DNA of 64,000 nucleotides from Streptomyces sp. MJM8645 (GTDB lineage: Bacteria > Actinomycetota > Actinomycetes > Streptomycetales > Streptomycetaceae): the NCBI RefSeq assembly GCF_001625365.1, contig NZ_LJJF01000002.1, positions 682,001 to 746,000 on the forward strand, in the 5' to 3' direction. The translations under genes and the position numbers were made by a program. Position 1 is the first letter of the stretch, and each line of letters opens with the position of its first letter. The notes under the pieces are model-generated. The model was not told the DNA's origin. It was given only the letters and a program-made list of their open reading frames with translations, and ran no database searches. Below are positions 1 to 64,000 of the stretch, piece after piece.

Positions 1-834
1 CGCCCCGCGTACGGCTCGGAGGACTGGCTGATCGTCGTCACCACCGACCACGGACACACCGACGCCGGCGGGCACGGCGGCAACAGCGCCAACGAGCGGC
101 AGACCTTCGTGATCGCCGACGGCGCCGGCTTCCCGGCCGGCTCCCGGCGCTACGACGTCAAGCCCGTGGACATCGCGCCGACCGTCCTCAAGCACGAGGG
201 CGCGCCGATCGACCCCGCCTGGCGCCTGGACGGGCAGCCGATCGACGAGATCGCCCCGGACGCCTTCGACGCGCTGCGCCCCGCCCTCCAGGGCCGGGTG
301 GACGAGACGGGCATCCCGGCCACGGTCCGGGGCTGGACGCACACGCCGCCCAGCGGCTGGAGCATCGACAACTCCCGGATGCCCAGCGGCGGGGTGACGG
401 AGTGGCGCGGCTGGGCCTTCGCCACCGACGAGTTCTGGAGCGCCACCCAGCTCGGACAGGGCCGGGAGACCAACGTGCGGGCCCGCAACGTCTTCGCGGT
501 CGCCGACTCCGACGAGTGGGACGACAAGGCGCACGGCGCCGGCCAGTTCGACTCCACCCTGGTCAGCCCGGCCTACCCGGTCGCCGGTCTCGGCCGGGCC
601 ACGCTGTCCTTCGCGACGAACTACAAGGTCGACGGCCCGCAGACCGGCGACGTGTACGTGGTCTTCGACGACGGCGCCCCGCAGCTGGTGAAGTCCTACC
701 GCGCCGACCTGAACACCGTCGAGCACCTGCCCGTCACCGTACCGGCCGGCGCCACCACCGCGCGCCTGCAGTTCCGCTACACGGGCACCAACAGCGCCTT
801 CTGGACGGTCGACCAGGTCTCCTTCGGCGCCTGA
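1..834 (+). CDS. alkaline-phosphatase-superfamily phosphodiesterase, 3' part
   Basis: Only the last 277 residues are present; the gene begins upstream of the window. The reading frame is open from base 1. Near its start it reads TTDHGHTDAGGHGG, the C-terminal metal-binding block (DHG, then a further His) of type I phosphodiesterase/nucleotide pyrophosphatase and alkaline-phosphatase-like enzymes, which hydrolyse phosphate esters with two metal ions. After this catalytic tail comes a beta-rich region of about 160 residues (from about residue 115) rich in Gly, Thr and Tyr. It resembles the jelly-roll accessory domains of secreted phosphodiesterases. No signal peptide can be assessed because the N-terminus is missing. 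Family assignment is good; the substrate is unknown. Confidence 0.8.
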   Translation, partial: RPAYGSEDWLIVVTTDHGHTDAGGHGGNSANERQTFVIADGAGFPAGSRRYDVKPVDIAPTVLKHEGAPIDPAWRLDGQPIDEIAPDAFDALRPALQGRVDETGIPATVRGWTHTPPSGWSIDNSRMPSGGVTEWRGWAFATDEFWSATQLGQGRETNVRARNVFAVADSDEWDDKAHGAGQFDSTLVSPAYPVAGLGRATLSFATNYKVDGPQTGDVYVVFDDGAPQLVKSYRADLNTVEHLPVTVPAGATTARLQFRYTGTNSAFWTVDQVSFGA

Positions 835-864
835 CACCGCTACGGGACCGACCCCGCCACCGGT

Positions 865-900
865 CCTCCCGCCGCCCCGGCATCCCGGGGCGGCGGGAGG
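865..900. terminator. bidirectional terminator hairpin
   Basis: Perfect 16-bp inverted repeat: the left arm CCTCCCGCCGCCCCGG (865-880) pairs with 885-900 across a CATC loop. It starts 30 bp after the phosphodiesterase stop and lies before the convergent GNAT gene, so it can serve both. There is no U-tract, as is common in streptomycetes. Confidence 0.75.
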
Positions 901-1017
901 TGCCGGGCCCGGCCCACCCGGCGAGCAACGGCCCGAGCTGCTCGGCCCATTCCGGCTACCGGGCCCCGGGTTACGCTCCGTCGAGGGGTCCGGGGGCCTC
1001 GGTGTTCCCAGGGGCGT

Positions 1018-1584
1018 TCATGGGCTGCTCAGCGCCATCGCGTACACGCCCTGATCGAGGTGCGTGAAGCCGTGCCGTTCCCAGGCTCGGCGCAGCTTCG
1101 TCATCGCCTCCTCGTCCGGCCGTCGGATCTCCGGGTCGTCGGAGGCGTAGGAACACGGTTCGTCCGGCCCGTGGTCGTGGATCGGGGCCGGATAGCAGAC
1201 GGCCAGCGCCCCGGGGACGGCGAGCCGGCGGAGCGCGGCGACGGCCAGTCGCATGCCCACCCCCTTGCCTCGCCACGCGTCGGTGACGTGCACGGACTCC
1301 AGCAGGAGCAGCAGCGTCGGATTCGTCTTGGCCACGGCGGGGGTCAGGGCGCCGTCCTCGGTGAAGACCACGCGGGGGATGCGGTCGAGCAGGCCCGGGT
1401 CGGCGTCCAGAGCGGCACGGGGGTTCGGCGTCAAGCCGGGGACCACGCGGGTGATCTCGGCTGTGCCGATGTTCTCGGCCGGAACATAGAACGAAGCCGT
1501 CCACCGTTCGGCGCGACTGGTCCACGTCTCGTCGGCGAACTGCCGCATGGCGTAGGCGATATGGAACCGGTTCGGGTCAACCAC
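1018..1584 (-). CDS. GNAT-family N-acetyltransferase-like protein
   Basis: Encodes 188 aa. The GTG start at 1584 is chosen because CGGAGGA lies about 8 nt upstream; a GTG two codons earlier is too close to this site. The C-terminal half carries VTDAWRGKGVGMRL, a good match to the acetyl-CoA pyrophosphate-binding motif (R/Q-x-x-G-x-G/A) of GNAT acyltransferases. It is followed by an Ala/Leu-rich helix and a region ending near RRAWERHGF, typical of the fold. The N-terminal part is not recognisable, and the acceptor cannot be inferred. It stands alone, convergent with the phosphodiesterase and upstream of a 36-aa micro-ORF on the same strand. Confidence 0.65.
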   Translation of the reverse strand: MVDPNRFHIAYAMRQFADETWTSRAERWTASFYVPAENIGTAEITRVVPGLTPNPRAALDADPGLLDRIPRVVFTEDGALTPAVAKTNPTLLLLLESVHVTDAWRGKGVGMRLAVAALRRLAVPGALAVCYPAPIHDHGPDEPCSYASDDPEIRRPDEEAMTKLRRAWERHGFTHLDQGVYAMALSSP

Positions 1585-1654
1585 GGGCACTCCTCCGAGT
1601 GAACGGGGCCCCCGCCGTGTGCACAGTCGGCAGGGGTCCCGGTGTGTCAGGTGA

Positions 1655-1765
1655 CTACTTGGGCTGCGGGGCGGGCTGCGGCTGCTCCGGCGCCGGGTTG
1701 CCCCGGTGCTTCGGCGGGTCCTTCGGCTCCCCCTTGTGCTTGGACACGATGATCTCGACGTGCAT
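1655..1765 (-). CDS. 36-aa Pro/Lys-rich micro-protein
   Basis: A short reading frame with a strong ribosome site (TAGGAGGTA about 6 nt before the ATG). It begins MHVEIIVSKHKGEPKD and ends in a Pro/Gln/Ala-rich tail (PEQPQPAPQPK). The beta-strand-like hydrophobic start followed by a basic, Pro-rich, probably disordered tail does not match a family I recognise. It is divergent from the XRE regulator at 1920, with a perfect dyad between them, so the two may be co-regulated. It has no signal peptide and no cysteine. The ribosome site and context suggest it is real, but length alone gives little support. Confidence 0.5.
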   Translation of the reverse strand: MHVEIIVSKHKGEPKDPPKHRGNPAPEQPQPAPQPK

Positions 1766-1869
1766 GGGCGGTACCTCCTACCTGCTTCTGGTGGCGGGTT
1801 GGAGACCGATCGTGCCCCAACCCGGCGAACCATTGCGACGGCGTGGAGGCGTCACTTCGGCATCCTGGC

Positions 1870-1890
1870 AAGACGTCATTTCGACGTCTT
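1870..1890. promoter_or_regulatory. dyad operator in XRE/micro-ORF divergent region
   Basis: Perfect inverted repeat AAGACGTC-ATTTC-GACGTCTT. It lies 30-50 bp upstream of the XRE ATG and just before a TATCTT sequence (about 1908-1913) that could be the -10 of a leaderless transcript, because no ribosome site precedes the ATG. The position suits autorepression by the XRE protein; that is inference. Confidence 0.5.
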
Positions 1891-1919
1891 CAGAGGATGT
1901 TTGGGCCTATCTTCTAGCC

Positions 1920-2675
1920 ATGACTACGCCGAACGAGACCCTTCGGGCCGTACGCCTCGGACTCCGTCTCAGCCAGGACGAGTTCGCGAAGCGGCTGCGG
2001 GCGGCCGGGGAGGACCAAGGGGAGCCGAACGACGCCAGCAAGCGCCTGGTGCAACGTTGGGAGTCAGGGGAGGTGAGGTCTCCCCGCCCGGTGTACGTTC
2101 GAGCCCTTGAGACTGTCACCAAGATTCCCGTTGACCGCCTCGGCTTCGACTCGCCACAGTTGCCGCCAAGGGTCAGCGTGGACAGTACGGGAGGGCACGA
2201 CGTGACCAGTGATGAACCGGGCGTGCCCGTGCAGACTGCGCCCGCTCCTACGGGTGAGGACTACTCGGGGGTATGGGTCAGCCACTACGAGTTCTACAGC
2301 AGCAGTCGGGAGAACACGTTCACCGGTCTGCATCACGTCGTGCTGTCCCAGAACGGCAACCGGATCACGGGGCGATCCCTCCCCGGTGCGTCGTCCAATC
2401 CCGACTCGCCGCTGTCATTCGATCTCACTGTTGATCGGAACATCGTTACGGGTTCCTGGGTGGAGCAGACCGCGCAGGATGGCTACTACCAGGAGGCCAG
2501 GTATCACGGCGCTATTCAGTTGCTGGTCGACCCGACCGGCCGCCGCATGGCCGGCAAGTGGGTCGGCTTCGGCAAGGACTTCGACGTCAACTCCGGGCCT
2601 TGGGAACTGCGTCTGCTGGACAAGTCCACGGCGGACCACGTCCTGAGCCGCTACAGCGTGCCGCCGGAAGCGTAG
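1920..2675 (+). CDS. XRE-type HTH regulator with beta-rich C-terminal domain
   Basis: Encodes 251 aa. The N-terminal 75 residues form an XRE/Cro-like helix-turn-helix (LRLSQDEFAKRL..., then KRLVQRWESGEV and a PRPVYVRALE helix), so it should bind DNA as a dimer. A Pro/Thr-rich linker (about residues 85-115) leads to a C-terminal beta-rich domain of about 130 residues, with YSGVWVSHYEFYSS, GNRITGRS and GKWVGFGKDFD, which resembles small ligand-binding beta-barrels. The ATG at 1920 has no Shine-Dalgarno and is probably leaderless. Longer upstream starts are possible in frame but would run through the operator. The gene is divergent from the micro-ORF. It is probably a one-component sensor-regulator; ligand and targets are unknown. 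Confidence 0.75.
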   Translation: MTTPNETLRAVRLGLRLSQDEFAKRLRAAGEDQGEPNDASKRLVQRWESGEVRSPRPVYVRALETVTKIPVDRLGFDSPQLPPRVSVDSTGGHDVTSDEPGVPVQTAPAPTGEDYSGVWVSHYEFYSSSRENTFTGLHHVVLSQNGNRITGRSLPGASSNPDSPLSFDLTVDRNIVTGSWVEQTAQDGYYQEARYHGAIQLLVDPTGRRMAGKWVGFGKDFDVNSGPWELRLLDKSTADHVLSRYSVPPEA

Positions 2676-2713
2676 CCGCGCCTCACAGCGTACGCGGGAG
2701 GGCCCCGTACGCG

Positions 2714-2730
2714 GCCGGTACGGTACCGGC
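2714..2730. promoter_or_regulatory. palindrome abutting the kinase start codon
   Basis: Perfect inverted repeat GCCGGTAC-G-GTACCGGC ending on the base before the GTG of the kinase gene, where a ribosome site would be expected; none is visible. It could be an operator or an RNA hairpin that masks the start, or it may be chance. Confidence 0.35.
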
Positions 2731-3267
2731 GTGACGGGAACTCAGGACACGGTGCTGGTGGTGGTCCGCGGGCCGAGCGGGGCGGGCAAGTCGAGCGTCG
2801 CCGCGCGGCTGCGCGCCGCGTACGGGCGGGGTGTGGCCGTCGTCGCGCAGGACGTGCTCCGACGCGCCGTCCTGCGCGAGCGCGACCTCCCGGGCGGGGC
2901 GAACATCGGCCTCATCGACCTGGTCGCCCGGCACGCCCTGGACCACGGCTTCCACACCGTCGTCGAGGGCATCCTCGCCGCCGAGCGCTACGGTCCGATG
3001 CTCGCCCGGCTCGCCGCCGACCACCGCGGCCGCAGCCACCTGTACTACCTCGACGCCGACTTCGACGAGACCGTGCGCCGCCACGCCACCCGCCCCCAGG
3101 CCGGCGAGTTCTCCCCCGAGGACATGGCCGGCTGGTACCAGCCCCACGACCTCCTGCCCGGCGGCCTCGAACACGTCGTTCCGCAGCACAGCACCCTCGA
3201 CGAGACCGTCGAGCAGATCCTCACCGACACCCGTCTCACCCCACCCGGCTGGACACCCCGCCCCTGA
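2731..3267 (+). CDS. P-loop NTP-dependent kinase (AAA_33/zeta-toxin-like)
   Basis: Encodes 178 aa from a GTG. Residues 14-22 are a clear Walker A (GPSGAGKSS), followed by an AQDVLRR segment, VVEGILA, and a basic HATRPQA lid-like region (about residue 116). This layout is typical of small soluble ATP-dependent kinases that phosphorylate nucleosides, antibiotics or other small hydroxyl compounds. The same fold includes zeta toxins, but no antitoxin gene is adjacent. The start is set by the absence of earlier in-frame candidates, not by a ribosome site. Family is reasonably sure; substrate is unknown. Confidence 0.75.
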   Translation: MTGTQDTVLVVVRGPSGAGKSSVAARLRAAYGRGVAVVAQDVLRRAVLRERDLPGGANIGLIDLVARHALDHGFHTVVEGILAAERYGPMLARLAADHRGRSHLYYLDADFDETVRRHATRPQAGEFSPEDMAGWYQPHDLLPGGLEHVVPQHSTLDETVEQILTDTRLTPPGWTPRP

Positions 3268-3387
3268 GGACGGGAAGCATCGAGTCCACCACCCGAAGCG
3301 GCCCTACCTGCGCTGGCGGCCGGTAAGTGGCCGGTGCGGTCGGCGCCGCTGACGTAACGCGCAGGGGGCGGGTGCGGTTGCCTACGT

Positions 3388-3439
3388 CATGATCACGATC
3401 ATGTGAACCTTGTCGAAACAAGATCATTATTTGATGATC
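3388..3439. promoter_or_regulatory. paired GATCAT dyads upstream of RHS gene
   Basis: Two inverted repeats lie in an unusually AT-rich patch 90-140 bp before the RHS start: CATGATC-AC-GATCATG at 3388-3403 and GATCAT-TATTTG-ATGATC at 3422-3439. Both use the same GATCAT half-site, which suggests a two-site operator. The rest of the 262-bp gap (3268-3529) shows nothing else recognisable. Confidence 0.45.
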
Positions 3440-3529
3440 CTTTGGCGTCATTTGACCCCATCTTTGATCTTGCCGCCCACTCCTATGCTCCGAGAGCGCC
3501 GTCGAGCGACGGTGTTTCAAGGAGTCGAT

Positions 3530-6500
3530 ATGAACAGACGGATAACCACACGACGCAGACTCGGCAGGCCTGTTGGCATGCGGGCGGTGAGCGGGTCGCT
3601 GGCCCTCGCCGTGGCGGTGTCGCTGCTGGCCGGGTCCGAGACGGCCCTCGCCGCATCGCCGAGCGCGTCCCCGAGCGCGGCGGCGGCGAAGGCGGGCAAG
3701 GGCGCCGGGCAGTGGGCCACGTCCGCCGCCGACGTGCCGTCGGCGAGGGTCGCGGCCCGGCTGTCCGGGCAGCGGGTGGAGGCGCTCTCCGAGCGTACGG
3801 AGACGTCGACGACGTGGGTGAACAAGGACGGTTCGCTCACCACCGAGCTGTTCGCGGGCCCGATCCGCTTCCAGCGTGACGGCCAGTGGGTGGACGTCGA
3901 CCTCGGCCTCCAGGCCGGCGCGGACGGGTCGGTGGCGCCGAAGGCCCACCCGAACGCGCTGCGGCTCGCCGGTGCCGGCGGCACCCGGGCGAAGTCGCTG
4001 CTCCACGCGCAGGCCGCGGCCCCGGACGACGCCCGCACCCTGGTGACCCTCGGGCAGGGCGACCAGCAGGTCGAGCTCCAGTGGCGGGGCGGCCTGCCCA
4101 AGCCCGCCCTGGACGGCACGAAGGCCACCTACCGGGACGCGATCGCGGACGGCGCGGCCGACCTGGTCGTGGAGGCCACCCGGACCGGCTTCGAGCAGTA
4201 CACGGTGCTCAAGCAGCGCCCGAGCGCCGCCGGGTTCTCGTACACGATGCCGCTGAAGGCCGACGGTCTGAAGGCCGAGGTCCAGCCGGACGGCGGCGTG
4301 CTGTTCACCGACAGGCGCACCGGCGAGCGGCGGGCCGTGCTCCCGGCGCCGGTGATGTGGGACGCGACGGCCGCCGCCGAGGGCTCCGGTGAGCACGCCC
4401 GGCAGGCGAAGGTCGGTCTGAAGGTCGTTCAGCGCGGCGACGGCATCGACCTGGTGTTCACGCCGGACGCCGCGTTCCTCGCGGACCCGAAGACGCAGTA
4501 CCCGGTGACGGTCGACCCCTCCACCACGGCCCTCGGCAACGTCTTCGACACCCGGGTGCAGCAGGGCGAGACGGTCGACTGGTCGGCCGACACCGAGATC
4601 TACTGGGGCAACTCCGGCACCAAGAACGCGGACGGCTCCTCCCGCCAGGCCCGGTCGTTCATCAACTGGAACACCGCGCCGATCGCGGACGCGCTGATCA
4701 CCAACGCCAGCCTGTCGCTGTACAACTTCCACTCCGGCAACAGCGACTGCCAGCCCTACGCGTGGGACATCTGGGACACCGGCCTCGCCTCGACCGCCTC
4801 GCGCTGGACGGCGCAGCCCTCCTGGAACGCCAAGAAGGCCACCGGCACCGAGACCAAGGGCCGGGACGCCTGCGGAGGCGACGGCTGGATCACCGCGGAC
4901 GTCACCAACCTGGTGCAGACCTGGACGTCGGCGAAGAACACCACCTCGGGCATGGGGCTGCGCGCCCCGGACGAGGCCAACACCAAGTACTGGAAGGAGG
5001 TGAACTCCGCCAACGCCGCGACCAACGTCCCGAAGCTGACGGCGACGTACAACTACCGCCCCCGGACCGGGACGGACCAGCAGGCCGGCTCGCCGTTCTA
5101 CAAGGACACCGCCGGCACCTGGTGGGTCAACTCCACCACCCCGACGCTGCGCGACACCTTCGTCGACCCGAACAACGACAAGGTCGACGGCACCTTCCAG
5201 ATCTTCGACACCGCCACCGACACCCAGGTGGGCAACGTCCTGGTCTCCCCGTACGTGCCGAGCGGGGCCCCGGCCTCCGTCAAGGTCCCGGCCGGTGTGC
5301 TGGCCAACGGCAGGACGTACAAGTTCCGCACCTCCCCGTACGACGGGCTGCACTACAACAACAACTGGTCGGCGTGGGCCACCTTCACGGTCGACACCTC
5401 CGCCCCCTCGGCGCCCGCCGCGCTCTCCTCCGCCGACTACCCGTCGGGCCAGTGGGTCAAGGGCCCCGGCCAGGCCGGTTCCTTCACCGCGACCCCGCCG
5501 GCCGGTGACCAGAACGCCCTGGAGTGGACGCTCGACGGCGCGACCTGGACCAAGGTCGCGACGAACGGCTCCGCCGCGCCGGTGACCTTCACCGTGACCC
5601 CGGCCAAGGCCGGCACCAACACCCTTCAGGTGCGGGCGGTGGACCGGGCGGAGAACAAGTCCGAGGCCCGTACCCACACCTTCCAGGTCGGCGCGGGCGG
5701 TGTCACCTCGCCGAACGACGGCACCCGCACCGCGGCGCGCCTGCCGCTCACCGCCGAGGCCGACGCCGCCCGCTACGACCAGGTGGCCTTCTCCTGGCGG
5801 CGCTCCGACGCCGACGCCTGGACGCGGATCCCCGCCGGCGACATCACCAACGGCGGTGCCGCACTGGCGGCCTGGCCCGTGCCCCTCGCCGCGGGCAAGA
5901 GCCCGGCGCTCACCTGGAACGCCACCTCCACGGTGACCCCGGACGGCACCGTCCAGCTCCGCGCGGACTTCACCGGGCCGGGCGCCGCCGCCGTCTCCTC
6001 CGAGCCGGTGCGGGTCGTCGTCGACCGCAAGGCCGACGGCGCGGCGACGGAGAACGTCGGCCCGGGTGCACTGAACCTGCTCACCGGCGACCTCAGGGTC
6101 CCGGCCACCGACGTGTCGCTGTTCGGCATGACGGTCGGCCGCACGCACTCCTCGCGTGACCCGCGGGCCGCCGCCGGCCAGGACGGCCAGGCGGCGGTCT
6201 TCGGCCCCAACTGGGTGTCCAGCGTGTCGTCGAGCCTGTCCGCCTCGGAGTACACGGAGATCCGCAGGACCTCCAGCACCTCGCTCAGCGTGATGTCCGC
6301 CGACGGCTCCGCCGTCTCCTTCACCTCGAACGCGGCCGGCAACGGCTGGACGCCCGAACCGGGCAGCGAGGACCTCACCCTGAGCGGCTCCTTCGGCGCC
6401 GACTTCACGCTCTCCGGCACCGAAGGCACCGTCACCACCTTCGCCAAGGCCGATCCGGCCGCCGCCACCTGGACGGTGACCTCCACGCTCCAGGGCGGGC

Positions 6501-9500
6501 TGGCCAACACCACCACCAGCGTGGTGTCGGAGACGACCGTGGTCGGCGGCAAGACGCTGGCCCGGCCGAAGCTCGTCATCGCGCCGACCTCCGCGGCCAC
6601 CCCGGCCGTGTGCGCGGCCAACGTCGCCGCCAAGGGCTGCCGCGTCCTGCAGTTCGTCTACGCCACCGCGACCACCGCCACCGGCACCACCACCGACACC
6701 GAGTTCGGTGACGTCGCCGGGCAGGTCAGCGCGATCAGGCTCTGGAGCACCGCGCCCGGGGCCGCCGCGGCCACCGCCACCGACGTCGCCGTCTACCGCT
6801 ACGACTCGGCCGGGCGGCTGCGCCAGACCTGGGACCCGCGGCTCGGCCAGAGCAGCCAGAACCAGTACGCCTACTACACCCAGGGCGCCGACGACGGCCT
6901 GCTCTCCTCCGTCCAGCTCAGCGGCACCCGCGCCACCTCGCTGGCGTACGGCACCGTCACCGCCAACCCGGCCGCGGGCCCGGGCATGCTGACGAAGACC
7001 TGGCACGACACCCTCGCCCCCGGCACCACGGGCACCGTGAACGGCACCGCCACCACCACCGTCGTCTACGGCGTCCCGCTCTCCGGCGCGAAGGCACCGG
7101 AGGACCTCTCCGCGTCCGCCGCCTCCGCGTGGGGCCAGAGCGACCTGCCGACCGACGCCACCGCGGTGTTCCCGCCGGACCAGGCCCCCGCCTCCAACAA
7201 CGGCACCGACCTCGGCGCCGGCGACTACACCAGGGCGAACGTCACCTACCTGAACGCCTCCGGCCGCCAGGTCAACCAGGCCACCCCGGGCCACCACGTC
7301 ACCACCACCGAGTACGACAACCAGGGCCACCAGGTCCGCAGCCTGACCGCGGGCAACCGCGAGCTCGCCCTCGGGGCCACCCCCGCGGCCAAGGCCCAGC
7401 TGGCCGACCTCGGCATCGACACCCTGCCCTCCGCCGAACGCGCCCGGCTCCTGTCGAGCAGCAGCGCCTACAGCGCGGACGGCCAGCAGGAGACCGACGT
7501 CTACGACCCGCTCCACCGCATCACCCTCGCGGCCGACGCCACCTCCGGTGCGACGGTCCTGGCGAAGGCCGGCACCCAACTGCCCGCCCGCCAGCACACC
7601 GTGAAGACCTACGACGAGGGCCGGCCGACCGACGGCACCGCCAAGATCAAGAACCAGATCACCCTCACCACCACCGGCGCCCGGCTCCGCGCCTGGCCCG
7701 ACCTGCTGGTCGACGCCCGCCAGGACCGGACCACGTACAACTGGGCGCTCGGCGTGCCCACCGCGCAGATCAAGGACAGCGGCGGCCTCGCCCTGACCAC
7801 CACCACCGGCTACGACGGCCAGGGCCGGGTCGTCTCGACCCAGCAGCCGGCCTCCACCGGCACCGACGCCGCAGCCGGCTGGACCACCTACTACACCGCC
7901 GGCGGCACCGGCACCTGCGGCAACCGCCCCGAGTGGGCCGACCTCGTCTGCCAGACCGGGCCCGCCGCGGCCATCACCGGCGGCGGCGCCAACCCCGCAC
8001 AACTGCCCACCAGGACAACCCAGTACGGGCAGTTCGGCCAGGCCACCCGCACCACCGAAACGGCCAACGGCGTCACCCGCACCACCGTGACCGACACCGA
8101 CACGGCGGGGCGCCCCACCACCGTCACCGTCACCGACGGCCTCGGCACCCCGGCCCCCGCCGCCACCACCACCTACCACCCGGGCACCGGCGCCGTCACC
8201 CGCCAGACCTCCGCCACCGGCGGCACCATCACCAAGGGCTACGACGAACTCGGCCGCCTGACCTCCTACACCGACGCCGACGGCGCCGTCACCACCACGG
8301 AGTACGACGCCCTCAACCGCCCCACCAAGGTCACCGACACCTCCCCCTCCACCACCACCTACACCTACGACACCGCCGTCGACCCGCGCGGCCTGGCGAC
8401 CTCGGTGACGGACTCCGTCGCCGGCACCCTCACCGCCCGCTACGACGCCGACGGCACGCCGCTCACCCAGGGCCTGCCCGGCGGCTACACCCGGACCGAC
8501 GACAAGGACCCGGCCGGCACCACCACCAGCCGCACCTACACCCGTGACAGCGACGGCCTCGTGCTGGTCTCCGACGGCATCACCGAGACCATCCACGGCC
8601 AGCGGGCCACCCACACCGGCACCCCCGGCGTCACCGCGGCCCAGACCTACGCCTACGACCGGGCCGGCCGGCTCCTCCAGGTCCAGGACACCTCGACCGA
8701 CGCCGTCTGCACCACCCGCACCTACACCTTCGACCGCAACACCAACCGCACCGCGCTGGCCACCGCCGACGCCGCCCGCGGCCAGACCTGCACCACCACC
8801 GCGGGCACCACCCAGACCAGCACCTACGACACCGCCGACCGCCTGGTGAACCCCGGCTACACCTACGACGCGTTCGGCCGCACCACCGCACTGCCCGGCA
8901 GCACCCTCGCGTACTACACCACCGACCTGGTGCAGCAGCAGACCAGCGGCACCAACCGGCAGAGCTGGACCCTCGACTCGGCCCAGCGCTTCCGCGCCTG
9001 GACCACCGAGACCAACACCACCGGCACCTGGGCCCAGACCGGACTGCGGACCAACCACTACGGCTCCGACACCGACAGCCCCCGCTGGATCACCGAGGAC
9101 ACCGCGGGCACCCTGACCCGCAACGTCACCGGCCCCGCCGGCACCCTCGCCGCCACCACCGCGAAGACCGGCGGCACCATCCTGCAACTCGCCAACCTGC
9201 ACGGCGACATCACCCTGCGGCTGCCCCTGGACACCGCCGTCGCACCCACCGTCCTCGACTACGACGAGTACGGCCAGCCGCGCACCGGCCAGCCCGGCAC
9301 CCGCTACGCCTGGCTCGGCGACAAGCAGCGTTCCGACGAGACCCCGAGCGCCCTCACCCTCATGGGAGCGCGCCTCTACAACCCGGCCACCGGCCGCTTC
9401 CTCTCCCCCGACCCGGTCCAGGGAGCCAGCGCCAACGCCTACGACTACTGCAACGCCGACCCGGTCAACTGCACCGACCTCAACGGCCGGATGCCCGGCT

Positions 9501-9775
9501 GGCTGAAGGCCGCGCTCAAGGCCGCCGTCTCCCGCGCCGTCCAACTGTCCGTCACCGCGGCCGTGGCCGCCTGGATCCCCTTCCTGGCACCCTGGGCGCT
9601 CCACATCGGCAACTGCGCCGGCGGCGCCTGCGCCGGTGTACTGTTCGGGAGCGGCGGCTGGAAGCAGCGCATCGTCTGGGCCGTCGCCGGCTGCCTCGCG
9701 GGGTTCGTCTTCGACCGCGGCGTCTCCCAGCGGATCGTCGACAAGGTGATCGGCGTGGTCAGGAGGTTCGTGTGA
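3530..9775 (+). CDS. secreted RHS/YD-repeat protein with DNRLRE domain and hydrophobic C-terminal tail
   Basis: Encodes 2081 aa. The ATG follows AAGGAG, and a typical twin-basic signal peptide ends near AAALAA/SPS-like residues at about 41. Residues about 336-510 resemble a DNRLRE surface domain (RSFINWNTAPI..., DVTNLVQTW). They are followed by Ig/fibronectin-like regions, then long YD repeats (from about 1240). The RHS core motif GARLYNPATGRFLSPDP lies near residues 1945-1961. RHS proteins form a shell that encloses a variable C-terminal toxin. Here the tail after DLNGR is only about 95 residues. It is strongly hydrophobic (AVAAWIPFLAPWAL and IVWAVAGCLAGFVFDRG) and ends in basic residues, which suggests a membrane-active rather than nuclease module. 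The stop codon overlaps the next gene. Confidence 0.88.
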   Translation: MNRRITTRRRLGRPVGMRAVSGSLALAVAVSLLAGSETALAASPSASPSAAAAKAGKGAGQWATSAADVPSARVAARLSGQRVEALSERTETSTTWVNKDGSLTTELFAGPIRFQRDGQWVDVDLGLQAGADGSVAPKAHPNALRLAGAGGTRAKSLLHAQAAAPDDARTLVTLGQGDQQVELQWRGGLPKPALDGTKATYRDAIADGAADLVVEATRTGFEQYTVLKQRPSAAGFSYTMPLKADGLKAEVQPDGGVLFTDRRTGERRAVLPAPVMWDATAAAEGSGEHARQAKVGLKVVQRGDGIDLVFTPDAAFLADPKTQYPVTVDPSTTALGNVFDTRVQQGETVDWSADTEIYWGNSGTKNADGSSRQARSFINWNTAPIADALITNASLSLYNFHSGNSDCQPYAWDIWDTGLASTASRWTAQPSWNAKKATGTETKGRDACGGDGWITADVTNLVQTWTSAKNTTSGMGLRAPDEANTKYWKEVNSANAATNVPKLTATYNYRPRTGTDQQAGSPFYKDTAGTWWVNSTTPTLRDTFVDPNNDKVDGTFQIFDTATDTQVGNVLVSPYVPSGAPASVKVPAGVLANGRTYKFRTSPYDGLHYNNNWSAWATFTVDTSAPSAPAALSSADYPSGQWVKGPGQAGSFTATPPAGDQNALEWTLDGATWTKVATNGSAAPVTFTVTPAKAGTNTLQVRAVDRAENKSEARTHTFQVGAGGVTSPNDGTRTAARLPLTAEADAARYDQVAFSWRRSDADAWTRIPAGDITNGGAALAAWPVPLAAGKSPALTWNATSTVTPDGTVQLRADFTGPGAAAVSSEPVRVVVDRKADGAATENVGPGALNLLTGDLRVPATDVSLFGMTVGRTHSSRDPRAAAGQDGQAAVFGPNWVSSVSSSLSASEYTEIRRTSSTSLSVMSADGSAVSFTSNAAGNGWTPEPGSEDLTLSGSFGADFTLSGTEGTVTTFAKADPAAATWTVTSTLQGGLANTTTSVVSETTVVGGKTLARPKLVIAPTSAATPAVCAANVAAKGCRVLQFVYATATTATGTTTDTEFGDVAGQVSAIRLWSTAPGAAAATATDVAVYRYDSAGRLRQTWDPRLGQSSQNQYAYYTQGADDGLLSSVQLSGTRATSLAYGTVTANPAAGPGMLTKTWHDTLAPGTTGTVNGTATTTVVYGVPLSGAKAPEDLSASAASAWGQSDLPTDATAVFPPDQAPASNNGTDLGAGDYTRANVTYLNASGRQVNQATPGHHVTTTEYDNQGHQVRSLTAGNRELALGATPAAKAQLADLGIDTLPSAERARLLSSSSAYSADGQQETDVYDPLHRITLAADATSGATVLAKAGTQLPARQHTVKTYDEGRPTDGTAKIKNQITLTTTGARLRAWPDLLVDARQDRTTYNWALGVPTAQIKDSGGLALTTTTGYDGQGRVVSTQQPASTGTDAAAGWTTYYTAGGTGTCGNRPEWADLVCQTGPAAAITGGGANPAQLPTRTTQYGQFGQATRTTETANGVTRTTVTDTDTAGRPTTVTVTDGLGTPAPAATTTYHPGTGAVTRQTSATGGTITKGYDELGRLTSYTDADGAVTTTEYDALNRPTKVTDTSPSTTTYTYDTAVDPRGLATSVTDSVAGTLTARYDADGTPLTQGLPGGYTRTDDKDPAGTTTSRTYTRDSDGLVLVSDGITETIHGQRATHTGTPGVTAAQTYAYDRAGRLLQVQDTSTDAVCTTRTYTFDRNTNRTALATADAARGQTCTTTAGTTQTSTYDTADRLVNPGYTYDAFGRTTALPGSTLAYYTTDLVQQQTSGTNRQSWTLDSAQRFRAWTTETNTTGTWAQTGLRTNHYGSDTDSPRWITEDTAGTLTRNVTGPAGTLAATTAKTGGTILQLANLHGDITLRLPLDTAVAPTVLDYDEYGQPRTGQPGTRYAWLGDKQRSDETPSALTLMGARLYNPATGRFLSPDPVQGASANAYDYCNADPVNCTDLNGRMPGWLKAALKAAVSRAVQLSVTAAVAAWIPFLAPWALHIGNCAGGACAGVLFGSGGWKQRIVWAVAGCLAGFVFDRGVSQRIVDKVIGVVRRFV

Positions 9776-10038
9776 CATCCACGGAGTCGGAGAATTCGGC
9801 GGAGTCGGCGGAGGAACCGGCAGCGCGCCGGGCGAGCCCGCTGCGCCTCGCCGCGACCAACGGGGCCTGGCTCGCCCCGTCCTTCCTCGCCGCCTACCTG
9901 CTCGCCGACCGCCTCACCGCCGATGCCACCACCCGCACCTGGTGCACCCTGCTCCTCGCACCGGTGATCGGCCTGGCCCTGCGCGCCACGGCCACCCTCG
10001 TGGCCCGCCGCCGACGGGCACGGACCAGCCGGCGGTAA
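9772..10038 (+). CDS. small two-helix membrane protein coupled to RHS gene (candidate immunity protein)
   Basis: Encodes 88 aa. The GTG overlaps the RHS stop (GTGA), and a perfect AGGAGG lies 5 nt upstream inside the RHS gene, so it is translationally coupled. The first 25 residues are acidic and Ser/Glu-rich. Two hydrophobic segments follow (GAWLAPSFLAAYLLADRL and TWCTLLLAPVIGLALRA), then a very basic RRRRARTSRR tail. Immunity proteins of polymorphic RHS toxins normally sit directly downstream of the toxin; a membrane-bound one would fit a membrane-active toxin tail. This role is inference from position; no family is recognised. Confidence 0.6.
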   Translation: MTSTESENSAESAEEPAARRASPLRLAATNGAWLAPSFLAAYLLADRLTADATTRTWCTLLLAPVIGLALRATATLVARRRRARTSRR

Positions 10039-10056
10039 CCCGACGCACACCCCTGC

Positions 10057-10097
10057 AACAGGCCGACCCGCCGGCGCCACCGGCGGGTCGGCCTGTT
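10057..10097. terminator. bidirectional terminator hairpin
   Basis: Perfect 18-bp stem: AACAGGCCGACCCGCCGG (10057-10074) pairs with 10080-10097 around a CGCCA loop. It is placed 19 bp after the small membrane-protein gene and between convergent genes. Confidence 0.8.
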
Positions 10098-10169
10098 CCG
10101 TACCTGTTCCGTGACTGTCCCACGCCTGTCCCACGCCTGTTCCGCGCCGGGGAAGTGCCGGGGAAGTGC
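10092..10169. repeat. 11-bp periodic direct repeats
   Basis: About five degenerate 11-bp units (xCTGTTCCG.. or xCTGTCCCACG) begin at 10092, 10103, 10114, 10125 and 10136. Two exact copies of CGGGGAAGTGC follow at 10148 and 10159. The array sits in the 3' untranslated stretch of the gene at 10174-11097. It probably arose by slippage. Confidence 0.5.
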
Positions 10170-10173
10170 CCGG

Positions 10174-11097
10174 TCAGAGTGCGCCGTTGACGACCATCAT
10201 GAACGCGATCCGGTGGTGGGTGTCGGAGTAGTCGCCCTGGGAGTCCGCGCCGGTTGGGAAGTAGCACCCCGCGCCGCCGAGGTGTCCGAAGGGCGCCCCC
10301 GACTGGGCCTGGAACGGGATGTCGTAGACCGTGGCGACGCCGGCGCCGAGGGCCCCGACCCCGGGGGGCACCAGGAGCTGGTAGATCGAGGGGACGGCCG
10401 GGTCGTCGTTCTCGTACAGGGCCGTGAGGTTCGACGGGCGGCCGAAGGACGGCACCCTCGTGTAGAACGGGGTGGAGAACGTGAACAGCGAGCTGCTGAC
10501 CGTCCCGTGGAGCAGGCTTCCCGCCCCGTTGTAGAACTGGAACGGAATCTCCCGGGCGTCCCCGCCGATGGTGAGCGGGAGCTCGTGGTGGGTGTAGTAC
10601 AGGTTCACGGAACCCGCCGTCGGGCTGTTCGCGCTCTGCCGGACGGTGTAGACGGGCCACATGTTGCGGGTGAGGTCGGAGTCCATGTCGGCCGTGTTGT
10701 CCGCGTCGGTCGTGAAGATCGCCCGCCCGGCCGAGGGCGCGTTGGGGGCGTTGGGGTCCAGGGTCAGCGGCACCGTGATGTCGATGCTCGCGCCGGCCAT
10801 GAACCCGGGGAACTCGACCTTGATGATCGAGGGCACGTTCACGTCGGTGTTCTCGTACAGCCAACTCGCGGTTCCCCCGGCCACGGTGGGCAGAGCGGGG
10901 ACATTGACGAAGAACGGCGTGATGAACTTGAACGACACGTCCCCGGTGGCGTCGTCGGGCCCGAAGTTCCCGCAGGTCACCGTCATCGAGCCGTTGCCGG
11001 AGGAGTTGAACGCCCCCATCTTCACACTGCAGTACAGGTCCACGGTGTTGGTGGCGGACACCGCGCTGCTGTCCTGACCACTGACGTGCGTAGTCAT
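10174..11097 (-). CDS. internally duplicated beta-sandwich protein of unknown function
   Basis: Encodes 307 aa. The ATG at 11097 is preceded by GGAGGAGAAAG. No signal peptide or membrane segment is visible. Two halves of about 130 residues look homologous. The first has FFVNVPALP, SWLYENTDVNVPSI and then a PGFMAGASIDITVPL strand; the second has FYTRVPSFG, TALYENDDPAVPSI and PGVGALGAGVATVYDIPF. The composition (Thr, Ser, Val, Asn, few charges, few Lys) suggests tandem beta-sandwich domains. A similar LYEN-D-VPSI core recurs in both. I recognise no family. It could be a structural or lectin-like protein. It forms its own transcription unit with its own terminator region. Confidence 0.6.
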   Translation of the reverse strand: MTTHVSGQDSSAVSATNTVDLYCSVKMGAFNSSGNGSMTVTCGNFGPDDATGDVSFKFITPFFVNVPALPTVAGGTASWLYENTDVNVPSIIKVEFPGFMAGASIDITVPLTLDPNAPNAPSAGRAIFTTDADNTADMDSDLTRNMWPVYTVRQSANSPTAGSVNLYYTHHELPLTIGGDAREIPFQFYNGAGSLLHGTVSSSLFTFSTPFYTRVPSFGRPSNLTALYENDDPAVPSIYQLLVPPGVGALGAGVATVYDIPFQAQSGAPFGHLGGAGCYFPTGADSQGDYSDTHHRIAFMMVVNGAL

Positions 11098-11329
11098 CTT
11101 TCTCCTCCTGGAAGGACGGAAAAGAAGCATTTCTCACTCATGGACGGGTCGAAGTCCTCACGGAATCCGGATTTCCTCGCCGCAAGAGGAATGTCCCCCC
11201 AATGGCCTGCAGAGATACAGTGCATGGGGGGCGTGTCGTCATGGCGCGATGCACGTCCGGGGCGCACCTGACCGGATTCACTCCGCCCTGTTGGGTTCGG
11301 TCACGTACGGCGGATCACACCGATCAAAT

Positions 11330-11364
11330 GCCGAAGGCCGAGGCCAACGGCCTCGGCCTTCGGC
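11330..11364 (-). terminator. terminator of PAP2 gene
   Basis: Perfect 16-bp stem: GCCGAAGGCCGAGGCC (11330-11345) pairs with 11349-11364 with an AAC loop. It lies 20 bp beyond the stop of the PAP2 phosphatase gene on the minus strand. Confidence 0.75.
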
Positions 11365-11383
11365 CGGACAACGCGCCGGGCGG

Positions 11384-12301
11384 TCAGCCCACCGCCGGCC
11401 GTGTTCGACGCGCGACGCGGGCAGGTCCCGCCACCACGGTGCACCAGACCAGGACCGCGCACAGGAAGGCCGCCGCCGCGAAGATCAGCGGTCCCGTGAC
11501 GGAGTCATCCCGCGCGCCGGCGGCGAGCGCGGCGGCCGCCGACAGGACGAGGGCGACGGCCGGCAGAGCCCGGGGGCTGCGCGCGACGCCCGGTGCGGCG
11601 GAGGCCGGCAGCAGCCAGAGCGCGAGACCGTAACAGGCGCAGCCCAGCAGCGCGGCCCCCAGCACGTCGCTGGGCCGGTGGTGGTAGAGCGCCTGCACGG
11701 CGCCGGCGGTGACGGTGAGCCACAGCATGCCGACCGCGGTGACGTAGGGGCGCAGGCGCGGGGAGGCGACGAGGGCGGCGCCGAGGACCAGCCCGATGGG
11801 GACGGCCGCGTGCCCGCTGGGGAAGCTCACCTCGGTGAGCATGTCGGGCGCGTTCACCAGGTCGGGGCGGGGCAGGACCATCTTGCTGCACACCTCGGTG
11901 CCCCCGAACGTGCCCAGGACGACCCCGATCGCCGCGCAGCCCTGCCACCAGCACCGCCGCGCCAGGGCGACGACCACGATCACGGCCATCCCCACGACCA
12001 GGGTGGGCAGGGCGGTGAACTCCAGTGGGGGCATGGCCGCCGAGTCGAAGGTCGACCCCGACCAGTCGTAGATCCACGCCGGTTCGCCGCCGTTCCCGTT
12101 CATCAGGGAGTTCTCCCCCCGCTGCCCGAACGGGGTCCAGACGGCGAGCAGGTAGACCGCCGCGAACCCCAAGGCGCACAGCAAGGCCGGCAGCCACGGC
12201 CGTATCGACCGCGACGGGCCCTCTCCGGCCGGGGGTCCCGGGGCCTGACCGGGAGCGTCCGGCCCGGGTGCGGACAGGGCCTGGTGATCTTGCTGCGTCA
12301 T
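11384..12301 (-). CDS. PAP2-family integral membrane phosphatase
   Basis: Encodes 305 aa with about six hydrophobic segments. The three motifs of type 2 phosphatidic-acid phosphatases are present in order. These are a KMVLPRP block (motif 1, in place of KxxxxxxRP), SFPSGHAAVP (motif 2, catalytic His) and ALYHHRPSDVLGA (motif 3, nucleophile His and Asp). Such enzymes dephosphorylate lipid phosphates or undecaprenyl pyrophosphate at the outer membrane face. The start at 12301 follows a GGAAGAAAGAC ribosome site. A Pro-rich cytosolic N-terminus of about 40 residues precedes the first helix. The gene lies downstream of the two-component system on the same strand, but with a 188-bp gap. Confidence 0.8.
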   Translation of the reverse strand: MTQQDHQALSAPGPDAPGQAPGPPAGEGPSRSIRPWLPALLCALGFAAVYLLAVWTPFGQRGENSLMNGNGGEPAWIYDWSGSTFDSAAMPPLEFTALPTLVVGMAVIVVVALARRCWWQGCAAIGVVLGTFGGTEVCSKMVLPRPDLVNAPDMLTEVSFPSGHAAVPIGLVLGAALVASPRLRPYVTAVGMLWLTVTAGAVQALYHHRPSDVLGAALLGCACYGLALWLLPASAAPGVARSPRALPAVALVLSAAAALAAGARDDSVTGPLIFAAAAFLCAVLVWCTVVAGPARVARRTRPAVG

Positions 12302-12489
12302 CACTGTCTTTCTTCCGCATGGGTGGAGCTTCGGCCGCGCGCCGGCCGGCCCGGGACCTGCTCGCAACTCGGGGAGCCGCGGGCCCTGGTCGTAGACGAC
12401 TTGGTTTGAACGGGGACGCCGATGACGACGTCACGGTTCCCGTCCCGACACCGGACCCGGGGCGGGCGGCGGCGAGGCGCTCGGCGGCG

Positions 12490-13152
12490 TCATGCGGGGT
12501 GGATGAGGCGGCTCTCGTAGGCGAAGACCACCGCCTGTATCCGGTCGCGGAGTTCGAGCTTGTGCAGGATTCGCCCCAGGTGGGACTTCACGGTCGCCTC
12601 CGCGAGGTACAGGGCGGCCGCGATCTCGGTGTTGGACAGGCCGCAGCCCACCTGGACGAGCACCTCGCGTTCACGGGCGCTGAGTCGGCCCAGCCGGTCG
12701 TCGGGGTCGGCGCTGCTGCCGTCGGGGATGTGCGGGCGCAGGTGCTCCAGCAGGCGGCGGGTGACCCGCGGGGACACCACCGCGTCGCCCGCGGCGACGC
12801 TGCGTATCGCGGTGAGCAGTTCCTCGGGCCTGGTGTTCTTCAGCAGGAAGCCCGAGGCTCCGGCGCTGAGTCCGGCGAAGGCGTATTCGTCCAGGTCGAA
12901 GGTGGTGAGGATCAGCACTCTGCTCTGCGGGGAGATCCGGATGACCTGCCGGGTCGCCTCGATCCCGTCGATCCCGGGCATCCGGACGTCCATGAGGACG
13001 ACATCTGGGCGCAGCTCCCGGGCGAGGCGTATGGCCTGGGCGCCGTCCGCGGCTTCGCCGACCGGTGCCATGTCGGGCTGGGCCTCCAGGACCGTGCTGA
13101 AGGCCATCCGGAGCAGCGCTTCGTCGTCGGCGATCAGGATGCGGATCGTCAT
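12490..13152 (-). CDS. NarL/FixJ-type response regulator
   Basis: Encodes 220 aa. The receiver domain has the acidic pair D9-D10, phosphoacceptor D55 (VLMDVRMPG) and K105 (GFLLKN). A LuxR-type DNA-binding domain occupies roughly residues 150-215, with LSAREREVLVQVGCGLSNTEI and then AEATVKSHLGRIL. The ATG overlaps the TGA of the upstream kinase (ATGA), so the two are cotranslated and form a pair. Targets are unknown; the neighbouring PAP2 and alpha/beta hydrolase genes are possible. Confidence 0.9.
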   Translation of the reverse strand: MTIRILIADDEALLRMAFSTVLEAQPDMAPVGEAADGAQAIRLARELRPDVVLMDVRMPGIDGIEATRQVIRISPQSRVLILTTFDLDEYAFAGLSAGASGFLLKNTRPEELLTAIRSVAAGDAVVSPRVTRRLLEHLRPHIPDGSSADPDDRLGRLSAREREVLVQVGCGLSNTEIAAALYLAEATVKSHLGRILHKLELRDRIQAVVFAYESRLIHPA

Positions 13153-14444
13153 GCGGACGCCGCTCCGCTGCTGTCGAGGAGGAGGCGGGTGTGAACTCCC
13201 CAGCCGCCGCCCGGAAGCGGTCCGGCCCGCAATGTCCCCCCGTAGGCGGCCGAGCGCTCGCGCATGCCGGGGATGCCGTGGCCGGACGGTGTGGCGCCGG
13301 GAAGCGGCGGGCGGGGGCCGCTGTCGGTGACGTCCACGGTGACGGTCCCGGTCGAGCACCGTATCCGGACCTTCGCACGTGTGCCGGTGGGTGTGTGCTT
13401 GAGGGTGTTGGTCAAGGCTTCCTGTACCAGGCGGTAGACGGTCAGTTGCGCGGTGGCGGGTATGTGGGTGTGGCCGCCCTGGACCTCGATGCGGGTCGGC
13501 AGCCCGGCGGCGCACATCTGGTCGGCGAGGGCCCCCAGTTGGGCGATGCCGGGTAGCGGGTGGCGTTCCGCGTCCGGTTCGTCGGTCCGCAGGATGCCCA
13601 GCGAGCGCCGCATGTCGGTCAGGGCCTGCCGGCCCGTCTCGGAGATCTGGAGCATCGCGGCGGTGGCCTTGTCGGGCGACCGGTGCTGCGCGTAGACGGC
13701 GGCGTCGGTGAGCGCGACCATGACGGACAGGTTGTGGGTGACGATGTCGTGCATCTCCCGGGTGATACGTGTCCTCTCCTCGGCGACGGCCAGTCGCGCC
13801 TGCTGGTCCTGTTGTTGCTCCAGGCGTGCGGCCCGTTCCTCCACGGCCGCGAGGTAGGCGCGCGTGGTCCGCACGTTCACACCCAGGACGGCGGCGGCGA
13901 CGACCATCGCGGTGACCGCGACGAAGGGGGTCAGGAATGCGCCTTCCGTCGCCCAGCGCAGGCAGGCCAGCAGGGCCCCTGCCTCCACGACGGCACCGGC
14001 GACGAGCGTGCCGCGCCGGCCCGAGTGCGCGGCTGCCGTGTAGAGGGCCACCAACAGGCAGATGTCCGCCGGCAGTTGGACGTCCGTCAGCCACTGGACG
14101 AAGGCCGCGGCTGCCACGGCGCCGAACACCGTGAGCGGGGCCCGGCGCCGCCACAGCAGGGGCAGCGCGAGGGCGGCGGTGAGGGCGACGGCCACCGGCA
14201 GCTCGTGCGGCGCGTGGGTGGTGATGATGTTGAGCAGGAGAAGCGTCGGCAGCAGCGCGTCCCACACCATGGGCGGCAGCCGGGAGCACCGGCGCCCGGC
14301 GGCTGTCACCAGTCGCGCCGCTCGTGCGGAAGCCAGGTCGGCGTACCTCGTCAGCCGTGAGGCCGTCCTCGCCCACCGCACCCGCGTCAACGCCCGCACC
14401 CGATCCCGGTAGGCATCGCCGGGTTCCGCGGCCGCCTCGGTCAT
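13149..14444 (-). CDS. sensor histidine kinase, HisKA_3 type
   Basis: Encodes 431 aa. The N-terminal half has about five hydrophobic segments (residues 58-190) with short loops, typical of intramembrane-sensing actinobacterial kinases. A coiled coil (ERAARLEQQQDQQARL) leads to the H-box EMHDIVTHNLSVMV, with phosphoacceptor H232. The HATPase_c domain follows, with N-box NTLKH, DSGPRP and GHGIPGMRER. The start at 14444 is chosen over an in-frame ATG nine codons earlier because CAGGGACG lies upstream. It overlaps the response regulator by 4 nt. Divergent from the hydrolase gene across 271 bp in which no clear operator is seen. Confidence 0.9.
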   Translation of the reverse strand: MTEAAAEPGDAYRDRVRALTRVRWARTASRLTRYADLASARAARLVTAAGRRCSRLPPMVWDALLPTLLLLNIITTHAPHELPVAVALTAALALPLLWRRRAPLTVFGAVAAAAFVQWLTDVQLPADICLLVALYTAAAHSGRRGTLVAGAVVEAGALLACLRWATEGAFLTPFVAVTAMVVAAAVLGVNVRTTRAYLAAVEERAARLEQQQDQQARLAVAEERTRITREMHDIVTHNLSVMVALTDAAVYAQHRSPDKATAAMLQISETGRQALTDMRRSLGILRTDEPDAERHPLPGIAQLGALADQMCAAGLPTRIEVQGGHTHIPATAQLTVYRLVQEALTNTLKHTPTGTRAKVRIRCSTGTVTVDVTDSGPRPPLPGATPSGHGIPGMRERSAAYGGTLRAGPLPGGGWGVHTRLLLDSSGAASA

Positions 14445-14715
14445 CACACGTCCCTGTCGATTCGGCGTCATGGTGGCCCCGACCGGGGCCGCCACCGCGT
14501 GCAGGCGGCCCTGTCACGGTAGGGCGCGGGCCCCAGGGAGCACATGCGTCCACCGTCTGATGGCACCGTGCCGAGGTACGACCGCAGGAGGAGTCCCGCT
14601 ACCTCCCGTGGTCGTAGGGCGGCCGCCGATCCGGCGTGCTCGATTGCCACTCCGGTCGCACCGGGACGTGCCACGGATTGCGACCCCGGTGGCACACGAC
14701 GGCGACCCGGGATCG

Positions 14716-16215
14716 ATGTGGCAGCGCATACCCGGCGCCGAATATGGCCTGGTGACCGAGATCATCACGGGGCTGTACATGTCCCCCCTGGAAATCCTTG
14801 TCCTGCTGGGCGCCGTCGCACTGGTGGTGGCGCGCTGGCTTCCCCCCTCCGTCCGCCCACGCGTCACGATCGCGGCGGGGGCGATTCTCGTGCTGTCCGC
14901 GATCCTGCTGAGTGTGGCGGGGATCCGCTGGCAGATGCTGCCGGTCCTGGCGGGCGCTGCCTTCGCGTTGCCGTTCGCCTTCTCCCCCCTGCTGCGGCCG
15001 CTCCGGCGCCGTCCCGGCCGACCCGCGTGGCGGGCCCGCTGGTGGCTGGCGCTGCCGGGATCGATGGCCTGCGTCGGCCTGATCGCCGCGGGCCCGGCGG
15101 CCGCGTGGGCCCTTCCTGTACCCGAATTCCCCACCCCGACAGGCGAGTTCGCGGTCGGCACCCGCGTGGTCCAGTGGACCGACCCGCGCCGCCCCGAGAC
15201 CTTCACCGCCGATCCGGACGACCGGCGCACGGTCGTGGTCCAGCTCTGGTACCCCGCGCAGAAGAGCCCCGCCGGCGCGCAGCGGGCCCAGTACCTCGGA
15301 CGCACGGAGCACGAGGCCCGCACCGTCTCCGACGCCCTCGCCCGCCAGGTCGGCCTGCCGGGTTTCCTGGTCGACGGTGTTCCGCGTGCCCACACCCACG
15401 CGGTCTTCGACGCCCCGGTGGACGGCGGGCGGGGGCGGTTCCCCGTCGTCCTGTTCTCCCCCGGGTCGGGCGGAGTCCGCACCCAGAACACCGCCTGGGC
15501 GGAGGAACTGGCCAGCCACGGCTACGTGGTCGCCGCCCTCGACCACCCGTACGACTCCGCCGCCGTCGTCCTCTCCGACGGCCGGACGATCACCACCGAG
15601 ACCACCTCCACCGGCGACCCGGACCAGGACGAGAAACTGGCGGCCGACTGGACAGCGATTCGGGCCGCCGACCTCGGCTTCGTCCTCACCCAGCTGGACG
15701 GTCTGGACCGGGGTGAGACCGCCGACCCGCTGAGCGGACACCTGGACACCGGCCGGGTCGCGGTGGCCGGACACTCCATGGGTGGTGCCGCCGCCCTCCA
15801 GGCAGCCCGGCAGGACCGCCGCTTCCACGCCGTCATCGATCTGGACGGCTTCCCCCACGGCCCCACCTCCCCCGCCCTCGACCAGCCGACGCTCGCGCTC
15901 ACCCAGGTCGTCACCCCGGCAACCGACCCGCGCTACCTGCCCCGCCTCACCGAGGCGCTCAAGTCCAGCACCGCGACGAGCTATCGGCTCACCATCCCCG
16001 GCGCCGCACATCTCACGTTCATGGACGGCCCCCTGTATCTGCCGCCCGTGCCCTCGATCGTCGGCTCCCTGGGCCGCGCCGAGAGCCCGCGCGTCGTCGC
16101 CGCGGCCACCCTCGCCTTCCTGGACGGCACGTTGCGGGACAAGCCCGGCGACCTGGCCGGCGTTCTGCCGGCCTACGGCAACCTCAGCGTCCACCGCCCG
16201 GACAGCAGCCGCTGA
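14716..16215 (+). CDS. membrane-anchored alpha/beta hydrolase (PAF-acetylhydrolase-like)
   Basis: About 499 aa. Four hydrophobic segments (for example LEILVLLGAVALVVARWL and VTIAAGAILVLSAILL) precede an extracytoplasmic hydrolase domain. This has FSPGSGG (oxyanion region), AALDHPYDSA, nucleophile elbow AGHSMGGAAAL and a late GAAHLTFMD with the likely catalytic His. The layout matches platelet-activating-factor acetylhydrolase isoform II-like and dienelactone-hydrolase-like enzymes, so it probably cleaves short acyl esters. The start is uncertain: ATG 14716, GTG 14752 and ATG 14779 are all in frame, and none has a strong ribosome site. Confidence 0.78.
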   Translation: MWQRIPGAEYGLVTEIITGLYMSPLEILVLLGAVALVVARWLPPSVRPRVTIAAGAILVLSAILLSVAGIRWQMLPVLAGAAFALPFAFSPLLRPLRRRPGRPAWRARWWLALPGSMACVGLIAAGPAAAWALPVPEFPTPTGEFAVGTRVVQWTDPRRPETFTADPDDRRTVVVQLWYPAQKSPAGAQRAQYLGRTEHEARTVSDALARQVGLPGFLVDGVPRAHTHAVFDAPVDGGRGRFPVVLFSPGSGGVRTQNTAWAEELASHGYVVAALDHPYDSAAVVLSDGRTITTETTSTGDPDQDEKLAADWTAIRAADLGFVLTQLDGLDRGETADPLSGHLDTGRVAVAGHSMGGAAALQAARQDRRFHAVIDLDGFPHGPTSPALDQPTLALTQVVTPATDPRYLPRLTEALKSSTATSYRLTIPGAAHLTFMDGPLYLPPVPSIVGSLGRAESPRVVAAATLAFLDGTLRDKPGDLAGVLPAYGNLSVHRPDSSR

Positions 16216-16326
16216 CCAGCTGTTCCGGGGCACGTACGCCTGCCGGACGAGGACGGCGAGATCAGGCGAGATCATCGGCCGGAGGGCCGCGCTCGAAACC
16301 GCCGGCAGGCGGCCCCGTGTCGTTGT

Positions 16327-16815
16327 TCACCTGTGTGCGAACGCGCGGAGCAGGCGTACGTACGGGGTCCAGCGGGCCGGGCGGGCCACCGTGCCCGTGC
16401 AGGCGAGCTCGGCGCGGTCCAGGCCGTCCTCCAGGCAGGCGTCGTGCATCGGGCGCCAGGCCGCCGGCCAGGTCAGGCGCTCCAGGCCGCCGGCCTTCAT
16501 CGCGAGGGTGTGCCGCAGCACGGTGCGCTCTTCGTCGACGGGCAGCACCGTGAACTCGTGGAAGCCGTGGAATCCGCGCGGCCCGCTGAAGGTGAAGCGG
16601 ATCCAGACCCCGGGCACGTACGCGGTGACCGTGTAGCGGACCGGGCCGTGGCCGCCGGTCGCGCCGACCGCCAGTGGGCGGTCGAACTCCATCGCGGGCC
16701 AGTTCGCGTGCGCCCAGAGTCGGTCCGCCGAGCCGCCCGACAGGCTGTCGACGAGCGCGCCCACCTCGCTCGCCTTGGCGGCCAGCAGGCGCTCGTGCAC
16801 GTTGTAGACGCCCAT
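16327..16815 (-). CDS. SRPBCC-superfamily polyketide-cyclase-like protein
   Basis: Encodes 162 aa, with a good GGGGAGG ribosome site before the ATG. The pattern of a short helix, then VRYTVTAYVPGVWIRFTF, FHEFTVLP, TVLRHTLAMK and a long C-terminal helix is that of the START/Bet v 1-like SRPBCC fold, which binds hydrophobic ligands in a cavity. It is divergent from a TetR regulator with two palindromes in the 63-bp gap, so it is very probably controlled by that regulator. Ligand or reaction is unknown. Confidence 0.7.
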   Translation of the reverse strand: MGVYNVHERLLAAKASEVGALVDSLSGGSADRLWAHANWPAMEFDRPLAVGATGGHGPVRYTVTAYVPGVWIRFTFSGPRGFHGFHEFTVLPVDEERTVLRHTLAMKAGGLERLTWPAAWRPMHDACLEDGLDRAELACTGTVARPARWTPYVRLLRAFAHR

Positions 16816-16829
16816 GCGTCCTCCCCTTC

Positions 16830-16872
16830 AGATTATTAGAGACCAGCCTCTAATAATCTGGAGGGTACCCTC
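16830..16872. promoter_or_regulatory. twin palindromic TetR operators
   Basis: A perfect inverted repeat AGATTATTAGAG-ACCAGC-CTCTAATAATCT spans 16830-16859. The palindrome GAGGGTACCCTC follows at 16861-16872, ending 6 bp before the TetR ATG. The AT-rich dyad fills the intergenic space of the divergent pair and must overlap both promoters. Confidence 0.75.
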
Positions 16873-16878
16873 TGATTC

Positions 16879-17550
16879 ATGGCGAGACCACCCCGATTCG
16901 ACACCGACCAGATCCTCGACGCCGCCGTCCGGCTGGCCGCCTCCGCCGGGCCGGCCGGCGTGACCATGTCCGCCGTCGCCCAGGCGATCGGCGCGCCGAG
17001 CGGGTCCATGTACCACCGCTTCCCCGGCCGTACGGCCCTGCTCGCCGAGGTGTGGCTGCGGACCGTGGAGCGCTTCCAGGAGGGGCACTTCGCCGCACTC
17101 GGCAGCGCCCCCGACCCCCACCCGGCCGCCCGCGCGGTCGCCCGGCACGTCATCTCCTGGAGCCGCGCCCACCCGCAGGAAGCCTCGCTCCTCCTCTACG
17201 GCGCCGAGGAGTTCGGCCGCGCCGGCTGGTCCGAGGAACACAAGGAGCGCGCGGACCTCGGCAACCAACGCGTGCTCGACTCCATCGGCTCCCTCGCCGA
17301 AACCCTCGGCGCGGCGGGCCCCCAGGACCACGAGCGCATCACCCTGGCCCTGATCGACCTGCCGCTGTCCGTGGTCCGCCGCCATCTGCGCGCCGGGCAA
17401 CCGCTGCCACCGCACGCGGAAGACCTCACCGAGGAATGCACGACGGCCCTGCTGGCCGGCGTGGAGGCTCCGCGGTCGGATGCCACCAAGCCGGAGACCT
17501 CCGCGGAGCTACACCGTCAGGCCTTGGCCGCCGGAGCGGCGAGCGCCTGA
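16879..17550 (+). CDS. TetR/AcrR-family transcriptional repressor
   Basis: Encodes 223 aa. The N-terminal HTH is typical: ILDAAVRLAASAG, VTMSAVAQAIGAPSGSMYHRF, then TALLAEVWLRTV. The C-terminal ligand-binding region is helical and variable. The ATG sits immediately after two palindromes shared with the divergent SRPBCC gene, so it probably represses itself and that gene until a small hydrophobic ligand binds. The last 34 bp overlap the 3' end of the convergent GH18-like gene. Confidence 0.88.
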   Translation: MARPPRFDTDQILDAAVRLAASAGPAGVTMSAVAQAIGAPSGSMYHRFPGRTALLAEVWLRTVERFQEGHFAALGSAPDPHPAARAVARHVISWSRAHPQEASLLLYGAEEFGRAGWSEEHKERADLGNQRVLDSIGSLAETLGAAGPQDHERITLALIDLPLSVVRRHLRAGQPLPPHAEDLTEECTTALLAGVEAPRSDATKPETSAELHRQALAAGAASA

Positions 17551-18449
17551 CGGACGGCGCAGTACCAGCTGGCAGGGCCGGTGGGGCAGTTGGGGCCGTC
17601 GACGTTGCGGGAGAGCGCGTATTCCCAGCCCGCGGCACCGGCGAAGTCCGGGTACTTGTCGGCGAGAGCGCGCAGCGTCCGCTGGAGGACCGGCATGTCG
17701 ACGTAGCCCTCGCAGTCCAGGTTGTCGTTGGTGATGCCGGCGGCGACGACCTTGGACGCGGGGAACTGGTTCCGGATGACCGCGTCGTAGTCGGCGGTGT
17801 CGGCGAGGCTGCCGTTGCCGCAGTAGAACTGGGTGTTGTACCAGCGGATCAGGGGGCCGACCTGCTTCTCGAGCGTGCGGTAGTCGAGGAAGGGGAGGTT
17901 GCCGCCCTCGGGCATGGTGAGCTCGCCGGGCCCCGGGGCAAGGGTGATCAGGAAGTCCGGCCCGAAGTCGGAGCGCAGCTGACGGATGAGCCTCTCGGCG
18001 GTCGCCTCGTGGAACGCCTCCTCGACGTCGAGGTCGATGCCGTCCAGCCGGTACGTCCTGAGGGCGTCGCGGACGGGCGGGTAGTACGTGCCGAAGTCCT
18101 TGTCGAGCAGCCCGTACGTCCCCTGCGCGGCGCCGCCGAGGAGCGCGGTGACCTTGACGCCCTTCGCCTGCACCGAGGCGATGTCACGCCACATCGGGAC
18201 GTACTTGGCCGCGGAGGGCGGGTCGTCGTTCAGGGTGAGGATCGGGTACTGGGCGGGATCGTTGAGGTGGAACGCGGCCACCTCCACCACGTCCGCGTGA
18301 CCGATCAGGGGCACCGGGGAGACGTACTGGCTGCCGGGGTCGCCCGTGGTCGTGCCGGTCTGGTAGAACGCGACGACGTGACGGCTCGCCGACGCCTTCG
18401 CCGCGGGAGAGGTGCCTCGCACCCCGTCCGGGTGTCCGTGACTGCTCAT
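17517..18449 (-). CDS. GH18-family chitinase/endo-beta-N-acetylglucosaminidase-like protein
   Basis: Encodes 310 aa; AGGAGGAA precedes the ATG. The DGIDLDVEE sequence matches the GH18 catalytic signature DxxDxDxE, with the final Glu as proton donor. Nearby TIM-barrel elements include VKVTALLGGAA, FLITLAPGPGE, IRWYNTQFYCGNG and ASWYCAVRQAL. The spacing and the WYNTQFY strand fit endo-beta-N-acetylglucosaminidase-type members. It lacks a recognisable signal peptide, unlike most secreted chitinases, so it may be intracellular or use another route. It overlaps the end of the TetR gene by 34 bp. Confidence 0.8.
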   Translation of the reverse strand: MSSHGHPDGVRGTSPAAKASASRHVVAFYQTGTTTGDPGSQYVSPVPLIGHADVVEVAAFHLNDPAQYPILTLNDDPPSAAKYVPMWRDIASVQAKGVKVTALLGGAAQGTYGLLDKDFGTYYPPVRDALRTYRLDGIDLDVEEAFHEATAERLIRQLRSDFGPDFLITLAPGPGELTMPEGGNLPFLDYRTLEKQVGPLIRWYNTQFYCGNGSLADTADYDAVIRNQFPASKVVAAGITNDNLDCEGYVDMPVLQRTLRALADKYPDFAGAAGWEYALSRNVDGPNCPTGPASWYCAVRQALAAPAAKA

Positions 18450-18625
18450 GGGCGGGTTCCTCCTGAGTGCTCGGCCACAGCCCTGCTGTGGGTCACCAGG
18501 AAGCGTGCCGCCCCGCCCGGGAGGGTCGTACGCATTCCCACCACGCGTCCCGGAATTCCACTCCGCCAGCCCCGTGCCACCGCCGCCGCGCATCGGCCCG
18601 GCCCGCCGGGTCGGAGGAGGCTGGC

Positions 18626-19051
18626 TCAGTCGACGCAGAACTCGTTGCCCTCGATGTCCTGCATCACGATGCACGAATCGTGGCCGTCATAGAGCAGTCG
18701 CACGCGTACCGCGCCGAGCGCGAGCAGCCGGGTGCACTCGGCTTCGAGCGTGGCGAGGCGCTCTTCGCCCACGAGCCCGGTGCCGACCCGCACGTCGAGG
18801 TGCACCCGGTTCTTGACGACCTTGCCCTCGGGAACGCGCTGGAAGAACAGTCGCGGGCCCACCCCTGAGGGGTCGATGCAGGCTGACCACGAACCCCGGT
18901 CCTCAGCAGGCTGGGAGCGGTCGTACTCGTCCCAGGTGGCGAACCCCTTCGGCGACGGCGATTCGTACCCCAGCACCTCGCACCAGAAGCGGGCGACGCG
19001 CCGGGGTTCCGCGCAGTCGAAGGTGACTTGAAACTTCTTGATCAATGACAT
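18626..19051 (-). CDS. VOC-superfamily (glyoxalase-like) protein
   Basis: Encodes 141 aa. It has two beta-alpha-beta-beta-beta modules of the vicinal-oxygen-chelate fold. One begins FQVTFDCAEPRRVARFWCEVLGY; the second includes NRVHLDVRVG and ends IVMQDIEGNEFCVD. Members include glyoxalases, dioxygenases and antibiotic-binding resistance proteins. The motif GNEFC near the C-terminus is common in the Glyoxalase_6-like subgroup. It lies next to the biosynthetic region, so a binding or resistance role is possible but unproven. Confidence 0.8.
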   Translation of the reverse strand: MSLIKKFQVTFDCAEPRRVARFWCEVLGYESPSPKGFATWDEYDRSQPAEDRGSWSACIDPSGVGPRLFFQRVPEGKVVKNRVHLDVRVGTGLVGEERLATLEAECTRLLALGAVRVRLLYDGHDSCIVMQDIEGNEFCVD

Positions 19052-19203
19052 AAGCGCACCATAACAGGGGGTCTCTTGCTCATCTCCCGTCAGGAATAAG
19101 CATGCTGACGGGAGGCCGGAACCTCGGCCAGCCGATCCGGCGACGGCGCAGCGGACCTCCGGTGGCACCCGGCCTGGTCCGGGCGCGCCGCCGGAGGAGC
19201 CCC

Positions 19204-20226
19204 TCAACCCTCGTCCCCGCTCTCCAGCAGGCTGTTCTTCCGCAGCAGGTAGCCCAGCTGGAGGCGGCTGGTGGCCCCGAGCTCCCGCATGATCTCCGAG
19301 ACGTGCCGCTGGCACGTCCGCACCGAGATACCCAGGGCCCGGGCCGTGGCACGGTCGTCGGCGCCGTCGACGAGGTGTTGCAGGATGGAGCGCTGCGTCT
19401 GGTTGGTCAGGCCCTGGATGAAGGCCTTCTCCCGGGGCTTCCCGATGGGCTCGCCCGCCGTCCAGAAGCGGTTGAACATCTCCACCGCCAAGGCCACGAG
19501 GTCCTCGTTGCGCACGATCAGGGCACCGCCGGGCACCTCGCGCAGCGGCACCAGGAACGCCTTCCGGTCGAAGACCAGGAACCAGGCCAGGCTCCCGGTC
19601 ACCGTCCTGACCTCCGCGCCCATTCCGGCGACCTCCTCGGCGTAGGCCACCGTCGGGGGGTGGAATCGGGCCGCGTGCTGGTAGAGGGTCCGCAGCCGCA
19701 CGCCGCGGTGGAGTAACTCGCCCTCCCAGTTGCGGGATCCGGGCAGTTCGGCGGCCGGGCGGGGCCCTCCGGGCAGCGCGGCCAGGACCTCGTGGCGGCT
19801 CTCGCCCGCGTACCGCTCCACCGTGCGGAGCGCCTTGTCCGCCGATTCGATCCGCTCGAACTGAGGCCCCTGGAAGCCGCTCTGCCGGGCCGCGTAGATG
19901 AGGCCCAGTTCGGCGAGCTGCTCCCGGGCGACCATCAGGTCCGATTGGGCGCCCTGCAGACGCTCCTCCCAGCCCTCGAGGAGCCGGTCGGAGACGTGCG
20001 CCGGGTCGACGGCGGCCAGTCGGCCGGCCGCCAGCCGACGGACCAGGCCCGCCTTGACGAGTCGCTCCACCGTGGAGGCAGATGCCGCCCGGCCCTCCCC
20101 GGAGGACAGCTCCTCCGGGCGCATGGGCCCGTCGTTCACGATGCGCCGGTACGAAGCCAGCTCCGTCAGCGTCAACTGCACCGGTCGGAGACCGGGCCGG
20201 GTGCGTTCCCTGAGTAAGGAATCCAT
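19204..20226 (-). CDS. TrmB/LuxR-type transcriptional regulator, probable cluster regulator
   Basis: Encodes 340 aa. GGTGAGG precedes the ATG. The N-terminus looks like a TrmB-type winged helix (residues 15-65), and a helical linker follows (about 85-115). The middle region contains LLHRGVRLRTLYQHAARFHP, typical of streptomycete regulators with a phospholipase-D-like sensor fold. The C-terminus is a LuxR HTH (RATARALGISVRTCQRHVSEIM). Such proteins are often found at the edges of biosynthetic clusters. It is divergent from the alpha/beta hydrolase and is the only obvious pathway-specific regulator here. No receiver domain or ATPase domain is present. Confidence 0.8.
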   Translation of the reverse strand: MDSLLRERTRPGLRPVQLTLTELASYRRIVNDGPMRPEELSSGEGRAASASTVERLVKAGLVRRLAAGRLAAVDPAHVSDRLLEGWEERLQGAQSDLMVAREQLAELGLIYAARQSGFQGPQFERIESADKALRTVERYAGESRHEVLAALPGGPRPAAELPGSRNWEGELLHRGVRLRTLYQHAARFHPPTVAYAEEVAGMGAEVRTVTGSLAWFLVFDRKAFLVPLREVPGGALIVRNEDLVALAVEMFNRFWTAGEPIGKPREKAFIQGLTNQTQRSILQHLVDGADDRATARALGISVRTCQRHVSEIMRELGATSRLQLGYLLRKNSLLESGDEG

Positions 20227-20443
20227 CCCCTCACCTTCCGTCGAGTCGAGGCCGGGGGTGGGAGGACACGACGGATCGAAGGGGAGCGGAGCGGAACGGG
20301 CCGGACGGCTCCGGCGGGCCCGGAGCGGGAACACGGGTCACGTGCAACAAACCCCCGCCACCGGCCGGCTGCCTTCCTCCCCGTGCCCGGTTTGCTCCGG
20401 CCCTTTCGTCAACAGCCGTGCCACGAACCCCCGTACGTCCGGT

Positions 20444-20510
20444 CAGTATACTGGTGGCGCACGATTGCAGTGTGACATTTTTCTGCTGACCAAAAGTCAA
20501 CTCCCTGTCC
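20444..20510. promoter_or_regulatory. AT-rich divergent control region
   Basis: In the 295-bp gap between the LuxR and hydrolase genes, a palindrome CAGTATACTG (20444-20453) is followed by a locally AT-rich stretch with TGAC-CAAAA-GTCA (about 20487-20499). Either could be an operator. No consensus -35/-10 pair is convincing. Confidence 0.35.
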
Positions 20511-20521
20511 GAAGGGGCGTC

Positions 20522-21307
20522 ATGGGCGTCGTACGCAAGACCGTTCACCCGATCGACGGCGAGCAGCTGAGCGTGTACACGGTGGACCCGGGGCCCGGCA
20601 CCGTCGCAGACCGCATCGGCGTTGTCGTCATGCACGGCGCGGGCAACGGCAGCAAGGAGCGCAACCTGCCGCTCGCCGAGGACTTCGCCGCACTCGGGTA
20701 CCCGGCCGTCGCCCTGGACTTCTCCGGCCACGGGGAGAGCACCGGCGAACTGCGCGACCTCAGCCTCCGCCGGCGCCGGCACCAGGCCGCGGCCGTGATC
20801 GAGGAGGTCTTCGGCGCCGACCTGCCGCTCGCCCTGGTCGGCTTCAGCATGAGCGGTCAGACCCTCGCCGACCTGGTAGCGCTGTACGGCGGCCGGGTGG
20901 CGGCGCTCGCCGCCTGCGCCCCCGGAATCTACGGCGCGGAGGCCTGGGACGTGCCCTTCGGCTCCGGGTTCACCGAACTGATCCGCAGGCCCGGCAGCTG
21001 GCGGACCAGCTCCGCGCCCGGCACCTTCGCGCGGTTCAACGGCCGGGCCCTGCTGGTGGTCCCGGAGCAGGACGCCGTCATCCCGCCCGGCGTCACCGAC
21101 CTGGTCCGCACGTCGCTGGCCGCGAAGGCCGACTTCTCCGAGCTGCGCCTCGCGGGGGCCGACCACCGGCTCGGGGCCTGGCTGGCCGACCACCCGGAGG
21201 ACCGGCAGCGCCTCGTCAGCGCACTGCTGCGGCCACGTCCGTCAGTACCGGGCCCAGGAAGCGACGTCCGATCCGCTGGAACTGGCGGGGGTCTCCGGTC
21301 GTCATGA
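20522..21307 (+). CDS. alpha/beta hydrolase
   Basis: Encodes 261 aa; AAGGGG precedes the ATG. The alpha/beta-hydrolase landmarks are VVMHGAGNGSKERN (oxyanion loop), ALDFSGHGESTGE, nucleophile elbow VGFSMSGQTL (Ser in GFSMSG), VPEQDAVIPP (acid) and AGADHRLG (His). It resembles dienelactone-hydrolase or esterase-type proteins. Because the assembly line lacks a thioesterase domain, a role in chain release or editing is worth considering, but there is no direct evidence. Its last 92 bp overlap the convergent racemase gene. Confidence 0.75.
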   Translation: MGVVRKTVHPIDGEQLSVYTVDPGPGTVADRIGVVVMHGAGNGSKERNLPLAEDFAALGYPAVALDFSGHGESTGELRDLSLRRRRHQAAAVIEEVFGADLPLALVGFSMSGQTLADLVALYGGRVAALAACAPGIYGAEAWDVPFGSGFTELIRRPGSWRTSSAPGTFARFNGRALLVVPEQDAVIPPGVTDLVRTSLAAKADFSELRLAGADHRLGAWLADHPEDRQRLVSALLRPRPSVPGPGSDVRSAGTGGGLRSS

Positions 21308-22073
21308 AGACGTGCCGCGGCGCGGACCGCGCACGGGCCAGGCCCAGCTTCCCGAGCTGCCAGGCGACGTCCTTGGCGGACTCCTCCGCGCTGGAGATGA
21401 GCGACACCCCCTCGCCCATCTCGTCCGCGATCACCTCCGCCAGCAGTGGGTAGTGGGTGCACCCGAGGACAAGGGTGTCGACCCCGGCCGCCTTCGGCAC
21501 CGCCAGGTACTCGCGGGCGGCGGCGGCCAGGCCCGGGCCCGCGACGACTCCGCGTTCCACGAAGTCGACGAACCGGGGGCAGGACTGCACCGTCAGCCGG
21601 ACGTGCGGCGCGGCCGCGAAGGCGTCCTCGTACGACATGGACGTCTTCGTGGCCGCGGTGCAGATCACACCGACCCGCCCGCTCCGCGTCACGGCCGCTG
21701 CCTCCCGCACGCTCGGGCAGATCACCTCGATAACCGGCACGTCGTAGCGCTCGCGGGCGTCGCGCAGCATCGCCGAACTCGCCGAGTTGCAGGCGATGAC
21801 CAGCATCTTGACGCCCAGGGCCACCAGTTGGTCGAGGCACTCCAGGGCATACGAGCGCACCTCGGCGATGCTCCGCGGTCCGTAGGGGGAGCGGGCGCTG
21901 TCCGCCAGGTAGACGATCGACTCCCACGGCAGCCGGTCGAGGACGGCCCGGGCCACCGTCAGTCCGCCGAACCCGGAGTCGAAGATGCCGATCTGGGCGT
22001 CCGGCCCCGGCCGGGCCCCGGGGCCGGACGCCCCGCCGTACGGACCGGTCGACACCCGCTCGAACTCGATCAC
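21216..22073 (-). CDS. murI-like: glutamate/aspartate racemase family (MurI-like)
   Basis: Encodes 285 aa. It contains the full set of cofactor-independent racemase motifs: IFDSGFGGLTV (D32, S33), IACNSASS with catalytic C95, and LGCTHYPLL with catalytic C205 and H207. The N-terminus carries a 25-residue Gly/Pro-rich extension. MurI makes D-glutamate for peptidoglycan. A copy inside a peptide gene cluster may supply a D-acidic amino acid as building block, or act as an extra copy for self-protection. It is separated from the upstream hydroxylase gene by a strong hairpin, so it may have its own promoter. Confidence 0.85.
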   Translation of the reverse strand: MIEFERVSTGPYGGASGPGARPGPDAQIGIFDSGFGGLTVARAVLDRLPWESIVYLADSARSPYGPRSIAEVRSYALECLDQLVALGVKMLVIACNSASSAMLRDARERYDVPVIEVICPSVREAAAVTRSGRVGVICTAATKTSMSYEDAFAAAPHVRLTVQSCPRFVDFVERGVVAGPGLAAAAREYLAVPKAAGVDTLVLGCTHYPLLAEVIADEMGEGVSLISSAEESAKDVAWQLGKLGLARARSAPRHVFMTTGDPRQFQRIGRRFLGPVLTDVAAAVR

Positions 22074-22137
22074 CCCTGTTCCTCCTCCCGAGGTCCGACG
22101 TCCTACCAGCCGCCGCGCGGCCGTCCCGTCCCGCCCT

Positions 22138-22175
22138 GCGGGTCCTGTCGGCCCGGTCGGGCCGACAGGACCCGC
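22138..22175 (-). terminator. terminator after the hydroxylase gene
   Basis: Perfect 17-bp stem: GCGGGTCCTGTCGGCCC (22138-22154) pairs with 22159-22175 around a GGTC loop. It lies 11 bp past the hydroxylase stop on the minus strand and would limit read-through into the racemase gene. Confidence 0.8.
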
Positions 22176-22185
22176 GGCATGGTTC

Positions 22186-23163
22186 TCAGGCCGCGATGGC
22201 GCGGCTCATCGTGTCCGCGCGCAGCATGCTGGACTTGCGCAGGTCGTTGGTCACGCAGAGCCGCGACAGCCACCGCGAACGGCCCTCGGGCAGCGGCGTG
22301 TAGGCGTCACGGGCGTGCGCGCAGCGGTAGTTGTCCACGTAGACGAACTCGCCGCCCCGCAGGACCAGGGTCACCTTGTTCCGCTGCAGGAACTCGTGGA
22401 GCTTCTCCAACGCGGTCCGCTCGATCCCGGTCAACTCGTCGATCCGCAGGGCGGCGAAGTTCACCCGGAAGTACGGGTTCTCGCGGTTCCCGAAGAAGAT
22501 GGACTGCTGCTCCTCGTCGATCACGCCCGAGGTCTCGTGGATGGGGTTGTGGCCGATCCGGAACCGCGGCTCCCAGAGGACCTCCCACTCCTGCGGGGTC
22601 AGCGTGTCGATGCCCTCGATGCTCGACAGGGTCGTACCCGCGCCCTCGTCGTTCCGCAGGCAGACCAGACCGAGGAAGTCGGGCCGGGTCGGGTGGAAGG
22701 CGTCCTCGATGTGGAAGCCGAAGTCGTGGTTGGAACCGGAGCTGGAATTCGCGACGCCGGCCAGGCCCGGGATCGGGATGATCGAGTTGAAGAGGCTGCC
22801 CGCGCGCTGCGAGACGTACCCGATCGGCTCCCCGAGCAGGCTTCCGTAGAGCCCGTGCAGAACCTGGCTCTCGTTGATCTCGTAGCCGGGCTCGGTCTCC
22901 ACGTAGCGGGTCGGCGTGGGACTGAGGGCGCCCCGCGTGGCCGGGGAGCCCACCATGTGGAGTGCGACCTCCCGCTCGTTGCGCTTGAAGGAGTAGAACG
23001 TCTCCCGGATGCGGCGGGGCAGTTCGTGCGCGATGACGTGTGCCTGTTCGAGGAAGTAGTGCTGATCGAGGATCCGGGGATCGAGCAGGACATCGTCGAG
23101 CAGCTTCCGGACCTGCAGCGCCTCGGAATCGGTCAGCTCAAGTCGTAGAACCGAAGTTGGCAT
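22186..23163 (-). CDS. VioC/AsnO-type Fe(II)/2-oxoglutarate amino-acid beta-hydroxylase
   Basis: Encodes 325 aa; an AGAGGGAGAA ribosome site precedes the ATG. The iron triad is H151-x-E153 (GFHIEDAFHPTR) and H283 (RCAHARDAY), with R297 fourteen residues later to bind 2-oxoglutarate. The use of HxE instead of HxD and the 14-residue His-Arg spacing match VioC (L-Arg) and AsnO (L-Asn) hydroxylases of the clavaminate-synthase-like family. It therefore probably hydroxylates the beta-carbon of a free amino acid before loading. The substrate cannot be read from sequence. A 27-bp tandem repeat lies upstream and a strong terminator downstream. Confidence 0.85.
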   Translation of the reverse strand: MPTSVLRLELTDSEALQVRKLLDDVLLDPRILDQHYFLEQAHVIAHELPRRIRETFYSFKRNEREVALHMVGSPATRGALSPTPTRYVETEPGYEINESQVLHGLYGSLLGEPIGYVSQRAGSLFNSIIPIPGLAGVANSSSGSNHDFGFHIEDAFHPTRPDFLGLVCLRNDEGAGTTLSSIEGIDTLTPQEWEVLWEPRFRIGHNPIHETSGVIDEEQQSIFFGNRENPYFRVNFAALRIDELTGIERTALEKLHEFLQRNKVTLVLRGGEFVYVDNYRCAHARDAYTPLPEGRSRWLSRLCVTNDLRKSSMLRADTMSRAIAA

Positions 23164-23243
23164 GGTTCTCCCTCTCGGGTCGGGAATGGTCGGAGAAGAA
23201 TGGTGGGCGGTGACATCCGGCCGCCTCGGCCCATCGGGATGTT

Positions 23244-23342
23244 CGGCACGTTCGGCGCTTTCGCCGGGCTCGGCACGTTCGGCGCTTTCGCCGGGCTCGG
23301 CACGTTCGGCGCTTTCACCGGGCTCGGCACGATCGGCGCCTT
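23244..23342. repeat. 27-bp tandem repeat upstream of hydroxylase gene
   Basis: Three near-exact copies start at 23244, 23271 and 23298, and a partial fourth copy starts at 23325. The unit begins GGCACGTTCGGCGCTTTCGC. Because 27 is a multiple of three, all frames stay open. The plus strand would encode GTFGAFAGL repeats and the minus strand SPAKAPNVP repeats. No start has convincing support. The remaining parts of the 402-bp gap (23164-23243 and 23343-23565) hold nothing recognisable except the hydroxylase ribosome site. Confidence 0.8.
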
Positions 23343-23565
23343 CCGGCGCTTACGGCACCGGCGGACCTCGCAGCTCGAACCGGATAGGGGAAGACCGGTG
23401 GCGCGCGGCCGGAGCCCGGTCGCATCCGCGACCGAGTGCGACCGGTTTCAGCTTCCCACGCCCCGTCGGCCCCGGACAGGATGATCGGGCGTCACAATCA
23501 CGACTGACGCAATCCGGAAACGGGGCACCCGCGTTCGGCGCCGGGGACTTCGGCCGACCGCCGGA

Positions 23566-24798
23566 TCAGGCGGACTGCGCCGGCAGAGGATCCAGCTCAA
23601 TCGTCAGGGCCGCGACGGAGTCCCGCAGGCGCGCGGTCAGGGCCTCGTTGGAGGACTCGACGACGACGATGTGGCCGAGCCTCGTCATGAACCCCCGGGG
23701 CGGCAGCGCCATGTCCTGCCCGGGCGTCGCGTGCCAGACCAGCTCGTGCCACAGCTCCTCCGCGCCTGCCCGGTGCCCCAGGGTGCGGACCCGCCCGTCG
23801 TGCGACGGGTAGACCATGCGGACGCCGGCGAACAGTTCGCGCTCAGGGCGCACTTCGACCCGCCCCCCGGTCAGCGCGGCCACCGTGAGCGCCACCTGGT
23901 CCACCCCGGTGGCCAGCCGGGTCGCGTACGGGATCTTCTCCCCGCCCAGCCGGGCCGCCGTCTCGATCATGCGGGGCCCCCGCGCCGTGATCCGCAACTC
24001 CGAGTGCGTCGCCCCGTAGGTGATCCCCAGCGCGTGGTGGGCCGCCACCACGACCCGCTCGATCTCCGCGTACCCCGGGTACGTCGACGGCTTCCGGCAG
24101 ACGTGGCCGAGCTCCTCGAAGTAGGGGGCGAACCCCACCTCCTTCTCGGTCAACCCGCAGATGTGGACCTGCCCGTCCTGGACGACGGACTCCACACTGA
24201 GTTCCGGGCCCTCCAGGTACTCCTCCACCAGGACTCCGGGGACGGTGTCGATCCGGTCGATCCGAGCACCGACCGCCACCTGGAACAGCTCGCGGAGCCG
24301 CTCCTCGTCGTCGACCCGGACGACCCCGTAACTGCCCCCGAGGTTGCGGGGCTTGAGGACGACCGGGTAGCCGATGAGCTCGGCGGCCTCGGCCGCCCGG
24401 TCCGCCGTCATGGCGAGAACGCTCTGGGCCGAAGGGACGCCGGCCACCCGGAACGCCTCCCGCATCAGCCGCTTGTCCCGGCTCCTGGCCGCCGCCTCCC
24501 GCGACAGCCCGGGCAGGCCCAGCGCATGCGCCACCTCCGCCGCGAGCTCGACGTGCGCCTCGTCGTAGGTCAGGACCCCGTCGAAGGGCTCCGCGGCGTG
24601 CAGCTTCTCCGTCAGTCCCACCACCTGGGTCCGATCCCGCAGGTCCACCTCGTACGTGACGTCGACGAGCGGGGCGGCCCACGGCCGCTGGGGCGCGGCC
24701 TGCACCGCGGTCACCCGGATTCCCGCCGCACGCAGGTCCTCCAGGATGTACCGGCGGTACACCTCAGTGCCCACGCTGATCACCAACAGATGCGTCAT
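23566..24798 (-). CDS. ATP-grasp carboxylate-amine ligase (first)
   Basis: Encodes 410 aa. The layout is that of ATP-grasp ligases: an N-terminal Rossmann-like domain (HLLVISVGTEVYRRYIL), LMREAFRVAGVPS, then the ATP-binding lobe with [16 protein letters not shown] and VLVEEYLEGPELSVESVV. The Mg-binding region includes HSELRITARGPRMIETAARLGG. These enzymes activate a carboxylate as acyl-phosphate and join it to an amine; many form dipeptides (BacD/DdaF-like). GGAAGAG precedes the start. The leader contains short direct repeats of GTTGACTC type (about 24816-24840). It follows the MFS gene on the same strand. Confidence 0.82.
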   Translation of the reverse strand: MTHLLVISVGTEVYRRYILEDLRAAGIRVTAVQAAPQRPWAAPLVDVTYEVDLRDRTQVVGLTEKLHAAEPFDGVLTYDEAHVELAAEVAHALGLPGLSREAAARSRDKRLMREAFRVAGVPSAQSVLAMTADRAAEAAELIGYPVVLKPRNLGGSYGVVRVDDEERLRELFQVAVGARIDRIDTVPGVLVEEYLEGPELSVESVVQDGQVHICGLTEKEVGFAPYFEELGHVCRKPSTYPGYAEIERVVVAAHHALGITYGATHSELRITARGPRMIETAARLGGEKIPYATRLATGVDQVALTVAALTGGRVEVRPERELFAGVRMVYPSHDGRVRTLGHRAGAEELWHELVWHATPGQDMALPPRGFMTRLGHIVVVESSNEALTARLRDSVAALTIELDPLPAQSA

Positions 24799-24930
24799 GA
24801 CGTTCTCTTCCCTCCGTTGACTCGTTGACTTGACGACTTGGTGACCCGCCGGGGCGATGCGGGACAGGTCGGCACATCGGCACGTGGACGCGTCGACGTG
24901 CCCGTAACCGGAGCGGGCCGACCGCACCGG

Positions 24931-26211
24931 TCACACGGTGTCCGGTGCCTGAGCCCGCGCGCCGCCCGGGGCGTGATCACGCAGCCCGGCGAACCAGACG
25001 AACGCCGCCGTGACCGTGGCGAGCAGGCCGAACCCGACGAACACCGGCCGCGGATCGGAGTGGTTCAGCCCGGTCAGGAACCCGGCGGCCATCGCTCCGA
25101 GCGGGCTCGCGGCGAGCGCGGCCATCCGGGCGGTGGCAGTCACCCGGCCGAGGACCTCCCGCGGCACCAACTCCTGCCGAACGCTGCGGATCACCACGAC
25201 GGCCAGCACCGCGGAACCGCTGACCAACAGGTTGAGCGCGGCCAACGGGGCGAGGCTGTCGACCAGCCCCATCAGGGCGAGAGCCACCCCCAGGCAGCCC
25301 GCGCTCAGGGCCACCACGGCGAGCCGCCGCCCGGGCGTGGCCAGCCGGGATGCGCCCGCCGCACCCAGCACGCCGCCCAGGCCGCCCAGGCCGACCACCA
25401 CGCCCAGGGCCGAATCTCCGAAACCGAGCTGGTTCCGTAGGTAGAACGGGGTCAGTGTCTCCACGGCGATGAACAGGTTGGCGGTGGCCTGGAGGCCGGT
25501 CAGCAGCAGGATCAGCCGGGTGTCCCGCAGGAAGCGCAGGCCGTCGGCCACGTCCGCGCGGAGCCTGCGGAGCGCGCCCCGGGTCGTCGTCCCGGCCCGG
25601 GCGGGCGTCCCGCCGAACCGTCCGATCGTGAAGATCGTCGCCAGCGACAGCAGGTAGGTGGCCGCGTTGCCGAACAGAGCCGTGTTCAGCCCGAAGAGGG
25701 CGCTGAGCGCGCCGAACAGGCCGGGGCCCACCACGAGCGAGGCCTGGTTCGTCGCCTCCAGCCAGGAGTTGGCGCGCACCAGCCGTCGGCCCTGGACCAG
25801 GTCGCGGACCGCCACCGTCAGGGCCGTCTCGAAGAAGACGCCGGCCCCCGAGGCCAGAAACGCCAGCACCAGGGCCATCCAGACCCGCAGGTTCCCCGTG
25901 CTCGCGAGCAGTGCCAGCGTCAGGAACGCCGAGAAGCGGACGGCGTCCGTCGCCAACATGGTCGCCCGGGGGTTGAGCCGGTCGACCAACGCGCCCGCGA
26001 ACAGGCCCACCAGCAGGTAGCCGACGGTCCGCGGCGCGGCGGCCAGAGCCGCGGCGAACGGGTCCCCGCTCAGCTCGAGGACGACGAGGGGCACGGCGAG
26101 GAACGCCAGGCCGTCACCCAGGAGCGAGAACACCTGGCCGCCGAAGAAGACCGCGAACTGCGACGCCGACGGCTGCCCCGGCTCAACGGCCGGGCTCTTC
26201 CCGGACAGCAT
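24931..26211 (-). CDS. MFS transporter, probable exporter
   Basis: Encodes 426 aa with about 12 hydrophobic helices. GGAGGGGG precedes the ATG. The pattern GQVFSLLGDGLAFLAVPLVVLE at the start, GLFAGALVDRLNPR between helices 2 and 3, and the ATARMAALAASPLGAMAAGF helix near the C-terminus match the enterobactin-exporter-like/tetracycline-like drug efflux branch of MFS. It is the first gene of a leftward unit with the ATP-grasp gene, divergent from the second ATP-grasp gene. It is likely to export the cluster product or a shunt product. Confidence 0.85.
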   Translation of the reverse strand: MLSGKSPAVEPGQPSASQFAVFFGGQVFSLLGDGLAFLAVPLVVLELSGDPFAAALAAAPRTVGYLLVGLFAGALVDRLNPRATMLATDAVRFSAFLTLALLASTGNLRVWMALVLAFLASGAGVFFETALTVAVRDLVQGRRLVRANSWLEATNQASLVVGPGLFGALSALFGLNTALFGNAATYLLSLATIFTIGRFGGTPARAGTTTRGALRRLRADVADGLRFLRDTRLILLLTGLQATANLFIAVETLTPFYLRNQLGFGDSALGVVVGLGGLGGVLGAAGASRLATPGRRLAVVALSAGCLGVALALMGLVDSLAPLAALNLLVSGSAVLAVVVIRSVRQELVPREVLGRVTATARMAALAASPLGAMAAGFLTGLNHSDPRPVFVGFGLLATVTAAFVWFAGLRDHAPGGARAQAPDTV

Positions 26212-26636
26212 GGGTCCACCCCCTCCGTCATGCTTCCCACCCCGTCCGCACAGTGCGACGGGCCGACACGGACCGTGACGACGCAGCTCATTGTGCAGGC
26301 GGGGGAAGGGGATCGGCGGGCCGGGCACCGGCGGACTTGCGCCAGGCGTAAAGACGACGGCGCACGCCCGTGGCGCTGCCCCCGGAGGGCACGGGTCTCC
26401 TGTTTGCGACATTCGTGATCACGACGACCAGACCGTGCTGCCAGGGACGGAGCTGGTCTGCGAGAGTCGAGCCGCCGGGACCACCCGCCGTCGCTCCGGT
26501 CGGCGTCGGCCCGGTGGCTCGGCATCCCGGCGACGTGCACCCGGCCGACCTCGGCGCCCTGCTGACGGAACCCGTTCCACCGGCGCCAGGACCGGCGTCC
26601 GACTCCCCCCGTTGACCGCGACCGAAGGCGGCGCCC
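26212..26636. other. divergent intergenic region
   Basis: 425 bp between the leftward MFS gene and the rightward ATP-grasp gene. The only notable element is a perfect 12-bp palindrome TCGTGATCACGA at 26413-26424, near the middle, a possible operator. No small gene with a ribosome site was seen. Confidence 0.4.
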
Positions 26637-27926
26637 GTGTCGACCGTTCCCCTGCCCCGGCTCCTCCTGCTCGACGTGCCGACGGGCCCCCGGCCCGCTT
26701 GGTACCTCCCCCGGCTGTGCTCGGCCTACGCGCTGCACATCCTCTGGATCCCGGGTCCCGACCCCGACCTGAACCGCGCCCGCGCCGCCCTGTTCGACGA
26801 GTGGTGCACCCATGCGACCGTGCTGGGCCAGGACACGGCGGCCGACGAACTGACCGACGTCGCGAAGGCCTGGCAGCCCGTCGGCATCCTCGGCTTCGGT
26901 GAAATGGCCCTCGAACCGGTGCACACCGCGGCCGCCCGCCTCGGGCTGCCGGCCAACGCGCCGAGGTCGCTCGCGGCCATCCGCAACAAGCACGAGCAGC
27001 GCCGGCTGCTGGCCGAGGCGGGCATTCCCACCCCGCGCTTCGCGTCCGTCCGCGACCTCGACGAACTCCGCGCCGCCGCCCGGACCGTGGGCCTACCCGC
27101 GGTTCTCAAGCCCAAGGCCGGCGTCGGAAGCCTGGCGACCTTCCAGGTGGACAGCACGACCGACCTGGCCGAACTCTGGTCCGCCGCCTGCGCCGACTAC
27201 GCCGCCGACCCCCGCGGTGGCCCCGTACCGGACTTCGTCCTGGAGGAGTTCCTGGTCGGCATCGGCCCGCACAACGACCCCTGCTACGGCACCTACGCGA
27301 GCGTCGAGTCACTCGTCCGGCGCGGCACGGTCCGGCACCTGGCGGTCACCGACAAGTTCCCGCTCTCCCCCGGCTTCCGGGAGAACGGCGGCATCATGCC
27401 CTCGGTGCTGCCGGACACCGTCCTCGCCCCGCTGCTGGACTGCGCGTCCCAGGCGATCCGTGCCCTGGGCATCACCGACTCCGGCGTCCACACCGAGATC
27501 ATGTTCACCCGGGAGGGTCCCCGGGTCATCGAGGTCAACAGCCGCATCGGCGGCGGGGTCACCGAGATGCTCCACCACTGCTGCTCCTTCGACTCGGTGC
27601 TGGCCTGCGCCGCCATCGCCACCGGCGGAGAGCTTCCCGACTTCTCTCCGCCCACGCGCAGCACGGCCTTCCTCCTGCCCCAGGCCCCGCACCACGACAC
27701 CGTCCTCACCGCCGCCCCGACCGTCGAGGCCCTCCTCGTACTTCCTGGTGTCGCAGAGGCGGAGCTCCCGTACGCCGTCGGCGACCGCCCCCGTTGGCAG
27801 CAGGGAACCCCCGGCGGAACCATGGCCCGCATCGTCGCGGTCGCCGACTCCGCGGCTCCCCTCCTTGACCTCTTCGCCAGCCTCCAGCCCGGTGGCCTCT
27901 TCACCTACCGCGCCGTCCAGCCGTGA
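26637..27926 (+). CDS. ATP-grasp carboxylate-amine ligase (second)
   Basis: Encodes 429 aa from a GTG with only a weak upstream AAGG. Features are RNKHEQRRLLAEAGIPTPRF at the domain boundary, then the ATP-grasp lobe with LPAVLKPKAGVGSLATFQV and DFVLEEFLVG. The metal-binding segment [20 protein letters not shown] is followed by RIGGG. The E-x-N-x-R-x-GGG signature is that of L-amino-acid ligases and related amide-forming enzymes. The N-terminal 110 residues are divergent. The gene stands alone, with its own terminator 10 bp after the stop. Substrates are unknown. Confidence 0.82.
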   Translation: MSTVPLPRLLLLDVPTGPRPAWYLPRLCSAYALHILWIPGPDPDLNRARAALFDEWCTHATVLGQDTAADELTDVAKAWQPVGILGFGEMALEPVHTAAARLGLPANAPRSLAAIRNKHEQRRLLAEAGIPTPRFASVRDLDELRAAARTVGLPAVLKPKAGVGSLATFQVDSTTDLAELWSAACADYAADPRGGPVPDFVLEEFLVGIGPHNDPCYGTYASVESLVRRGTVRHLAVTDKFPLSPGFRENGGIMPSVLPDTVLAPLLDCASQAIRALGITDSGVHTEIMFTREGPRVIEVNSRIGGGVTEMLHHCCSFDSVLACAAIATGGELPDFSPPTRSTAFLLPQAPHHDTVLTAAPTVEALLVLPGVAEAELPYAVGDRPRWQQGTPGGTMARIVAVADSAAPLLDLFASLQPGGLFTYRAVQP

Positions 27927-27936
27927 GATCGGTGGC

Positions 27937-27977
27937 CCTGCGGCGGTGAGGAAACGGAGCGACCCCACCGCCGCAGG
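27937..27977 (+). terminator. terminator of second ATP-grasp gene
   Basis: Perfect 12-bp arms, CCTGCGGCGGTG (27937-27948) with 27966-27977, and a 17-nt loop, 10 bp after the stop. Confidence 0.6.
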
Positions 27978-28211
27978 ACCGGCCGGGACCAAGCGGTGGG
28001 CGGGAAGGGGACGCAGGCGGCGGTGAGGCGTTCGGGAGCCCACAGGCTTTCGCCAGCAGCGACAAAGGGCAGGAGCGCACTCCCGAAGCCGATGAGGTGC
28101 CCCGCAACCAGATTCAAGCGACAGCGGCCGCGATCACCCAGCCGCTGACCTTCTCGGCATTCAGCCGTGGGTTACATCGTTGGTGGCCTCGGCCCCAGGC
28201 CGCGGGAGTGC

Positions 28212-28951
28212 TAGTCCCGTCCTTCGCACGTGCGTGGTTTGGATGAACTGATGATGTGGCCGGTACCTCGGTGGTGTGCGGGTCGTTGGATGAGGTGTGT
28301 CGTCGATATCTCGTTCGCCGCGGTCCCGGGTGCACCGTCCACGCTTCGCTGTGGAGATCGCGCCCGTGATGGAGAGGCGTCTGGGTGCTCTGCCCGCCTC
28401 TGCCGAGTTTCTGCGCCGGCTGGACGTGGCCGGGATCATCGACGGGCTGTGCCCGGTGCGCGATGTCGCGCACCTGACGCACGGCCAGGTCATCAAGGTA
28501 CTGGTAGCCAACCGGCTGTCCGCGCCCGCGCCGCTGGTGCGGGTGGGCAACTGGGCCGCCGAGTGGGCGGTGGACGAGGTCTTCGGGATCGAACCCCACT
28601 CGCGGTCGCCCCGATCTTCCTGCAGCACAACCGACGCATCGCGGCCCTGATCACCGTGATCTGCCTGGCTCTACTGGTCTTCTGCCTGATCGAACGCCAG
28701 GTCCGCCAAGCCCTGGGCCCCGAGCAGACCATGCGCGGCCTCTACCCCGACAGCCGGGCCGTCCGCCCCACCGGCCGCCTGATCTTCTACCACCTCGCCA
28801 GCCTCAAGATCCGGCCCGGCACCGCCACCGACCCGCCCACCATCCTGATCAGCCGAGGAGTCCAAGCACACCTGCTCGAACTCCTCGGCATCGACGAAAC
28901 CCGCCCCCGCTGGCTGCAGACCTAAAAGCCCAAGTGCGAAGTGCGGGGCTA
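28212..28951 (+). mobile_element. internally deleted IS element with both terminal inverted repeats
   Basis: A 740-bp element. The left end TAGTCCCGTCCTTCGCACG (from 28212) and the reverse complement of the right end (28931-28951, TAGCCCCGCACTTCGCACT...) agree at 17 of 21 positions. CTAG occurs at both boundaries (28211-28214 and 28949-28952) and may be the target duplication. Inside is a transposase whose centre is missing. It could be moved only by a full-length relative. The 234 bp to its left (27978-28211) hold no recognised gene. Confidence 0.75.
28297..28925 (+). pseudogene. IS1634-like transposase remnant (N-terminus fused out of frame to C-terminus)
   Basis: The first part (about 28340-28590) encodes a DUF4277-like N-terminal domain, with LRRLDVAGIIDGLCPVRD and HLTHGQVIKVLVANRL. 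At about 28590-28600 the homology jumps, in another frame, to the C-terminal helix region of the same family (PIFLQHNRRIAALITVICLA, then LIERQVRQALG). This ends at 28925. The catalytic core between them (an estimated several hundred residues) is gone, so no active transposase can be made. Family naming rests on recognition of both ends. Confidence 0.75.
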
Positions 28952-29818
28952 GCCGATCCGGCGACGGGACTGGACAACGAGCAGGACGGCCCCCTCAGGA
29001 ACTTCGTCGTCCACCGCGATCCGGACCTCCGTGACCGTGCCGGGCCAGTCCGCGATCAGCTCCTGGCAGATCGCGTCGTTCTCCAGGACGGCCATGAGTT
29101 CGCCGCCCCGGACCGTCTGACCGGGCTCCACCAGAACCTCGGCCACGCACCACGGCACGCCCATCACGGCCTGCGCGGTGAACACCGCCGGCCCCAGTTC
29201 GCGCCAGGCCGGCGGTACCAGCGGCCCGCCGATGCGCTGCTCGACCTGGTCGAGGGCTGCTCCGGCGCACCTGGCGAACGAGGAGTCGTCCGCCAGGTGC
29301 TCGCGCAGCAACGGCCCGACCGCACGGACGTCGCCCAGCCGCGCCAGCGTGTCCACCGCTTCGGACCGCGTCTCGGGATCCGCCAGGCACGCGGCGACGG
29401 CCTCGGTGTGATCGGCCGAACCGTTCTCGGCCAGACCCCGCAGCGCTCGACGGCGGTACTCCGGGCTACGGGTGCGCAGTTGGCGTTCCAGGAACGGCAG
29501 GGCTCGCGGATCCTTGATGTACTCCAGCGTCTCCATGAGTGCCGATTCCTGCGCAGGGTCCTCCGCAACCTCGTCGAAGAAGGTGTCCGGGAAGGCACGG
29601 GCAAGGTGTATCTGCGCTTCCAAGGGGCGCCAGTAGTCGTCCCGGTCGCGGCGCACGATCTCCGCCATGTCCCAGCCCGGCTCGGCCCGGCCCGCCCGAA
29701 TGGCGAGGAGCCGACGAAGACTCGCCGGCCCCGTTGCCAGCAGGCCGTCGAGGGCGCGGTCGTCCCCATACAGGTAGTCCGTGAGGAGGCCGTCGATCGC
29801 CTCGTGTGCCAGGTCCAT
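28949..29818 (-). CDS. HEAT-repeat protein with degenerate lipoyl-like C-terminal domain
   Basis: Encodes 289 aa. Residues about 80-200 form HEAT-like helical repeats (LEYIKDPRALPFLERQL, RRRALRGLAENGS, AVDTLARLGDVRAVGPLL). The last 65 residues look like a biotinyl/lipoyl fold (VEPGQTVRGGELMAVLENDA, then GTVTEVRIAVDDEVPEG). The usual modified Lys of the DK or MK motif is replaced (ENDA), so it is probably not lipoylated. The TAG stop falls exactly in the CTAG at the right end of the IS remnant. The ribosome site is weak. It may be a scaffold or a partner of the upstream oxidoreductase on the same strand. Confidence 0.65.
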   Translation of the reverse strand: MDLAHEAIDGLLTDYLYGDDRALDGLLATGPASLRRLLAIRAGRAEPGWDMAEIVRRDRDDYWRPLEAQIHLARAFPDTFFDEVAEDPAQESALMETLEYIKDPRALPFLERQLRTRSPEYRRRALRGLAENGSADHTEAVAACLADPETRSEAVDTLARLGDVRAVGPLLREHLADDSSFARCAGAALDQVEQRIGGPLVPPAWRELGPAVFTAQAVMGVPWCVAEVLVEPGQTVRGGELMAVLENDAICQELIADWPGTVTEVRIAVDDEVPEGAVLLVVQSRRRIG

Positions 29819-30059
29819 GGGGAGTCGGCCAGCTTTCAGTGGAGCAGCGGGTCAGGGTGGGCACCTTCTCCGCCGGACGGCGCCGCCCGGTTGCTCAACT
29901 ATCGTTCATTGCGGGGGCACTTCCCGACAAACCAAGAAGGACGTCGAACCGGCCGACGACTCCGACTGCGGACGTGATGGCGGACCCGCGACAGGGCCCG
30001 CCACCGGTGAAGCGCCGCTTCGGCGAGGGAGAACCGGGAGCCGCGCAGCCGCGGACGTG

Positions 30060-30926
30060 CTAGCCGAACGACGTGGTGACGGTGTGGTGGAGCCGGGCGA
30101 TCTCGGCTTCCCAGTCGGGGACCGCGCGGGCGGGGACCAGGATGACGTGTTCGACGCCGACGTCCGCGAACTCGGCCAGGCGCTCGCGCAACGCCCGGTC
30201 GCCGCCGACGGCATAGACATCGCGGCTGGTGCAGCCCTGCTTGTGGGCCGAGACCTCGGCGTCCAGCTCGCGCCGGAGCTCGGGGGTGTCGATGGCGGGC
30301 GGCACGTAGACGAGCTGCACCGCGCGGGTGATGTGCTCGGTGCGGCCGAGGTGCTGCTGCTCCTCGTCCAGGACCTTCAGGCGCCGGCGGTACTCGGCGG
30401 GGGTGATGAACGCGGGGACCCAGCCGTCCGCGAGGGCGGCGACGCGCCGTACGGTCCGCTCCCGGCCTCCACCCAGCCAGACGGGCGGCACCCCGGTCGG
30501 GCCGCTGCCGCTGGCTTCCCCGGCGGACTCCCCGACGAGGCGGCGCAGGCGGCGCAGGATGTCCTCCAGGGCGGCGGCCGCTTCGGCGGGGTCCCGGATG
30601 AGGGCCTCGCGGGGGCCGCCGATGCCGAGCTGGGCGACGAACCGGCCGTTGGACCGCCGGTACAGGTCGGTCAGTTCGCGGACCACGGCGGAGGGTTCCA
30701 GGCCAGCGGCGACCAGGACGTGCGGACCGAAGACCAGCGCGGATGTCCGGTGGGCCACTTCCCGTGCCAGCTCAAGCGGCGGGGGCATGTCGTCCCCGTT
30801 GTTGTTGTAGAACCAGAACGAATCGAATCCGTACTGCTCCACCGCGTCGAGCAATTTCCACAAGTGGTCCCGCTTCACGTCATGGCGTAACGAGGTACCG
30901 AAACAGAAGCCGAATTGCAGACCCAT
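30060..30926 (-). CDS. luciferase-like (LLM class) flavin-dependent oxidoreductase
   Basis: Encodes 288 aa; AGGGAGG precedes the ATG. It has the TIM-barrel pattern of bacterial luciferase-like enzymes: GLQFGFCFGTSLRHD at the N-terminus, YGFDSFWFYNN, FGPHVLVAAGLEPSAVVRE, and GRFVAQLGIGGPREALI. Then come VPPVWLGGGRERTVRRVAALADGWVP and a C-terminal GVEHVILVP. These enzymes use FMN or F420 for oxidation, hydroxylation or reduction. It is divergent from the main NRPS operon, so a tailoring role on the peptide is plausible. The cofactor cannot be settled from sequence. Confidence 0.82.
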   Translation of the reverse strand: MGLQFGFCFGTSLRHDVKRDHLWKLLDAVEQYGFDSFWFYNNNGDDMPPPLELAREVAHRTSALVFGPHVLVAAGLEPSAVVRELTDLYRRSNGRFVAQLGIGGPREALIRDPAEAAAALEDILRRLRRLVGESAGEASGSGPTGVPPVWLGGGRERTVRRVAALADGWVPAFITPAEYRRRLKVLDEEQQHLGRTEHITRAVQLVYVPPAIDTPELRRELDAEVSAHKQGCTSRDVYAVGGDRALRERLAEFADVGVEHVILVPARAVPDWEAEIARLHHTVTTSFG

Positions 30927-31708
30927 GAGGCCTCCCTGTCGAGATATTGCCTGCAAGGCACGGCCGCCCGCCGGGCAGGTGGTCGATGAATTGGCGAGAG
31001 CCAGCTGAATACCGACTTCAGGTCCGTGATCCACAGGATTTCCCGCTCCTGTCGGACCCTTTCGAACCGTGTCGAAATAAGGGGTGTCCGCTCGTCGCAC
31101 GCACTCGATGACGCGGATCCGGTGCACCTTCGCCTGGAACGTACCACAGGGGTCAAGCCTTCGAGAAGTACGCCAATCCTGGCCCGGGGCTGGTTTACCG
31201 AGCCATATAACATCCTTTAACCAACCTTCGCAAGGTCCACAGGTTTCACCCAAATCAACGGTGCGATTCGCCCCAAAGTGCACCCTGGCACCGGCCCCGA
31301 GGCGGCAGCAGCGCCGGCGGAAGCGCCGGATCCGGTGTCGGGAGAGGCGGACGCAGCCCTATGTCCAGAAAGTCGCCCTCCCCGCACCTGCGAGAATAAG
31401 ACATTCCGTTTGGTCGTTCTTGAAAAATTCCCAGGGCACATACAGACTCGTTTCGTGAACGGACCCCGGCAGGCCGGAGGTCCGACCCGGGGCACCGATC
31501 CCCGATGGCGCCGACCGCACCTTCACGTACGCGCCCCCGGTTCCCCGCTCAATTCGCCGTCACCGGCATCGGCCCGCTCACGGGCGAACTCTTCGAGTTT
31601 TCAGAGCCCCATGCCCGGATGGCCGCACAGCGACATTCCTCCTCTCGCACACCCCGCGCTCGGACCACCGGCCGAGTGTCGCCAGCACGTACGGAAGGGG
31701 CAACCGAA
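30927..31708. promoter_or_regulatory. long divergent promoter region between oxidoreductase and NRPS operon
   Basis: 782 bp without a convincing gene. It is less GC-rich than its surroundings, notably GAGCCATATAACATCCTTTA at about 31199-31218, where a promoter is likely. A small dyad TGCCT-GCA-AGGCA occurs near 30948-30960. An open frame joins the NRPS from 31505, but that extension is Arg/Ser/Pro-rich, matches no C-domain sequence, and has a poor ribosome site. Confidence 0.45.
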
Positions 31709-34700
31709 GTGAACAGGAGCGACCTGGTTTCGGATTCGGGTCCGGCATCGGATGCCGAATTCGCATTCCCGCTCTCGGCCCCGGAGTTCGGCATCTGGCT
31801 CACCTGTCGGGACCAGCCGGAGTCCTTCAACATCCACCGCGTCTGGGAACTGCGCGGGCAGCTCGACGAGCAGGCCCTGAAGGGCGCCGTCGAGGAGACC
31901 GTCGCCCGGCACCCCGTGTTCGCCCGCCGGCTCGTCGACGAGGACGGCGTGCCCTCCTGGGTTCCCGGCGCGCCGCAGCCGCGATGGACCGCGGTGGACA
32001 CGGCCGCCGTGGACACGGCCTCGGTGGACACGGCCGCGACGGCCGACGCCGCACCCTGGGCTCCCGTCGGGCGCCACCGGTTCGACCTGAGACGCGACTG
32101 CCCCGTCCGCGTCGACCTGTTCCGGCACCGACCGGACCACCATGTGCTCTCCCTCCTGGTGCACCACATCGCGTGCGACGGGGCGTCGCTGGAGAACCTG
32201 CTGGCGGACATCGGCGCCGCGTACAACGCCCGCACCACCGGCGGGCCCCCCTTCACACCGGAACCGGCACCGGCACCGCCCGCGGCAGCGGCCCCGCCCA
32301 CGGCACCTGACCCGCCCGCGCCGGCGGAGCCCTCCCGCTTCTGGCCCCTCGAACTGGCGGACGCCCAGTGGCCGGAGGCCCTGCCGCGCACCCCGGGCCC
32401 CCGGACGGCCGACGCCGACGTCCTGGTGCTCCCGCTGCCCCCGGACGAGGCCGACGCGGTACGCGCGGCGGCCCGCCGCCTGCGCGTCACCCCGTACCTC
32501 ATGGGACTCGCCGCCCTCTACGCGGCGTTCGCCACGCAGGGCAACGCCCCCGACGTCATGGTCGCCACACCCTTCGCCTCCCGGACACCGGCCACCGTGC
32601 CGCTGGTCGGCTGCTTCGCGCGGATGGTCCCGCTGCGCCAGCGGTGGCCCTCGGGAGCCTCCGGCGCCGAGCTCTGCGACGGTGTGCGGCGGACCGTCGC
32701 CGAGGCGCTGTCCCACGCGCACGAGCCGATCCACGAGAGCGCGGACCTCTTCGACGCCGCAGCGCCCGGACTCACCGTCAGTTTCCAGCTGCGCGACCCC
32801 CTCCCGGGGCCGGCACTCGGCGGGCTCGCCGTCCGCGCGATGGAAGCGGTGCGTGAGCCGGCGGCGGCACCCGTCGCAGACACACCGGAGGCGCCCGGAG
32901 CGACTGAAGCGACTGAACCCCCAGGGACCCCTGAAGTCCCCGATGCCCTCGAAGCTCCCGGAGCCGCTCCCCCCGCCGAGCACCCCGGCGCGACGATCGG
33001 CCTCACGCGTTTCGACCTCGAATTCGACCTCTGCTTACGGGCGGACGACGCCTCGGTGACGGTGACGCGCCGGATGCGCGGCGGCACGACCAACGCGGCC
33101 GCCGCCGAACTGCTCGCCGTCTACCGCCGGGTCCTGCTCGCCCTCGCCCGCGACCCCGGGGCACCGCTGCCCCGCTCGACGAGCGCGGCGACGCCGTCCC
33201 TGATCGTCGCGCCGACCGATCCGTCGGAGCACGCACAGCCCCTCATGGAGCGGTTCGACGCCTGGGTGCGCACACAACCTCAGCGACCCGCGGTGCGGTG
33301 CGGCGACGACCTCCTCACCTTCGCCGGCCTGGACCGCGAGGTCACCCGGCTCGCCGCCGCCCTGCGCCGCCACGGCGCGGGCCCGGGCACCGCGGTGGGC
33401 GTCCTGCGCGAGCGGGGCGTCGCCCTGGTCGCGTCCGTGCTGGCGGCGTGGCGGGTGCGGGCCCATGTCGTCGCCCTCGACCCCTCCCAGCCCGACTCCC
33501 GTCTCGCCTACGTCGTGGCGGACACCGGCACCCGCGTCGTGCTGTGCGACCCCGCGTCGCGCCACCGGCTCGACGCGTCGCTCACGATCGTCGACGAGGC
33601 CCCGGGCACCAAGGACGCGCACGCCGAGGCCCCCGACGCCGAGAACGCACACCCCGAAGACGCCCGCGACGCCCGCCCCCACGATCTGGCGTACGTCCTG
33701 CACACCTCGGGCACCACCGGCCGCCCCAAGGGCGTCATGGTCGAGCACCGGGGCCTCGCCGTCCTCGTCGACGCGCAGCCGGCCGGAGCCGGGGCCGCCC
33801 GGGTCGGCGTCACCGCCGCCGTCTCCTTCGACGTCTTCTTCCAGCAGCTCCTCTACCTCTTCCGGGGCAGCTGCCTGGTGGTGGCCGACCAGGCCACGTA
33901 CCGCGATCCGCAGGCGCTGGTGGAGTGGGTCGAACGCAACGACGTGCGCCTGCTCAGCACCTCGCCGTCGATGTTCGCCGCCATGCGCCCCTTCGGAGTC
34001 GAGGAGATGTTCCAACGCACGGGCCTGGAGCTGGACTTCGGGGGCGAGGCGGTCGACGCCACGACCTGGCGCAGGCTGCGCGAGCTGGGTGTCAGGGGGT
34101 CCAACGGCTACGGTCCGACCGAGGTCACGATCCAGACCACGTGGTGCGGTTTCGACGAGTACGGGAGCCCCAGCATCGGCCGGCCCCTCGACGGCACCTC
34201 GGCCTACGTCCTGGGCGCCGACCTCCGCCCCGTGCCGGTCGGTTCCCGCGGCGAGCTGTACCTCGCGGGGCCGCTGGTCACCCGCGGCTACCTCAACGCC
34301 CCCGCGCTCACGGCCGAGCGCTACCTCCCGGACCCCTTCGCCCCGGCACCCGGCGCCCGGATGTACCGCACGGGGGACCGCGTCACCCTCGGCGCCGACG
34401 GACACCTGATCTACCACGGCCGGACCGACCACCAGCTGAAGGTGCGCGGCCAGCGGGTCGACCCGTACGAGGTGGAGGAGGTGCTGCGCGCCGCGCCGGG
34501 CGTCCAGGACGCCTACGTGGCCCGCCGGGGCCCGACCGGGACGGCGGGGCTCCTCGCCTGGGTCACCCCCCGCCGCCCGGGGCCGGTTCCGGTGCCGGGG
34601 GAGCTGCGCGGCCTCGCGGCCCGGCGGCTGGCGCCCGCCGCGGTGCCCGCGCACATCGAGGTCGTCGACGCGTTCCCGCTCACGCTCAGCGGCAAGGTCG

Positions 34701-37700
34701 ACGAACGCGCCCTGCCCGTGCCCGCGCCCGTGCGGCCGCCGGACGGCGGCGCGGACCCCGTCGTCCGGCTCTGGGCGCTGACGCTCGGCCGCCCGCCCGC
34801 CTCGAACGGGGACAACTTCTTCTCCTGCGGCGGGAGTTCACTCGACGCGGCCCGGCTCGTCGCCGAGGTCAACCAGGAGTGCGGGGTGCGCGTCGACCTC
34901 GCCTCGTTCTTCGGCGACCCCACACCGGAAGGGCTGCGGCACCTGATCGCGCGGGCCGCGCCCGCCGGCGGCGAGGGCCCGTCCACGGCTGCGCCCGCCG
35001 GTCTGTCGGCCGCCCAGCGGCGGCTGTGGCTGCTGCACCGGGCGGAGCCGGACAGCCACGAGTTCACCGTGTACTGGGCGCTGCGGCTGAGCGGTCCGCT
35101 GGATCCCGCGCGCCTGCAGTCGGCCTGGCGCGACGTGCTGACCGCCCACCCCGAGACGCGGCTGCGGGTCATCGACGACGACGTGGCCCCCGGGCGCGGG
35201 CAGTGGCCCCTCACGGCGTTCACCGTGAGCGTGCGGGACGTGCCCGGGCACGCCCTGGCGGAGCACCTGCGGCGCGTGGCCCACCGGCCCTTCGACCTGT
35301 TCGAGGAGCCCTTGGTCGAGCTGCGGGTGCTCAGGACCGGCCCCGAGGACCACGTACTGGTCTTCGTCGGCCATCACCTCGTGCTCGACCGCCGCTCCAC
35401 GGAGCTGATCACCGAGCAGTTGCTGAGCCGGCTGGCCGGCGGCCCGGCGCTCCCGCCCGCCCCGGCGGGCGCCGTCCCCGGGCCGTCGCCCGCCGAGGCC
35501 GAACGGCTGCGCCGGTTCTGGGCCGAGGAGCTCGCCGGCGTCTGCGCCCACTCGCCGGTCGCCCTCGGCGGGCCCCGGCCGGGCCCGCACCGGCGCACCG
35601 CGGCGACGGTCGGCGTCCCGCTGGACGCGGCGCAGTGGCGGCGCGTGACGGAGGCGGCGCGGACGCACCGCACCACGGCCCTCGTCCTCGTCCTGTCGGC
35701 GTTCGCGGTCACGGCCGACCGGTACGGCGCGGCGGGCGACGTCCTGGTCGGTACCACCATGGACGTCCGACCGCCCGGCTTCAGCGAGGCCGTCGGCCTC
35801 TTCGTCAACCCCGTCCCGGTACGGCTGCGCCCCCGCCCCGGCGGCACCGCCGGCGAGGCGGTCGCCCAGGCGCACGCGGCCCTCCTACGGGCGCACGCGC
35901 ACCGCGCGCACCCCTTCGACGAACTCGTCCGGGAGCTCGGTCTGCGGGCCGGTCCGGGGCAGGCCCCCCTGTTCCAGGTGCTGGTCGACCATGAGCAGCC
36001 GGCCACGGCGACGGCCACGCCGCCCGGCGTCCGCGCCCGCCCGGTGGAGATCCCGGCGGCCATCGCGAAGTACGACGTCGAGATCCTGCTCCGGGAGACC
36101 CCTGACGGCGCCCGGCTGGACGTGCTCCACCGCACCGACCGGTGGACGACGGACCAGGCCTGGCAGCTGGCCGAGCGGATCCGCGGGGCGCTGCTCGCGC
36201 TGGCCGCCGAGCCCTCCGCGCCGGCCGCGCTCCCCGTGGCACTGGACCCGGGGCGCCTCCCCCTGGAGTGGGGGCGGGGCCCGGAACCGTTCGCGCCGGT
36301 GGTCCCGGTGAGCGAGCTCGTCGCCCGGATCGCCCGGGAGGCACCGGAGCGGACCGCCGTGGTCGCCGGGGGCGAGCAGCTCACGTACGGGCGGCTGCGG
36401 GCCGACGCCCTGGACCTCGCCGCCCGGCTGACGGCCCGGCTGGCCGCCCAGGGCGCGGGCCGGGGCGCGGGCCGGGGCGCCCAGGTGGCGGTGCTGACCG
36501 AGCGGTCCGCGGGCCTGATGACCGCGCTGCTCGGCGTGCACTTCGCCGGTGCCGCGTACGTCCCGCTCGATCCCCGGCACCCCGACTCCCGCATGGCGGC
36601 GTGCCTGGCCGACTGCGGGGCCTCCGCCGTCGTCACCGACGCGGCCATGGCCGGGCGGGCGGCCACGTTCGGGCTGCCGCTGGTCCCCCTGGTCCCACTG
36701 GTCCCACTGCCCTCGACGGCCGATCCGGGCGCCGACCGAAGTCCCGCGCCCGCCGTCCCCCTCCCGCCCGGACCGCACGATCCCGCGTACGTCATCTACA
36801 CCTCCGGCACGACCGGGCGGCCGAAGGGCGTGGTGATCGAGCACGGCACGCTGGCCTCCTCCACGGCCGCCCGCCGCACCGTCTATCCGGGGCGGCCGGT
36901 CTTCCTGCTGCTCTCGCCCGCGGCGTTCGACTCGGCCGCGGCCGGCATCTGGGGGACGCTGTCGGCCGGTGGCCGCCTGGTCGTCGCGAGCGACGACGAG
37001 GTCCGCGACCCCGAGGCCCTGGTCGCCCTGATCGCCCGGCACCAGGTCACCCGGCTGCTGTGCGTGCCCTCGCTCCACGCCCTGCTGCTCACCGCCGCCG
37101 ACCGGGCCGGCCCCGACGCGGTGCGCAGCCTGCGCGAGGTCGTCACGGCCGGGGAGCCGCTCCCGGACGAGCTGCTGCGGCGCCACTTCGCCGTCCTGCC
37201 CCGGGTGGCGCTGATCAACGAGTACGGGCCCACCGAGGCCACCGTCTGGGCGAGCTACCGCCGCTACCACGGGCCGGAGGCCGTCGACATCGGCGGCCCG
37301 GTACCGGGCTACCGCCTCTACGTCCTGGACCACGCCCTGCGCCCCGTCCCCCCGGGGGTCGACGGCGAACTGTACGTCGGCGGCGCGGGCGTGGGCCGGG
37401 GGTACGTCGGCCGGCCCGCCGAGACGGCCGACGCCTTCCTGCCCGACCCGTTCAGCGGCGAGCCGGGGGCCCGGATGTACCGCACCGGCGACCGGGTGCG
37501 GTGGCGGGCGCCGGAGGCGCTCGCCTTCGTCGGCCGGCTGGACCACCAGATCAAGGTCCGGGGCCACCGGGTGCAGCCCGCCGAGGTGGAGGCGGCGCTG
37601 CGCGGCGCCGAGGGCGTCCGGGAGGCGGCCGTGGTCGCCGACGGCGGCGCGCGCCTCGTCGGCTTCGTCACCGGCGGCGGGCGGCCGGAAGCCGTACGGC

Positions 37701-38200
37701 GCGAAGTCGCCGAGCTGCTGCCGGAGTTCATGGTCCCCGCCGTCGTCCACGGGCTGGAGCGGCTGCCCGTCACCCCCAACGGCAAGGTCGACCGGCGGGC
37801 CCTGGAGCAGGAGGCGGACCGGCGCCGGGCCTCGGCGCTCGCCCGGCCCGCCGGGGACGTGTCGCCCGGGCACGCGGCGGTCACCGCGGCGTGGCGGGAG
37901 GTCCTGGGCGTCGTCGACGTTCCCGGCGACGTCAACTTCTTCGACCTCGGGGGGCATTCGCTGCTGGTGCCGGCGCTCCAGGAGGCCTTGCACCGGCACA
38001 CCGGCGTCCGGCTGCCGATCCTCGACCTCTTCCGCCACAGCACCGTCGCCGACCTCGCGGCCCGGCTGGCGCGCAGCACGACGGCCGCGCCGCCCGCCCC
38101 CGGGGCGGAACCACCGCCCTCAGCCGGATCGTCCCGTCGCCGACGCGGCGACGCGGCCCGTACGCTCCGCGACCGCCGCGCCCAGGAGGCCGACCGATGA
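31709..38200 (+). CDS. bimodular non-ribosomal peptide synthetase, C-A-T-C-A-T
   Basis: Encodes 2163 aa. The GTG start is chosen by GGAAGGGG about 10 nt upstream and by the C-domain start (FPLSAPEFGIWL). Domains (approximate residues): C1 25-460 (HHIACDG), A1 513-1000 (HTSGTTGRPKG, NGYGPTE, YRTGD, GKVDERAL), T1 1016-1080 (CGGSSLD), C2 1100-1507 (HHLVLDR, with Arg for the usual Gly), A2 1533-2030 (YTSGTTGRPKG, NEYGPTE, GKVDRRAL), T2 2055-2123 (LGGHSLL). Hand-read binding-pocket codes by analogy to GrsA are DVQSDGGIQK (A1) and DSALVAEVWK (A2). The acidic residue in A1 hints at a basic substrate. Having a C domain first means the chain starts from an upstream carrier or acyl donor. There is no epimerase. 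The stop overlaps the PKS start. Confidence 0.93.
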   Translation: MNRSDLVSDSGPASDAEFAFPLSAPEFGIWLTCRDQPESFNIHRVWELRGQLDEQALKGAVEETVARHPVFARRLVDEDGVPSWVPGAPQPRWTAVDTAAVDTASVDTAATADAAPWAPVGRHRFDLRRDCPVRVDLFRHRPDHHVLSLLVHHIACDGASLENLLADIGAAYNARTTGGPPFTPEPAPAPPAAAAPPTAPDPPAPAEPSRFWPLELADAQWPEALPRTPGPRTADADVLVLPLPPDEADAVRAAARRLRVTPYLMGLAALYAAFATQGNAPDVMVATPFASRTPATVPLVGCFARMVPLRQRWPSGASGAELCDGVRRTVAEALSHAHEPIHESADLFDAAAPGLTVSFQLRDPLPGPALGGLAVRAMEAVREPAAAPVADTPEAPGATEATEPPGTPEVPDALEAPGAAPPAEHPGATIGLTRFDLEFDLCLRADDASVTVTRRMRGGTTNAAAAELLAVYRRVLLALARDPGAPLPRSTSAATPSLIVAPTDPSEHAQPLMERFDAWVRTQPQRPAVRCGDDLLTFAGLDREVTRLAAALRRHGAGPGTAVGVLRERGVALVASVLAAWRVRAHVVALDPSQPDSRLAYVVADTGTRVVLCDPASRHRLDASLTIVDEAPGTKDAHAEAPDAENAHPEDARDARPHDLAYVLHTSGTTGRPKGVMVEHRGLAVLVDAQPAGAGAARVGVTAAVSFDVFFQQLLYLFRGSCLVVADQATYRDPQALVEWVERNDVRLLSTSPSMFAAMRPFGVEEMFQRTGLELDFGGEAVDATTWRRLRELGVRGSNGYGPTEVTIQTTWCGFDEYGSPSIGRPLDGTSAYVLGADLRPVPVGSRGELYLAGPLVTRGYLNAPALTAERYLPDPFAPAPGARMYRTGDRVTLGADGHLIYHGRTDHQLKVRGQRVDPYEVEEVLRAAPGVQDAYVARRGPTGTAGLLAWVTPRRPGPVPVPGELRGLAARRLAPAAVPAHIEVVDAFPLTLSGKVDERALPVPAPVRPPDGGADPVVRLWALTLGRPPASNGDNFFSCGGSSLDAARLVAEVNQECGVRVDLASFFGDPTPEGLRHLIARAAPAGGEGPSTAAPAGLSAAQRRLWLLHRAEPDSHEFTVYWALRLSGPLDPARLQSAWRDVLTAHPETRLRVIDDDVAPGRGQWPLTAFTVSVRDVPGHALAEHLRRVAHRPFDLFEEPLVELRVLRTGPEDHVLVFVGHHLVLDRRSTELITEQLLSRLAGGPALPPAPAGAVPGPSPAEAERLRRFWAEELAGVCAHSPVALGGPRPGPHRRTAATVGVPLDAAQWRRVTEAARTHRTTALVLVLSAFAVTADRYGAAGDVLVGTTMDVRPPGFSEAVGLFVNPVPVRLRPRPGGTAGEAVAQAHAALLRAHAHRAHPFDELVRELGLRAGPGQAPLFQVLVDHEQPATATATPPGVRARPVEIPAAIAKYDVEILLRETPDGARLDVLHRTDRWTTDQAWQLAERIRGALLALAAEPSAPAALPVALDPGRLPLEWGRGPEPFAPVVPVSELVARIAREAPERTAVVAGGEQLTYGRLRADALDLAARLTARLAAQGAGRGAGRGAQVAVLTERSAGLMTALLGVHFAGAAYVPLDPRHPDSRMAACLADCGASAVVTDAAMAGRAATFGLPLVPLVPLVPLPSTADPGADRSPAPAVPLPPGPHDPAYVIYTSGTTGRPKGVVIEHGTLASSTAARRTVYPGRPVFLLLSPAAFDSAAAGIWGTLSAGGRLVVASDDEVRDPEALVALIARHQVTRLLCVPSLHALLLTAADRAGPDAVRSLREVVTAGEPLPDELLRRHFAVLPRVALINEYGPTEATVWASYRRYHGPEAVDIGGPVPGYRLYVLDHALRPVPPGVDGELYVGGAGVGRGYVGRPAETADAFLPDPFSGEPGARMYRTGDRVRWRAPEALAFVGRLDHQIKVRGHRVQPAEVEAALRGAEGVREAAVVADGGARLVGFVTGGGRPEAVRREVAELLPEFMVPAVVHGLERLPVTPNGKVDRRALEQEADRRRASALARPAGDVSPGHAAVTAAWREVLGVVDVPGDVNFFDLGGHSLLVPALQEALHRHTGVRLPILDLFRHSTVADLAARLARSTTAAPPAPGAEPPPSAGSSRRRRGDAARTLRDRRAQEADR

Positions 38201-41160
38201 ACCGCGACCGTTCCCTCGACATCGCCGTCACCGGCATGACGGGGCGCTTCCCCGGAGCGGCCGATCTGGCACAGCTGTGGCAGGCCCTGCGCGACGGGCG
38301 GGTGCTGACCCGGCGCCTGAGCCGGGAGGAGCTGTCGGCCCGTGGCGTCCCCGCGTCCCTCGCCGACGATCCGGCCTACGTCCCCGTCCACGGGCCGCTC
38401 GACGATGCCGACCGCTTCGACCACGAGTTCTTCGGCGTCAGCCCCCGCGAGGCCGGGCTGACGGACCCGCAGCACCGGCTGCTGCTGGAGTGCGCCTGGG
38501 CCGCCCTGGAGGACGCCGGCCACAGCGTCACGGCCGGCGACGGGCTGCGGACGGCGGTGTACGCGGCCGCCAGCGGCAGCGGTCATCTGCGGGCCCTCCT
38601 GGCCTCCGGCTCGCTGGCGCCCCCGGAGTTCGAGGAGGCGCTCCTGGTCAACGAACGCGACTTCCTCGCGACGCGCATCGCCTACAAACTGGGGCTGACC
38701 GGGCCCGCGCTCACTGTCCTCACGGCCTGCTCCTCCTCGCTCGTCGCGGCCCACCTGGCCGTCCAGGCGCTGAACAACGGGGAGTGCGACCAGGCCCTGG
38801 TGCTCGCCGCGTCGGCCAACGCCCCCCAGGCGGGGCACCTGCCCATGGCCGGCGGAGTGATGTCGCTCAGCGGGCACTGCCGCCCCTTCGACGCCTCGGC
38901 GGACGGCACCCTCGGCGGCTCGGGCGCGCTGGGCGTCGTCCTGCGCCGCCACGAGGACGTGGCGGACGGTCCGCTCCCCCTGCACGGAGTGCTGCTGGGC
39001 TCCGCCGTCAACAACGACGGCACCGCCAAAGCGGGCTTCCTCGCGCCGTCGGCGGCGGGCCAGGAGCAGGCGATCCGCGCCGCGCTCGCCGCCGCCGACG
39101 TCGACGCCGCGTCCGTCGGCTACCTGGAGAGCCACGGCACCGGCACCCGCGTCGGCGACCCCATCGAGTGGTCCGCCGCCTCGGCGGTGTACCGATCGCT
39201 GGGTGCCGCTCCCGGCAGCATCCCGGTCGGCGCGCTCAAGGCGACCATCGGCCACCTCGACGCCGCCGCCGGACTCGCCGGGCTGGTGAAGGCGCTGCTG
39301 GTGCTCCGGCACGGGTACGTGCCCGCGCTTCCCGGGCTGAGCCGGGCCAATCCGCTGCTGGAACGGGAGGACTCGCCGCTGTCCCTGCCCACCGAGGCCG
39401 GGCCGTGGCGGGGCCCGCAGCCGCGCCGGGCCGCGGTGAGCTCGTTCGGCGTGGGCGGGACCAACGTGCACATGCTGGTGGAGCAGCCGCCGGAGCCGGC
39501 CGCCGCACCGCCCGCCCCGCCGCCCGGGCGGGAACGGCTGGTGGTGCTCTCCGCGAAGGACCCGCGGGCCCTCGCCCGCATGCGGGAGCGGCTCGCCGCG
39601 CACCTGGCGGACGCCGAAGCCGCCCCCTCGCTGGCGGACGTCGGCCGGACCCTCACCCGGCGGGCGGAACTCCCGTACCGCTCCTCGGCGGTGGGCGCGA
39701 ACGTGGCCGAGGTCGCGGCGGCGCTGCGGGCCCCGGCCGAGGCGACACCGGAGCCCGCGGCGCACCCCGCCCCGGCGCTGCTGCTCTTCCCGGGGCAGGG
39801 GACGCAGTTCCCCGGCATGGCGGCGCCCTTCGCCGCCGCCCTGCCCCCGTTCGCCGCCGCGCTGGACGCCTGCCTGGCCGCCTTCTCCCCCGGGCTCGCC
39901 CGCGAGGTCGACGAGGCGCTGCACGACGCCGCCTTCCCCGCCGAACGGCTCGCCCGGACGGCGCTCGCCCAGCCCGCGCTCTTCGCCGTCGAGTACGCCG
40001 CCGGGACGGCGCTGCTCGCCCTGGGCCTGGTGCCCTGCGCGCTGCTCGGGCACAGCCTGGGGGAGATCACGGCGGCGACCCTGGCCGGCGCCCTCGCCCT
40101 CGACACCGCGGCCCGCCTGGTGGCACGCCGGGCCCAGCTGATGCAGGACTGCGCCCCGGGCGCGATGGTCTCCCTGGCCTGCGGCGAGGCCGAGGCCCGG
40201 GCCCTGCTGGCCGAGACCGGCACCGAGCTGGGCGTCGCGGCGGTCAACGCCGCCACGAGCACCGTACTCGCCGGGCCCCCCGAGGCGGTGGCGGCCTTCC
40301 GGGAGCGGATCGGCGACCGGTACGCGGCCAAGGTGCTGCGGTCGTCCCGCGCCTTCCACTCCCCGCTGATCGAACCGGCGGCCGACGCACTGCAGGGCAC
40401 ACCGACGGCCGCCGAGGTGCGCCCCGCCGTCCTGCCGTGGATCGAGAACACGGAGGGGCAGCTGCTGCCCGAAGGCTCGCTCACCGACCCCGGCCACTTC
40501 GCCCGGGCCGCCCGCCGGCCGGTGCGCTTCGCGGACGCGCTGGCGACGGCCCGGGCGAAGTTCCCCGACGCCGTCGCGGTCGAGGTGGGGCCCGGCCGGG
40601 TGCTGAGCGGCTTCGCGGAAGCCGCCGGGCTGCCCGCGATCCCGCTGCTGGGCTCCTCGCCACCGGCACACGCCCCGGCGGCTTCCACCGCCCGCCCGGT
40701 ACTAACGGCGATCGGCCGGCTGTGGTGCTCCGGCCTCCCCCTGGACCTCTCCCCGCTCCAGGCGCCCGGGCGCTCCGTCCCCCTGCCGACCTATCCGTTC
40801 CACGGCCCGCGCCACCCGGTGCCGGCCGCCCCGGCACCCGGAGCACCGCCAGGACCACCCGCCCGGGCGGCCGTCGCCGACGCGGTCGAGCCCGTCGCGG
40901 ACACCCCCGTCGCGATCCTCCGCGCCCTGTGGGCCGAACAGCTGGGGGTGACCGACGTGCCCGACACGGCCGACTTCTTCCAGCTGGGCGGTGACTCGCT
41001 CACCGTGGCCCGGCTGGCGCGCGGGATGAGCCGCCGGTTCGGCGTCGACGTCCCCGTCGGCGAGCTGTTGCGGGCCCGGTCCATCGGGCTCCAGTACGCG
41101 CTGGTCGAGCGGTTGATCGCCCAGCAGATCCTTTCCGAGGCCGGGGAGGAGCTCGGATGA
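38197..41160 (+). CDS. type I polyketide synthase module, KS-AT-ACP
   Basis: Encodes 987 aa. The ATG overlaps the NRPS stop (ATGA). KS covers about residues 8-430, with the triad C178 (LTACSSSL), H313 (ESHGTGT) and H353 (KATIGHLD). AT covers about 525-820, with [10 protein letters not shown], the nucleophile S620 in GHSLGE, and RAFHSP (H721), the pattern of malonyl-specific AT domains. ACP Ser is S934 (LGGDSLTV). No KR, DH, ER or MT is present, so one malonate is added and the beta-keto group is kept. It is placed between two NRPSs, so it should extend a peptidyl chain and hand it to the next C domain. Confidence 0.93.
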
Positions 41161-44100
41161 CCGCCTCGCCCCTCGACCGGCTCACCCCCGGGCAGCGCGC
41201 CGAACTGGCCGCCCGGCTCCAGGGGCGCAGCCCCGCGGCCGCGCCACCGGCGGCTTCCGTACCGGCACTGGCGCCTTCGGAACCGGCGTTCCCGTACCGC
41301 CCGGAGGCCGTGGCCGGCAGCCACCCCCTCTCCGTCACCCAGTACCGGATGTGGCTCGCCGAACAGGCGTCCCCCACCGCGTCGGCGGCCTACACCGTGC
41401 CCCTGGCCCTCCAGCTCGCGGGCCCGCCGGACATCGACCGGCTCCGCACGTGCCTGGACGCCCTCGCCGCCCGCCATCTGGCCCTGCGAACCCGTTTCGG
41501 CCAGGAGAACGGGGTGCCCCGGCAGCGCTTCGACCTGCCCGCCCGCATCCCGCTGGAGATACGGGAACTGCCCGCGGGAGCGCCGGAGCGGGACCAGGCA
41601 CTCGACGCCGAGGCGGCGCGCCCGTTCCGCCTGGACCGGCCCCCGTACGTCCGCGCCGTCCTGCTGACCCAGGGGCCGCAGCAGCACACCCTCCTCCTGA
41701 CCTTCCACCACGCCGTCTGCGACGGATGGTCGTTGGGGGTGCTGATCGACGACCTGCTGGACGCGTACGCCGCCGGGGACGGCCCCGGTTCCACCCGTCC
41801 CGCGCCGGCCGCCCAGCACCTCGACTACGTCCGCTGGGAGCAGTCACCGGACGGGCGGGCCGCGCTGGCCGCCCACGCCGCCCACTGGGCCCGCTCCAGC
41901 GGCCGCGCCGACGACGGGGCCGAACTCCCCTTCGCCGTCGACCCGGCCAGCACGGAGCAGGCCGCCACGCAGCAGGCCACCGCGCAGCACGCCACCGCGC
42001 AGCAGGCCGCCCGGATGCCGCACGCCGAGCTGGCGCTGCCCCCGGACCTCACCCGGCAGGTCCACGCGTTCGCCCGGCGGCACGCCTGCACGGCGCACGC
42101 GGTGTGGCTCGCCGCGTTCGCGGCCACCTGGAGCGCGGTCACCGGCACCCGGACGGCCTCCGTGAGCGTTCCCACCGCCAACCGGGCGGCGGAGCGCTAC
42201 GACCTCACCGTGGGCGCCTTCGTCTCCGCGATGCCCCTCGCCCTGTCCCTGCCGCCCGCGCTGGGCTTCGCCGCGCTGGCCCGGCGGACCGGCGAGCAGC
42301 TCCTGACCGGCTCGCAGCACCCGACCCTCCCCCTGACCTCCGACGACACCGCCGTGCCCGTACCCGCCGCCGCCTTCGTCCTGACCCACGAGGACAACCG
42401 GCCGCGCCCGGCCGGCCCCCTCACGGTCACCCCCCTGCCGGTGCGCGTCCAGGGCGACCAGGGCGCGCTGACCGTGCAGCTCACGGAACACGCCGACACC
42501 GCCGTCGTCCGGCTGACCGGCTCCCCGCAGCACTACACCGACGCGGCCCTCGCCCGGCTCGGGCGGGCCTACCGACGCTGCCTCGCCTCCGTACTCGCCG
42601 CCCCCGACGCGCCGCTGGCCGCGCTGGACGCACGCGACCCGGCCGAGCGCGCGACCATCGCGGCCGCCTCGACGGCGCCGCCCGCGGCCGGGGCCCGCCT
42701 GCCCTACGAGGCCTTCGCGGACTGGGCGCGGCGCACCCCCGAGGCGTTCGCCGTCCGGGATGCCGCCGACGGCCACCTCACCTACCGGGCGCTGCACGAG
42801 CGCACCGAGCGCGCGGCGGCCCACCTCGCCCTGGCCGGGGTCGGCCCCGGCTCGGCGGTGGCCCTGGACGTGCCGGCGGGCGCCGACTATCCGACGCTGG
42901 CCCTGGCGGTCTGGCGGCTCGGCGGCTGGATCATCGCGCTACGCCCCGACGACCCCGCGGAACGCCGCCGCGCCCTGCTGCGCAGCGCCCGGGCGGACTT
43001 CCTCGTCCGCACGGCCGACGCCCCCGGGCACGACGCCGACGGCCCCGATGCCAACGAGGGCCGTACCGATGGGGACCACGCCACCGAGGACCGTGCCACC
43101 GGGCACGACGCCGACGGCGGCCCGCCGGGGAGGGCCCTGCGGACGATCCGGCTCCCCCGAGGGGGCGCGCGGGAGCTCCCGGCCACCGGCACGGCGGTGC
43201 CGCCCATGGCCCGCACGGGCCCGCAGGACCTGGCCTACGCGGTGTTCACCTCCGGCACGACCGGTACGCCCAAGTGCGTCCCGGTGCCGCTGGGGGCGCT
43301 GGCCAACGAACTCGCCTGGCGCCGCGAGGCGATCGGCCTCGCCGCCCCCGACCGGGTGCTCCAGACCATTCCCCTGGTCTTCGACCCGTCGCTGTGGCAG
43401 TGCTTCGGACCGCTGGTCGCCGGGGCCGGCGTGGTCTTCCCCGGCGTCGACCTCGGGGCACATCCGGCCGCCCTCGTGGAGGCCGCCCTTGAGCACTCCG
43501 CGACCGTGGTCGACGTCGTCCCATCGCTGCTCGCGGCCCTGGACGACGAGGATCTGCGCCGGCTGCCGGCCCGGGTCGTCTTCTGCGGCGGGGAAGCGCT
43601 GCCCTCGGCGCAGGCCGACCGTTACCTGCGCGTCGGCCACGGTGAACTGCGCAACCAGTACGGGCCGTCCGAGACCTGCATCGACGCCACCTCGTACCGG
43701 TGCACGGCGGGGGCCGAGGGCGGCACCGCCCCCGTGGGCCACCCCGTCTCCGGCGTGCGCCTGCACATCCTCGACGGCGCGCTGCGTCCGGTGCCGATCG
43801 GGGTCACCGGCGAGCTGTACATCGGCGGCACCGGGGTGGCGCGCGGCTACCGGGACCGTCCGGCCGAAACGGCGGCCCGATTCCTGCCCGACCCGGCCGG
43901 TCCCCCGGGCTCGCGGATGTACCGCACCGGGGACCGGGTGCGGTGGAACGCCGACGGGAGCGTGCAGTTCGTCGGCCGCAGCGACAACCAGGTCAAGGTG
44001 CGCGGCCACCGGGTGGAGCTGGAGGAGGTGGACCGGCACGTCGTGGACGCGCCGGGGGTGCGGGAGGCGGCGACCGTCGTCGTCGGGGAACGCGTCAGCC

Positions 44101-45773
44101 GCCTGGTGGGCTTCGTCACCGGCGAGCCCGCCCCGGACCCGGCGGCGGTGCGCGCCCATCTGGCCCGTACCCTCCCGCCGTACATGGTGCCCGGCGAGAT
44201 CCGGGTGCTCCCGCGGCTGCCGGTGACCGCCAACGGCAAGGCGGACCGCCGCGCGCTGCTGGCCATGGTGCGCTCCGCGCGCACGGCGGCCGGCCCCGCC
44301 GCCGCCCACGACCGGGTGGCCGCCGCCGTGGTGGAGGCGTTCGCGGCGGCGCTCGACCGGCCGTCGGCCACCCTGGACGACCATCTCTACGACCTCGGCG
44401 GGGCGTCGCTGGGGGCGGCCCGGATCGCCTCCGTGCTGAGCCGGCGCCTCGGGGTGGAGGTCCCCGTGCGCGCCGTCCTGACGCATCCGCTGGCCGCCGA
44501 ACTCGCCACCGAGGTCAGGACGTTGCTCGCCGCCGCGCGGCCGCTTCCCGCCGACGGCGCCGGAGCCGACGCGTCCCAGACGCCCGAACAGCTCCTGGTG
44601 GCCCAGCAGGAACGGGCCCTCGGACACCCCGCTCCCCCGATTCCACTGCTGCTCAGGCTCGATGCCCCCGTGGATCCGCAGGACGTGGAGCGGGCGGTCC
44701 GCGCACTGGTCGCCCGGCACGAGGCCCTGCGGCCGACAGCCCCGGAGGCGACACCGGAGGCCGCCGGAACGGGACAGCACGACGCGTGGCGGCCCTGCCC
44801 CGTGGCCCCGCTGCCGGACCGGCCCGCCCAGGTCCACTGGGACACCGCACTGGTCGAGCGGCCGCTGCCCGCAGGATCACCGGGGCTGGAGGTCGTCCTG
44901 CTGGCCGGGGAGGACGGCACCGTCCGGCACCTGCTGCTGAGGCTGGCCCGCCACCGGGGCGACGGCGCCTCCGTGGGCATCCTCGCCGACGAGCTCCTCG
45001 CCCTGCTCGCCGGCCGCGACCTGCCCCGACCGGCCCCGCGCTACAGCGACTACGCCCGCGCCAGGGCCGTCCGCCGCACGGCCCGGCGCGCCGAGCTGGA
45101 ACGGTACTGGCGCACCAGCCTGGGCCCGGTCCCCCCGGACCCGTTCGCCGAGCGCCGCACCGGCCCGAGGACCTTCCGCAACCACGGGGTGCGGAAGGTC
45201 CTCCCCGCCGACGCGTACGCACGCCTCCAGCAGGCGGGCCGGACGGCGGGGACGACCACCACGGCCGCCTTCCTCGACCTGCTCGGCCGGATCGTCTCCC
45301 GGATGTCGGGCGGCACGTCCACGGTGATCGGCATGCCGGTCTCCCACCGCTCGGCGGCCACCGAGGAATCGCTCGTCGGCCGCGCCGTCGACCTGCTGCC
45401 GGTGGTGCTCGGCGCCACCGGGGCCGGCCACGCCCACCGGGCGCTGCTGTCGGCCCTGGACCACGCCGACCTGCCGCTGCTGCACATCGCCGAGCTCGCC
45501 GATCCGGTCGACCCCGCGGTCCGGCCGCCGGTCTGCGCGGCCGGGCTGGTCGTCCACGGGCCGGAGGAGAACCCGGCCGTGGTGCCGGACGACCTGCCCC
45601 ACGACACCGTGCCCGAGCACTGGGCGGACCTCGACCTCGTCCTCCACGTGCAACCGGCCCGCTCGGGAGGGTGTTCGGTGCTCCTGACCGGAGCCGTCGA
45701 CCTCTTCCCGCAGGCCGAACTGCGCGGGCACCTCGCCCGGGCCCTGGCGGAGCTCGAACCCGACCAGAGCTGA
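41157..45773 (+). CDS. terminal NRPS, C-A-T-C* with degraded last C domain
   Basis: Encodes 1538 aa; ATG overlaps the PKS stop. The first C domain has an intact H184-H185-AVC-D189-G190. The A domain (about 515-1030) has [11 protein letters not shown] (Cys for the usual Gly), NQYGPSE, YRTGD and NGKADRRAL. The hand-read code is DPWDFGQIDK, with an Asp in the pocket; it matches no code I know. T (about 1051-1121) has LGGASLG. A final condensation-like domain (about 1145-1535) reads ARHRGDG (1264-1270) where HHxxxDG is expected, so the catalytic second His is Arg. No TE or reductase follows. Low-complexity insertions occur at about 265-285 (Ala/Gln) and 618-665 (Asp/His/Gly). Confidence 0.9.
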
Positions 45774-45876
45774 GCTACGCCCCAGCCGCACCTCCCGCGC
45801 GGTGCGCCCGTCGCGCCCGTGCCCCGACCGCCCGCTCTCCGGCACATCCGACACATCCGACACAAGGGGAAAAGTC

Positions 45877-46776
45877 ATGGACGAAGAGCAGAAGTACCTG
45901 TTCGACCTGCGCGGCTACCTGGTCCTGGAGGACGTCCTCTCCGCGCGGGAACTCGCCGCCGTCAACGCCGCCCTCGACGGCCACGGCCTGTGGGAGGGCG
46001 AGAACAAGCTCGGATACCCGCTGCTCAAGCGGTACAACCCGTTCATCGCCAACGCCGGCCCGCTCCACACCACCCCGCGCCCGGTGCGCGACCTGATCAG
46101 CCACGAGAAGGTGCTGCCGCACCTGGAGGAGGTACTCGGCGCCGACCTGCGCTACGACGAGGGCCAGGTGCTCTACGCCCGCAAGGGCGCCGGAGCGCTG
46201 ATCCTGCACAACGGCAACACCCCGTGGGAGTACCCGCCGCTGACCTACCAGGTCCGCGACGGCCGGATCTACGGCGGACACCTGATCGTCGCGTTCTGCC
46301 TCACCGACGCCCTCGCCGACCAAGGCGGCTTCGCGGTGGTCCCCGGCAGCCACAAGTCGGCCTTCGAGATCCCGGAGGACTTCCAGACCTGGCAGAAGGT
46401 CGGCGACTGGGTCTCCCGCGTCCCGGTCAGGGCCGGCTCGGTGGTCCTCTTCGCGGACACCGCCACCCACGGCAGCTGGCCCTGGGCCGCCGACTTCGAA
46501 CGCCGGGTCGTCTTCTGCCGCTACACCGCGGGCATGGTGCAGCACACCGCTCCCGCGCCCGTGCCCGAGGACCTCCCGGGCGAGGAGTGGACCCCGGTCG
46601 AACGCCGGCTGCTCCGCCCGCCGTTCGCCTGGCACTTCCACGACCGGGGCAGGGGCTACACGGAGCAGCAGCGCACCTCCGTGCGCACCGCCGAGGGCTG
46701 GACGATGAACGACCACTCCCAGCAGATCATCACGCTCGCGGAAGACGCGGAAGAGTCCGCCGAGGGGCGGGGTTAG
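45877..46776 (+). CDS. PhyH-fold Fe(II)/2-oxoglutarate enzyme with HxG motif
   Basis: Encodes 299 aa; AAGGGGAAAAG precedes the ATG. It is a phytanoyl-CoA-dioxygenase-type protein: FDLRGYLVLEDVLSARELAA, VLYARKGAGALILHNG, FCLTDALADQGGFAVVPGSH. Iron ligands read H111-N-G113 and H198 (THGSW), with R209 eleven residues later for 2-oxoglutarate. The usual Asp of HxD is Gly, as in Fe/2OG halogenases (SyrB2 HxA, WelO5 HxG), where chloride takes the vacant site. However, some PhyH relatives with an LHGG motif are of unknown activity. It lies in the NRPS operon 2 bp before the P450, so it is probably a tailoring enzyme. Confidence 0.82.
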   Translation: MDEEQKYLFDLRGYLVLEDVLSARELAAVNAALDGHGLWEGENKLGYPLLKRYNPFIANAGPLHTTPRPVRDLISHEKVLPHLEEVLGADLRYDEGQVLYARKGAGALILHNGNTPWEYPPLTYQVRDGRIYGGHLIVAFCLTDALADQGGFAVVPGSHKSAFEIPEDFQTWQKVGDWVSRVPVRAGSVVLFADTATHGSWPWAADFERRVVFCRYTAGMVQHTAPAPVPEDLPGEEWTPVERRLLRPPFAWHFHDRGRGYTEQQRTSVRTAEGWTMNDHSQQIITLAEDAEESAEGRG

Positions 46777-46778
46777 CC

Positions 46779-48179
46779 ATGGCGAGCATCACCGTGAGTT
46801 CGGTCGGCTACGAGGAGTTCGACCAGGAGCTCGGCAGCGACCCCCTGGGGCTGATGACACGGCTGCGCGACGAGGGGACGGTCAGCGCCGTCCCGCTGGA
46901 CGACGGCACGCGGCTGATCGTCGCGGCGGAGCCCGCCGTCGCCGCCGCGGCCCTCGCCCACGGCACCCGCAACCACCGCGGGCTGCTGCGCGAACTGGTG
47001 GGCAGCGGACTGTTCGTGGTCGCCTCCGGGGAGCAGTGGCGCCACCGCCGCGCCCTGCTGCGCCCGATGTTCTCGGCCCGGGCCGTGGCCGAGTTGCACA
47101 CCCTGGTGCTGGAGAGCGCGGAGGACTTCGTCCGCCGTCGGCTGCTGCCCGGGGCGGGCCGCGAGTTCGACCTCGGACACACCCTCCAGCAGCTGAGCAT
47201 CGAGATCATCCTCCGGCTCGTGGACCCGGAGCTGACCGGCGCCGAACTGACCTCCCTGGCCTCGACGGTGGACACGGCCGTCCACTACCTGGACCGGCGG
47301 CTGTTCGCCCCGGAGACCGTCACCGACGCGGACGGCGAGGCGTTCGCCCGGGACAGGGCGGTGCTGGAGGAGTTCATCGCGCACCGGGCCGCCCGGGCGC
47401 CCGCGGCGGCCACGGCCGACGGGGTCCTGCCGTCGCTCGTCGCCGCCCTGCACCAGCGGGGGGACGCGCTCGGCGACCGCCCCGAGGACGTGCTGCGCGA
47501 GGAACTGATGTCGATCTTCGTGGCTGGCGTGGAGACCATGGGCACCCTGCTCACCTGGACCTTCCACAACCTGGCCGGCTCTCCCCCGGCCCTGGCCCGC
47601 ACCCTCGACGAGGTCCGCTCCACCGACCTCCGCTCCCTGCGCGCCGCGCCGTCGATCCCCCAGGGAACCTTGCCGTACACCCTGGCGGTGGTCGAGGAAT
47701 CGCTGCGGCTGCACCCGCCCGCGTGGGCGCTGTTCCGCCGCATCGACACCCCCGTCGAGGCGGCCGGCGTTCGGCTGGAGCCCGGCGACCTCGTCCTGGC
47801 CAGCACCTACGCCATCCACCGCGCCCCGGCCCTGTGGGAGGCGCCCGAGGAGTTCCGTCCGGAGCGCTTCCTGGGCCGGCGCCCGCCCGTCCAGCAGTAC
47901 TTCCCCTTCGGGGCGGGCCCCCACCAGTGCCTGGGGCGGCAGTTCTCACTGCTGGAGGCGCAGCTCGCCACGGCGACGATCCTCGCGCACGGCCGGTTCA
48001 CCCTGCTGGGCGACCGGGCCGCGACCGGGCTGCGACCGGCCATCGCCCTGACCCCGGACCCCAGCCCGCGCGCCGTGTTCACCCCGCACCCCGACCCCGG
48101 CCCGTACCCCGGCCCCGGAACCGGCACCGCAACCACCGGCCTCGGCAACGCCCGCAAGCACCCCTCGGGGGCACGATGA
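46779..48179 (+). CDS. cytochrome P450
   Basis: Encodes 466 aa. The heme loop FPFGAGPHQCLGRQFS has the ligand Cys; the K-helix is EESLRLHPP (ExxR); the I-helix is FVAGVETMG, with the oxygen-activating acid-Thr pair (ET). The C-terminus has a Pro/Gly/Thr-rich extension of about 35 residues after PDPSPR. It starts 2 bp after the PhyH gene, and its stop overlaps the A-T didomain start (ATGA). P450s paired with a free-standing A-T protein normally hydroxylate the aminoacyl-carrier (NovI, NikQ), so this is the likely job. Redox partners are not encoded here. Confidence 0.92.
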   Translation: MASITVSSVGYEEFDQELGSDPLGLMTRLRDEGTVSAVPLDDGTRLIVAAEPAVAAAALAHGTRNHRGLLRELVGSGLFVVASGEQWRHRRALLRPMFSARAVAELHTLVLESAEDFVRRRLLPGAGREFDLGHTLQQLSIEIILRLVDPELTGAELTSLASTVDTAVHYLDRRLFAPETVTDADGEAFARDRAVLEEFIAHRAARAPAAATADGVLPSLVAALHQRGDALGDRPEDVLREELMSIFVAGVETMGTLLTWTFHNLAGSPPALARTLDEVRSTDLRSLRAAPSIPQGTLPYTLAVVEESLRLHPPAWALFRRIDTPVEAAGVRLEPGDLVLASTYAIHRAPALWEAPEEFRPERFLGRRPPVQQYFPFGAGPHQCLGRQFSLLEAQLATATILAHGRFTLLGDRAATGLRPAIALTPDPSPRAVFTPHPDPGPYPGPGTGTATTGLGNARKHPSGAR

Positions 48180-49978
48180 CGACCGCGCCGCACGCCCGGA
48201 TCGAGCAGTGCTTCACCGCCGTCGCCGAGGCGTTCCCCGAGCGCGTGGCGCTGGCCGACCGGTACGGCGAGATCCGCTACGGGGAACTCCTGACGCGGGC
48301 GCGCGCCGCGGCGGCGTCGCTCCGGGCGAAGGGCGTCGACTCCGGTGCCGCCGTGCTGATCGTCGGGCACGGCGACCAGCGGACCGTCCTCGCCATGCTG
48401 GCCGTCCTGATGGCGGGCGGCTGCTACGTCCCGGTGGACCCCCGGTACCCGGCGGACCGCGTCCGGCTCATGGCCGGCACGGCCCGGGCGGCCCTGGCCC
48501 TGCACGCCGACCGCCCACCGGTGGCGGACCTGGGCATCCCCGTGCACGACATCCCCTCCCTCCTCACGGAGCGGACCACCACAGCGGTGCCGTCCGCACC
48601 GGCCGGCCCCGACGACCTGGCCTGCATCATGTTCACCTCCGGCACCACGGGAGCCCCCAAGGCCGTGGGCGTCACCCACCGGGGGATCACCGGGCTGGCG
48701 CTCGGGGCGGAGTCCCTGCGGCTGGGCCCCGGCGACGGCGTGCTCCTGCACTCCACCCTCGCCTTCGACGCGTCCACGTTCGAGATCTGGTCCCCGCTGC
48801 TGGCCGGGGCCCGGATCACGGCCGCGGACCACCACCCCCTCGCGCTCCACGAACTGGCCGCCCTGCTGGCCCGGCCGCAGATCACCACGGCCTGGCTGAC
48901 GGCCCCGCTCTTCCGCCTCATGGCCACCCACCACGGCCCGGCGCTGGGCACCCTGCGCACCCTCGTCACCGGCGGTGACACCGTCCCGGCCGGCGCCGCG
49001 CGCTCCTTCACCGCCGTCCACCCCGCCACCCGGCTGGTCAACGGCTACGGCCCGACCGAGAACACCACCTTCAGCACCCTGGGGGACGCCGCCGCGTGGG
49101 ACCGCGAGCAGTCCGCCGCGTTCCCCATCGGCGCCGCCATCGCGGGAACGACGTGCCACGTCCTCGACGAACGGCTGCGGCCCGTCGCCCCGGGCGCGGA
49201 GGGCGAGCTCTACCTCGGCGGCCCCCGGCTCGCCCGCGGCTACCTGCACGACCCCGCCGCGACCGCCGCGCGGTTCGTGCCCGACCCCTTCTCCGCCCGG
49301 CCCGGTGCTCGCATGTACCGCACCGGTGACCGCGTACGCCACCTCCCCGACGGCGCCCTGGACTTCCTCGGGCGCGCCGACGACGAGGTGAAGGTCAGGG
49401 GCTTCCGCACCGATCCGGCGGAGGCGGCGGCGGTCCTCGCCGCCGACCCCGCCGTCGACGACGCCGTGGTCATCGCCGGCACCGGGCCCGACGGCGCCGT
49501 CCTGACCGCCTTCCTCACCCCGGCGTCCGTCGACACCGACGCGGTGCGCCGGGGCGCGTGGCAGCGGGCCCCGCGCCATCTGGTGGCCGAGCGGATCATC
49601 GCGGTCGACGCCCTTCCGCTGGGGCCCACCGGAAAGGTGGACCGCGCCGCCCTCGCCCGTCTCGCGGACGACGCGGACGACGCGGACGCCCGGACGCACG
49701 ACGCGCCCGGCACCGCCGCCCCGGGCCACCCCGCACTCGCCGCGGCCTGGGAGTCCCAGACGGGGCACCGCCCGCTGCCCGACTCCGACTTCTTCGCCGA
49801 CGGCGGCACCTCCCTGGGGCTGATGCGCCTGGTCGAGCAGGTGCGCACCCAGCTCGGACCGACCCTCGACTTCGCCCAGCTCTACGCCGCTCCCACGTAC
49901 GCCGATCTGTGCCGGCTGACCGCCCCGAGCGCCACCCCGACACTCCCCGGCGACCGAGCACAGGAGGCCGCCGCATGA
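48176..49978 (+). CDS. stand-alone A-T didomain, valine-like specificity
   Basis: Encodes 600 aa. An adenylation domain (residues 5-510: MFTSGTTGAPKA, FDASTFEIWSPLL, NGYGPTENTTF, YRTGD, GKVDRAAL) is followed by a carrier domain (about 525-595) with FADGGTSLGLM. The hand-read pocket code is DAFWVGGTFK, which is close to the well-known valine code DAFWIGGTFK. There is no condensation domain. It therefore loads an amino acid for modification, very probably by the overlapping P450, before transfer to the main assembly line. Alternatives are a related branched residue or direct use as starter for C1. Confidence 0.9.
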   Translation: MTTAPHARIEQCFTAVAEAFPERVALADRYGEIRYGELLTRARAAAASLRAKGVDSGAAVLIVGHGDQRTVLAMLAVLMAGGCYVPVDPRYPADRVRLMAGTARAALALHADRPPVADLGIPVHDIPSLLTERTTTAVPSAPAGPDDLACIMFTSGTTGAPKAVGVTHRGITGLALGAESLRLGPGDGVLLHSTLAFDASTFEIWSPLLAGARITAADHHPLALHELAALLARPQITTAWLTAPLFRLMATHHGPALGTLRTLVTGGDTVPAGAARSFTAVHPATRLVNGYGPTENTTFSTLGDAAAWDREQSAAFPIGAAIAGTTCHVLDERLRPVAPGAEGELYLGGPRLARGYLHDPAATAARFVPDPFSARPGARMYRTGDRVRHLPDGALDFLGRADDEVKVRGFRTDPAEAAAVLAADPAVDDAVVIAGTGPDGAVLTAFLTPASVDTDAVRRGAWQRAPRHLVAERIIAVDALPLGPTGKVDRAALARLADDADDADARTHDAPGTAAPGHPALAAAWESQTGHRPLPDSDFFADGGTSLGLMRLVEQVRTQLGPTLDFAQLYAAPTYADLCRLTAPSATPTLPGDRAQEAAA

Positions 49979-50709
49979 CGCAGGTGATGCAGGATCAGGA
50001 CAATGATCTGGCCAGAATGGACGGCCTGTGGATCCGGGTGATCGAACCCCAGTCACCCGCCCGGCACGCCCGGGACTTCGCCCAGGTCCACACCTGGCTG
50101 CGCCAGTACATCAGCCGGCCCCACGACGAGATCGGCCGCACCGGGCCGGTCTGCCCCTTCATCCCGCCCGCCCTCAGCGGCAAGGACGCCCAGTTCAGCT
50201 TCCGCTACGACATCACCGGGGAGGACGAGCGGCAGCTGCGCGAGGCCCTGGAGGCGGAGATGTCCACGTTCGCCCTCGGCACCGAGCGCAGCCGCACCCA
50301 CACCGGAGCCTCCCTCGACTGCCGCATCGTGGTGCTGCCGGCCACCGGGCCGGAGGGCTGGCGGGTCCTCGACGAGGCGTACGAGGGCCTGAAGAACAGC
50401 GCGGTCGCCCACGGGCTGATGGTCGGTCAGTTCCATCCGCACTGCGACGAACGGGCCGTGCGCAACCCGCTCTTCCCCGTCTCCGTGGCCCCCGTCGGCC
50501 TGTTCGCGATCCGCCGGATGGCGCCCCACGATGTGCTCTTCTTGTACAAGCACCGCGCCTGGTTCAAGATTTACGATCAGAACTTCCGCGCCCACTACGA
50601 ACGGGGCCGCGTACGCGACCCGCTCCTGCGCGAGTTGTACGTGACCGCTGTGGAACGTCACGGCCTGCCCGAGCTCGCCCCGAAGGCAAAGGAGAACGAC
50701 GCGCCGTGA
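49975..50709 (+). CDS. GPVCPF-motif protein (probably DUF6875)
   Basis: Encodes 244 aa; ATG overlaps the A-T stop. The N-terminal part contains [20 protein letters not shown], a block I associate with a family of uncharacterised proteins from natural-product operons (probably DUF6875). Later blocks are [20 protein letters not shown], ...[20 protein letters not shown] and [13 protein letters not shown]. Conserved Cys and His residues could bind a metal or act in catalysis, but no known active site is recognised. Position between the A-T didomain and MbtH implies a role in amino-acid loading or tailoring. Confidence 0.6.
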
Positions 50710-50942
50710 CCGAGGACCAGTACCACGTCGTCGTCAACCACGAGGAGCAGTACTCGATCTGGCCCACCTACCACGACGTCCCCCAGGGGTGGCGGACGGT
50801 GGGCGAGCCGGCGTCCCGCGAGGACTGCCTGCACAGGATCGAGGAGGAGTGGGACGACATGACCCCGAAGTCCGCCCGGAGCCAGGCGGCCCCCGCCGCA
50901 CCGGTCCCCGCGGGCCCGGCCGGCTCCCCGGGGTCCCCGTGA
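50706..50942 (+). CDS. MbtH-family NRPS accessory protein
   Basis: Encodes 78 aa from a GTG overlapping the previous stop. It has the family signature [19 protein letters not shown] and then [17 protein letters not shown]. MbtH proteins bind A domains and make them soluble and active, so it likely serves one or more of the four A domains here. The C-terminal tail is Ala/Pro-rich and about 15 residues longer than usual. Its stop overlaps the GTG of the third ATP-grasp gene. Confidence 0.95.
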
Positions 50943-52225
50943 CCGACACGCTTCCCACGGTCGCCGTCGTCTACGGCAGGGGGTCGGCGGGGCCCGCCGA
51001 GATCCTCGGCGCCGCCCGCGGCCTGTGCGACGTGGTCTTCGTCTGCGACCCGGCGGTACCGGGCGTGGCGCCGCTGCTCGCGGGGATGCGCCGGCGGGCC
51101 CGGGTCTGCGAGATCAGCGGGCACGACACCCCCGCCGCCGCCGAACTGCTGCGCGGGCACGGCCCGGTGGGCATCGTCACCTTCAGCGAGTACTGCCTCG
51201 CCGGCACCGCGCGGCTCGCCGAGGCCCTCGGCCTGCCCTACCACCGGCCCGGCACCGTCCGGCTGCTCACCGACAAGGCCGACCAGCGCGCGGCGTTCGC
51301 TGCGGCGGGGGTCGACCACACCCCGAGCGTCGTGGTGCGCTCCGCCGCCGAGGTCGACGCCGCCGTGGCCCGCCTGGGCTACCCCGTGGTGCTCAAACCC
51401 CGTACCGGGGCGGGCAGCCAGGACACCGTACGGCTGGCGGACCGCGAGCAGCAGCGGCGCGCCCTGTCCGACCTCGGCCTCGCCCCCGGCCTCGGCCCCG
51501 GTGACGGGCGGGCGGGCCCGGACAGCGCCCCGCGTGACTTCGTCGTGGAGAAGTACCTGCCCGGGGACCCTGCGGTGGCCGGACCGGACTGGGGGGACTA
51601 CGTCTCCGTCGAGGCCATCGTGCAGCACGCGGAGGTCACGACCCTCTGCGTCACCGGCAAGTTCGCCCTGGCGGACCCGCTCCGGGAGACCGGGCTGTTC
51701 CTGCCCGCCACCCTCACGCCCGCCGTGGAGAAGGACGCCGCCGAACTCGCCGCGGCCGCGGTCCGGGCCCTCGGCGTGACGACCGGGGTGACCCACACGG
51801 AGGTGAAGCTCACCCCGGACGGCCCCCGCGTCATCGAGGTCAACGGACGCGTCGGCGGGCGCGCCGTGGGCCTGCTGGACCGGGCGCTGGGCATCGATCT
51901 GCTCGCCCTCGCCTTCGAGTTGGCCCTGGAACGCACCGTCGAGCCCGTCACGGCCCCCCGGCCGGCGGCGGTGACCTTCGAGTACTTCATCGTGCCACCG
52001 CGCACGGTCGGCACCGTCCGGGCGATCGACGGCGCCGACGCCGTACGGGCCCTCCCCGGCGTCGGCGAGGTCGACGTGGCGACGGCCCCGGGGCAGCCCG
52101 TCGACTGGCGCCACCCCGCACAGCGCCTGGCGTTCGTCCGGGGCACCGTCGCCACCCATGACGAGCTGCTCCGGCTCATCACATCCGTCCATGACAGATT
52201 CCACCTGGAGTTCGCACCCCAGTGA
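50939..52225 (+). CDS. ATP-grasp carboxylate-amine ligase (third)
   Basis: Encodes 428 aa from a GTG overlapping the MbtH stop. The N-terminal domain begins [20 protein letters not shown]. The lobe has [38 protein letters not shown] and [16 protein letters not shown]. Metal-binding residues lie in [20 protein letters not shown], then GRVGG. It looks like an amide-forming ligase, like the two upstream homologues, but is clearly different in sequence. Because it is coupled to MbtH and the NRPS operon, it is the most likely of the three to act directly on the peptide or its precursors. Confidence 0.82.
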
Positions 52226-52346
52226 AGAGAACGTTCCCCACCACAGGCCGACCGCGCGCGCCCCGCCGAGAGCGTCGAAGAGCGCGTGCCCCGCAGTGTC
52301 CCGCAGTCCTTCATCGTGGAAAAGTGGAACAGCAGAGAGGTAGTCG

Positions 52347-53669
52347 ATGCTCGACAAGGTGCGACAGCCACTGAAACACCGGCCCTTCCGGCGGGTGTGG
52401 CTGGGCGAGACCGTCTCCCTGGTGGGGGACTACAGCTTCGAGGTCGCCTTCATCTGGCTGATCCTGAACGAGACCGGATCGACGACCACGCTGGCCACGA
52501 TCCTGCTCGTCCAGGCCGTCCCCCGGGGCGTGCTGATGCTGGTGGGCGGCGCGGTGACCGACCGGCTCTCCCCGCGCGCCGTCATGTTCTGCTCCCACAC
52601 GCTCCGGGGGCTCGCCGTCGCCACGCTGGGGCTGATCGCCCTGACCGACCACGTGAGCACGTGGCACCTCTATGCCCTCGGCGCGCTCACCGGCGTCGCC
52701 GAAGCGTTCTTCTGGCCGGCGGCCGGCAGCATCATCCCCTCCCTCCTGCCGCCCGAGCACCTCGCCCGGGGCAACGCGCTCGTCGGCTTCGGAGAGCAGG
52801 GGGCCCGGCTGCTGGGGCCGATCCTGGGCGGCGCCCTCGTGGCCGCGGTGGGGACGTCGACCACCATCCTGCTCAACGCCTTCACCTTCTTCTTCGCCGC
52901 CCTGACGGTCTTCGGCGCGCCCCGCAGACAACCGGCCGACCAGGCGGGCGACCAGACTTCCGACCAGTCCTCCGACCAGGCGGGCGAGGCCGACGAGGGC
53001 GCCAAGTCGTTCACGGCGATCCGCCGGGAGATCGTCGAAGGGCTCCGCTACGCCGGACGCAGCCGGGAGATCCGCACCGTCCTCCTGCTGATCGGCGCGG
53101 CGGCCCTCAGCTACAGCGGCCTCTTCAGCGTGGGGCTGCCCGCGCTGGCCAAGACCTTCCCCCAGGGCTCACTCGCGCTGGGCGTCCTGCTGTCCGCCTG
53201 GGGGCTGGGGCAGCTGATCGGCACCATCGGCGCGGTCTTCACCGGGCTGCCGCGCCGCTGGGGACTGCTCATCATCGGGATGACGCTCTGCGAGGGGACC
53301 GCCTTCGTGCTGCTGGGCTTCCTTCCCAGCGTGTGGAGCGCGGCGGTGGTGCTCACCCTGCTGGGGATCGGCGTCGCGTACTCCAGCGACGTCGCGCTGC
53401 CGACGTTCATCCAGACCAGGACCCCGACGGACGTGCTGGGCCGGGTCAGCAGCGTGATGGAACTGCCCCGGGCCACGCTGGAACCGCTCTCCATCGCGGC
53501 CATGGGCCTGCTGGTCGGCTGGGACATACAGTGGGCGTTCGTGCTGGCCGCGATCCCCATGCTGGCCGTCGGCCTCCACCTGGCCCTCGACCGCGAGGCC
53601 CGCGCGCTGAGCACCACGGCCCCGGAGGAGCATCCGGCGGCCAAGGATCCGGACCCCCTCGTCTTATAG
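52347..53669 (+). CDS. MFS transporter, probable exporter (second)
   Basis: Encodes 440 aa with about 12 helices; AGAGAGG precedes the ATG. Features include FRRVWLGETVSLVGDYSFEV, LMLVGGAVTDRLSPRAVMF and the conserved WPAAGSIIPSLLP helix. The central cytoplasmic loop carries a Gln/Asp-rich low-complexity string (residues about 193-210, DQAGDQTSDQSSDQAGE). It belongs to the drug-efflux-like part of the superfamily. It closes the rightward biosynthetic unit, 121 bp after the ATP-grasp gene. It is likely to export the product and give self-resistance. Confidence 0.87.
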   Translation: MLDKVRQPLKHRPFRRVWLGETVSLVGDYSFEVAFIWLILNETGSTTTLATILLVQAVPRGVLMLVGGAVTDRLSPRAVMFCSHTLRGLAVATLGLIALTDHVSTWHLYALGALTGVAEAFFWPAAGSIIPSLLPPEHLARGNALVGFGEQGARLLGPILGGALVAAVGTSTTILLNAFTFFFAALTVFGAPRRQPADQAGDQTSDQSSDQAGEADEGAKSFTAIRREIVEGLRYAGRSREIRTVLLLIGAAALSYSGLFSVGLPALAKTFPQGSLALGVLLSAWGLGQLIGTIGAVFTGLPRRWGLLIIGMTLCEGTAFVLLGFLPSVWSAAVVLTLLGIGVAYSSDVALPTFIQTRTPTDVLGRVSSVMELPRATLEPLSIAAMGLLVGWDIQWAFVLAAIPMLAVGLHLALDREARALSTTAPEEHPAAKDPDPLVL

Positions 53670-54127
53670 GCCCCTGTCCGCCGGTGGTGGCCGGTGATCT
53701 CGAATGTCCGCGCTTTCCGACCGAAACCCCGGATTTCTCGGACAATGCGGCAGAACATCGTTATCGAATCTCCTCCGGAACGAGTTCGGCCACGGCCACC
53801 ACCGGGCCGGCGACGGCCTAGGCCAACGGATGCAGCGGCTCGCCGGTTCACAATCCCGAGCGGAAAATTCGGGAAAGGGATTTCCCCTGGTCAAAGGGGT
53901 GCGGCGATACCGGAATTGTGAAGTGTGCATGGCATTTGTTCCTTGCTTACTTGATTCGCGCAAATCCCTTCCGTTCCCGGAGCGAATCTGACAGCATCGT
54001 CCGCTATCCGGCGACCGCATGTCGGTGATCACTGCGCCGGCACGCCCGCGAGGTGTCCGTCCATGGCCGAGATGTGCCTGGATCGGAGCAATGGGTGGGG
54101 CCGGAACGCGACCGGGGGGAGAACGTG
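53670..54127. other. intergenic region at right cluster boundary
   Basis: 458 bp, AT-richer than its surroundings around 53700-53990. A 7-bp inverted repeat GATTCGC/GCGAATC (53953-53959 and 53982-53988) is the only dyad noted. No gene with a ribosome site was found. It probably contains the permease promoter. Confidence 0.4.
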
Positions 54128-54262
54128 ATGCTCGGCTTCGTCGTACGCCGACCGCGCGGGCGACGGCCGCTGGCGGCTGCCGCCCCGCTGCTGTCGGCCT
54201 TCCCCACCGGACGCCGCCGTCGGGACGTGGCCACCCGGCTGCGCCACGTGGAGGAGATGTGA
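54128..54262 (+). CDS. 44-aa micro-ORF coupled to the permease gene
   Basis: ATG with GGGGGGAG upstream. It encodes MLGFVVRRPRGRRPLAAAAP and then a basic tail, ending HVEEM. Its TGA overlaps the permease GTG. The start resembles the N-terminus of FtsX-like permeases of streptomycetes but the first membrane helix is broken. It may be a vestige of a tandem permease or a coupling leader; it is possibly not a functional protein. Confidence 0.35.
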   Translation: MLGFVVRRPRGRRPLAAAAPLLSAFPTGRRRRDVATRLRHVEEM

Positions 54263-57081
54263 CCGCCCAGACCGGCACCACCGTGCCCACCCCTTCGCCC
54301 GCGCCCGGCACCGCCCACCGCCCCGCGCGATGGGTCCGCACCAGGCTGCGGGCGAACCCGCTGGCCGCGCTGCTCATGGCGGCCCTGGCGTTCGTCGCCG
54401 TCTTCCTGGCGGCGGCCTTCCCCCGCATCGCGGACCGGGGCGCGGACACCGCGCTCCAGGACTTCGTCAGTCAGAAGGGCCTCAACCAGACCAGCCTGCA
54501 GACCACGTCCAAGACGCGGGACGACGACAAGGCCGCCACACTCGACCGGGTGCAGCAGCAGCTCACCGAGATGGTCGGTCGGCAGCTGACGCTGACCCAG
54601 TCGGGCCAGGCCTACGGCGCCCGCGCCCTGGGCGACCGCGGCATGGGCAATCCGGAGTACGTCCGGTTCGCGGAGAAGAGGACCGACCCGGTCCTCGGCC
54701 TGCTCTACCTGCACGACCTGGCCGCCCGGGCCACCCTCACCGACGGCACCTGGCCGACCCCCGCCGCCGCCGGCGGTCCGCTGCCGATCGTGGTCAGCAA
54801 GAAGGCCGCCGAGAGCATCCACATCAAGCTCGGTGACGTCATCGACAACGGCGCCGACGGTTCGGGCGCCAAGCGGACCACCGTGGTGGTCGGCCTCTAC
54901 CAGGTCAACGACCCCCAGGACCCGTTCTGGGAGGACCTCGGCTGCCCGGCCCGCGCCTGTCTGAGGACCGACCCCGAGCACGAGCACTGGATGACCAGCG
55001 GATTCGTCGACGGCGACAGCCTGCCCGCGATGGCCCGCTGGGGTTCGAACGCCGAGAACTTCTGGCGGCTGCCCGTCGACACCGCCTCACTGCACGCCGA
55101 CCGGTTCGACCGCACCCGCGGCATCCTCAGCTCCCTCCTGACCGGGCACGACGCCACCGCCCTGGCCGACGCGACCCGGCGTCCCGACCTGCACACCACC
55201 TCGGGCCTTCCCGGCATCCTCAGCCGGGCGGACGACCGCTACCAGGCCTCGCTGCCGCTCAGCGCGATCGGCCCGGCCGGCGTGGCGGGCGTCGCCACCG
55301 TGGTGCTGTTCCTGGCCGCCGCCCTCACCACCGACCGGCGCACCGCCGAGATCGGGCTGCTCCAGGCCCGCGGCGGCTCCCGTGCCGGGGTGCTGCGACG
55401 GCTGGTCGGCGAGGGTGCGGTCACCGTCCTGCCGGCCGCCGTGCTCGCAACGGCCCTCGCCCTGGTGCTGCTGCCCACCCCCCGGTGGGACCGCTCGGTG
55501 CTGGCAGCCCTGGCCGCGACCCTGATCGCGCTGCTGGCCTTCCCGGCCCGTGCGGCCCTGCGGCGGGCACGCCGGCGGGCGGTCGGCGGCCGACGCCGAC
55601 TGGTCGGCGAACTCGCCGTCCTGGCGGTCACCGCCGTGGCCGTGGCGGAGGTCCGACGCCGGGGCGTCGGCACCGGCGCCGGACTGGATCCGCTGCTGGT
55701 CGCCGCCCCGCTCCTGCTCGCCGTCACCGGCGGGCTGCTGCTGGCCAGGGTCGAGCCGGTGCTGGTCGGCTGGCTCGCCGCCCTCGCCGGCCGGGGCCGC
55801 GGCCTGATCGGCTTCCTCGGCCTGGCCCGCGCCGCCCGCGACAGCTCGGGCCGCCGCCGGCCCTCCGCGCTGCCACTGCTCGCCCTGGTGATCGCCGTCA
55901 CCACGACCGGCTTCGGCGCCACCGTGCTCGACACCGTCGATCACTCGCGGACCCGCGCCGCGCGCATCGCCACGGGCGGGGACATCGGCGTCTCCCTCCC
56001 GGGCTACGCCACCCTGTCCGAGTCGTTCACCAAGGCCGCCGACGCCCTGCCCGGCGTCCGGGCCTCGACCGCGGCCTGGGTCGAGCCCAACGCCCGCATC
56101 GTCGGCGCCGACCAGCGCTACACCGAGGCCTACCTGGTGATGGTGGTCGATCCGGCGGCGTACGCCGAGATCGCCCGGACCCTCGGGGTCGGCGGGTTCG
56201 ACCCGGCGAAGCTGGCCGGGGCGGCGGGCGGCCGGGACACCCCGGTGCCCGCGCTGGTCAGCCGCGACCTGGCCGAGCGCCTGGCCGCAGGGTCGTCCCA
56301 GGTGCGCACGCCCAACGGCAACGACCTGCGCCTCGCCGTCGCCGGGACCGTCGGCGCCACCCCCGCCCTGCCGGACCCGGGCAAGCCGTTCGCCGTCGTT
56401 CCCGCCGGCCCCGCCTGGGAGCGGCTGCCGGACGCCAAGCGGGTGAACGAGTGGTTCGCCGTCGGCGAGGTCGACCCCGAAGCGGTCAGGGCGGCGCTGC
56501 GGGACAACGGCGGGGTCCAGCCGACCGGCCTGGCCAAGATGATCGCGGACGACGCCGCGGCCGTCGGCAAGGCCGTCGGCGGCCTGCCCGCGGGGTACAC
56601 GGTGCACAGCAGCCGGGAGACCGCCGCCGCGCTCGGCGGCGACCCGCTGCAGCACGCCGCCGGGCGGCTGTTCTGGTACTCGGGTGCCGCCGGCGCCGGG
56701 TTCGCCCTGCTCGCCGTGCTGCTGACGCTCTTCCGGGCCGCGCCCGACCGCACGGCCGTGCTCGCCCGGCTGCGCACCATGGGCCTGCGGCCCCGCCAGG
56801 GGCTGGCGCTGATCGTCGCCGAGGCGCTGCCGCAGACCCTGGCGGCCGCCGTCGGCGGCGGGCTGGTCGCGGTGGCGGCGGTCGCCCTGCTGGGCGGCGC
56901 GTTCGATATCTCGACCCTGGTCGGCGCCAGGGTCGGGGAGCTCGTCGCCCCCGCGCTGATGCCGGTGCTGCTGCCCACCGCGGGCCTGGCCCTGCTGGTC
57001 GGCCTCGGGGTGGTGCTGGAGACGCTGGTCACCGGCCGGCGCCAGATCGCCACCGAACTGCGGGCGGGGGAACAGTCGTGA
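54259..57081 (+). CDS. FtsX-like ABC-type permease
   Basis: Encodes 940 aa. GGAGGAGAT precedes the GTG. One N-terminal helix (LAALLMAALAFVAVFLAAAFP) and a long extracytoplasmic region (with GCPARACLRTD, a possible disulfide) come first. A first helix group follows around residues 335-430 (RTAEIGLLQARGGSRAGVLR). A second large extracytoplasmic domain and a C-terminal helix group follow (RLRTMGLRPRQGLALIVAEALP). This is the double layout of FtsX/MacB-type permeases that work mechanically with an ABC ATPase. No ATPase gene is nearby, so it must use a distant one. Confidence 0.8.
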   Translation: MTAQTGTTVPTPSPAPGTAHRPARWVRTRLRANPLAALLMAALAFVAVFLAAAFPRIADRGADTALQDFVSQKGLNQTSLQTTSKTRDDDKAATLDRVQQQLTEMVGRQLTLTQSGQAYGARALGDRGMGNPEYVRFAEKRTDPVLGLLYLHDLAARATLTDGTWPTPAAAGGPLPIVVSKKAAESIHIKLGDVIDNGADGSGAKRTTVVVGLYQVNDPQDPFWEDLGCPARACLRTDPEHEHWMTSGFVDGDSLPAMARWGSNAENFWRLPVDTASLHADRFDRTRGILSSLLTGHDATALADATRRPDLHTTSGLPGILSRADDRYQASLPLSAIGPAGVAGVATVVLFLAAALTTDRRTAEIGLLQARGGSRAGVLRRLVGEGAVTVLPAAVLATALALVLLPTPRWDRSVLAALAATLIALLAFPARAALRRARRRAVGGRRRLVGELAVLAVTAVAVAEVRRRGVGTGAGLDPLLVAAPLLLAVTGGLLLARVEPVLVGWLAALAGRGRGLIGFLGLARAARDSSGRRRPSALPLLALVIAVTTTGFGATVLDTVDHSRTRAARIATGGDIGVSLPGYATLSESFTKAADALPGVRASTAAWVEPNARIVGADQRYTEAYLVMVVDPAAYAEIARTLGVGGFDPAKLAGAAGGRDTPVPALVSRDLAERLAAGSSQVRTPNGNDLRLAVAGTVGATPALPDPGKPFAVVPAGPAWERLPDAKRVNEWFAVGEVDPEAVRAALRDNGGVQPTGLAKMIADDAAAVGKAVGGLPAGYTVHSSRETAAALGGDPLQHAAGRLFWYSGAAGAGFALLAVLLTLFRAAPDRTAVLARLRTMGLRPRQGLALIVAEALPQTLAAAVGGGLVAVAAVALLGGAFDISTLVGARVGELVAPALMPVLLPTAGLALLVGLGVVLETLVTGRRQIATELRAGEQS

Positions 57082-57120
57082 CACCGCGACGGAGGCTCTC
57101 CGCGATCACCGGATGACCGG

Positions 57121-57142
57121 CCCTCGACCCCGCGGTCGAGGG
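57121..57142. terminator. bidirectional terminator
   Basis: CCCTCGACC (57121-57129) pairs with GGTCGAGGG (57134-57142) around a CCGC loop, between convergent genes. Confidence 0.6.
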
Positions 57143-57168
57143 CACGCGGTGGCGCAGCGCGCCGCGCC

Positions 57169-57708
57169 TCAGCCCTGGTCCAGCTTGGACAGGGCGTCGG
57201 TGATCAGGCGGGTGGCGAAGTCGTGGTCGTCGCCGGAGACCCGGTTGACGTGCTCCGCGAGCAGGGTGGCCGTGGCTTCCAGGGGGTTCATCTCGGCGCC
57301 GGTCCAGGGTCCGTACTGCGCGCGCCACAGGTTGGGGCTCAGACCGCTGCCCGCGGCGATCACCAGGCCGGCCATGGTGGGGATGACCTCGGGGCGGAAG
57401 GTCCTGGGCATCATGCGCATCGTGGCCACGAGGGTGGGCACCACGTGCTCGATGACGTCCTTGTCGTGCTCCTCGCAGGCCGACCGCAGCCAGTTCATGA
57501 ACAGGTAGATGAGCGTGCACGCGCCGTCCAGCAGCGCGTTGAACTCGTCGGGGCCCACGGATGCGGCGAACTCGTCGACCAGCCGCTGCTGTTCGGGGTC
57601 CGTCCCGGTCTTACCGTCGTAGACGGCCTTGAGCCGGGAGTCGATCATCATGAGCGCGGTGCTCACATCGCCGACGGCGGCGTATCGGGGGTCACAAGGC
57701 GATGACAC
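57169..57708 (-). CDS. conserved helical protein of unknown function
   Basis: Encodes 179 aa. The GTG at 57708 is chosen because AGGAGGAGTCCT precedes it closely. It has no signal peptide. It is mostly helical, with ALMMIDSRLKAVYDGKTG, EFNALLDGACTLIYLFMNWL, IEHVVPTLVATMRMMPRTF and a C-terminal FATRLITDALSKLDQG. I recognise no family and no catalytic motif. It is convergent with the permease gene and divergent from the DUF6325-like gene; the latter gap (57709-58073) holds a strong hairpin. Confidence 0.6.
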   Translation of the reverse strand: MSSPCDPRYAAVGDVSTALMMIDSRLKAVYDGKTGTDPEQQRLVDEFAASVGPDEFNALLDGACTLIYLFMNWLRSACEEHDKDVIEHVVPTLVATMRMMPRTFRPEVIPTMAGLVIAAGSGLSPNLWRAQYGPWTGAEMNPLEATATLLAEHVNRVSGDDHDFATRLITDALSKLDQG

Positions 57709-57904
57709 AGGACTCCTCCTCACACGGCCGCGGCGGGTGCGCGGCAGGTCCGGTCGCAGGGTTCTTCGGCCGGTCGGGTCACCCGCCCGACGGTACCGCT
57801 CCCCGTCGCGGCCGGGCGCCCGTTTCCGCTCCTCGCACACGCCTCGGCGGGCCGCCTGCGCTCACCCGTCCGCAGCGGCTTTCCGCAGGTCCCGGCGGTG
57901 CGGC

Positions 57905-57941
57905 GGATCGCCGGGGGCGGTGGCGCGGCCCCCGGCGATCC
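57905..57941. other. strong hairpin in divergent intergenic region
   Basis: Perfect 14-bp stem GGATCGCCGGGGGC (57905-57918) with 57928-57941, loop of 9 nt. It lies between divergent genes, where a simple terminator is not expected. It may be an operator, an attenuator or the end of a small RNA. Nothing else is recognised in 57709-58073. Confidence 0.5.
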
Positions 57942-58073
57942 GGTTCCACTCGTCAACAGCACGCCCTCAGTACGTCATCAGTACGGGTGAGCCGTCCATG
58001 CGGTCGCGGCGGCGCCGGGCTCGGCGGAGGATGAAGGCAGGGGCGGGACGCGATGCGGAAGGGGCGTGACGCC

Positions 58074-58496
58074 ATGGACGTCGGGCCGGTCGAGTACGCC
58101 GTCATGGCCTTCCCGGGCAACCGGTTCCGGGGGGCGATCCTGCCGGAGCTCAAGCGCCTGACCTCCGAGGGGATCATCCGCATCCTCGACCTCACCTTCA
58201 TCAAGAGGGACGAGCAGGGCGCGGTCCGCGTCCTCGAACTCGATGCCCTGGACAGCGACGAGGCGGCCGTGTTCGCCGAGCTGGACGGCGAGATCATGGG
58301 CCTGCTGAGCGACGAGGACCTGGCCAGCATCTGTGACGAGATCCCGGCGGGGTGCTCCGCGGCGATCATCGTCTGGGAGCACCGCTGGGCCGCGCCGCTG
58401 CTACGGGCACTCGACGACGCGGACGGGATCCTCGTCACGCGCGAGCACGTGCCGCACACCGTGGTGGCGGCCGACCTCGCCGCGATCGGACTCTGA
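58074..58496 (+). CDS. DUF6325-like small protein
   Basis: Encodes 140 aa; AAGGGG precedes the ATG. It begins VGPVEYAVMAFPGNRFRG, continues ITFIKRDEQG-like strands (here LTFIKRDEQGAVRVLELDAL) and ends with VWEHRWAAPLLRALDDADGI and then a REHVPH segment. It fits the actinobacterial family often found just upstream of SHOCT-domain proteins, probably DUF6325. The function is unknown; envelope or stress association is common in such neighbourhoods. The SHOCT gene follows 47 bp later. Confidence 0.65.
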   Translation: MDVGPVEYAVMAFPGNRFRGAILPELKRLTSEGIIRILDLTFIKRDEQGAVRVLELDALDSDEAAVFAELDGEIMGLLSDEDLASICDEIPAGCSAAIIVWEHRWAAPLLRALDDADGILVTREHVPHTVVAADLAAIGL

Positions 58497-58543
58497 AAGA
58501 TCGGACTCCCAAAGGGGAGCCGGACTCCGAGAAGGAGGCTGTC

Positions 58544-58864
58544 ATGATCGGCCGCCGTCTGTCGCGCGGCGGGCGCCCGGGGCTCATCGGCACCGCCGCC
58601 CGCACCGCCGTCATCGCCGGGACCGCCACGTCCGTGTCGAGCAGGGTCGCCGCCCGGCACCAGCAGGCCACCGCGCCACCGCCGGAGCCTCCGCCAGCGC
58701 CCGCACCCGCACCCGCACCCGCACCCGCACCTCAGGCCGCACCGGCCGCCGCGCCGAACGACCAGACGCTCGCCCAGCTCGAACGCCTCGTCGAACTGCG
58801 GCAGAGCGGGATGCTGACCGACGACGAGTTCACGGCGGCCAAGCAACGCTTCCTCACCCCGTGA
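58544..58864 (+). CDS. SHOCT-domain protein
   Basis: Encodes 106 aa; GAAGGAGGCT precedes the ATG. A short N-terminal Arg/Gly/Ala region with a weak hydrophobic segment (TAARTAVIAGTATSV) is followed by a Pro-Ala repeat linker (residues about 44-66). The C-terminal SHOCT domain reads QLERLVELRQSGMLTDDEF and then AAKQRFL. SHOCT is a short oligomerisation module found at the ends of membrane or nucleic-acid-binding proteins. It probably acts with the DUF6325-like protein upstream. Confidence 0.8.
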   Translation: MIGRRLSRGGRPGLIGTAARTAVIAGTATSVSSRVAARHQQATAPPPEPPPAPAPAPAPAPAPQAAPAAAPNDQTLAQLERLVELRQSGMLTDDEFTAAKQRFLTP

Positions 58865-58940
58865 ATCCCCTCCGCCGGGCGGCCCCCGCACGGGGGCAGG
58901 GCCCGACCGGGCCCGCGCGCCGCGCCGCCGTGGTCCACTG

Positions 58941-60167
58941 ATGGAGCCCGTGACGGCGGTGCTCGCCGAACTCGTCGAACGGCACCGCGCCGATACCGCC
59001 GGTGACGTCGCCCGCTACATCCCCGAACTCGCCCGCGCCGACCCGCACGCCTTCGGCCTCGCCATGGTCAGCGTCCAGGGCCACGCCTACCAGGCCGGTG
59101 ACGCGTCGGCCGCCTTCACCATCCAGTCGGTCTCGAAGCCGTTCGTGTACTCGCTGGCACTGTCGGAGCTGGGCCTGACGGAGGTGGCCAGGAGGGTCGG
59201 GTTCGAGCCGAGCGGGGAGCCGTTCAACGCGATCAGCCTGGAGGCGGGCACCGGGCGCCCGGCGAACCCGCTGATCAACGCCGGGGCGATCGTGACGACC
59301 GCGCTGATCGGCGGCGACGGCGAGGCCGCGTTCGAACGGATCCGCGACACCCTGTCGGGCTTCGCCGGCCGCCGGCTGACGGTCGACGAGGACGTCTACC
59401 GGTCCGAGGCCGCCACCGGGGACCGCAACCGGGCGCTGGCCTACCTCACGCTCTCCCAGGGCGTGCTGGAGCGCCCGGCCCAGCAGGCCTGCGACGTGTA
59501 CTTCCGCCAGTGCGCGATCGAGGTCACCGCCGTCGACCTGGCCGTCATGGGCGCCACCCTGGCCAACGGCGGGCGCAACCCGGTGACCGGGCGCCGCGTC
59601 GTGGACGCCGACGCGGCGGGCGCCACGCTGTCGGTCATGGCCACCTGCGGCATGTACGACCACAGCGGCGAATGGATGCTGAGGGTCGGCCTGCCGGCCA
59701 AGAGCGGTGTCGGCGGAGGGGTCTGCGCCGTGAGCCCCGGCCAGTTCGGCGTCGGCGTGTTCAGCCCCCCGCTGGACCCTCAGGGCAACAGCGTCCGCGC
59801 GAGCGCCGTCCTGCGCGAGCTGTCCGCCGAGCTGGGCCTGCACGTCCTGCGGCACACCGAGCGTGCCCGCTCACCGCTCCAGGCGGTGCGCACCGACCAC
59901 GGCGCGCACCACCTGGAGCTGCTGGGCGACCTCGGTTTCGCGGCCGCCGAGGAGATCGTCCACTGCGTCCGCCGCCTGGCCCGCGACCAGCCCCGGCCGC
60001 TGGTCACGGTCGACCTCTCCCACGTCACCGCCGTGCGCCCGATCGCCCGCAGGCTGCTGGCCGACTGCGCCGCCGGCCTCCAGGCCCGGACGACGGTGCG
60101 CTTCGTCGACCCCGCGGGCCTGGTCCGCAGGCCGTCCACAGACCGGAGCGACACCTCGGCCGAGTAA
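58941..60167 (+). CDS. glsA: glutaminase with C-terminal STAS domain
   Basis: Encodes 408 aa. Residues 1-305 are a beta-lactamase-fold glutaminase: FTIQSVSKPFVYSLAL with the catalytic Ser-x-x-Lys, NPLINAGAIV, LSQGVLERPA, and GLPAKSGVGGGVCAVSPGQF. It deaminates L-glutamine to glutamate and ammonia. Residues about 320-395 resemble a STAS domain (PLVTVDLSHVTAVRPIARRL), as in the known fused form of the family. No ribosome site is clear. It is convergent with the anion transporter. Confidence 0.9.
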   Translation: MEPVTAVLAELVERHRADTAGDVARYIPELARADPHAFGLAMVSVQGHAYQAGDASAAFTIQSVSKPFVYSLALSELGLTEVARRVGFEPSGEPFNAISLEAGTGRPANPLINAGAIVTTALIGGDGEAAFERIRDTLSGFAGRRLTVDEDVYRSEAATGDRNRALAYLTLSQGVLERPAQQACDVYFRQCAIEVTAVDLAVMGATLANGGRNPVTGRRVVDADAAGATLSVMATCGMYDHSGEWMLRVGLPAKSGVGGGVCAVSPGQFGVGVFSPPLDPQGNSVRASAVLRELSAELGLHVLRHTERARSPLQAVRTDHGAHHLELLGDLGFAAAEEIVHCVRRLARDQPRPLVTVDLSHVTAVRPIARRLLADCAAGLQARTTVRFVDPAGLVRRPSTDRSDTSAE

Positions 60168-60202
60168 CCGTCCACAAGCCCGATCACGGCGGCCGGCTCC
60201 GT

Positions 60203-62011
60203 TCACAGCGGCCAGACCAGGGGAACGACGGTCGTGGCGACGACGAGGTACCAGACCAGGACCGGCAGGCCGAGCCGCCAGTAGTCACCGAACCGGTAGC
60301 CGCCGGGGCTCATGACCATGAGGTTCGCGGCGGTGGCCACCGGCGTGAGCAGGGCCGCCGCGGCGGGGACCGCGACGCACATCAGGACGGGCAGGACGGA
60401 GACCCCGGCGTCGCGGGCGGCGTTGACGGCGATCGGGGCGACGATCAGCGCGGTCGCCATGTTGCTGATGAACTGGCCCAGTACGGCGGTGAGGACGAAC
60501 ACCGCGAGCAGCAGCAGCCGGCCGTTGCCGGAGGCCGCGGTGACGACGAGGTGGGCGACCTTCTCCGCCGCTCCGGAGGATTTCATGGCCTCGGAGAGCG
60601 GGAACATGCCTCCGACGATGACCAGGGCGGTCCAGGAGATGCCGCCGTAGGCCTGGTCGACGCGCACCACGCCCAGGGCGACCAGGAGCAGCGCCGAGAG
60701 GGTCGCGGCGACGGCCGGCGGTGTGGCGCCGGAGGCGAGCAGAGCGATCATGCCGCCGAGCACGGCGAGGGCGCGCACGGCGGCGCCCCCTGGCGGGGCG
60801 GCCTGGCCGCGGATGCCGGAGGGCTGGTCGACGGCCAGCACACCGGGGCGGGCGCCGGCACGCTCGAGTTCGTCCCACCGGCCGCGGAGCAGCAGGTGGT
60901 CGCCCGGAGCGAGCGTCAGGGGCTGGGGTCCTACGGGTCGGTCCTGGCGGTGCACGGCGAGGACGGCCAGGTCGCCGGTGCTGTCGGTCATACCGGCGAA
61001 GGCGGTCATGCCCGCGAAGGAGGAACGCGGGCTGACGACGAGTTCGAGCAGGCCCGTGTGCTGGTCCAGGAGGACGCTCGCGAGGTGGTCGTCCAGCGGC
61101 GGGGGCAGGGGTTCCAGCCGGTGGCGGTCGCTGAAACCGTCGATGGCGGCCGGGGTGCCCCGGAGGATGACGATGTCCCCGGCGGAGAGGGGCCCGGTGC
61201 CCCGTGGGTCATGGCCGTCGGCGGTCATGGCTCCGAGCACCAGCACCCCGTCCTGGGCCGTGGCGGCGAGCTGCTCGACCGACGCGCCGATCGCGTCCGA
61301 GCCCTGCGGGACCTGCCGGGCGGCCGAGTCGCGGGTCAGCGCGTAGTGGTCGATCAAGGTGCGGGCGTGCCGGCTCAGGTCGGCCGGGAGGGCGTCGGGT
61401 GTGCGGGCGGGCAGCAGGGCCCGTCCGAGGAGCGCGCAGATGGCGACGGTGCCGGCCAGCACCGGGAGTCCCACCACCGCGAACTCGAAGAACCCGAAGG
61501 GCCGGGCGCCGGCCGCTGCCGCGCTCTCGGAGACGATCACGTTGATGGGTGACCCGATGAGGAGCAGCAGCGAGCCGGCGTGTGCGGCGAAGGCCAGCGG
61601 CATCGCGAGCCTGGAGACGGGCAGACGGTGGCGGACGGCGAGCAGCACGGTCATCGGCAGCAGGGCCGCGACGGCTCCGTTGACCGTGATCAGGGCCGTG
61701 AGCAGGGCGGACGCGAGCATGGTGAGGACGAGCAGGCGGCGCTCGCCGGTGCCGGCGAGCGCCGCCAGTGCCCGGCCTGCCCAGGTCGTGACGCCCGTGG
61801 CCTGCAGGGCGGTGCTGACCACGAAGAGGGCGGCGATGAGGGCGACCACCGGATCGCCGAACCCGGCGAAGACCCGGTCGGCGGGCAGCAGCCCGACGGC
61901 CGGCAGCAGCAGGGCGGAGCCGAGCGCGACGAGCTCGACGGGCAACCGGTTCCACACGAACAGGGCGATGACCACGGCCAGCACGAGCAGGCAGAGGACG
62001 GCGTCGCTCAC
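60203..62011 (-). CDS. SLC13-type anion permease with RCK_C (TrkA-C) domains
   Basis: Encodes 602 aa. N-terminal helices carry LLLIGSPINVIVSESA, the substrate loop of the DASS/SLC13 (ArsB/NhaD-like) family. A soluble middle part (about residues 205-380) contains two TrkA-C-like modules (GDIVILRGTPAAIDGF and GDHLLLRGRWDELE). C-terminal helices include LGQFISNMATALIVAPIAVN and PVATAANLMVMSPGGY. It probably moves sulfate, dicarboxylate or a related anion. It lies 36 bp downstream of the AbgT gene, so the two may be cotranscribed. Confidence 0.85.
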   Translation of the reverse strand: MSDAVLCLLVLAVVIALFVWNRLPVELVALGSALLLPAVGLLPADRVFAGFGDPVVALIAALFVVSTALQATGVTTWAGRALAALAGTGERRLLVLTMLASALLTALITVNGAVAALLPMTVLLAVRHRLPVSRLAMPLAFAAHAGSLLLLIGSPINVIVSESAAAAGARPFGFFEFAVVGLPVLAGTVAICALLGRALLPARTPDALPADLSRHARTLIDHYALTRDSAARQVPQGSDAIGASVEQLAATAQDGVLVLGAMTADGHDPRGTGPLSAGDIVILRGTPAAIDGFSDRHRLEPLPPPLDDHLASVLLDQHTGLLELVVSPRSSFAGMTAFAGMTDSTGDLAVLAVHRQDRPVGPQPLTLAPGDHLLLRGRWDELERAGARPGVLAVDQPSGIRGQAAPPGGAAVRALAVLGGMIALLASGATPPAVAATLSALLLVALGVVRVDQAYGGISWTALVIVGGMFPLSEAMKSSGAAEKVAHLVVTAASGNGRLLLLAVFVLTAVLGQFISNMATALIVAPIAVNAARDAGVSVLPVLMCVAVPAAAALLTPVATAANLMVMSPGGYRFGDYWRLGLPVLVWYLVVATTVVPLVWPL

Positions 62012-62047
62012 CGTCTCACCCCGCTGGTGGGAGGGGCGGGCGCCGGT

Positions 62048-63748
62048 TCACTGGCTGACGGGTGCGCCCGGCCCCATCGGGATGCCGATGGCGTACCACG
62101 CGACGAAGAACAGCAGCCAGGCCACCGCCACGATGACCGTGTAGGGGGTCATCAGCGAGATGACGGTGCCGACACCCGCCTGCTTCCGGTACCTCTGGCA
62201 CTGCAGGACGATGAACGGCAGGTAGACCATCAGCGGGGTGACGACGTTCGTCGGGGAGTCGCCGACCCGGTAGGCGGCCAGCACGGTCTGCGGCGCGACG
62301 CCGAGGCGGATGAACAGGGGAACGAAGATCGGCGCGAAGATCGCCCACTTGGGGATGATCCCGGGGATGATCAGATTGATGACGTAGGTCAGCAGGATGA
62401 AGGCGATCAGGAGCCAGATCGCGCCGATGTTCGCGCTCTCCAGCTGGTCGGCGAGCTGCACGGCGACCACCGTGGCGATGTTGCTGTAATTGAAGTACGA
62501 GATGAACTGGGCGATGATCAGCAGCAGGAAGATCAGGCCGCCGAGCCCGGCGAAGGTCTTGGTGATCGCGTCCATCGCGGCGGCGCTGCCGCGCAGGGTC
62601 TTCGCGCCCGCGCCGAAGGCCAGGCCCATCACCAGGAACGCGATCATGATGATGACGATCAGGCCGTCCATGAACGGCGAGTCCTCGAACAGGCTCCCCG
62701 TCTCCGGGTTGCGCAGCGGCGCGCCGGGGATGAACGCGAGCAGCGTGACGGCCACCACGAGCGCGATCAGCGAGAGGCCGGCGTAGCGCAGCCCCCGGGC
62801 CTCCGCCGCCGCGTCGACGGAGGGCTCCTCGCCGTCCGCGACGGCGTCGGTGTCCTGCGGCTGCCAAGGGCCCAGGCGGGGTTCGATGATGCGTTCGGTG
62901 ATGAAGGTGATGACGATGGTGAGGAACAGGGTGGAGCCGATCGCGAAGTAGTAGTTCGCGGTCAGGTTGAGGGACTGGCCGGGGTTGACGAGCCTGATCG
63001 CCTGGTTGGTGATCTCCGTCATGATGCCGTCGATCGGGGCGATGAGCAGGTTGACGCTGAAGGCCGCGCTGACCCCGCCGAAGGCCGCGGCGATCCCGGC
63101 GAGCGGGTGGCGCCCGGCGCTGATGAAGGCGACCGCTCCCAGCGGGATGAGGACGAGGTATCCGGCGTCGGAGGCGATGCTGGACAGGATGCCGGCGAAG
63201 ACGATGATCGCGGTGAGGGTCTCCGGTGGCGAGATCCTGACCAGGCGTCGGATCAGGGCCGCGATCAGTCCGGCCTCCTCCGCGAGCCCGACGCCGACCA
63301 TGATGACGAGGATGACCGCGACGACGCCGAAGTCGTTGAAGTTGTGCGCCGCGGAGGTGAACAGGAACCGGACGCCGTCGCCGGACAGCAGGCTCTCGAC
63401 CTTCGTCGTCTCGATGACGGTCTCGTAGCGGTGGGTGTACGCCGACTCCGGCGGCAGGTGGGTGCCCGGGTACTCGGTGCCGCCCTCGTGGACCTGCGTG
63501 GCCGGGTAGGGAACGGACTTGACCGTCTCGCTGGTGACGTGGACGTCGAACGCGGACAGGATCGCCGAGAGCACGATCACCAGGACGCACAGCAGCAGGA
63601 AGATGATGGCCGGGTGCGGGACCTTGTTCCCGATCTTCTCGATGGCGTCCAGGACGCGCCCCGACCCGCCGCCGGACTTTCCGTTCCCGGAGGCGGTGGC
63701 GCTCTTGTCCTGCGGGCCGTCGGCCTGGGCGTGGGCGAGGGCGTTCAC
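62048..63748 (-). CDS. abgT-like: AbgT-family transporter
   Basis: Encodes 566 aa from a GTG that overlaps the peptidase stop. A Gly/Ser/Lys-rich N-terminus precedes LDAIEKIGNKVPHPAIIFLL, typical of the family. Later features are SIASDAGYLVLIPLGA, NLLIAPIDGIMTEI, YFNYSNIATVVAVQLAD and GDSPTNVVTPLMVYLPF. Known members take up p-aminobenzoyl-glutamate or export sulfonamides. Coupling to an M17 peptidase suggests uptake and cleavage of a peptide-like substrate, or folate breakdown products. Confidence 0.9.
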   Translation of the reverse strand: MNALAHAQADGPQDKSATASGNGKSGGGSGRVLDAIEKIGNKVPHPAIIFLLLCVLVIVLSAILSAFDVHVTSETVKSVPYPATQVHEGGTEYPGTHLPPESAYTHRYETVIETTKVESLLSGDGVRFLFTSAAHNFNDFGVVAVILVIMVGVGLAEEAGLIAALIRRLVRISPPETLTAIIVFAGILSSIASDAGYLVLIPLGAVAFISAGRHPLAGIAAAFGGVSAAFSVNLLIAPIDGIMTEITNQAIRLVNPGQSLNLTANYYFAIGSTLFLTIVITFITERIIEPRLGPWQPQDTDAVADGEEPSVDAAAEARGLRYAGLSLIALVVAVTLLAFIPGAPLRNPETGSLFEDSPFMDGLIVIIMIAFLVMGLAFGAGAKTLRGSAAAMDAITKTFAGLGGLIFLLLIIAQFISYFNYSNIATVVAVQLADQLESANIGAIWLLIAFILLTYVINLIIPGIIPKWAIFAPIFVPLFIRLGVAPQTVLAAYRVGDSPTNVVTPLMVYLPFIVLQCQRYRKQAGVGTVISLMTPYTVIVAVAWLLFFVAWYAIGIPMGPGAPVSQ

Positions 63749-64000
63749 CGGCCGGCCTCCTCACTGATCGAGCGGGTGGAGTCGGTGCGCGCGGCCGTCG
63801 ACGGAGGGGTGAAGGCCAGCGCGAGCTCGGCGAGCAGGCGTGCGCCGAAACCGGTGCAGCCCTTGGTGCGCCAGCCGCTCGGCTTGTCGTTCTGGGCCGG
63901 CCCGGCGATGTCGATGTGCGCCCAGGGGCGGCCGGCGACGAACTCCTCCAGGAACAGCGCGGCATGGATCGCCCCGCCGTTGGGGCCGCCCATGTTCTTC
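63745..64000 (-). CDS. pepA-like: leucyl aminopeptidase (M17), C-terminal part
   Basis: The last 84 codons only; the gene continues past the window end. The tail reads MGGPNGGAIHAALFLEEFV, PWAHIDIAGPAQNDKPSGW and KGCTGFGARLL, which is the conserved C-terminus of the hexameric, two-zinc M17 aminopeptidases. The stop overlaps the AbgT start (GTGA), so the two genes form a coupled pair. Key metal ligands lie upstream of the window and cannot be checked. Confidence 0.85.
   Translation of the reverse strand, partial: KNMGGPNGGAIHAALFLEEFVAGRPWAHIDIAGPAQNDKPSGWRTKGCTGFGARLLAELALAFTPPSTAARTDSTRSISEEAGR

Follow-up and report, generated by a model that had tools for sequence, protein, structure and literature searches.

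A PhyH-fold protein of the LHGG type with a vacated iron-ligand position in a Streptomyces NRPS-PKS cluster

An operon of Streptomyces sp. MJM8645 that encodes non-ribosomal peptide synthetases (NRPS) also encodes a PhyH-fold protein whose iron-binding motif has Gly where ordinary members of the family have Asp. The locus raises the question of whether such a protein would transfer oxygen or, as the preliminary description had proposed by calling it a candidate halogenase, chlorine. We addressed this in a window of 64,000 nucleotides (positions 682,001 to 746,000 of contig NZ_LJJF01000002.1), to which all coordinates below refer.

The gene, its iron site and its cluster

The open reading frame at 45877-46776 (+) encodes a protein of 299 residues (N terminus MDEEQKYLFDLRGYLV). 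It starts with ATG at 45877, downstream of a good ribosome site (AAGGGGAAA), and carries a strong coding signal (GC3 0.94). Against Pfam PhyH (PF05721) the protein scored 60.2 bits (E 4.5e-16), above the gathering score of 22 bits. The gene and the sites discussed below are as follows.

45877..46776, + strand: gene for a probable LHGG-type PhyH-fold Fe/2OG oxygenase (299 aa), assigned from ORF, translation, Pfam PhyH, HygX as best PDB relative, and clade
46150..46161, + strand: R92-Y-D94-E95, strand preceding the HxG motif, from alignments; weak candidate for a substitute ligand
46207..46215, + strand: H111-N112-G113, first metal His and vacated carboxylate position, from alignment
46468..46470, + strand: H198, distal metal His, aligned with H206 of the HygX chain
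46501..46503, + strand: R209, predicted 2OG-carboxylate Arg, near-invariant in alignment A5; role assigned from the PhyH family

The HxD/E...H facial triad typical of catalytic PF05721 members was thus replaced by H111-N-G113...H198. In an L-INS-i alignment, H111-x-G113 fell in the same columns as HSD or HQD of ordinary PhyH enzymes and HQA or HQV of SyrB2-type halogenases, and one protein of the LHGG clade described below (from Cupriavidus, L106) carried HHE there. On the strength of this alignment and of the Glu in L106, H111-x-G113 occupies the true facial-triad position. G113 is a replacement of the triad carboxylate by Ala or Gly of the sort seen in SyrB2-type enzymes. The preliminary description had read H111-N-G113 in place of HxD, with H198 and R209 intact, and every one of these residues was recovered under its original number.

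Among 395 genomes sampled from the family, an 82%-identical homologue was found in a member of another genus (G746); searches of 69 further genomes from the genus, and of 395 further ones sampled across the phylum, detected no match to the protein. Conservation between the two homologues starts at Met1, and dN/dS is ~0.19. The blocks 101-120 and 181-220, where both motifs with their metal and 2OG residues lie, do not differ between them, G113 included. Synteny with G746 extends over the whole of 30.1-53.6 kb of the window. Purifying selection, identical motif blocks and synteny together mark HxG as a maintained feature, neither an error nor decay. A same-family homologue (L009) lies among genes for a phosphate-type transporter and a transposase, which gave no functional hint.

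The gene had been placed in an NRPS operon, rightly so: it lies between a C-A-T-C NRPS gene and genes for a cytochrome P450 and a stand-alone A-T didomain. The neighbouring genes, all on the + strand, are listed here.

31505..38200, + strand: NRPS, C-A-T-C-A-T (Pfam)
38197..41160, + strand: type I PKS module, KS-AT-ACP, without ketoreductase (Pfam)
41157..45773, + strand: NRPS, C-A-T and a terminal C domain whose HHxxxDG is degenerate (Pfam, sequence)
46779..48179, + strand: cytochrome P450 (Pfam 4.4e-44)
48176..49978, + strand: stand-alone A-T didomain (Pfam, sequence)
49975..50709, + strand: DUF6875 protein (Pfam 1e-44)
50706..50942, + strand: MbtH-like protein (Pfam 2.4e-22)
50939..52225, + strand: ATP-grasp L-amino-acid-ligase-like protein (Pfam, NCBIfam)
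52347..53669, + strand: MFS exporter (Pfam, NCBIfam)

Judged by these domains, the setting is a small antibiotic-type hybrid NRPS-PKS cluster, for which no counterpart among named clusters was identified. Reading the pocket of the stand-alone A-T by eye, with GrsA numbering as reference, gave the code DAFLVGGTFK (DAYLIGGTFK in G746); we take both codes to be close to valine-type codes, which suggests a Val-like substrate. The terminal C domain of the 41157-45773 NRPS reads ARHRGDG where HHxxxDG is expected, and because of this replacement it is probably inactive or unusual in action. The DUF6875 protein, encoded within the operon, has a conserved counterpart in the syntenic cluster. The NRPS region has an ATP-grasp ligase gene on either side (26637-27926 and 50939-52225), the latter alone being part of the conserved block. 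Just outside that block, a protein encoded at 28949-29818 (-) combines, in an odd pairing, HEAT repeats with a biotin/lipoyl-attachment domain.

Relationship to HygX, other LHGG proteins and the halogenases

The top PDB sequence match was HygX (entries 4xc9, 4xca, 4xcb and 4zpi; E 5.4e-9), whose sequence (VLYLHGGNSELL) reads LHGGN and has no HxD. Both proteins have the PhyH fold, an LHxG iron motif without carboxylate and the distal His, fall into one clade and belong to actinomycete natural-product tailoring. They differ in that identity is only ~22%, that HygX has HGG and our protein HNG, and that HygX acts on an aminoglycoside and is encoded in a sugar cluster, the present gene in an NRPS-PKS cluster. 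A HygX orthologue (L107:7992-8768) was seen next to APH(7''), the gene for hygromycin phosphotransferase, in a sugar-antibiotic cluster close to the end of a linear Streptomyces plasmid of 840 kb.

An AlphaFold model built from 9 sequences reached pLDDT 61.7 and pTM 0.66, with pLDDT below 50 at residues 112-131, the loop after H111; a model from 2 sequences reached pLDDT 34.7. With the 9-sequence model, HygX made up the first 14 Foldseek matches (E 2.5e-13), and VIA-align returned many PhyH-type oxygenases, HygX included, at Z 16-17. SyrB2, WelO5 and BesD structures did not appear among the best 50 matches listed in either fold search.

According to their titles, the HygX structures contain iron, Ni and 2OG, or Ni, 2OG and hygromycin B. 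The abstract of the 2015 paper on the HygX structure reportedly mentions a variation in the metal coordination of HygX. As reference 17 of PMC8748661, HygX is cited for oxidative cyclisation backed by genetic and enzymatic evidence, and orthoester formation in orthosomycins is described as an oxidative C-O coupling (PMC8210684; PMC6030086). Going by the PDB titles and this citation, an LHGG site is able to hold metal together with 2OG and to transfer oxidation with no halogenation. Within the LHGG/HygX clade, Fe/2OG oxidative activity is known for HygX only.

Further LHGG, VHSGG and LHGL proteins were gathered by a pattern search of viral contigs and by genome searches; two scans of viral sequences with the first alignments had given no match. 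The protein carries the features common to this group in alignments A1, A5 and A6: [LVI]H-x-G, an N-terminal Y-x-x-D/E, a G[GS]-x-x-x-x-x-GSHK-like segment and the distal HG. One further protein, encoded on a viral contig (L064:694-2295, +; 534 aa), is a fusion in which an N-terminal half that looks sulfotransferase-like by eye precedes a PhyH domain of the LHGG type.

Trees were computed for sets of 56 and 58 proteins, with and without the motif columns. The preliminary description had proposed a phylogeny against halogenases and LHGG-type proteins, and its caveat that a PhyH group with an LHGG motif exists turned out to be the right lead. Our protein fell within a small clade of LHGG proteins, HygX among them (SH-aLRT 99, rising to 100 for a clade of 15 rows with the motif columns removed), separate from ordinary HxD PhyH proteins; SyrB2-type halogenases formed a clade of their own (support 100), with our protein outside. 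Common descent with the other LHGG proteins is thus firm, the place of HygX itself being less sure: a profile without HygX-like rows scored it above all ordinary PhyH proteins, narrowly (64 bits versus 56 for the best of them), so that it is chiefly the tree, in which HygX has a long branch, that supports its placement.

Forcing the protein and its 82% homologue into the halogenases cost 31.7 log units (p-AU 0.045), a borderline value that disfavours this arrangement. Uniting the LHGG clade as a whole with the halogenases cost only 1.5 log units (p-AU 0.476), and this single-origin tree, which is not rejected, still allows a shared loss of the carboxylate. Against the NCBIfam model for chlorinating enzymes (TIGR01762) our protein scored 15.5 bits, far under the curated cut-off of 226.3; true members in related genomes reached 285-475 bits, and the organism's own genome gave a sub-threshold match only. 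The A5 profile matched SyrB2 and CytC3 no better than at 6.5e-5 and 2e-4, in the C-terminal part.

Position 113 is mostly Gly in the LHGG clade, with Leu in a viral protein (L039, LLHGLSF) and Glu in L106. Either residue would be expected to leave no chloride pocket, and, as read from these two sequences, an empty site for chloride is not retained by all of the clade. The Glu protein (L106:5992-6771) is 79% identical to another one encoded on a Cupriavidus plasmid (L109:2995-3624, with a shortened C terminus); the two differ as LHHE (GAG) and LHHG (GGC). D94 is almost invariant in the clade, and every member seen has either E or H at position 95.

Oxygen or chlorine transfer at the vacant site

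Known enzymes with a carboxylate-free site fall on both sides of the question. Human AspH, of another sequence family and with another substrate, has the same HxG...H iron site, holds water at the empty place and hydroxylates, with no halogenation observed (PMC13168262; PMC10947486). SecA, a proven HxG halogenase, clusters with dioxygenases (PMC12171316). Since one hydroxylates and the other halogenates, the HxG motif alone, on these analogies, decides nothing between the two reactions. EctD and other HxD PhyH enzymes share the fold and Pfam family of our protein and keep the complete triad that it lacks.

We consider it probable that the protein is a two-His, carboxylate-free Fe/2OG oxygenase that tailors the peptide or one of its building blocks, with hydroxylation or formation of a C-O bond as the likeliest reaction. 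Iron would be held by two protein ligands only, H111 and H198, with bidentate 2OG presumably anchored by R209 as in the family; the usual place of Asp or Glu, left empty by G113, would be filled by water or substrate. The ferryl species would then take hydrogen from its substrate, which may be an amino acid, a residue bound to a carrier or the cluster's finished peptide/polyketide. The likeliest outcome would be hydroxylation by oxygen insertion, or else the oxidative closure of a C-O ring, and not a C-Cl bond. An oxygenase is favoured over a halogenase because the nearest kin include HygX and not the known chlorinating enzymes. Weighing against it are the distance to HygX and the dependence of HygX's clade place on a long branch, together with the Gly strictly kept in the protein's own 82% pair. 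A stand-alone A-T beside such a gene, as found here, is also the usual arrangement for carrier-bound chlorination (SyrB1/SyrB2).

It is rather unlikely, although worth keeping in view, that the protein belongs to a halogenase lineage distinct from that of SyrB2, in which chloride would bind at the G113 vacancy and pass to a residue held on a carrier, perhaps the Val-like one from the neighbouring A-T. SyrB2/CytC3-type halogenases (TIGR01762) do resemble it in belonging to the PhyH superfamily, in the two-His site without carboxylate and in their NRPS context with an A-T didomain; the intact distal His and Arg, the precedent of SecA and the unrejected junction of the whole LHGG clade with the halogenases point the same way. 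These halogenases differ in their HQA motif and their separate clade, and the low TIGR01762 score, the disfavoured placement of the query pair, the oxidative cyclase HygX as nearest solved relative with the same motif type, and the clade members that have Leu or Glu in this position all argue against chlorination. A broader form of the idea, in which the LHGG clade or its NRPS-associated branch consists of independently evolved Fe/2OG halogenases that chlorinate a carrier-bound residue, HygX being a derived oxygen-transferring member, we regard as unlikely. Of the proposal that the gene encodes a candidate halogenase, the missing carboxylate ligand therefore stands, while kinship with HygX, the example of AspH and 15.5 bits against a cut-off of 226 make halogenation not the best reading.

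Could another acid stand in for the lost Asp? A hydroxylase of the normal two-His-one-carboxylate kind, rewired so that the acid comes from the preceding strand (e.g. E95 or D94), would agree with the conservation of both positions in the clade. Such compensation is weakened by L106, which has the same Asp-His pair beside a complete HxE triad; the aligned residue is Gln in EctD-type rows, and the structural model is weak just after H111. We hold this to be improbable. That the protein is degenerate or non-catalytic appears very improbable: one metal ligand is lost, but the distal His and Arg are kept, the active-site blocks are unchanged in a homologue under purifying selection, and the gene is retained in the syntenic cluster of a second genome.

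Taken together with HygX and AspH, this gene indicates that the rule by which genome miners equate HxG or HxA with 'halogenase' is unsafe. The LHGG clade offers a natural Gly/Leu/Glu series, including the Cupriavidus Glu and Gly orthologues, for probing oxygen versus chlorine transfer, and the gene also flags a small, rare NRPS-PKS cluster.
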